Shown piece after piece: positions 1 to 28,443 of a stretch of 28,443 nt of DNA. The stretch is from a virus, in the IMG/VR virus record IMGVR_UViG_3300017963_000644, positions 1 to 28,443 of that record; one strand, written 5' to 3'. The notes beneath the pieces are model-generated. The model was not told the origin of the DNA. It did not search any database and was given only the letters and a program-made list of their open reading frames with translations. The translations under genes and the position numbers were made by a program. Numbering within the stretch: position 1 is the first letter of the stretch; each line of letters starts with the position of its first letter.

Positions 1-20
1 AATACACCCATTATAACCAC

Positions 21-59
21 AATAAAAAGAGAGGGATACGACATAAAACCGCATCCCTC
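21..59 (-). terminator. Intrinsic terminator of the tRNA-Lys remnant
   Basis: On the minus strand, 16 bases after the tRNA 3' CCA end, a 7-bp inverted repeat (31-37 GAGGGAT with 53-59 ATCCCTC; two further C-G pairs follow beyond one mismatch) is followed by a T-rich run (TCTTTTTATTG). This is a standard intrinsic terminator. It suggests that this flank is the original chromosomal DNA downstream of the tRNA gene. Confidence 0.7.
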
Positions 60-74
60 AATCATCTAATAAAA

Positions 75-126
75 TGGTACGCCATCAGGGACTCGAACCC
101 CGAACCAACGGATTAAGAGTCCGTTA
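75..126 (-). other. 3' half of tRNA-Lys(CTT); probable prophage attachment site
   Basis: Reading the minus strand from 126 to 75 gives an anticodon arm (stem ACGGA/TCCGT around loop CTCTTAA, anticodon CTT = Lys), then a T arm with the TTCGAGT loop, an acceptor 3' strand and an encoded CCA. The 5' half (acceptor 5' strand, D arm) is missing: sequence beyond 126 is AT-rich and does not fold as tRNA. A 3'-half tRNA fragment is the known signature of integration by a tyrosine recombinase, where the intact copy lies at the other end of the element. The core is inferred to be within these 52 bases. The tRNA identity is seen in the sequence; the att role is inference. Confidence 0.85.
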
Positions 127-143
127 TCTTTTGAGTAAAATCA

Positions 144-186
144 GTACTTTACATGTCCGTTGGACAAATTTTTGACGAAAAAGTAC
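144..186. repeat. Nested inverted repeats beside the att site
   Basis: GTACTTT (144-150) is inverted at 180-186 (AAAGTAC). Inside lies the small palindrome GTCC-GTT-GGAC (155-165), whose left half repeats the GTCCGTT seen in the tRNA anticodon arm (118-124). The arrangement could be binding sites for the integrase or a directionality factor. Short repeats in AT-rich DNA also arise by chance. Confidence 0.4.
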
Positions 187-289
187 GTTTATTTGTCTTT
201 TTTTTGTATTTTTGATTTTTTTTACCCACTTTTTTTTTAAAAAATTTGCCCGATTCTGTAAGTCGTTTTATCACAGTCTATTTCAATTA

Positions 290-318
290 ATAAAAATTTA
301 TAATTTATTAATTTTTAT
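290..318. promoter_or_regulatory. AT-rich inverted repeat abutting the -35 box, possible operator
   Basis: ATAAAAATT (290-298) and AATTTTTAT (310-318) form a 9-bp inverted repeat with an 11-base spacer, ending one base before the -35 hexamer at 320. The placement suits an operator or an UP-like element. The very low complexity makes chance a real alternative. Confidence 0.35.
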
Positions 319-319
319 C

Positions 320-347
320 TTGACATTTATTTAGAGTATGCTATAAG
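320..347 (+). promoter_or_regulatory. Sigma-70-type promoter of the cargo operon
   Basis: A perfect -35 TTGACA (320-325) is separated by 16 bases from TATAAG (342-347), with TGC directly before the -10 box. The start codon is 31 bases after the -10, giving a short leader with a strong ribosome binding site. This is one of the strongest promoter-like signals in the window, and suggests the cargo is transcribed independently of the late genes, probably in the lysogen. Confidence 0.75.
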
Positions 348-377
348 TAATACATCTTTTTAAGGAGGAAAAAAAAG

Positions 378-1064
378 ATGAAAATAAAAATAGAAATACC
401 GAATGGTACAAAGGGGGAATTGGTAGAAATCTATGATCCAGCGATGTTGCCACTGAATTTTGTATTAATTATCCAAGATACGGAATATGCACCAACAGAC
501 AAGATTGCCATCAAAGAAAAAAGCAGTATCTGCCCTTTTTTATATTATAAAGACGAGATGGGCAATATACCCAAGTCTAAGGTTGTAACTAGATGGAATA
601 ATGCAGTTGCTCGAGCATTTCCAGAAGATGGACAGCATTTGGGATATGAAATACTTGATGAATATGACATTATATTACCAACAGGGAAGACGATACATGT
701 CAAACTCGTCAAGGATCAAATAAAAATCAGCCTAAACAATGGAAATGACGCCAGGCTGGTTATAAAGAACAATCAACCGGAGTGTGTATTATATCAAGGG
801 GAAAATTATTATCCCCACGAACAAATTCCCGGGCATGAAAAAATAGAGGCAAAACCATTTGTAGGTATGCCCGCATGGGCTACATATGAAGACAAACATC
901 CCGACCTCTCCGATGACCCTAACACGCCTATCATGTGCATACCCTATGATCCCAATGCCCCTACCCAGGGGGAATACAAAATAATGAACGACATGGTAAA
1001 AATATGGAATGATAAAATTAGAATTCATATAAAGAAAAGAGAAAACGAGCTCTTGGGATATTAA
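378..1064 (+). CDS. Unknown protein, first gene of the IbrAB-like cargo operon
   Basis: A 228-aa soluble protein that I do not recognise. The N-terminal ~45 residues look like a beta-rich domain (MKIKIEIPNGT start). The middle has a beta stretch (DIILPTGKTIHVKLV). Residues ~150-200 are rich in Pro and aromatic residues (YYPHEQIPG, FVGMPAWATY), and the C-terminus is a basic helix. There is no signal peptide, membrane segment or catalytic motif I can name. The start is set by a strong Shine-Dalgarno (AAGGAGG) and the promoter immediately upstream. It ends three bases before the next gene, so the two are almost certainly co-transcribed. Codon use is AT-rich like the rest of this cassette and unlike the phage late genes. 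A role as partner or effector of the IbrA/IbrB pair is inference from operon context only. Confidence 0.85.
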   Translation: MKIKIEIPNGTKGELVEIYDPAMLPLNFVLIIQDTEYAPTDKIAIKEKSSICPFLYYKDEMGNIPKSKVVTRWNNAVARAFPEDGQHLGYEILDEYDIILPTGKTIHVKLVKDQIKISLNNGNDARLVIKNNQPECVLYQGENYYPHEQIPGHEKIEAKPFVGMPAWATYEDKHPDLSDDPNTPIMCIPYDPNAPTQGEYKIMNDMVKIWNDKIRIHIKKRENELLGY

Positions 1065-1067
1065 TAC

Positions 1068-1430
1068 ATGAGATATGCAGTTGTCAAATTGGAGTGTATT
1101 GGTGATAATGAGACCTTTTATCCTACCCCTTGGGGTATGGTGAAATTGTTGCCATCGAGGGCATGGATAGCAAAGATTGTAGGATATGATTCCAAATATA
1201 TATATAAAAGAAATTTCATTAAGGGAATTAAAGATTACTCTCATGCAAACAGCGTTGGCTCTAGAGGTGTCTATAAATATTATCACCTTACTGATGGATT
1301 ATACGAAATCAAATCACCACAGAGTTGGAAATGGAGTGATCGATATTTTGCAAAAGTAAAAGAAGGGAAATTAAAAAGAATAACAGAAGAGGAATTGATA
1401 AGATGGTTGGAAGCGGAAAAAGACCATTAG
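1068..1430 (+). CDS. Unknown 120-aa protein preceding the IbrA-like gene
   Basis: A small soluble protein rich in aromatic and basic residues (TPWGMVKLLPSRAW, YYHLTDGLYEI, SWKWSDRYF), with a charged C-terminal helix (ITEEELIRWLEAEKDH). No known family recognised. The even spread of conserved-looking Trp/Tyr/Gly and the compact length suggest a small beta-rich domain that binds a partner or nucleic acid; this is a guess. The start lies three bases after the previous stop with only a weak GGGA-type ribosome binding site, so translation is probably coupled. Its last 28 bases overlap the start of the PP-loop gene in another frame, which ties its expression closely to that enzyme. Confidence 0.85.
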   Translation: MRYAVVKLECIGDNETFYPTPWGMVKLLPSRAWIAKIVGYDSKYIYKRNFIKGIKDYSHANSVGSRGVYKYYHLTDGLYEIKSPQSWKWSDRYFAKVKEGKLKRITEEELIRWLEAEKDH

Positions 1431-2641
1431 GCATTAATGTTTACGATGTTGCAAAAAAACGCATCTCTTGGGTGTTTGACAATTTCGAGAAGATATATAT
1501 ATCTTTTTCCGGTGGTAAAGACTCTACCGTTATGACTTATCTTGTAATGGACGAAGCTATAAAACGTAATCGAAGGGTAGGTTTGTTGTTTATTGATTTG
1601 GAAGGACAATACAAATTAACAATAGATCATATTGTATATATATATAATTTATATAAAGAACATATTGAACCTTTTTGGGTTGCTCTCCCAATACACCTAA
1701 GAAATGCGGTATCCATGTATGAACCGCATTGGATATGTTGGGAACTAAATCGGGAAGAAGACTGGATACGCAAACCGCCGAAGCTCGCCATTACTGATCA
1801 AAAATATTTTCCGTTTTATAATTACTCTATGGAGTTTGAGGAATTTGTTCCTGCTTTCGGTCATTGGTATGCAGAAAACGATACTAAACTGACTGCCTGT
1901 TTTGTTGGAATTAGATCAGATGAAAGCCTTAATAGATATCGTACAATAGCTAGTAATAAAAAAACGTATTTTCAGGATAAAAAATATACTACTTGGTGTA
2001 ATGGTACAGTTTATAATGTTTATCCAATCTATGATTGGCAAACAAAAGATATTTGGACATATCATTACAAAACCAAAAAACCATATAACCACCTTTATGA
2101 TCTCATGCACAAGGCAGGATTGTCAATACATCAAATGAGGATATGCCAACCTTATGGAGATGATCAACGCAAAGGACTTTGGCTGTTTCATGTTCTCGAA
2201 CCAGAAACCTGGAATCGTATTGTTGCCCGTGTCAATGGGGCTAATAGCGGGGCTTTATATGCCAAAGAAACCAGTAATATATTGGGCAATATAAAAATAT
2301 CCAAACCCGAAGGACATACATGGGAATCCTTCGCAACATTGTTGATCAATAGTATGCCGATAAAAACAAAAGAACATTATGCCAACAAAATCGCCATTTT
2401 TATAAAATGGTGGGAAGATCGAGGATTCCCCAACGGAATACCAGATCAGGCTGAATCTGTGTTGGAAGCATCTAGAAAAGTTCCTTCATGGAGGAGAATC
2501 TGTAAATCTCTATTACGCAATGATTATTGGTGCAAGGGACTATCGTTTTCTCAAACGAAATCAACATCTTATCAGAACTATATAAAAATAATGAAACGGA
2601 GGCGACAAGAATGGGGACTCAGGTGGACATGGTTACAATAG
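1403..2641 (+). CDS. ibrA-like: IbrA-like PP-loop (PAPS reductase-type, DUF3440) protein
   Basis: A 412-aa cytosolic protein. The N-terminus holds a textbook PP-loop, SGGKDS at residues 36-41, the ATP pyrophosphate-binding signature of the PAPS reductase/N-type ATP pyrophosphatase superfamily. Further motifs typical of the DUF3440/IbrA group are visible: GIRSDES (169-175), PIYDW..DIW (208-218), QPYGDDQRKGL (249-259) and RVNGANSGALY (276-286). In E. coli, ibrA and ibrB occur together and activate prophage-encoded Ig-binding (eib) genes; the chemistry is not established. The start ATG lies inside the upstream gene with GAGGA in front. It overlaps the ParB-like gene by 31 bases, so the pair is coupled. 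Other members of the superfamily include DndC (DNA phosphorothioation) and true PAPS reductases. The pairing with a ParB-like gene argues for IbrA. Confidence 0.9.
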   Translation: MVGSGKRPLGINVYDVAKKRISWVFDNFEKIYISFSGGKDSTVMTYLVMDEAIKRNRRVGLLFIDLEGQYKLTIDHIVYIYNLYKEHIEPFWVALPIHLRNAVSMYEPHWICWELNREEDWIRKPPKLAITDQKYFPFYNYSMEFEEFVPAFGHWYAENDTKLTACFVGIRSDESLNRYRTIASNKKTYFQDKKYTTWCNGTVYNVYPIYDWQTKDIWTYHYKTKKPYNHLYDLMHKAGLSIHQMRICQPYGDDQRKGLWLFHVLEPETWNRIVARVNGANSGALYAKETSNILGNIKISKPEGHTWESFATLLINSMPIKTKEHYANKIAIFIKWWEDRGFPNGIPDQAESVLEASRKVPSWRRICKSLLRNDYWCKGLSFSQTKSTSYQNYIKIMKRRRQEWGLRWTWLQ

Positions 2642-3249
2642 AGATTGAAAATTTAACACGATTACTCTGCAACAAAATCAAACAACTAGATGAAAACGAT
2701 AAGATATGTACGCTTAATAATATACGGCAAAAGTTACATGCAGTAAGCCCACTGAATACAGAGCCAGTTGATTGCGTTTTGTGGATTCCATCGGAACATG
2801 TTATTGCAAACGATTATAATCCAAATCAGGTAGCTCCACCGGAAATGCGTTTATTAAAATATTCCATCACCAAGGATGGATATACACAGCCTATAGTTGG
2901 ATTTCAAAAACCGGATCACGTAGAAGTTGTTGATGGTTTCCATCGGAATCGTGTAGGAAAGGAATACCCAGAAATTAGAAAACGTATAAAAGGATACTTG
3001 CCCATAACATTTATTAAAAACCATCGATCATCAAGAATAGCCTCTACCATTAGGCACAATCGAGCCAGGGGGAAACATCTAGTTGAGGGAATGAGCGAGA
3101 TAGTTCAAGAGCTTTCCCGGCGAAATTGGAGCGATAAGCGCATTGCAAAAGAACTTGGCATGGATCAAGATGAAATATTAAGATTAAAACAGATTACAGG
3201 TCTCACAGAATTATTTTCAGATGAAGATTTTTCGGAGGCTTGGGAATAA
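2611..3249 (+). CDS. ibrB-like: IbrB-like ParB/Srx-fold protein with C-terminal HTH
   Basis: A 212-aa protein from the ATG at 2611, which has GGAGG eight bases upstream; a longer frame starts at a TTG (2527) inside ibrA and has no such site. Residues ~55-150 show the ParB N-terminal (ParB/sulfiredoxin-like) domain: NDYNPN (67-72), TQPIV (92-96), VVDGFHRNR (106-114, the nucleotide-phosphate loop) and TIRHNRARGKH (146-156). The C-terminal ~45 residues resemble a helix-turn-helix (RNWSDKRIAKELGMDQDEI). Together with the preceding PP-loop gene this reproduces the IbrA-IbrB pair of E. coli. DNA binding or NTP-dependent regulation is inferred from the family. It is unlikely to be a plasmid-partition ParB because no ParA or parS is present. 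Confidence 0.88.
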   Translation: MGTQVDMVTIEIENLTRLLCNKIKQLDENDKICTLNNIRQKLHAVSPLNTEPVDCVLWIPSEHVIANDYNPNQVAPPEMRLLKYSITKDGYTQPIVGFQKPDHVEVVDGFHRNRVGKEYPEIRKRIKGYLPITFIKNHRSSRIASTIRHNRARGKHLVEGMSEIVQELSRRNWSDKRIAKELGMDQDEILRLKQITGLTELFSDEDFSEAWE

Positions 3250-3300
3250 GCATAAAAATTTGAGGTTTTTTTTAACAAATTTAGAAAGGAGAAAAACAAA

Positions 3301-3471
3301 ATGAAAAAGAAACCAGGGCGAAAACCGAAACCAAAAAAGGATAAATTGATGTTTCGTCCTGTAGGATTCATACCCCGGGAATGGGACAAAATTGACAAAA
3401 AGGCAAAAAATGCGGGATATTCCGGCGGCGCGGGATGGGTGAGACAGCAAATCAGACTGATGCTTGTCTGA
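3301..3471 (+). CDS. 56-aa very basic protein, possible RHH-like regulator
   Basis: A short gene with an excellent ribosome binding site (AGAAAGGAG about ten bases upstream). The first 15 residues are nearly all Lys/Pro/Gly/Arg, a disordered nucleic-acid-binding tail. The remainder (MFRPVGFIPREWDKIDKKA then GWVRQQIRLMLV) reads as a short beta strand followed by two helices, the pattern of ribbon-helix-helix (CopG/Arc-like) repressors. It is the last gene of the cargo operon, 51 bases after ibrB, and stands 21 bases before a strong hairpin. It could autoregulate the cargo promoter at 320-347. The fold is inferred by eye from 40 residues, so alternatives remain open. Confidence 0.6.
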   Translation: MKKKPGRKPKPKKDKLMFRPVGFIPREWDKIDKKAKNAGYSGGAGWVRQQIRLMLV

Positions 3472-3492
3472 TTATCGCCTGTGAGCGCAAAA

Positions 3493-3530
3493 CTCCCCTC
3501 CCCGTGTGTTTTTTTACATGGGGAGGGGAG
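3493..3530. terminator. 15-bp hairpin after the cargo operon
   Basis: CTCCCCTCCCC (3493-3503) pairs perfectly with GGGGAGGGGAG (3520-3530). Four more pairs (one of them G-T) extend the stem to 15 bp around an 8-base T-rich loop. Neither strand has a U-tract directly after it, so it is either a bidirectional transcription barrier between convergent operons or an mRNA 3'-end stabiliser rather than a classical intrinsic terminator. Confidence 0.65.
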
Positions 3531-3631
3531 ACCTCTTCAGATTGAATATATTACCTAATTTAGGTACAGTTTTTTTTACGAGACCTGGAGCTCAAACACT
3601 CCTAAAAATTAATCCTCAAATTTTTATACTT

Positions 3632-3664
3632 CAAAAAGAAAAGGGCGCGTTAAAACGCACCCTT
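3632..3664 (-). terminator. Intrinsic terminator of the late operon
   Basis: On the minus strand, AAGGGTGCGT (3664-3655) pairs with ACGCGCCCTT (3650-3641) around a 4-base loop, 10 bp with one mismatch, and is followed by TTCTTTTTG. It starts 25 bases after the stop codon of the last late gene. This fits an intrinsic terminator for the leftward operon. Confidence 0.8.
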
Positions 3665-3688
3665 ATTTTAATTAACTTTTTGAGCAGT

Positions 3689-4297
3689 TTAAGGCTTATA
3701 AGGCGCGACAGCGATCACACGCCCCTCCACCGTGGTAATGAAAACCTCATCAGCCTGGACGCCTTCCGGATATTCGACCGCAATATCCAAAGGATCTTTA
3801 ACAGTTGCACCCGGATACACGGTTTCAGTTGTGTATCGCATAGGACAGGCACACCCAACCAGGAAAAACAGACTAATCAGCCCGGTAATAACAGTCGTTC
3901 TCAACGTTTTCTTTTTTCGCTTTTCCCGCGCCTGTTTGATTGCCTCCGCGGCACGGATAACAGCCGCATCTTGAGCTGATGATTTGATCCCAAGTTCATC
4001 TAACATACCACATACATCTTGAACCAGATCAGCGAAACCCGCGCCTTCAGTTCCGATTGCTTCCATAATCGCCTTTGTTTTCTGCTTGATTGCCGTTTTC
4101 GCGGGACCATCAGGAAGTGTTTCCACCACCGTAATAAATCCAGCCGCTGTTTGCTCTCCGACCATGTATGCCTTTTTGTATTGTCGCGCTTTAATCCATT
4201 TCCAGATTCCGAACCCCGCCGTGGCAATGTAAATAATTACTGGAGCTGCTTCAACCCCGACTTTAATACCTGCAAGAATAGCCGCTAAAATTTCCAT
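3689..4297 (-). CDS. Membrane protein with internal lipobox; lysis-gene (holin/spanin) candidate
   Basis: A 202-aa protein, last gene of the late operon. Residues 1-35 are strongly hydrophobic (LAAILAG, PVIIYIATAGFGIW), a likely N-terminal membrane segment. Residues 40-120 form an amphipathic, Ala-rich helical region. Then comes a very basic stretch (REKRKKK, 124-130), a second hydrophobic segment and LVGC (146-149), a good lipobox with Cys149. The last ~50 residues look periplasmic and beta-rich. The second half alone resembles an Rz1-type lipoprotein or the lipoprotein half of a spanin; a TTG at 3904 could start it separately (71 aa), but has no clear ribosome binding site. The start ATG has GGAGA upstream. 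Position at the end of the tail genes suits a lysis cassette, but no endolysin is visible beside it. Confidence 0.75.
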   Translation of the reverse strand: MEILAAILAGIKVGVEAAPVIIYIATAGFGIWKWIKARQYKKAYMVGEQTAAGFITVVETLPDGPAKTAIKQKTKAIMEAIGTEGAGFADLVQDVCGMLDELGIKSSAQDAAVIRAAEAIKQAREKRKKKTLRTTVITGLISLFFLVGCACPMRYTTETVYPGATVKDPLDIAVEYPEGVQADEVFITTVEGRVIAVAPYKP

Positions 4298-4318
4298 AGT
4301 ACCTTCTCCTTTCCCTTT

Positions 4319-4597
4319 TTAAAATATTAATGAAATTAGCTTCATACCATTAACCTCAGCCGTTAAGCTGGTTACACAAATCAAGACGATCAGAATGATA
4401 GCCAGGATAGTGAGAGACTTTTTCACGTTTTTGATATTGCACCTTTTTTGCGTTTCTTCCAGGAGCCTGATCCGGGTCATAATCGAGTCGCCGTTGGACT
4501 CAAAAATCTTTTTGTGGAGCTTTCGCGTTTCCTTGAAGTTTAGATACGTGAGCCGCTTGATTTTGTTCATCTCTTTTTGAAGTTCCAGGGTTTTCAT
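4319..4597 (-). CDS. Small protein with C-terminal membrane segment, lysis-region
   Basis: A 92-aa protein: a charged, helical N-terminal ~55 residues (possible coiled coil) followed by a single hydrophobic segment (LTILAIILIVLICV, about residues 63-76) and a short tail. No family recognised. The ATG is supported by GGGAG seven bases upstream, although its first 98 bases lie within the zinc-ribbon gene in another frame. Tail-anchored topology next to another membrane protein at the end of the late operon would fit a holin, antiholin or inner-membrane spanin; none can be chosen from sequence alone. Confidence 0.65.
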   Translation of the reverse strand: MKTLELQKEMNKIKRLTYLNFKETRKLHKKIFESNGDSIMTRIRLLEETQKRCNIKNVKKSLTILAIILIVLICVTSLTAEVNGMKLISLIF

Positions 4598-4784
4598 TTA
4601 ATATCTCCCATATCCAGCGTTTACTTTTTCCACGCCTGTCAACCAGACGATAAAATCTCCCACATTTACATTGAACCATGTGACCGGCTTGAATACAAAG
4701 ACAGTTCGCAATGAATATTTTCCCGAGGCATTTCGGACAAATCCCATACCACCCGACTCCCCATCTATAGATTGAAAGCGTCAT
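4500..4784 (-). CDS. Small zinc-ribbon protein
   Basis: A 94-aa protein with CPKC at residues 16-19, then CLC and CKC pairs within residues 29-41, a likely zinc ribbon or knuckle. It is followed by a basic patch (YRLVDRRGKSKRW) and a hydrophilic, Gln/Lys-rich C-terminal tail that may be disordered. The start overlaps the stop of the 1081-aa gene as ATGA and has a strong ribosome binding site (GGAGG). The 3' third overlaps the next gene by 98 bases in a different frame, which is long for a phage and may mean the tail is under little constraint. Function unknown; small zinc-ribbon proteins in phages are often regulators or structural adaptors. Confidence 0.65.
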   Translation of the reverse strand: MTLSIYRWGVGWYGICPKCLGKIFIANCLCIQAGHMVQCKCGRFYRLVDRRGKSKRWIWEILNENPGTSKRDEQNQAAHVSKLQGNAKAPQKDF

Positions 4785-7700
4785 GACTTTTCCTCCAGTG
4801 CATTTCCATGGTATTCGATCACAATCTTCTCCTCGATCCCGCTCGGAAGGGTGAAATTTATAATAATCTTATTGACAGACAGCGCGCTCCAATACTGCAT
4901 CACCATATTCGAAAAATACAGATAGTTCGCGCCCATAGCACCATAGCTATCAGGAAGCAGCCCCCGCAAAAAGGAAAACTGATTTTCCCCAAGCACCAAA
5001 CCCGTCCCTTGGCTCGGAAACAAAAAATAATACCCGTATCCGGAATCATGATCATCAACCAACGCCTGGATCATCCCAGTACAGTCGATCACCCCGCTGA
5101 CCTCCTGCTGATTGATCGCCCCGCCAATCACTCCCCCCTGCCCCACCATAGCAAACTCGCTCTGGTAAGGCGGCTTCGGATCATACGAACAAGGAGGATC
5201 ATAATTCCTCGAATCCTTCTTCATCTTCATAAGGCTGAACGAAAAACTCTCTCCTATGCCGTCAATATCGTTCATAACTACGCCGCTATTCCATTCCTTA
5301 TTCCTCACCCTTCTCCATGCCCCACTCAATTTAAATTCCATGTAGGCACTGTTTATAATTGTGCCTCTCGGCATCCGCTTCAGGATCGGACTCGGCTGAA
5401 AAAAAGTTGGCGTAAAATTAAATGCCGGCGCGATCTCCTCGTGACCCACAGCCCAAGACTCGTAATAATTGCAACCACAGTAATTTTGCGCCCCGGTCGA
5501 CGCCCAGGCAAAAAACGTCGCCATCGCATTTGCGATCCCGCGATCCCCCTCATACCACGGAGATGCGTCGTCTGGCTCGCCACAATACCCGTCTGCGCAC
5601 CAACCCAATATAGGGTTTAATGCGCCCCCGCTTACTAATCCATTGATTAATAGCCCAGGGCACTGCCCATAAAAGTCCTTATATGTCTGACATACTCCCC
5701 CCAGCGTATAATACAAATCCCCCTGTTCCGGGGTTCCGCATATCTCCATCCAACCGTTGGGATAAACAATCCCCCCCGTGGGAATGCGATTCCCAAAATA
5801 ACTATGTGCCTGATACAATCTCGTTCCATTCCTTTTTTGAAAATACGCATTCGTCTTTTCCCTGTTAACGTGTGATCCTGTAATCCCAACCGCCCAACCT
5901 CCCCACACATTGTTGTCTTCCTCGTCACAAAAACGTGTGGTGGGCACCGGATACATCTGCCCCTCACCGCAAATATGCGCCCCCTCCCCCCTCTGGGGAT
6001 GAATCTCGCACGTGTTCATTACCTGAATACATTTTTCCAGTTCGTTGAAGTATCGGGGAGATACTGAATTCAGCTGGAAAAATTTCTTCCCACGCCCCTG
6101 AAAGCAATACTGTTTTGAAAGATCAATATTTGCATCAACCCAGGATTTTTCAACCAGGACAAAATTCATCAAAGGTTTTTTGATACAGTTTTCATCAGGG
6201 ATTAATGTCCAGGTGTGAGTTCCATCATTTTGAATATCGAAATATATATTAAAAGTTTCCCGCGGATCAAACCCGGCATTTCTCCGGACGGAAAATTCAG
6301 AGCCGTTGACAGCCTGCATTTCATCTTCAGGATCATAGATGATAAGGGCATCTCTCCAATTGCCTATATTCTGATTTGGATCAGTTCCACCTTCCCCAAA
6401 ATTTTTCACCCCGCCAGGGTTTCTCCCAGGAGGCGATGAAGAGTCTTCTCCTTCATACGTTATCCGGAGGCGATCCCCGAAAGCCTCCATCGCGAAAACC
6501 AGCTTCCCGTCAAAATCCATGTAGGTATTTCGTTTTAGATCGAGACCGCTTTCAACCTGTGTGAATTCTTGTTGTGTGTCAAAATTATAAACGCTGAAAA
6601 TTGCAGAGCTCCAGGGTCTTTGAATTTCCCAGTACCACTTATTTTGATACGGGGTATATTCAACCTCATCTTTGCGGATGGAAAGAATCCCGTTATCAGC
6701 CTCACCGATTGACATGACAGAAACGGTATAACTTGACGTAAAAACCCCGCGGAAACCGGCATCTTCCGCCCCCCAGGCTCCCCCGAAAAACCGGTAGGTC
6801 AAATCGAGCGAAATTGTGTCGTGTAGAATCCATCCGGCTCCGGCATTATACCAGGCTTTCATTTCCCCCGCTGCGGATTCTTCGAGCTTCAGGGTGACAA
6901 CAGGAGGGAACGTTCCCGCGCCAGAAGAATAGATCATTCCATCCGGCTCCAGGCGATAACGTAAAACCAGGATTCCAGATTCATTATAATCCCAGGCAAA
7001 AAAAGGCGATCCGGAAGAAAGATCTTTTCGCCACATAAGTCCGCCAGCACCTTCAACCTTGCCGACCATAAGGCTTTGACTATGTGCGGAAAAAGGCTCT
7101 GGACGTTCTATTTCCGCAAAAGCCCCGGAGAAATGATCTTCCTCATGAGATAACCCTGACCCCGCACCCTCGAAAACAAAGGCTGTGGAAGGGGTTAAAT
7201 CATACCCTGAGAGGTTGTATTCATAGTAGGTGATTAAAAGGCGATCGACATCACACCAATACTTATTGTCAGATTCCCTTTTCACATTCGTGGACGGAAA
7301 GACTAAACGCTTTTTTATGAGATCCGGAAAAAATTCCCCAAATCCCAGGCAAGCGTCAACAGGGTAATAATCTTCAGAGCTTTCCCAGGTCTTTTTTACC
7401 ATTTGCCCCTGTTCAACCCCTGTATCTTCCCAGGCTATATTACCGTCATCGAACAGTCCGGAAGTCTCTCCGATTTTGATTGTTTTTGCTCCGGAGGAAA
7501 GGTCAAAAGCGAACCATTTATAATCTTCCGGATAAATTAGCCCCACTGTCAACAGTTGAATCCGGTTCAATGATTCATTTTGCCAGTTTATCCCTTCCGG
7601 AGGTGCTTCCTGAAAGGGGAGTGCTTTCGTGATTAGGAAACCCTGATTATTCCAAAGAAAAACATCTCCGATTTGAGCGCGGTGCGCTGAATCCGGTCCC

Positions 7701-8026
7701 GTGTGAGAATTAGGATCAGCATAACATCCGGGACCCCGTGCCGGTTCGGGAGTTATACAGACATTTCCTCCGGAAAGGTAAGGGACAAGCTCTTCCCAGG
7801 AATTCCCATAGCCCAAAACGTGAGTTTGAGAAAAATAACGAGTCCCCCGCGCACAAATGACCTTCCGATAACCGCCGCTGAGATCCTCAACAGAGAACAC
7901 TTGACCAGTTACAAGATCAGAATCAGAATGAAGGGAAGGATGATTCCAAAATCTGATTAACAAGCTATAATCAGTCCCGTTAATATTTATGGGGGGATTC
8001 AATATTGTGGCAAAGCCAAAACTCAT
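4781..8026 (-). CDS. Large tail-tip or receptor-binding protein candidate
   Basis: A 1081-aa protein, the largest in the window, located at the end of the tail module. It is beta-rich with high Gly, Tyr, Trp and Cys content throughout (for example CQTYKDFYGQCPG and CGCNYYESW around the last third), and has no signal peptide, membrane segment or clear catalytic motif. Several segments read like carbohydrate-binding or jelly-roll strands, but no domain can be named. Size and position (last structural gene before the lysis-type genes) fit a host-recognition or tail-tip protein. The start overlaps the upstream stop as ATGA, with AGAGGA as the ribosome binding site. The family is unrecognised. Confidence 0.85.
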   Translation of the reverse strand: MSFGFATILNPPININGTDYSLLIRFWNHPSLHSDSDLVTGQVFSVEDLSGGYRKVICARGTRYFSQTHVLGYGNSWEELVPYLSGGNVCITPEPARGPGCYADPNSHTGPDSAHRAQIGDVFLWNNQGFLITKALPFQEAPPEGINWQNESLNRIQLLTVGLIYPEDYKWFAFDLSSGAKTIKIGETSGLFDDGNIAWEDTGVEQGQMVKKTWESSEDYYPVDACLGFGEFFPDLIKKRLVFPSTNVKRESDNKYWCDVDRLLITYYEYNLSGYDLTPSTAFVFEGAGSGLSHEEDHFSGAFAEIERPEPFSAHSQSLMVGKVEGAGGLMWRKDLSSGSPFFAWDYNESGILVLRYRLEPDGMIYSSGAGTFPPVVTLKLEESAAGEMKAWYNAGAGWILHDTISLDLTYRFFGGAWGAEDAGFRGVFTSSYTVSVMSIGEADNGILSIRKDEVEYTPYQNKWYWEIQRPWSSAIFSVYNFDTQQEFTQVESGLDLKRNTYMDFDGKLVFAMEAFGDRLRITYEGEDSSSPPGRNPGGVKNFGEGGTDPNQNIGNWRDALIIYDPEDEMQAVNGSEFSVRRNAGFDPRETFNIYFDIQNDGTHTWTLIPDENCIKKPLMNFVLVEKSWVDANIDLSKQYCFQGRGKKFFQLNSVSPRYFNELEKCIQVMNTCEIHPQRGEGAHICGEGQMYPVPTTRFCDEEDNNVWGGWAVGITGSHVNREKTNAYFQKRNGTRLYQAHSYFGNRIPTGGIVYPNGWMEICGTPEQGDLYYTLGGVCQTYKDFYGQCPGLLINGLVSGGALNPILGWCADGYCGEPDDASPWYEGDRGIANAMATFFAWASTGAQNYCGCNYYESWAVGHEEIAPAFNFTPTFFQPSPILKRMPRGTIINSAYMEFKLSGAWRRVRNKEWNSGVVMNDIDGIGESFSFSLMKMKKDSRNYDPPCSYDPKPPYQSEFAMVGQGGVIGGAINQQEVSGVIDCTGMIQALVDDHDSGYGYYFLFPSQGTGLVLGENQFSFLRGLLPDSYGAMGANYLYFSNMVMQYWSALSVNKIIINFTLPSGIEEKIVIEYHGNALEEKS

Positions 8027-9930
8027 GAAAGCAATCCTCTGATTTCATCAACCTCTGCTTGTTTTGCCGGGGTCAACTTGGATTTTTGATAAATTCCAAC
8101 GATCACAGACTCAGAATCATCTTGCCTGTTTTGCGTTCTACAATATCCGTGATTCCCGGTAGTATAATCATGTAAATGAACGTTCCCGATATTCCGGTAT
8201 GGATACAAACGAAGGGCTTTTGTGAGGTCATTACTATCGTCATAAGTTCCCCCGTCCGGAGTCGATTTTGTCTTGTATCCTGGAACTTGAGCCGGGAAAA
8301 GTCCCTCTTTGGCGTTTAACATATTAGCCATGTCGAACTCATAACCGTTGCCGTCACGCCCCCAAAAAGCCCCTTTTCGTAGAAACTGAGAGGCTTCACC
8401 TGCTTCCCGCTGTCCACATACAGCGTCAAACCATAACTGTCTTTTTGGGTGACCAATACCGGAGGAAACTTCCGTGTTGAAAAAGCCAGCCATGAGGTGA
8501 AGGGAAGGGTTGTTTATCATGGAAAAAGTGAAGTTTGAATAATGCGCGCACCCAGGAAGCCCCTGAATGAGGATTAGAGAAACAGCCGTCCAGAGCCGGT
8601 TTAAATCATCACCGGTTACACAACTCCCCGCGGGTTCAAGGGTAAAATAAGGACATACACCAGGTTGAAAACAGTCATCTCGAAAATTCGCGAAAGCCGC
8701 TGAGATTTCAGGGCGTTCTTTTCCATCAGCCCCGATTCTTGCGTTACAGTAACATTCTGAATCATGGGTATAGCTTCCCGACCAATCCTTTCTTGAGTGC
8801 GCACAACGGCAACGAGTATAAAAACAGGGGTAATCATCATCACCGCAAACAAGGAAAATATACATTTCAATTTTGTCAAACCCCTCAGAAATAACTGAAG
8901 AAAAATCGAACTCAACTTCCCAACCGGAAGGGGATTGATTTGTTATTACGGTTATTTCTGACCAGGTGATATTTCGCTTTTGTGTGCTGTTATAAAGCAC
9001 ACAGGAAAAAGGAACCAGAGAACCAGTGTCAACCAAACCAGGATAAAGAACACGCCGTGAAATTGACCACTTCCCCCCCGTTAAATCCCCCGGTTCCAAG
9101 GTGAATTTACTCCGCCCCCAAAGCACAGTCGGAGTCGGCTGAATGAATGCCCAGGATTCAGGCGCGTTTCGATAGTACCAGAAAGTGATTTTGTACTTCA
9201 GCCCTTCCCCATAGATTTGATCTATGGGATATTTGGCATAACTGCAATTTTTTGACAGGGTAACAGTAAATTCACAGTTCGAGCCTTCCCCCACGTCCTC
9301 AATCTTTTCAATCCAGGGAGAATTTTTATGTTGTAAACAGCTAGGGAATTCAAATGTTCCTATAGCTCCAACGGGAAGGTGATGATATGCAGAATCCAGA
9401 TTCAACCGGTTCCCCTCATCCCCCCCGTTCCCGATCCAGTCTGGATTGATTGAAGAAACCCCTTGTTCCAAACATTTAGGGTTCGGACCGTAAAGCCGGA
9501 GCTGATTCTGGTTTAAGTTTGGGTCATCAAGTTGGGTTTGAAGGATTTCATATGTTTGAGCCTGTGAAACGTTATCAGCCGTCCAGTCACGGTTGTAGAG
9601 AAGATTACGATTTTCAACCCCGTAAAATATCCGAGACAGGATAAACACTGCATTGACCAAGCGGAGATTATCCTCAGTCAAAATCCTATATTGAGGCGCG
9701 ATATAATGTTCCGGAGGAAATTCCGGGGGAGGCGTAAAAAAAACCTTTTCAGCTGGGTCATGAGTCGCCTTTTTTGCACAAGATTCACATAGTGAAGGAA
9801 CCTTTGATTTGAGTTCCAATTCATCCAAAAGGGGAGGAAAACAAAAATTTTTCCGTCCCCCGGAAAGCTCCGACGCGGCAACCTTCGTGTAAGGTAAAAT
9901 ATCCCCCTGAAATGTGTCTCCTGCTCCCAT
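8023..9930 (-). CDS. Cysteine-rich tail-module protein of unknown family
   Basis: A 635-aa protein when started at the ATG at 9930, which has AAGGA five bases upstream and follows the previous stop by one base; a TTG at 9957 would add nine residues. The N-terminus has a CESC pair and a Pro-rich segment (FFTPPPEFPPEHY). The middle third is beta-rich. Around residues 370-450 there is a dense cysteine cluster (CRC, CYC, further single Cys), suggesting metal binding or disulfides. No family recognised. Lying between the tape-measure block and the large terminal protein, it is probably part of the tail tip. Cysteine clusters are unusual for cytoplasmically assembled tail proteins. Confidence 0.85.
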   Translation of the reverse strand: MGAGDTFQGDILPYTKVAASELSGGRKNFCFPPLLDELELKSKVPSLCESCAKKATHDPAEKVFFTPPPEFPPEHYIAPQYRILTEDNLRLVNAVFILSRIFYGVENRNLLYNRDWTADNVSQAQTYEILQTQLDDPNLNQNQLRLYGPNPKCLEQGVSSINPDWIGNGGDEGNRLNLDSAYHHLPVGAIGTFEFPSCLQHKNSPWIEKIEDVGEGSNCEFTVTLSKNCSYAKYPIDQIYGEGLKYKITFWYYRNAPESWAFIQPTPTVLWGRSKFTLEPGDLTGGKWSISRRVLYPGLVDTGSLVPFSCVLYNSTQKRNITWSEITVITNQSPSGWEVEFDFSSVISEGFDKIEMYIFLVCGDDDYPCFYTRCRCAHSRKDWSGSYTHDSECYCNARIGADGKERPEISAAFANFRDDCFQPGVCPYFTLEPAGSCVTGDDLNRLWTAVSLILIQGLPGCAHYSNFTFSMINNPSLHLMAGFFNTEVSSGIGHPKRQLWFDAVCGQREAGEASQFLRKGAFWGRDGNGYEFDMANMLNAKEGLFPAQVPGYKTKSTPDGGTYDDSNDLTKALRLYPYRNIGNVHLHDYTTGNHGYCRTQNRQDDSESVIVGIYQKSKLTPAKQAEVDEIRGLLS

Positions 9931-9931
9931 G

Positions 9932-10489
9932 TTATCCTTGATCCGTACAAAATCCAATAAATCCTGTTATTTCTAACTGATAAGTGATTGTTGCTCCTTC
10001 ACCGCTACCTCCACCGCCCCCACAAGGGAAGCGAACCAGGGCAACAGACCCATCTCGATCAATGATTTGAACTGAGCCAGAATCCCCGATCGTCAAAAAA
10101 TTGTTCCCTTCCTCAAGGGTTCCATAGTACCCGTCGCCACCGTCTGTTTCAGCCCAACACATACCGGCGATAACAACGCTTCCCGCTTGATCTGAAGGGA
10201 TTTTTTCAAGACAGACGGCAATTATATCAAGACAGTCTGTTGCGTCTGGAATAGCCACTTCCAGGACGGTTTGAACCTGCTTCGATCCATCAGAAAGGGA
10301 ACTCCCCCGAACAATGCAAACGTCATGAAGGTTCAAATCTGTCTCTCCTACATTTTGAGCCAACACAACGATTGCCGGATGTACCTCAGATTGAGCACCT
10401 CCGGCGAGATTAGCAGATTCATTGACCAGGCGAATAATATCATTCATGGTTTTTGCTTTTATAGTTTCGCCTTTTTTTACGCGTTTCAT
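9932..10489 (-). CDS. Unknown tail-module protein with Gly-rich linker
   Basis: A 185-aa protein. The basic N-terminus (MKRVKKGETIKAKTMNDII) is followed by a beta-rich body with repeated short strands (VVLAQNVGE, VQTVLEVAI, GSVVIAGMCW, GSVQIIDRDG) that looks like an OB or beta-barrel-type capping domain. A Gly/Ser linker (CGGGGGSGEG, about residues 156-165) joins it to a short C-terminal strand segment. No family recognised. TAATG overlap with the upstream gene shows coupling. In other phages small proteins at this place connect the distal tail to fibres or hub; that is inference from position only. Confidence 0.75.
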   Translation of the reverse strand: MKRVKKGETIKAKTMNDIIRLVNESANLAGGAQSEVHPAIVVLAQNVGETDLNLHDVCIVRGSSLSDGSKQVQTVLEVAIPDATDCLDIIAVCLEKIPSDQAGSVVIAGMCWAETDGGDGYYGTLEEGNNFLTIGDSGSVQIIDRDGSVALVRFPCGGGGGSGEGATITYQLEITGFIGFCTDQG

Positions 10490-11325
10490 TAGGGTCCCTT
10501 CAATCCAAAAGAATCAAAATCCAGATCTTCATATACTTTTGCGATATGAACAGATTTGATCAGGCGTTTCAGTTCCCCACCGGCTGTTAATGTTTGATGT
10601 TGAAACCATACGTAATTCCAGGGGTTGATTGTTAGAGGTCCGACAGTAGAGCCATCAGCCAGGGTAATGACCGGGGTTGTCTGTATTTTTCCGATCAAAA
10701 AATTATATTCAATCAACCAGTCATTTGTCCGAACTTTATTGATAGCCGCTCCGATAAATAACACTTCTCCTGGAGCATAACCTTTCCAGTTTTTTGAATT
10801 CACATGAGCCAAGCGCGCTTGTATCGCCGCTTGAGCTGCAAGGAGTGTGTCATCCTCCACATGACGAGTCACTTTGAGGGACATGGAAGGGCGATAAACG
10901 TCCACCCCGTCAACGTTGTTACCATTGACACCGATAGCAACCCCCACATCGACACCGTAGTTTGTTTGATATAATGGATCGCTGACACTGTTTATATGGG
11001 TTTGTTGCGCTGATAAATCCCATGACCAGGTTTCACCGTGTTCATTCTCTATATTGTAGATGTCTGAAGAACGATAAACAATCGTCACGAGAGAAAATTT
11101 TGTACTGTAATATTGAGCCTTTATTTCTTCGATCTTCGCCATGTCAAACGTGGTGTGAGGATCCCCCAACTCAAAAGGCGCGGGAAGCGTTGACACAAGC
11201 CCGATTTGTTTCAAAACTTCTTCCGGAACCGGATTATCAGCCAGGAAAACCCGCGTTATCCTGATCCCTTCCTCAGTCTGTTCAAAAAGCCCTGAGTCAT
11301 ATTGCTCTTTCAAGATGAGTGTCAT
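10489..11325 (-). CDS. Putative distal tail protein
   Basis: A 278-aa protein directly after the tape measure, where lambda-like phages place minor tail/distal tail proteins (gpM/gpL or Dit-type). It is beta-rich with several aromatic clusters (WSWDLSAQQTHIN, NPWNYVWFQHQT) and no Cys cluster. No motif of Dit or gpM is clear, so the name rests on gene order. The ATG overlaps the tape-measure stop as ATGA, with a modest ribosome binding site (AAGGCGG). No signal peptide or membrane segment. Confidence 0.75.
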   Translation of the reverse strand: MTLILKEQYDSGLFEQTEEGIRITRVFLADNPVPEEVLKQIGLVSTLPAPFELGDPHTTFDMAKIEEIKAQYYSTKFSLVTIVYRSSDIYNIENEHGETWSWDLSAQQTHINSVSDPLYQTNYGVDVGVAIGVNGNNVDGVDVYRPSMSLKVTRHVEDDTLLAAQAAIQARLAHVNSKNWKGYAPGEVLFIGAAINKVRTNDWLIEYNFLIGKIQTTPVITLADGSTVGPLTINPWNYVWFQHQTLTAGGELKRLIKSVHIAKVYEDLDFDSFGLKGP

Positions 11326-12953
11326 TCATACACCGCCTTCATAGATACAGGATTCTTTTCAATTTTTAACAATGATTGTGAGATTTTTTTCAGCTCTTTG
11401 AGTTGGTCTCTGCTTATTTTTTGAGGACCGCCTAACATTTCACTCATACGTCCCCCAAAGAACCCAACAACACCCCGGCTTGTTTTATCTTCAGGCACAG
11501 TAGGGAGCATGGGAGGGGTAATTTTATATTTTGACAGGTCAACCCCTGAATAAATACCGGAAAGCGTACCCATAAAATCTTTTAGGATATTGGTAAGCTC
11601 CGGCTTTCCTTTGTTGCGCTCCTTGATCGCTGCTTCAAAAAGTTCATTTGCTTGAAAGGCATTCCAGGTGAACGCCTGAACTTTTTCATGAAGATCGTCA
11701 AAAAATTTTACCTTCACTTTGGGAACCTTGTCAACAAGACCCTTGAGCTTTTGAGCGATCCCTTGATCAAACACGCTAAAAAATTTAGCGAAAGATTTCA
11801 TGATTCCTTTCATCCAGTCTTGAATCACGCCAAAAGCCTTGTGTGTACCATCAACTACAAAATCAATTATACTGATAAAACCCAGGGAAAGGCTGTTCTG
11901 AATTGTATAAACCCAATCTGACAGGGTTTTGTCGAAAATGGTAAAGCCATTAGCCAGGGAATCCAAAGTACTATTCACACCGACATCAAGCACACCCAAG
12001 GAATCAAGGATTGACCCCACTGCCACAACGATTGTTGCCGTGAGTCCTGTGATAACTCCAGTCGTAAAGATTAAGGGGGAGGTTGCCGCCATTAAACCCA
12101 CGCCAACCGCCATAAAGGTTCCTCCCAAAGCAGTCAAAGCAACCCCCACCTTCCCAAGGGAAGTGATAATTTGGGGATGTCTGGAGAGAAACCCCCGGAG
12201 TTTTACATTTATCATTGTGACTCTATCCATGAGATTTCTTAATGTAGGAGCGAATCTTTGAGCGATCGTCATGGAAACACCCATGAGAGAAAACTTTAAC
12301 CTGGTAAAAGCATCCTGCATATCCTCAGCCAAGGTAAAATCAACATCACCCGTTAAAAACGTGTATTCGTTTCGAAGTTTCTTGATAGATTCAGCTCCGG
12401 CGTTAAAAAGTGGAACTAGGTGAGTTCCAGCCCGCCCAAAGATTTTTTGAGCCAGGGCGGCTTTTTTTGATTTATCCTCAAGGTTTGAAAGGGCATTAGC
12501 TATTATATAAAAATGCTCTTCAGATTTTTTTCCTTTTAAATCTTCCGTGGAAACACCAGCATCAACCAAAGCATCAACGTATGTTTTCATACCCCTTTCA
12601 GCATCATAAATACACTGTTGCATCTTCTTAATTGCGCGCTCTACTGCGTTCAGCCCCGCGCCGGTTATCTCGGAAGCGTAACCCAGCTCGCTAAATGATT
12701 GTGCGGATATTCCCGCGCGCCTTCCGATCTTTGCGATATTATCTCCGTATTTCGTAAATTGTTGAACGCTTTTTGTCAGGGGAGCCAGGATAGCCAGCCC
12801 CGCAGCGGAAAGCCCCGCACCCAGTTTCAGGAGCTTTCCCCCAAAAGCTGACAGCTTGCCCTGAGCCTCCTTTAATTTGGTTTCTAAGCCTTTTAAATCA
12901 GCTCCTATTGGTACGTAAGCCCCTCCCATTTTTACAGCGTCAGCTAAGCCCAT
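11322..12953 (-). CDS. Tail tape-measure protein
   Basis: A 543-aa protein. The N-terminus has the tape-measure look: a helical, Lys/Ala-rich segment (LKGLETKLKEAQGKLSAFG) leading to a small hydrophobic stretch (residues ~42-60), then the characteristic core around residues 70-210 (GDNIAKIGRRAGIS, ALAQKIFGRAGTHLVPLFNAG). A long hydrophobic region (~265-320, LGGTFMAVGVGLMAATSPL) would be the membrane-channel part used in DNA ejection. It follows the two tail chaperone genes, exactly as in lambda. Using the rule of about 0.15 nm per residue, the tail would be near 80 nm, short for a siphovirus; the rule is approximate. The ATG is immediately after the previous stop, with AGGAGA upstream. Confidence 0.93.
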   Translation of the reverse strand: MGLADAVKMGGAYVPIGADLKGLETKLKEAQGKLSAFGGKLLKLGAGLSAAGLAILAPLTKSVQQFTKYGDNIAKIGRRAGISAQSFSELGYASEITGAGLNAVERAIKKMQQCIYDAERGMKTYVDALVDAGVSTEDLKGKKSEEHFYIIANALSNLEDKSKKAALAQKIFGRAGTHLVPLFNAGAESIKKLRNEYTFLTGDVDFTLAEDMQDAFTRLKFSLMGVSMTIAQRFAPTLRNLMDRVTMINVKLRGFLSRHPQIITSLGKVGVALTALGGTFMAVGVGLMAATSPLIFTTGVITGLTATIVVAVGSILDSLGVLDVGVNSTLDSLANGFTIFDKTLSDWVYTIQNSLSLGFISIIDFVVDGTHKAFGVIQDWMKGIMKSFAKFFSVFDQGIAQKLKGLVDKVPKVKVKFFDDLHEKVQAFTWNAFQANELFEAAIKERNKGKPELTNILKDFMGTLSGIYSGVDLSKYKITPPMLPTVPEDKTSRGVVGFFGGRMSEMLGGPQKISRDQLKELKKISQSLLKIEKNPVSMKAVYE

Positions 12954-13142
12954 TTAATCTCTCCTGAAAGGATTGAATTTCTCTGGTTTTGTTTCGCCTC
13001 CAAAAAGGTTCGATATAGCCGCGATAATGCTTGAAGTATGATCCCAGTCCTCCCGAGATTTCGCCATGTACGACAAAAAAAGCTCTTTAGGTGTGAGACT
13101 GTTATCCGGATCAAGACCAAGGCAGATAGACATCTCAATCAA
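12954..13142 (-). CDS. Second tail assembly chaperone (gpT-like position)
   Basis: A 62-aa protein between the first chaperone and the tape measure, the place of the gpT domain in lambda. It begins at a TTG that overlaps the preceding stop as TTGA; an ATG at 13133 is the alternative. The sequence (SLTPKELFLSYMAKSREDW) is helical and acidic to neutral, typical of such chaperones. In many phages this part is made by programmed frameshifting from the first gene. I see no XXXYYYZ slippery heptamer near the junction, so stop-start reinitiation is more likely here. Confidence 0.75.
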   Translation of the reverse strand: MIEMSICLGLDPDNSLTPKELFLSYMAKSREDWDHTSSIIAAISNLFGGETKPEKFNPFRRD

Positions 13143-13507
13143 GTCTTGGATTGACCAGGGGTTCCCGTCTTGTTCGGTATCTGAGGGTTTAGCGGAAAAT
13201 CCTCACTCTCAGGAAAGGCATCCGTTAAAGCGTTAATAAAGGCATCCATAGCTGATTCAAAAAATATTTCCGTTGTTACTCGATTAGTATAAAATTCCTT
13301 TTCTGTTACCTTCAATGCCTGTGCTAAATGCCTACACGAATACCACAAACACCCGATCATTGATCCGACATTCATCTCTGTAAAATTATAAAAGTCTTTC
13401 AACTTAAGATCATTTGCCCGGCACATATCACGGAGAATAAACATATTTATCCGACACACCCAAGTTTGACCGGTTGCATCTTTAAATTCGTGACTTTTTA
13501 CGCTCAT
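13139..13507 (-). CDS. Tail assembly chaperone (gpG-like position)
   Basis: A 122-aa protein between tail tube and tape measure. The short N-terminal beta part (FKDATGQTWVCRI) is followed by a helical body (MFILRDMCRANDLKLKDFY, ESAMDAFINALTDAF) and a Pro-rich tail. This matches chaperones that hold the tape measure during tail assembly. The ATG overlaps the tail-tube stop as ATGA with GGAG upstream. The family assignment rests mainly on synteny. Confidence 0.78.
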   Translation of the reverse strand: MSVKSHEFKDATGQTWVCRINMFILRDMCRANDLKLKDFYNFTEMNVGSMIGCLWYSCRHLAQALKVTEKEFYTNRVTTEIFFESAMDAFINALTDAFPESEDFPLNPQIPNKTGTPGQSKT

Positions 13508-13890
13508 GATAACGCTCCTGATCCTGTGATTTTCATGGTAATCGTGACGCAGTTATCAACCGGGACTGATACGTGCCATTGTGACAGGTATCCGGTTCCA
13601 GTTTCTGACAATGCGCCTCCCCCTGTTTCAACAAAAACCACATCCAACAACGTCCCCGCAGCAAATGCACTCTTCAGGGTAGGAATAATAGAGTCATCCG
13701 TGTCTCGAACGATCTCTATTGTATTAGTTTCCCAGGAGTGCAACCCAGGATCGACCTCTTTATTTCCCCCAGAATTTTTTGTTGTGACATCGTTCATCTC
13801 TTTATCCCGGTTTATCTCAACGCCCTTGTGCCTCAACAGCTCACTCCCCCCAAGTGAGAGAGTGCAAACATACCCTTTTACCGTTGCCAT
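13504..13890 (-). CDS. Major tail tube protein
   Basis: A 128-aa protein with the composition and layout of a tail-tube subunit: MATVKGYVCTLSLGG start, then KGVEINRDKEMNDVTTKNSGG (typical tube strand and loop), a central domain containing IEIVRDTDDS, and a C-terminal beta strand pair (VSVPVDNCVTITMKITGSG). It is short compared with lambda gpV (246 aa) because the C-terminal Ig-like domain is absent. Strong ribosome binding site (AAAAGGAG). Follows the tail terminator gene and precedes the chaperones, as expected. Confidence 0.88.
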   Translation of the reverse strand: MATVKGYVCTLSLGGSELLRHKGVEINRDKEMNDVTTKNSGGNKEVDPGLHSWETNTIEIVRDTDDSIIPTLKSAFAAGTLLDVVFVETGGGALSETGTGYLSQWHVSVPVDNCVTITMKITGSGALS

Positions 13891-13893
13891 TTT

Positions 13894-14316
13894 TTACTCC
13901 TTTTCGATTTTCATTGTTACTGAGATTATATAATCCACAAACCCCAGATCGTTCAGTTCCTCCCGCGGGAATTCAGCCTCGATGTGGGGAACAGTATAAC
14001 CAGTTACGGAAGCATTATCCATATTTCGATTGATCGTTTCCCATATCTTGACAGCCACAGATTCACCCCGCGCCAGGGTTTGACTTCGCCCCGTGTGTAA
14101 AGTTACGGTAAGGGATACATCAGCCCCGAAATTCGCCTTGTCATAAAAGGTTGGTCCCCCGTCCAATTTTATAGTTACACACATTTCATGCGCGTCATCC
14201 GGCGGTTCCGGGAGTGTAAAAAGCGCGGGTTCATTGGTTCCTGTATAAACTGACAAGGATTTTGTGATTACAGGGGTGTTCAAGATGTCATAAATTGCCT
14301 TTTTTACAGTTTTCAT
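13894..14316 (-). CDS. Tail terminator / tail completion protein
   Basis: A 140-aa protein when started at the ATG at 14316 (GGAGG eight bases upstream, ATGA overlap with the previous stop); a longer frame to 14382 would overlap far more and lacks such a site. The N-terminal helix (KTVKKAIYDILNTPVITKSL) and later strands (VTLHTGRSQTLARGESVAV, DYIISVTMKI) resemble the tail terminator/DUF3168-type neck proteins. It sits between the gp10-like protein and the tail tube, the standard place. It likely caps the growing tail and joins it to the head. Confidence 0.75.
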   Translation of the reverse strand: MKTVKKAIYDILNTPVITKSLSVYTGTNEPALFTLPEPPDDAHEMCVTIKLDGGPTFYDKANFGADVSLTVTLHTGRSQTLARGESVAVKIWETINRNMDNASVTGYTVPHIEAEFPREELNDLGFVDYIISVTMKIEKE

Positions 14317-14738
14317 CTTGACATCCTCCAACGGTTTAATTTTTTTCCTTCCGGAGTTTTTGAAAGAGATTTCCCTTTCCATAGTCCCGGAAATTTCGCT
14401 CTCACTTTTTCAAGCGCGGGTTTCATGAAAGGATGTGCCGCCATTCGGGAAGTTCCCTTTTCTAAAGCCCTTCCGTAAAACGCTTCCCTTGTGGGTCCGG
14501 TTACAACCAAACCGGAGCGATCCCTTCCGGTTCTAATAGACTTCTTAAGTTTCTTGGTTCGGCTTTTGGGAGGCTTGCCAGGCTTTGACGCTTTCCCTCG
14601 ATATGGACGCATTGACTTTTTTGCTTGCCGCTGTGTCATGTAGCCAGCTTCCATCAGGGGAGTAAGAGACGCCTGTTGAGCCGCAGTCAATATCCTGGAC
14701 CTGAGAATCTGAAATTTTAGTTTGCGGAGCTGTATCAC
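14313..14738 (-). CDS. HK97 gp10-like neck protein
   Basis: A 141-aa strongly basic protein. The pattern ...GKPPKSRTKKLKKSI... followed by YGRALEKGTSRMAAHPFMKPAL is the hallmark of the HK97 gp10/minor tail family (the Y-x-x-x-x-E-x-G-T-x-x-x-x-x-P-F-x-P core). Such proteins complete the head-tail joint. The start is a GTG overlapping the previous stop as GTGA. The N-terminal 25 residues (MIQLRKLKFQILRSRIL) are less typical. It stands directly before the tail terminator, but is separated from the other neck gene by the four-gene accessory island. Confidence 0.85.
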   Translation of the reverse strand: MIQLRKLKFQILRSRILTAAQQASLTPLMEAGYMTQRQAKKSMRPYRGKASKPGKPPKSRTKKLKKSIRTGRDRSGLVVTGPTREAFYGRALEKGTSRMAAHPFMKPALEKVRAKFPGLWKGKSLSKTPEGKKLNRWRMSR

Positions 14739-15712
14739 TGGTTAATCGGTCTCCTTACAGGTTGTAAATGAATCAATTTGAAAGGTTTCCCCTCCACCTC
14801 TTCAATTCCTGTCACCCGGAAAAGTTGAGATGTTACCGGGATTCCGCCGCCACTGTAACCTCTGGCAGCTGGAGTTGAAGCGTTAACGGTTGCCAAGTGT
14901 GTCAAAAAGCCTTGACTTGTAGCTGTAGGAATAGCCGCGAATACAGAGCCTTCACTGACAACCGTTTTTACAGAACTTCCAGAGCCTTCAGCCGGAGAGG
15001 TTGACGCGGCAATAACAGCCGAAATAAGCGCAATATTTTCCCCCACGCCGGAGGCTAAAGTTTCAGCAGTTTGAACATTGCCGGAGGCTTTTCTGGTTAA
15101 AGTTCCGGAAGCGGAAGCTTCAGAAATCTCCGTTGAGATATCACTATCGGAAACACACGTTTTCTTTCCGGAGCCGGAAGCCAAAACCACCAACGTTTCA
15201 GCCAGGACGTCACATAACAGAGTGAGTATCGCTTCAGCCGTTGCTTGAGTAATCGGAGCTGAAGCGTCAACTGAAGCTGTATATTTTTTGTAAAGTTTTC
15301 CGGAGCCAGAAGCGATTGAAGCGGAAAGAGTAATCGAACCGGAAGCGGTCACAACACCAGGCGAATAAGACCTCCCACTTCCGGAAGCTATCGCCACTGA
15401 AACAGTAGCAGAAGCAGAAGCCGTAACAACACCGAAAGACGCCCCCGCGCCGGAGGCTGTCACAACCTCACAGGTGACACTTGCCGACGCGGATAAAGCC
15501 CGGTTTGCGCTTCCTGAAGCCGTAGCCGCGGGAACAGCTTTGTCAACATTACTGATAATGGTTTTTTTAGCTGAAGCAGCACAGGTAGCAGGAAGGGTAG
15601 ATACTGAAATCTCTACAGAGTAGTATCGATCAGATATGAGATAATCCAATCCTGTGGAAAGTAAGTTATCAGAATCGGAATCAATTAAATATGTTGTAAC
15701 AGGTCCCGACAT
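14735..15712 (-). CDS. ASGSG-repeat surface protein
   Basis: A 325-aa protein dominated by Ala, Ser, Gly, Thr and Val. At least eight imperfect repeats of about 21-40 residues each carry a TASxS..-type strand and an ASGSG turn (for example GVVTASGSITLSASIASGSG). This predicts a regular beta-solenoid or extended fibrous protein. The N-terminal ~45 residues (YLIDSDSDNLLSTGLDYLISD) and the last ~40 residues (VEGKPFKLIHLQPV) are non-repetitive and may be anchoring domains. No signal peptide. The start ATG has GGAGAG upstream. Probably an accessory virion fibre or decoration; the domain family is not recognised. Confidence 0.85.
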   Translation of the reverse strand: MSGPVTTYLIDSDSDNLLSTGLDYLISDRYYSVEISVSTLPATCAASAKKTIISNVDKAVPAATASGSANRALSASASVTCEVVTASGAGASFGVVTASASATVSVAIASGSGRSYSPGVVTASGSITLSASIASGSGKLYKKYTASVDASAPITQATAEAILTLLCDVLAETLVVLASGSGKKTCVSDSDISTEISEASASGTLTRKASGNVQTAETLASGVGENIALISAVIAASTSPAEGSGSSVKTVVSEGSVFAAIPTATSQGFLTHLATVNASTPAARGYSGGGIPVTSQLFRVTGIEEVEGKPFKLIHLQPVRRPINQ

Positions 15713-15788
15713 TTTCTCTCCAGGAGGAAAAGTCGTTCCCTGTTATGCCTCATCAATATCCTCTTTGAACACGCGCGAGAAAAAGGTG

Positions 15789-17987
15789 TTATTCTAAATC
15801 GACCTCTGCGTAAGCCTGGAACTCGTTTTCCAGACGTCCTTTTGCCGCAAAGTTTAAACACTCCGCTCCCTCGGGCAAGTCATATTCAAGCCGGATAAAA
15901 ACTCCGAACGGACAAGGACTTTCCCCTTGAATGCCAACCGGTTGCAGTTTTTCAATTTTCCCGTCCCTTTTATAGTATAACTGGTATTTGTCAACAACCG
16001 CCGTTTCTCCTGGTTGTGTTGCCATAATCCTCAAGGCAAGGCTCCCTAGTTTTACCCGGAAGGGTATAGATACAACCTCGGATTTCGTTTTCGCCTTATC
16101 CCATAGGCTCCCGATCTGCCGTAACGTGATAGTAGTCCCATTGCCAGCCTCATGGATTTCCTCGATAAACAGATCAATGCAGGGATTGTCAATCTGCACA
16201 TATGATCCGTTACAACAGATATACCCATGATGAACATCAACGTCATAGTACATTGCCCCATTTGAGGTAGCTGCGCTTGTTACAGGATTTAGGATTAATC
16301 GATCCTTGACGGTCAGGGTTTCCCCGCCATCGCCGAACTCGAAATCGTTTTTGCAATATCCCACATTCCCGTCCGTCCTGAAGTACACTTTCGCTGTGTG
16401 GGATGAATCATAAATCAGCAGCTCACCGTCCCCATCAGAATCATTACCAATGATGCTGAGATTACCTTCTGCACTGTCTCTGATATACATATATTGACTA
16501 CCGCCTTGCATATCAAACACTACTCGCCCGTCCACGTGTAATGGATAATCCATGTCCGTTTCCACGATGCCGAGTTTTGCAAAATAACCATATTGGTTGC
16601 TATCACAAATCGTTGTGTCACCGATTTTATAAGCAGTATCCGCCAACACTGTGCCGCTCGTGTTGATGTCACCGCTCGCATTAATCCCGCCAGTTGCAGG
16701 ATTGTTGGCGGTTCCCGTGCGGAGAGAATCCGCAATAAATATATCGTCTGTTTTCAATACATTAGACGCCCCACGGTACAGATTTGTGTCATATGTCGGG
16801 CTCCCGGGAACGTCTTCCTGCCAGCCGAATTCTAATTTACCGGATGTACCGCTTGTCCACTTTAAAAACAATTCGTCAATGGTTGCCACATCTCCGATTT
16901 CAACATCATTAATAACGGTTAATTCATCTCCGATTGTGACATCACCAGCCACATCCAAAGATAATGTTTTTCTCTCGGTAAAGGTTACGTTGCTATTGCC
17001 AACACCCGACCCCACGCATTGGCTATAATAAACCGTTGTATTTGATCCATCACTATTTTGGAATAGGGGAGCTGCTCCGTTATCATTATAAAATTCACAA
17101 CCATAAAGGTAAAGGTTAATAGTAAGCCCGCTATCTTGTGATCTCATTCCCGGATACGAACTCCCCGTTATAAAAGTACTATTATATATTTTTGTTGTTG
17201 AGTTTCCCGATCCCATCCAAAGACCACACCCCCCAGAAACCTCAATCAGGCAATCAAACATTTCAGACGTTCCACCTCTCACACTTATTGCATCCGTCGT
17301 CGAACTTATCGAATCGGTATTGATATAACAGTTAGACACGCACCCGTTATCAACAATAAGGACATCTTGAGCATGGGAAATCAAATCACAGTTTTTAACA
17401 AGCCCCTCCCCCGACATATAAACCGCAACAGAAGGATAAGAGCTCCTTTCATTCTCAATATAAAAATTCCGTAATTCCCCGTTCGTTATCCTCACAACAT
17501 ATCCAGTTTGAGCATTTACTTCATCCCAAGTCTGATCAGATACTATCCTACAGGATTTTCGATCAATGCCCACAAGGGAAACATAATCTTTACATGTGAT
17601 CTTTTCATCATACGTTCCCGGATAAACAAAAACCGTATACGTATTGGTCGAAGCCGCATCGCTGATTGAATCAATCGCCTCCTGTATCGTCGTATAATCC
17701 GCCCCGCTCTCTGCAACCGTCACCACATTTGCCGGATTCAAGCCCACATCAGCCAGCCCACGTGATACCCAGCTTGTCCCCGTACCAGAAAAAACAGCAA
17801 CATCAGAGGTTGCCCCGGTGTCATAGTTCGTGACGTTGACTCGCTGCGAGATATCTGTTTCCGTGAACTCCTGGAAGGTTCCATCTGCATCACCGTCCAA
17901 CTTCAAGGATTTAGCCTTATAGGTAGTTAAACCCCACACGGATTGAATCAAAGCAAAAATAATCAAAATAAGAAAAAATTTTTTCAT
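15789..17987 (-). CDS. Signal-peptide-bearing beta-helix (pectin-lyase-like) protein
   Basis: A 732-aa protein. Residues 1-19 are a clear Sec signal peptide (MKKFFLILIIFALIQSVWG, cleavage likely after Gly19). Residues ~88-335 form a right-handed beta-helix of the pectate-lyase/pectinesterase superfamily (GADYTTIQEAIDSI, VFVYPGTYDE, DYVSLVGIDRKSC, followed by rungs such as VKNCDLISH). Residues ~345-470 have GDVTIGDELTVINDVEIGD-like strands recalling the repeat protein at 19175-20212. The C-terminal ~160 residues are a separate globular domain. Catalytic residues cannot be assigned. Beta-helices are common in tailspikes, but tailspikes normally lack signal peptides, so export to the host envelope is a real alternative. 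The ribosome binding site is AGGAGG. Confidence 0.9.
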   Translation of the reverse strand: MKKFFLILIIFALIQSVWGLTTYKAKSLKLDGDADGTFQEFTETDISQRVNVTNYDTGATSDVAVFSGTGTSWVSRGLADVGLNPANVVTVAESGADYTTIQEAIDSISDAASTNTYTVFVYPGTYDEKITCKDYVSLVGIDRKSCRIVSDQTWDEVNAQTGYVVRITNGELRNFYIENERSSYPSVAVYMSGEGLVKNCDLISHAQDVLIVDNGCVSNCYINTDSISSTTDAISVRGGTSEMFDCLIEVSGGCGLWMGSGNSTTKIYNSTFITGSSYPGMRSQDSGLTINLYLYGCEFYNDNGAAPLFQNSDGSNTTVYYSQCVGSGVGNSNVTFTERKTLSLDVAGDVTIGDELTVINDVEIGDVATIDELFLKWTSGTSGKLEFGWQEDVPGSPTYDTNLYRGASNVLKTDDIFIADSLRTGTANNPATGGINASGDINTSGTVLADTAYKIGDTTICDSNQYGYFAKLGIVETDMDYPLHVDGRVVFDMQGGSQYMYIRDSAEGNLSIIGNDSDGDGELLIYDSSHTAKVYFRTDGNVGYCKNDFEFGDGGETLTVKDRLILNPVTSAATSNGAMYYDVDVHHGYICCNGSYVQIDNPCIDLFIEEIHEAGNGTTITLRQIGSLWDKAKTKSEVVSIPFRVKLGSLALRIMATQPGETAVVDKYQLYYKRDGKIEKLQPVGIQGESPCPFGVFIRLEYDLPEGAECLNFAAKGRLENEFQAYAEVDLE

Positions 17988-17996
17988 AGATTCCTC

Positions 17997-18539
17997 CTAT
18001 CTGAAATAAATTACAACATTGATATCAGCATGATCCCCTGAACTGTGAATATGCAAGTATAAATACTCCGAACTCGTGTCAATAAAAATTGACCCAGTTG
18101 CATAAACAGTTCGATCCGTCCCGGAGCCGGTATTTGTCAGAGTTGCGTCTATATTAGACGCTCCACCGGCTTCATATACCGCATCACTTGCCCTCACAGT
18201 AGTTTGACCGGTTAAACCGGTATAAACCCCGGCGTCAAGCAAAATCCCCAGGATGGCAACGGAAGCCCCAAAAAGCACCATCGGCACTTTGAGCCTGAAA
18301 TCAGCAGCGAGTGTTTCTTCTGGCACACCAGGGAGATAAAGAGACAGAGATTTCACTCTATTAGGAAGAACGGCTTTTACCGGACTCCCGTTACCATCAA
18401 GACATACGATATGAGATTGACTTTCATAATCATCGGTAGGCATGTTATCGCCGGAAATCTCGCTTTCGAAATCGGTGGAACCTGATTCAGCGAAGGCGAG
18501 ACCACCATCTGTTTTTGCCTGCAAAAAACGATCAGGCAT
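17997..18539 (-). CDS. Unknown accessory structural protein
   Basis: A 180-aa protein. The hydrophilic N-terminus (~50 residues, rich in Asp/Glu/Ser) is followed by a moderately hydrophobic stretch (VPMVLFGASVAILGILLDAG, about residues 86-105) and a beta-rich C-terminal domain (TVRASDAVYEAGG, EYLYLHIHSSGDHADINVVI) that looks like a small jelly roll. Two-domain architecture of helix or anchor plus beta domain fits a trimeric fibre or head decoration. No family recognised. Clear ribosome binding site (AGGAGAG). Lies in the accessory island between neck genes. Confidence 0.8.
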   Translation of the reverse strand: MPDRFLQAKTDGGLAFAESGSTDFESEISGDNMPTDDYESQSHIVCLDGNGSPVKAVLPNRVKSLSLYLPGVPEETLAADFRLKVPMVLFGASVAILGILLDAGVYTGLTGQTTVRASDAVYEAGGASNIDATLTNTGSGTDRTVYATGSIFIDTSSEYLYLHIHSSGDHADINVVIYFR

Positions 18540-18542
18540 GAT

Positions 18543-18911
18543 TTACTCTCCTGAAGGTTGCGTTAAGACCAGGCTGGTAATCTCTTGTTTCTCTCCAGCT
18601 GCGACAACCAGAGACGTCACCTCAACATCACCGCCACCGCCTACTGTAGTAACAGTCAAGGTTGCAACCACTGTCAAATCGTCTGATTTGAGAAGAACAG
18701 CATGGTCAATGGTTCCTCCCGTGGCATCTGAATCATCGGTAATGGTATTAGCTGTAATCGCGCCATTCACAGCAGCACCGAACGCCGTCGCGGAGAGCGC
18801 ACATTTTGCGACCTCATTGTCCCCAGCTGTTCTTAATTCCAGATAACCATTATCACACAGATCTCCAAGGGCTTCAATCATTGCATTACGAGATGCAGTT
18901 TCGAGAATCAT
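18543..18911 (-). CDS. Small structural protein, probable capsid or neck accessory
   Basis: A 122-aa protein. The N-terminal helix (ETASRNAMIEALGDLCDNGYLELRT) followed by Ala/Gly/Thr-rich strands (SATAFGAAVNGAITANTIT, LTVVATLTVTTVGGGG, VTSLVVAAGEKQEI) looks like small phage structural proteins encoded near fibres, although I cannot name a family. Excellent ribosome binding site (TTAGGAGGATTTT then ATG). It is the first gene of the accessory island, after the head-tail joining candidate. Confidence 0.8.
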   Translation of the reverse strand: MILETASRNAMIEALGDLCDNGYLELRTAGDNEVAKCALSATAFGAAVNGAITANTITDDSDATGGTIDHAVLLKSDDLTVVATLTVTTVGGGGDVEVTSLVVAAGEKQEITSLVLTQPSGE

Positions 18912-18920
18912 AAAATCCTC

Positions 18921-19175
18921 CTAATATGGGAATTGTAAAATATCACCAATTCGTATATCTTCCGTGGGAGGAACCGATAATAGGGTTTCCCCTCCCACAC
19001 GGAATAACGTGATATCACAATCCAATGTTACACCTTCCCCTAAGACCTCGTCAAAGCCTCCCATCCCGTCAGGCTCTTTGGCGGGATGGTAGACTTGACA
19101 AGAATTAACTTGAACATCTTCAGAGATCACGTCTCCGAAGAGTCCAAACAGCTCATTTCTTTCAGGGCTTGACAT
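18921..19175 (-). CDS. Putative head-tail joining (stopper) protein
   Basis: An 84-aa protein when started at the ATG at 19175, which overlaps the previous stop as TGATG and has GGAG seven bases upstream; a TTG one codon earlier is possible. The segment VYHPAKEPDGMGGFDEVLGE with VTLDCDI matches the usual pattern of head-tail joining proteins (a strand, a D-x-x-G-G turn, then a strand). It is shorter than typical family members (about 100-110 aa). Located downstream of the capsid gene, as expected for a stopper. Moderately supported. Confidence 0.7.
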   Translation of the reverse strand: MSSPERNELFGLFGDVISEDVQVNSCQVYHPAKEPDGMGGFDEVLGEGVTLDCDITLFRVGGETLLSVPPTEDIRIGDILQFPY

Positions 19176-20212
19176 CAATATTCTCCGTACACGGTACCGA
19201 TTACATCCGCACTCGTAGGAAGCCAGTTTGACGTTGACGTGGCTTTGATCCCGATCACATCTCCCGCGCTAACTGTGTGTGTGTCATTCACAACAAATGT
19301 GACAGCATACTGGTTTGACGGATCAATCACAGCTTGAAGCCCAGTAGGGGTTCCGTCAATCGTGACGTCAAGAGTAAGGCTCCCACTGGTACACGCTTCA
19401 GACGAATAAGCGGTTATCCCGTATATCGAACCAGCCACAGAAGCAACATTCCCCTGGAAGGAAGTTCCGCCTTTATCCGCACTCGGATCCATTCCCCAGG
19501 GTTGAGCGTTTTGACTCGCGGCAACGTCATAGTCAAAAAAGGAAATTTGGTAAATCCGGGTTTCATCATACCCGTTGACATCCCCGGTCAAGTTACCCGT
19601 GACGTTACCCGTAACATCACCTGTCAAGTCACCTATGAAAGTCGTTGCCGTGGAAGTCGTAACGTTACTGGTATCACCCGTAAGATTCCCTGTAACGTTG
19701 CCCGTAACGTTGCCCGTGACATTTCCGGTTAAATTTCCAATAAAAACTGTGGCTGTGGAGGTTGTAACGTTACTGGTATTGCCCGTAACGTTGCCCGTGA
19801 CATTTCCGGTTAAATTTCCAATAAAAACTGTGGCTGTGGAGGTTGTAACGTTACTGGTATTGCCTGTAAGATTTCCTGTGACATTGCCCGTGACATTTCC
19901 GGTAACGTCTCCTGTTAAATCTCCCGTCACATTCCCAGTTACGTCCCCCGTCAAATTTCCTATAACAGCCGTTGCTGTAACAGTTGTAAAACTACAAGAG
20001 TCACCAGTTATGTCACCCGTTATATCACCGACAATCCCGCCGTCTGCCTGGATGGAGCAATCGGCTTCAAAGGCTCCAGTGGAACGGATCACAACATCAT
20101 TTTTAAACATTGTGTTTCGATCTTCCACTTTCCAGTAAATCCCTGTGTCATACGCGACAACTACAGCCACAACAAAAAGGAGAGCTGTTAAAAGTAACGA
20201 GATTTTTTTCAT
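19175..20212 (-). CDS. Exported GN[LV]T-repeat protein
   Basis: A 345-aa protein when started at the ATG at 20212, which has GGAGGG five bases upstream; a frame reaching 20236 lacks this. Residues 1-20 are a Sec signal peptide (MKKISLLLTALLFVVAVVVA). Residues ~62-214 are built of G-[ND]-[LVI]-T tetrapeptides organised in units of about 27 residues (TSNVTTSTATVFIGNLTG and variants), predicting a thin beta-solenoid. The C-terminal ~130 residues form a globular beta domain (YQISFFDYDVAASQNAQPW). The repeat has no catalytic motif. Position immediately after the major capsid gene suggests a virion appendage, but the signal peptide suggests export to the periplasm or cell surface. Confidence 0.85.
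   Translation of the reverse strand: MKKISLLLTALLFVVAVVVAYDTGIYWKVEDRNTMFKNDVVIRSTGAFEADCSIQADGGIVGDITGDITGDSCSFTTVTATAVIGNLTGDVTGNVTGDLTGDVTGNVTGNVTGNLTGNTSNVTTSTATVFIGNLTGNVTGNVTGNTSNVTTSTATVFIGNLTGNVTGNVTGNVTGNLTGDTSNVTTSTATTFIGDLTGDVTGNVTGNLTGDVNGYDETRIYQISFFDYDVAASQNAQPWGMDPSADKGGTSFQGNVASVAGSIYGITAYSSEACTSGSLTLDVTIDGTPTGLQAVIDPSNQYAVTFVVNDTHTVSAGDVIGIKATSTSNWLPTSADVIGTVYGEY
19575..20030 (-). repeat. Tandem coding repeats (81-bp unit) inside the exported repeat gene
   Basis: The GNxT-coding stretch contains an 81-bp unit: 19721-19783 and 19802-19864 are identical over 63 bases, and a diverged copy lies at 19640-19720. Shorter 12-bp (four-residue) steps fill the rest. Such near-identical copies point to recent slippage or recombination and length variation. 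Confidence 0.9.
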
Positions 20213-20228
20213 AATAACCCTCCTTCCT

Positions 20229-21215
20229 TTAGGCATAAATCCCGGTAATAATTTGACCTTGACTCGCGTTCATGATCTTGATTTCCGTGTCCATTCGAGC
20301 ACGGAGCACCTTCCCACGAACGGGATTGGAACCGTAGCTCTCCACCGTTGCGCCGATTGTTGAACCATCAGCCGCCCAATGTAGAGTTCGAGCCATCGAG
20401 GGAGTTGCAGGGTTGCGATCTCCCGGAGGCGCGATACGGCATAACAACGCCTTCTCATTGCTCCAGATATCCGCAATGACAACATCCTTATCCGGCTTCG
20501 CCGTGTTACGAATCGCATCGGCAACAAAGAAATAGTCAATGTCAAACACTTGAGCCAGAACCGTCGGAGTAATATCTGAAGCCTTAACAGCTCCCCCGGC
20601 TCCCTGTGAGGCGATACGGTCAATGATTTTCGTATTGTGGCGGAGATGCATCGAATACACGTTCCAGGTAACCACCATACAGTTCGGTTTGTATCCGCAC
20701 CGATCCCGCATGGTTTTTTTGTTGTTGTCAACATCGGTAATAGGATCTCCATCTGTGTGATTTTTCCAGGTAGCTCCGCAGGCTGCGTTTTGGATTGCAT
20801 CAGTATCCATTACCGTGTCAGCGATTTGTTTTTCCCGATCACGAAGCACAATGTCACGGGAAATTTCAGCTGACACGAGTTCCGCGTCAAAAAAGTTCGC
20901 ATACACCGCCTTTAGGCGATCATCGACAGGAATTTCAATCCCGGTTTCCTTACATGAGAAAGAATCCGTGTCAAAATCCCATGCGACCCTTTGATAGTCC
21001 CCGCGGGAAGATCGACCTAACCCCCCCTCAGGATTAATCAACAGAGACCGAAGCGGGATTATAGGGAAAGGTCCCCCGGCTAACCCCATTTCTAGAGGCA
21101 CGGCAACCTTTAACCCGATAAATCCATTTCGTGCCATTGCCAGATCAAGCTCCGATAAAGCTTGACCCAACTCGGGACGATATGAATAGACAGTAGTTCC
21201 AGGCGAAGGATACAT
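20229..21215 (-). CDS. Major capsid protein (lambda gpE-like)
   Basis: A 328-aa protein when started at the ATG at 21215, eight bases after GGAG; the GTG at 21224 lies within the ribosome binding site itself. Features of the gpE-type capsid family include residues ~180-205 (CMVVTWNVYSMHLRHN, the conserved strand-helix with a following DRI), DITPTVLAQVFDIDYFFVADA and IWSNEKALLCRIAPP near the P-domain end, and a C-terminal strand/helix. Its place after the protease/scaffold and decoration genes is the lambda order. It builds the icosahedral shell. Length agrees with gpE (341 aa). Confidence 0.88.
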   Translation of the reverse strand: MYPSPGTTVYSYRPELGQALSELDLAMARNGFIGLKVAVPLEMGLAGGPFPIIPLRSLLINPEGGLGRSSRGDYQRVAWDFDTDSFSCKETGIEIPVDDRLKAVYANFFDAELVSAEISRDIVLRDREKQIADTVMDTDAIQNAACGATWKNHTDGDPITDVDNNKKTMRDRCGYKPNCMVVTWNVYSMHLRHNTKIIDRIASQGAGGAVKASDITPTVLAQVFDIDYFFVADAIRNTAKPDKDVVIADIWSNEKALLCRIAPPGDRNPATPSMARTLHWAADGSTIGATVESYGSNPVRGKVLRARMDTEIKIMNASQGQIITGIYA

Positions 21216-21272
21216 AGTTTTCACTCCTTTTCTTTTTTTTTGTTCCTTGTTATCCTTCGTCTTTGTTATGCT

Positions 21273-21656
21273 TTATTCAGATTTTGGAATTCCATAACCT
21301 GACAGATACATTCCTTCGAAAAGATCACCATCTGTGCTCGCTGAAGTTAATGCAATTCCGATCTTATAAGCACCTGTGGCTTGAGATCCAGAAACCTTCC
21401 CGTTAGCCGCGGAATAAAAAGGATTTCCAGCTGAAATTGCACCTGAAGCAACGAAGTGGCGAGATCCAGAAACATTCCGAAGAATCACGCCTGAATTTGC
21501 TTGATTAGCGGCAACAGGAATATCAATAGTACCGATCTCAAGATCATCCAATCCCGCCAATTCAAGAACACCAGCAGGGAGTTTTACACGAATACCGCGA
21601 ACCCTTGCGGTGTCACCATTTGTGAATCCCCTTGTTCCAGCATTTATAAGAGACAT
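21273..21656 (-). CDS. Head decoration protein (DUF2190-like)
   Basis: A 127-aa protein when started at the ATG at 21656 with GGAG upstream; a longer frame to 21677 overlaps the protease stop and lacks that. Repeated Gly-rich beta hairpins (GTIDIPVAANQANSGVIL, GAISAGNPFYSAANGKVSG, GAYKIGIALTSASTDGDLFEG) are characteristic of DUF2190/gpD-position decoration proteins, including the typical A..G-PVY/FYSAANGKV motif and the GI-A...S..GD segment. It likely stabilises the expanded capsid. Gene order protease, decoration, capsid is exactly lambda C-D-E. Confidence 0.85.
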   Translation of the reverse strand: MSLINAGTRGFTNGDTARVRGIRVKLPAGVLELAGLDDLEIGTIDIPVAANQANSGVILRNVSGSRHFVASGAISAGNPFYSAANGKVSGSQATGAYKIGIALTSASTDGDLFEGMYLSGYGIPKSE

Positions 21657-21660
21657 AGGT

Positions 21661-22092
21661 TTACTCCTTTCCTTCATGAATTTTTTGATTTAATGCGACC
21701 ACGAACGATTTATGAACGTCAGGGTAATCGAGTGCAATTGCCCGATTCGCTTCGCTTGTGGACATCCCCTGTTTTTTGAATTCACCCTGGAGATGTTTGA
21801 ACGCTAAAATCGGGTCAGCCTCATCCAGGGTTTTTCTCCCCACAGGCTTTCCTGGTAAACAGCTAACGGGGTCAAAACCAAGGCTTCGCTTTTGTTTTTG
21901 CGCTTCTGCCTGCGCTTTTTCCTGCGCTTCAATCTGCTTTTGCTGTGCCGCGATAAAGGCGGATTGTGCCTCCACAACAGTAGATCCCGCTTTCACCTGA
22001 GCGAGAACGAAATCAGACGACGCTCCAGGACACGCTCTTTCCAGTTCTTCAATGGTAGCTGTTACGGGAGCCTCTTTTTCTTTCTGATTCAT
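21661..22092 (-). CDS. Nested scaffold protein (Nu3-like), in-frame internal start
   Basis: Inside the protease gene, the ATG at 22092 (codon 306) is preceded by AAAGGAGGAAGTAATT, a ribosome binding site as good as any in the operon. The product would be 143 aa, starting MNQKEKEAPVT and including the coiled helical Gln/Ala region. Lambda makes its scaffold Nu3 the same way, from an internal start in gene C. The internal signal is seen in the sequence; separate translation is inference. Confidence 0.8.
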   Translation of the reverse strand: MNQKEKEAPVTATIEELERACPGASSDFVLAQVKAGSTVVEAQSAFIAAQQKQIEAQEKAQAEAQKQKRSLGFDPVSCLPGKPVGRKTLDEADPILAFKHLQGEFKKQGMSTSEANRAIALDYPDVHKSFVVALNQKIHEGKE

Positions 22093-23007
22093 AATTACTT
22101 CCTCCTTTCCATCAGTTTTCATATCAATTTGAGCTGATATTTTGCTTCTACTTGCCGCCTTCAAAACTTCCTTGAAGGTCTTTACTCCATCAGTGAGCCC
22201 GACTTTTTGAGCTTCTTTTCCAATCCATACGCGCCCATCAGCCAGGGGACGAATCTCTCTCAAAGATAATCCGCGCCCCTTAGCGACTCCGAAAAGAAAA
22301 AAATCATAGAATGAATTGACAACCTTTTGGAGTTCCTCCAGCTGTTCCGGAGAAATTTCAGTTCCAACAGTTCCCGCACCCTTGAAGTCCCCGGTTGTAA
22401 TCAAATGAACTTTGATCCCCATTTGTGCAGCTTGCATTGAGTAATCATACACAGCAGAGAAAACACCTATAGAACCAACCAAAGCCGTTGAATTCGTATA
22501 GATTTTATGAGCCTGAGAAGCAATCCAGTAAGCCGCTGAAGCACCGGTGTCCTCAATGAACGCTAAAACGGTTTTTTGCTCCGCTGCTTTCTGTATCTCA
22601 TCAGCCAGGTCTTGTATTCCAGAAACGGTTCCACCAGGGGAATCAATATTCAAAATAATTGAAATGACATCAGGGTTTTTCACCAGGGAACGAATCACGC
22701 TCCGGAGGCGAACCGTAGAAGTGGAATCACCCAGGGAAGTTTCAGCTTTCATAAGAAGCCCTTGTACCTGGACAACTGCGACCCGCTTTCCTTTTTGCCC
22801 TTCCGCGGGAAAAGTATTAAAATATCTGTCATCATTATAAGCGGCTTTAGGCACGCTATTTATATGAGAAATTAAATCCATATCCTTCACGCTTGAATAC
22901 ATGGATTTAATCACATCTGGAAGAATAGCCCACAACCCGAAATAATCCATAATCCGCGGAAAACTATTCTTTAGCTGTTTCGGTAGATTCAACAGGTTGT
23001 TTGACAT
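21661..23007 (-). CDS. Prohead protease, S49 (SppA/lambda gpC-like) with C-terminal scaffold
   Basis: A 448-aa protein. Residues ~75-280 are an S49 peptidase: SPGG (123-126, oxyanion region), TGASAAYWIAS with the nucleophile Ser157, and GDFKG with catalytic Lys209, the Ser-Lys dyad of this family. After a linker, residues 306-448 are a Gln/Glu/Ala-rich helical segment (AAQQKQIEAQEKAQAEAQKQ), the scaffold part, also translated separately from an internal start. Matures the prohead. Start ATG has GGAGG six bases upstream and overlaps the portal gene by 44 bases. The architecture copies lambda C/Nu3. Confidence 0.93.
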   Translation of the reverse strand: MSNNLLNLPKQLKNSFPRIMDYFGLWAILPDVIKSMYSSVKDMDLISHINSVPKAAYNDDRYFNTFPAEGQKGKRVAVVQVQGLLMKAETSLGDSTSTVRLRSVIRSLVKNPDVISIILNIDSPGGTVSGIQDLADEIQKAAEQKTVLAFIEDTGASAAYWIASQAHKIYTNSTALVGSIGVFSAVYDYSMQAAQMGIKVHLITTGDFKGAGTVGTEISPEQLEELQKVVNSFYDFFLFGVAKGRGLSLREIRPLADGRVWIGKEAQKVGLTDGVKTFKEVLKAASRSKISAQIDMKTDGKEEVIMNQKEKEAPVTATIEELERACPGASSDFVLAQVKAGSTVVEAQSAFIAAQQKQIEAQEKAQAEAQKQKRSLGFDPVSCLPGKPVGRKTLDEADPILAFKHLQGEFKKQGMSTSEANRAIALDYPDVHKSFVVALNQKIHEGKE

Positions 23008-24550
23008 CTGAGCCTCCTTTAGCCTGATATTTCCCGGTTATAATCTCGCGCCAATCTACATTAATATCGGGGAATTCTTTTTTTAAATCCTGAACTGCCT
23101 GCATCGCCTTTTGTATTTCCTGAAGCCGATCCTGCGTCCTTATCTTGATGAACTCTTCCCATTCCCTTCCGTATCGCTCTTGTTGAAGCTGGGAGGGAGA
23201 GATCATACCACCATCAAGCCGCGCTTGATCCGCTTTCGCATCCTGAAGCGGTTGAATGTATGGATATTGAGGACGCCCCCAGGTGTGATTAAACAGCTTA
23301 TCTTGAAGCTTCAAATAATACGCGGCGATCTTCGGATCAAATCCGGGGGAATCTTGCTCAAGCCAAAAATTCAGAAGCCATTTGTAATAGGGGCGACAAA
23401 TTTTCCCTGTTATAGAACCTTGATTCGATTTAAATCCGATCCGTGCCTGATCTACTACACCCCGGTAGCCTGAGAAATTTGTTTGCGAAGCATCAAGCAA
23501 AACCAGGATGAGCGGCATCCCGATCGCATTACCGATCAATGTTATTAAGAGTTTTACGTGTGAAAAATATTCCGGGTTCGGAATGTTCGGTGAAAAACCA
23601 GAAATTTTCTCCCCAGGGCGCCCAAAAATTTCCATACCAGGAGCCACGCTTTTTAGCACCCGCGTCCCTCCATTTTTCATAGTTTGCGTTGAACGAAGAT
23701 CCGATTCAGTACCCGGAAGCCCGGTCAATTTACGTGAGATATCGCCCTGTTCATGTAGGATTGCAAAGCATGACGCCGCTTGTTGCTGTACGAGTTTAGC
23801 GAAATTAATATCCTCGAACATACCAGCAATATCAGCCACACAAGCGAACGCCGAAAGTCCCCGCGTTTGACTTACACGTTTGGGGTTGTATAAATGAAAT
23901 ACCTGTCTTAAACCTCGATCGTCACGAACCTTGAAAGCTTCAACATCACCTACCCGTTGTATTTGATAAGACGGCGAAATCTCATCTTTCGTTACCCAGT
24001 ACTCAAGTCGTCTTCGGCGTTCATCCAACAGAACGCCCAGGACAACGTTTCTTTTCGTGTTTGACGGGGTTTTTACTCTGTGCGCTTCTATCAACTGCAA
24101 TGATCCCTCAGTAGTGGGAATGGCAATTATATCACCATCAATCAGCATTTGACGGAAGGAGAGTTTGAGCATCTCAAGAAAATCCAATTCCCCGGAGGCA
24201 TCAACCCTTTCCGGATCAGTGGTATGTTCAATCCATTTGTTTTTTAAATATTGGTCAACTTCAGGGTCACCCGTTTGTGGACGTAGGGGAAAACCGTCTC
24301 TAATAGTATTGTCAACAGCGCGCTTAACGATTTGACTAATCAAACTATCATTGACATCCATGTCACGGACATATTCCATGCCACGAAAAAACTTAGACTC
24401 ATCGATAAACATATAGTCAGCAGTTTTTCCAGTTGAGGATACACCCCGATTCCGGCGAAACCGCGAATTGTTTGCAACCTGGTATTCAGACTTCAAATCA
24501 TTGAACTGTTCAATCAGCCCTTTTTCGCTTAAATACCACTCACCAGACAT
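22964..24550 (-). CDS. Portal protein (lambda gpB-like)
   Basis: A 528-aa protein of the lambda portal family. Typical features: an N-terminal helical segment, DVNDSLISQIVKRAVDN in the first quarter, RQMLIDGDIIAIPTTEG and QLIEAHRVKTP (stem/wing region), VFHLYNPKRVSQTRGLSAF, then the conserved core around residues 265-365 (AASCFAILHEQG, GNAIGMPLILVLLDASQTNFSGYRG). It forms the dodecameric gate for DNA packaging. The start overlaps the upstream stop as TAATG. The hydrophilic C-terminal ~50 residues are variable. Overlaps the protease gene by 44 bases. Confidence 0.95.
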   Translation of the reverse strand: MSGEWYLSEKGLIEQFNDLKSEYQVANNSRFRRNRGVSSTGKTADYMFIDESKFFRGMEYVRDMDVNDSLISQIVKRAVDNTIRDGFPLRPQTGDPEVDQYLKNKWIEHTTDPERVDASGELDFLEMLKLSFRQMLIDGDIIAIPTTEGSLQLIEAHRVKTPSNTKRNVVLGVLLDERRRRLEYWVTKDEISPSYQIQRVGDVEAFKVRDDRGLRQVFHLYNPKRVSQTRGLSAFACVADIAGMFEDINFAKLVQQQAASCFAILHEQGDISRKLTGLPGTESDLRSTQTMKNGGTRVLKSVAPGMEIFGRPGEKISGFSPNIPNPEYFSHVKLLITLIGNAIGMPLILVLLDASQTNFSGYRGVVDQARIGFKSNQGSITGKICRPYYKWLLNFWLEQDSPGFDPKIAAYYLKLQDKLFNHTWGRPQYPYIQPLQDAKADQARLDGGMISPSQLQQERYGREWEEFIKIRTQDRLQEIQKAMQAVQDLKKEFPDINVDWREIITGKYQAKGGSDVKQPVESTETAKE

Positions 24551-24843
24551 TAATCTCGATAATCCTCCATTGAAATGAACACTACTCCGGCGCCTCCCGA
24601 GTCCACATCTTTTAATGACGCAAGAAAAGCCTCTGCTTTTTCTAATTCAGATCGAATGACATCAGGATTAAAACCATAAGACTCCCCTCCGGCTTCGTTA
24701 TCACGAGAATATGTAGTAGGAATTAAAAGGAGAAGTTTTCGACACGCATTGACAAACGCCTTACATTTCGTTTCGTTTTGTTCTGTGGCATAATCAGCAT
24801 TCGCTAAGTAAGCCGCTTTCGCTGTTTCGAGATCAGAAGCCAT
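24550..24843 (-). CDS. Small helical protein at the gpW position
   Basis: A 97-aa protein when started at the ATG at 24843 (AGAGG upstream); a frame beginning at a TTG at 24942 would run through a perfect hairpin and is rejected. Mostly helical (DLETAKAAYLANADYATE, VIRSELEKAEAFLASL), with a Gly-rich loop and a C-terminal strand (GAGVVFISMEDYRD). It lies directly before the portal, as lambda gpW does, so a head-completion role is plausible, but the sequence does not show clear gpW motifs. Confidence 0.7.
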   Translation of the reverse strand: MASDLETAKAAYLANADYATEQNETKCKAFVNACRKLLLLIPTTYSRDNEAGGESYGFNPDVIRSELEKAEAFLASLKDVDSGGAGVVFISMEDYRD

Positions 24844-24854
24844 TAAAAACACCT

Positions 24855-24920
24855 CTAAAAAATTTGAGCCTTCCAGAAGAAATAGGAGCCAGTCACTCCT
24901 AAGCCCGACTGGAAGGCTCA
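24855..24920 (-). terminator. Attenuator-like hairpin between packaging genes and the portal block
   Basis: On the minus strand TGAGCCTTCCAG (24920-24909) pairs perfectly with CTGGAAGGCTCA (24876-24865). The 32-base loop contains a second hairpin (AGGAG/CTCCT). The stem is followed by AAATTTTTTA. This is an intrinsic-terminator shape located inside the late operon, just before the ribosome binding site of the next gene. It could lower or time expression of head and tail genes, be bypassed by antitermination, or act as a processing site. Confidence 0.7.
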
Positions 24921-25036
24921 GTGGAGGCATAACAAAGAACAATTATAATAAATCGATGTTCCACCTTTTAGAAGTCAAATAAAAAATGCAAACTAACAAA
25001 AAAAGATTATGAGCCTCATATAACAATAGCATTGAC

Positions 25037-25291
25037 TCATTTGATTTTACATGACTCAAGTATATACAGAAAAACTCTATTAGGGCGATCAATTAATTCA
25101 CCGGATTCTAACCGTTTACGTTGTTTCAGCAAACCATTAAGCATTCCTCGGAGTACTTGAGCCTTCTCCAGAGACAACCGCGAGATGTTAACATTTCTGA
25201 CGCAATACTCACCTTTTTTCACTTTCCGGAACGGAACTTCAACAGTCACTTTTGATACTTGAGTCACTTTTGACACTTGCTTTTTAACCAT
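25037..25291 (-). CDS. Unknown 84-aa protein following the large terminase
   Basis: A basic 84-aa protein, starting eight bases before the terminase gene ends and with a strong ribosome binding site (GGGGAGG). The N-terminus contains a six-residue tandem duplication (QVSKVT twice), encoded by an 18-bp direct repeat (25244-25279). The C-terminal half (NISRLSLEKAQVLRGMLNGLLKQ) is helical and may be a small DNA-binding or packaging accessory domain. Not recognised. A place between large terminase and portal is often used by small unknown phage genes. Confidence 0.7.
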   Translation of the reverse strand: MVKKQVSKVTQVSKVTVEVPFRKVKKGEYCVRNVNISRLSLEKAQVLRGMLNGLLKQRKRLESGELIDRPNRVFLYILESCKIK

Positions 25292-27302
25292 TGTAAAACC
25301 TCCCCATATTTTGAATATTATCTCGAAAACTCTTTACAAAATCATACTCATCTTGAGGCTCTGGTTCTCTCACCGGCTCTCTCCCTCCGGCTTGCTTATT
25401 CTGTATCATGATCTTACAAAAATTACTCGCACAAAGAGAGATATATAAACAATCGAAAAAATGATTGTTCCGGCTTTCCTGAATCCACTTTATCATTTCT
25501 CCTTTACCAGGGACTTCAACCTTAGTTTTCCGCTCAGCGGAAAAATGTTTTGTAATGGTAATATGTTCATTTTTATCCGGAGAGGAATAAAGTTGAATCG
25601 CCCCGGCTTGCTCCTCACCGTCAACCAGTACCGGAATAGTCAACGCTTCATGAGACCGAGTCTTCCAGTAGTCAGAATCAATTTCCACGAGCGCAATACC
25701 ATCAGAACGCAGATATTTGAAATAATATTGCAACCCAACAAATATTGTATTTTTGTCAATCTTTTGAGGTGATAAATAGTTCCTCCCTTTTATCCCACCA
25801 TACCCCTTTATTGGACGGTATCGAGTACCAAACTCATGGCAAAAATCATATAGAGCCTGGCGGGAATCGGCAAAGCCTGAATCGAACCAAACTTGAAGCG
25901 GCATCTTTCGTTCTTTTGAATCCACAACAGGAAACCCCGTTTCAAGAAATTCCTGGAAATCTTTGAGTGCAATCCGTGTGGCTGTATCTGTACCCAAGTC
26001 ATCCGCTGCAATCTCAAACTTGCCATAATTGCAAATCACGCCCTTATCATCAGCGCGGGAAGCCAAAAGGATATAATAGCCTAACCGTTTATGTAAGTCC
26101 ACCCCACCGGTAATCCAATCACACCATTGAGGAATTTCCCCCTTTAATGTTTGCCCTCGGCGTTTATTTGTAATTTTGTAATCAAGTATTGTGAGATTTA
26201 CCTCCGGAGATTCATACGGTATAGACCAATAAAACTGACAGAGCTTGCGCTCCATATCATCTTTTACTCGTTCATCTTCACACTGTTCTTTTTTCCACTC
26301 TTCAACCCCGATATCCCCAGGAACCCACATCCTATTGTTGAACGCATTCCACCGCATTGAAAAAGTCAAAACCTTTTCCGGGTCATTCCTATGTTTTATG
26401 TCACATTTTAGGTTCATGTTTTCCCGGTCATTCTGAGTCAATGGGTAAGCACAAGCCGGACAAATAAAATAAGATTTGAGATAAGCTTCCTTTTCAGTTT
26501 CCGCATCCTGCCAGCCTTTGAGATGTTCCCTTTCAGGTGTCACCCAAGATTTACAATACGGACACTGACACACAATATAACTATCAGTACCCGCTTTTAA
26601 CTCGCGATATGTTCTTCCCTTCTTTGTGGATAAAGTACATTCAAGATAAATCCGCTTTTGCATAATCCCGTGTGCCAAAGTTCGCGCTTCAATCTGTGAA
26701 ACAGGATCGGTTTCAATGGAAAGATCACTACCTTCATCAAACCCGTCAATTTCCGTGATTGCGGCAACACGGGTTTCATAATGAGCGCGGGATTTATCTC
26801 CCAACTTTCCTGCGCCCCCCCCTGTCATGATTTTTATTGACGTTCCGTTCCGGAAATCAATTGACGTGAACTCCCCGCCCCGGCTCCCCGCTCCTGTTAA
26901 TGGCATTAAATTTCTATACTTTGACCGCTTGATTATGGGTTCTAAATCTTTCTTCCACTTTTCCATTGCAATCAACGCCGTGGGTGTACCCAGAATTAAC
27001 CCCTCATTCATCTGAAAAAGATGATAAGTGGCAGGAATTATCCACCCGGCAAGGCTCTTTCCTGACTGTGTGCATCCAGTCAGAAGGTGCCGGGGGAATT
27101 TTTGAGAGTCAATCGCTGTGAACCAATGACGCAAAAACGGTTGACGGCTTAGCCGGAACCGTTGGTTTTTGAAAGGTCCCTTTGCAACTACTATATCACG
27201 TTCGCTAAATTCTGTCATGGTAAGCGGAGGCTTTGACTTACACTTAGCCAGAAACCACCGGAGAACCTTCTTTGTTGACGGTAATTTGACTTTCAACGTC
27301 AT
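25284..27302 (-). CDS. Terminase large subunit (GpA family)
   Basis: A 672-aa packaging motor protein. Walker A GCTQSGKS (76-83) and Walker B with the catalytic acid in AITEIDGFDE (181-190) form the ATPase. A zinc ribbon follows (C247/C250 and C281/C284), typical of the lambda gpA branch. The RNase-H-like nuclease shows Asp402 (GGVDLH), Asp474 or Asp479 (WFDSGFAD) and Asp617 (NHFFDCLYISL). The length matches gpA (641 aa). The start at 27302 has GAGGA upstream and overlaps the small subunit gene by 59 bases. The GpA type suggests cos-type or Mu/P21-like packaging; which of them is not shown. Confidence 0.96.
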   Translation of the reverse strand: MTLKVKLPSTKKVLRWFLAKCKSKPPLTMTEFSERDIVVAKGPFKNQRFRLSRQPFLRHWFTAIDSQKFPRHLLTGCTQSGKSLAGWIIPATYHLFQMNEGLILGTPTALIAMEKWKKDLEPIIKRSKYRNLMPLTGAGSRGGEFTSIDFRNGTSIKIMTGGGAGKLGDKSRAHYETRVAAITEIDGFDEGSDLSIETDPVSQIEARTLAHGIMQKRIYLECTLSTKKGRTYRELKAGTDSYIVCQCPYCKSWVTPEREHLKGWQDAETEKEAYLKSYFICPACAYPLTQNDRENMNLKCDIKHRNDPEKVLTFSMRWNAFNNRMWVPGDIGVEEWKKEQCEDERVKDDMERKLCQFYWSIPYESPEVNLTILDYKITNKRRGQTLKGEIPQWCDWITGGVDLHKRLGYYILLASRADDKGVICNYGKFEIAADDLGTDTATRIALKDFQEFLETGFPVVDSKERKMPLQVWFDSGFADSRQALYDFCHEFGTRYRPIKGYGGIKGRNYLSPQKIDKNTIFVGLQYYFKYLRSDGIALVEIDSDYWKTRSHEALTIPVLVDGEEQAGAIQLYSSPDKNEHITITKHFSAERKTKVEVPGKGEMIKWIQESRNNHFFDCLYISLCASNFCKIMIQNKQAGGREPVREPEPQDEYDFVKSFRDNIQNMGRFYNG

Positions 27303-27819
27303 TGCTTATATCCTCAATCGCTTCGTTCAATACTTGTTGAGCTTCATCCCCAAACTTGCGTTGAAGTGTATCTCCCACCTGTCGGAGCCTGGAGGCAATT
27401 CGTTCGAGCCATATCCTGACCGGCTCCAGCTCACACAGCCGTCCTTCCCGGAGCTCTCTTTCCAGGATTGCAAGTTTTACTTTTTCCCACTTGAGAAGTC
27501 GTTCGGCTTTATCAAGATCACTCTCGGAAGATTCAGATTGAGTGCCAAGTCGCTTCTCGCGCCATTTGATCACAGCCTCCAGATTATATGTTTTGTCTCG
27601 CCGGTTTCGCCGTAACCCATCGCGCTTGTGCCATTGAGAAACCCCCATTGGTGATATACCATACAAGTCCGCCAGCTCCCCCCCTCTTACCGCCTTCGGG
27701 TTTATATACCCTACAGCCCGGACGAGATCGTCAAGCCATCGCCCTTGTGGGTTCCCTTTAATTGACTGAATCAGGAGTTTCTCAATCAGTAGTTTTATTT
27801 TGGGGTCTGGTTTTTTCAT
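27244..27819 (-). CDS. Terminase small subunit (Nu1-like)
   Basis: A 191-aa DNA-binding protein. After an N-terminal helical segment, residues ~46-90 hold a winged-helix/MerR-like HTH (GELADLYGISPMGVSQWHKR, then YNLEAVIKWREKR as the wing and helix), the arrangement of Nu1. Residues ~98-170 form an amphipathic coiled coil (LLKWEKVKLAILERELREG) for oligomerisation and large-subunit contact. It recognises the packaging site. Ribosome binding site is weak (TTGAGA). The gene lies directly upstream of the large subunit, with which it overlaps. Confidence 0.88.
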   Translation of the reverse strand: MKKPDPKIKLLIEKLLIQSIKGNPQGRWLDDLVRAVGYINPKAVRGGELADLYGISPMGVSQWHKRDGLRRNRRDKTYNLEAVIKWREKRLGTQSESSESDLDKAERLLKWEKVKLAILERELREGRLCELEPVRIWLERIASRLRQVGDTLQRKFGDEAQQVLNEAIEDISNDVESQITVNKEGSPVVSG

Positions 27820-27846
27820 TAAGGAAATCTCAATATTTTTTCAGAT

Positions 27847-27996
27847 TTAATCCTTTTCAAAAGATCGTTTGGCTCTGGTTCTTTTGTTATAAACAATCCC
27901 CCCCAAGTCGCCAAAAATTTTAAGTGAATTCTTCAGCCGACCAAAAGCCTCTCCAGCTTCCTTCAAACCTGAAAGTTTCGTAGGTAATTTTTTCAT
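27847..27996 (-). CDS. 49-aa basic protein upstream of terminase
   Basis: A short gene, MKKLPTKLSGLKEAGEAF then a basic tail (YNKRTRAKRSFEKD). Helical, positively charged, no family recognised. The ribosome binding site is weak (GGCGG) and the support is limited to a clean reading frame in an otherwise empty 262-base gap and its position in the operon. It could be a small DNA-binding or packaging accessory protein. Confidence 0.45.
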   Translation of the reverse strand: MKKLPTKLSGLKEAGEAFGRLKNSLKIFGDLGGIVYNKRTRAKRSFEKD

Positions 27997-28081
27997 ACAC
28001 TAAACCGCCGAAAAAAGTTGTATTTGCATAAAAACAGGGCAATGGCTGACAGCCTGCCTACCTCATAACCGTCGAAAGAAC

Positions 28082-28354
28082 CTAACCTGTTATTAGCTGT
28101 TTCTTATTGCTTGCTATTTCATTTATTTTTCTCAACATTTCTTTGTTGCTCAATGGTTGAACCCCCAGCCGGATCAAGTGAGCTCGGACTTTACCGTCAA
28201 CTTTGAAGTGGGGAATTTTCGAGAGTTCGATCAATCTTGGATCGAGTCCCACTTTTGACGCGAACTGTATCAGTTCTCCGGGGTCATCAGCGAACAGCAT
28301 ACAGCAAGGAGTTATTGTTTCTCTTATGGTTCTAAGGTTATCTACATAGATCAC
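28082..28354 (-). CDS. DUF4031-family protein
   Basis: A 90-aa protein beginning with a GTG (AGGAGG five bases upstream). The sequence follows the DUF4031 pattern: a starting strand with an acidic residue (IYVDN), a cysteine-rich second strand (CCMLFADDPGELIQFASKVGL), then IPHFKVDGKVRAHLIRLGVQPLS where a conserved F/Y-x-[LV] motif and an R-x-x-x-L-x-x-x-G-A/V segment are usual. The family function is unknown; it is common in phages and in bacterial genomes. It overlaps the partial gene before it as GTGA and precedes the packaging genes. Confidence 0.8.
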   Translation of the reverse strand: MIYVDNLRTIRETITPCCMLFADDPGELIQFASKVGLDPRLIELSKIPHFKVDGKVRAHLIRLGVQPLSNKEMLRKINEIASNKKQLITG

Positions 28355-28443
28355 TTTTTCCTCCTTTTTGGAATCATCGTTCTTGTTTTATATTCAAGGG
28401 GTACTTCCGGTTCCGGCATCCAGAATCGAATCATCATCAATCT
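28351..28443 (-). CDS. Partial gene at the window edge
   Basis: An open frame enters from the right edge and ends with a stop overlapping the GTG of the DUF4031 gene (GTGA). The 30 visible residues (ending KRTRTMIPKRRKK-like basic tail; visible part includes IRFWMPEPEVP) are too few to identify. Either the C-terminus of a longer protein or a short protein starting at the ATG at 28437. The tight stop-start overlap favours a real gene. Confidence 0.4.
   Translation of the reverse strand, partial: RLMMIRFWMPEPEVPLEYKTRTMIPKRRKK

Follow-up and report, generated by a model that had tools for sequence, protein, structure and literature searches.

Why should a phage place two genes for apparently secreted proteins between its capsid and neck genes, when tailed-phage assembly is otherwise cytoplasmic? 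The question arises from a stretch of 28,443 nucleotides (IMG/VR virus record IMGVR_UViG_3300017963_000644, positions 1 to 28,443; hereafter the window). An initial annotation had pointed to two Sec signal peptides within a virion operon of this stretch, on proteins of 345 and 732 aa that we call SP1 and SP2.

A temperate phage and its head-neck operon

The window virus is a temperate tailed phage. A provirus of 39,879 bp (IMGVR_UViG_3300017971_007923), identical to the window across the stretches compared, contributes beyond the window an integrase, a repressor-like gene and replication genes. The temperate assignment also draws on the 3' half of a tRNA-Lys(CTT) gene read by eye at the provirus end (window 75-127, -), where ARAGORN reported no complete tRNA; this half gene is a probable attachment site. 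Near it, on the opposite strand, lies a gene with PAPS-reductase and DUF3440 domains (1403-2641, +) that we take to be IbrA-like, with a 120-aa and a 228-aa gene ahead of it.

Relatives of the portal protein in named genomes came mostly from Planctomycetota, with one from Hydrogenedentota. None of the Planctomycetota loci examined has an exported gene in the capsid-to-neck stretch, so that a host in this phylum is not established. Searches of Elusimicrobia with the portal and SP1, and of Planctomycetota with p180 (the protein encoded directly upstream of SP2), returned nothing useful. A Hydrogenedentes MAG comes from the same metagenome as the provirus, 3300017971 (PMC7449369), which gives only a hint of the host.

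The genes of the operon are as follows, in operon order.

25284-27302 (-): terminase, first in the operon
22964-24550 (-): portal
21661-23007 (-): S49 head protease
21273-21656 (-): cement protein
20229-21215 (-): major head protein gene, directly upstream of SP1 (phrog_1005, 8.5e-36)
19175-20212 (-): SP1 gene, predicted exported repeat protein of 345 aa
18921-19175 (-): 84-aa gene, overlapping the SP1 end by one base, conserved in the related contig L043
18543-18911 (-): 122-aa head protein (head122), found also in L043 and other phages (phrog_3758)
17997-18539 (-): p180, directly upstream of SP2; 49% identical in L043, with a weak relative in contig L101
15789-17987 (-): SP2 gene, predicted exported beta-helix and shaft protein of 732 aa
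14735-15712 (-): p325, repeat protein without a signal peptide, 3' of SP2 in both the window phage and L043
14313-14738 (-): Neck1-type gene, downstream border of the module, followed by a 140-aa gene (phrog_5, 2.5e-14)
13504-13890 (-): major tail protein, followed by a 122-aa gene
11322-12953 (-): tape measure

The initial annotation had the coordinates and length of both genes right. Its setting among capsid and neck genes was likewise borne out, with portal, S49 protease, cement and major head genes upstream and Neck1, major tail and tape measure genes downstream. Only 16 bases separate the major head protein gene from SP1. The p325 protein, for which no family match was found, has about ten ASGSG/TGxG-type repeats and a conserved C-terminus, EVEGKPFKL...VRRPIN, that is kept in L043. 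The large genes 3' of the tape measure gene (3689-10489, -) matched no Pfam or PHROG family, and no endolysin or holin was recognisable among the genes searched there.

Signal peptides and their conservation

For the signal-peptide calls we used a rule set that asks for a charged n-region, a hydrophobic h-region and a cleavage site obeying the -3/-1 rule. The two predictions in the window are as follows.

20153-20212 (-): SP1 signal peptide, residues 1-20, predicted cleavage MKKISLLLTALLFVVAVVVA/YDTG, h-region hydropathy 3.69
17931-17987 (-): SP2 signal peptide, residues 1-19, predicted cleavage MKKFFLILIIFALIQSVWG/LTTY, h-region hydropathy 3.78

Both starts are preceded by strong ribosome-binding sites, AAGGAGG just 5' of the SP1 ATG and AGGAGG 5' of the SP2 start. 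As a positive control, the rules recognised all 10 of 10 classical E. coli signal peptides. The comparison set comprised 107 unique genes from 31 loci, each SD-preceded and lying downstream of a homologous capsid gene. Three of these were flagged, namely the two L043 orthologues of SP1 and SP2 and one weak false positive, giving a chance rate of about 1 in 105 control genes. SP1 and SP2 each combine the n-region, h-region, small residues at -3 and -1 and start codon of a Sec/signal peptidase I precursor, and the n-h-c layout with an acceptable cleavage site was found in five of five N-termini (two from the window, two from L043 and one from L101). Neither protein has a lipobox, and the rules typed both as SPI, suggesting that they would be cleaved by signal peptidase I. 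The annotated pair of Sec signal peptides thus stood up to the rule-based calls and to inspection of the ribosome-binding sites. Cysteine content, taken as a sign of disulphide folding, was not clearly above that of neighbouring genes. Signal-like N-termini on terminase-like ORFs in L033 (7081-9117, +) and L049 probably reflect errors of start codon or of the rules and were left aside.

A search with the portal yielded 71 loci, of which the 43.3-kb contig L043 was the only one syntenic across the whole region. The two phages are distant relatives (48% identity in the capsid protein, 49% in p180 and 58% in the neck protein). Homologues in the same position, which the initial annotation had proposed as a check, are present in L043 for both genes, signal peptides included: an SP1 orthologue of 226 aa that retains the signal peptide and the C-terminal domain, with the GNxT repeats missing, and an SP2 orthologue of 712 aa. 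The signal sequences are only 37-40% identical between the two phages. Their signal properties were thus kept while the letters turned over, a pattern expected of a functional signal. Gene spacing is tight in both phages, the SP1 and 84-aa genes overlapping by one base in the window and abutting in L043. Virion-operon location and conservation accordingly extend to one full syntenic relative. When viral contigs were scanned with SP2, the SP1 C-terminus, p180, the terminase and the capsid protein, nothing came up beyond the same two phages except two single matches, L101 for p180 and L098 for SP2; the latter was rejected as an unrelated fibre.

Exported proteins were also predicted in the head operons of two further loci. 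In L101, a 5.4-kb contig with a PF05065 capsid gene, a 168-aa signal-peptide protein (MRKRVLYLIIVGLVLLVGSQSYA/QTSG) is encoded directly 3' of the capsid gene. Next come a connector-like gene, a gene read by eye as head122-like, and the p180 relative. In L136, a 13-kb Hydrogenedentota MAG contig, the genes for portal, head protease, cement and capsid proteins precede that for a 707-aa signal-peptide protein (MKRFLMAAAVVVVIVATVAA/NQMYQ) with fibre-like repeats. Since homology of the L101 protein to SP1 or SP2 was undetectable and the L136 protein was not retrieved by the SP2 profile, an exported gene in a head operon has probably evolved more than once. By comparison, no exported gene stands at the equivalent place in the sister loci whose portal and capsid belong to the same families, indicating that such capsids do not require export.

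Signal peptides followed by fibre repeats are not limited to virions. On the chromosome of another Hydrogenedentota genome than that of L136, L148:2640-3890 (+) encodes an N-terminal signal peptide (MKVAPALFVLGFVACVAGCFAAHAQ), related fibre repeats and a Peptidase_S74 chaperone domain. The gene lies outside any recognisable phage context, and its frame is interrupted once near the N-terminus. Secreted fibre proteins therefore also belong to Hydrogenedentota cells. Matches of the SP2 profile in Hydrogenedentota genomes were weak, fell in the pectinesterase-like part and were set aside. Two side observations concern operons of other loci. A PASTA domain forms the N-terminus of a neck-region gene in the Hydrogenedentota prophage-like operon (L136:6256-6933, +). 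In the head module of L019, whose phage also has a head122 relative, genes for 66 and 77 aa (L019:1801-2231, -) bear a signal peptide and a lipoprotein-like N-terminus and are perhaps spanin-like.

Architecture of SP1 and SP2

The regions distinguished within the two mature proteins are as follows.

19586-20029 (-): SP1 region of G[ND][LVI]T repeats, residues 62-209, in part copied in tandem at the DNA level (81-base period)
19178-19597 (-): SP1 C-terminal domain, residues 206-345, conserved, with 35% identity to L043 over 125 residues
17742-17930 (-): N-terminal domain of mature SP2, residues 20-82, conserved (61% identity to L043) and a candidate anchor
17256-17741 (-): SP2 pectinesterase-like beta-helix, about residues 83-244 (profile match 1gq8_A, E 1.8e-8)

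Both proteins have features of fibres or spikes. SP1 matches the tail-fibre family phrog_30742 (1.8e-11) and contains 22 G[DN][LVI]T units, some of them recent tandem copies at the DNA level; at 19698-19900 (-) the 81-base repeats are 92.6% identical over 122 bases. This tandem-repeat stretch, missing from the L043 orthologue, is a length-variable shaft. For SP2, a sub-threshold Pfam match to Beta_helix accompanies the pectinesterase profile match, and shaft-like sequence follows the beta-helix. S. suis prophages have a similar beta-helix in a tail-region protein, which lacks a signal peptide. Structure predictions from two-sequence alignments, on which a trimeric elongated fold would be judged, were too poor for use (mean pLDDT 37.5 for SP1 and 30.8 for SP2). 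The initial annotation had further linked the two proteins through shared GD[LV]T/GDELTV strands, and this link was lost on counting: against the 22 units of SP1, SP2 has one G[DN][LVI]T unit where shuffling predicts 0.2 (p about 0.19, not significant), and GDELT occurs a single time, in SP2 only.

Pectinesterases of the 1gq8 family are recognised by catalytic Gln and Asp residues and a DFIFG-type motif. These catalytic motifs are not evident in the SP2 alignment: the first Gln lies opposite a Pro, DFIFG is absent, and a QD pair is one residue out of register in SP2 and missing from its L043 orthologue. SP2 thus resembles these enzymes by beta-helix profile and differs from them in its motifs; its beta-helix is probably a binding scaffold and not an enzyme.

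Most of the shaft sequence of both proteins has diverged in L043. In SP2, identity falls from 61% over residues 20-82 to 42% and 27% in the next two segments and lies mostly at 18-30% beyond. Conservation that is highest just past the cleavage site and fades toward the C-terminus resembles that of an N-terminally anchored fibre.

Possible sites of action

The signals kept in both L043 orthologues, together with the non-homologous exported proteins in the L101 and L136 head operons, support export well. We regard export of SP1 and SP2 as highly probable, and it is very likely both real and selected. To explain the signal peptides away by misassigned start codons or by N-termini that are hydrophobic by chance would be far-fetched: the calls were made by rules, but strong ribosome-binding sites lie directly 5' of the signal-peptide starts, the signals recur in both L043 orthologues, and the rules err in only about one control gene in 105. 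Another alternative would have the N-termini stay uncleaved and the proteins unexported, as anchors for the particle or for head docking at the inner membrane face. The cytoplasmic assembly of tailed phages in general, and the lack of an exported gene in most relatives within the capsid family, speak for such an anchor. It is nevertheless unlikely, as an anchor has no need of the full n-h-c layout and cleavage site present in all five N-termini, and the conservation peak of SP2 falls past the predicted cleavage site and not in the hydrophobic stretch. The proteins could also be recent cargo from host surface-protein genes, exported but with no role for the phage, as the secreted fibre-repeat proteins on a Hydrogenedentota chromosome might suggest; the same order and coupling of both genes in L043, whose capsid protein is only 48% identical, make this very unlikely. 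The distant relative's retention of both export signals suggests that part of the virus's coat or adhesion machinery probably crosses the cell membrane. For the initial annotation this means that its proposal of export gained from the L043 signals and the L101 and L136 operons, while its shared-motif argument did not hold. On the fates that it had offered, namely a coat on the host cell surface, a part in superinfection exclusion or biofilm, and loading at the envelope, the sequence evidence leans both ways, as set out below.

Two readings of what the exported proteins do carry the most weight. We tentatively prefer fibre- or spike-like appendages that join the particle outside the cytoplasm over proteins that stay free on the cell surface. 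The location beside the capsid gene, operon coupling, fibre architecture and conserved mature N-terminus of SP2 favour a place on the particle, as do the sequence-unrelated exported proteins 3' of capsid or head genes in L101 and L136 and the S. suis tail-region protein. Known head fibres and spikes are synthesised and attached in the cytoplasm, whereas SP1 and SP2 bear predicted cleavable N-terminal Sec signal peptides. In their fibre-type repeats, beta-helix and virion-gene location they otherwise resemble tail fibres, beta-helix tailspikes and phage head fibres such as that of phi29 and T4 Hoc (PMC7602432), and SP2 shares with these proteins a conserved N-terminus and a variable C-terminus. 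It is a realistic possibility that SP1 and SP2 act instead on the host envelope or outside the cell, by receptor masking or changed adhesion, with superinfection exclusion, shielding of progeny from debris that carries receptors, or altered adhesion by lysogens or by cells late in infection as variants. Besides the signal peptides themselves, precedents favour such a role: mEpimmI phages encode exclusion lipoproteins (Lpp) with signal peptides within the structural gene cluster (PMC11893012), Cor of phi80 and N15 blocks FhuA (PMC11436027), and the chromosomal L148 protein joins a signal peptide to phage-fibre-type repeats, though it has an S74 domain that SP1 and SP2 do not. Lpp and Cor are likewise signal-peptide proteins encoded amid virion genes, but they are lipobox-bearing lipoproteins of small size. 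SP1 and SP2 are a conserved pair between capsid and neck genes, fibre-like, large and of the signal peptidase I type, with neither a lipobox nor an evident membrane or wall anchor. Their coupling to the late head operon also means that expression in a lysogen would need a separate promoter.

Under the preferred reading of particle-joining appendages, SP1 and SP2 would be translated together with the capsid proteins from the late head-neck operon, carried out of the cytoplasm by Sec, cleaved by signal peptidase I and folded outside the inner membrane. Mature SP2 would then attach to the particle by its conserved N-terminal domain, and SP1 by some part of its sequence, either when lysis mixes the periplasm with finished particles or at the envelope, and the variable shafts and C-termini may serve in adhesion. 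More broadly, we offer as a speculation that tailed temperate phages of little-studied bacteria, with Hydrogenedentota among the possible hosts, make part of their particle surface outside the cytoplasm, Sec-secreted fibres or decoration proteins attaching in the periplasm or at lysis. In the literature searched, the coverage of which was incomplete, no tailed phage is described as exporting its fibres, and such two-compartment assembly, if true, would be as far as we found undescribed for tailed phages. If SP1 and SP2 belong to the particle, tailed-phage assembly would not be confined to the cytoplasm, and fibres might be exchanged with host-secreted adhesins. If they belong to the cell, they would be phage-encoded surface proteins of a new size class, produced from a late head operon. 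In either case, viromes can be screened for capsid-adjacent genes that encode a signal peptide, a simple marker that peptide data can put to the test.
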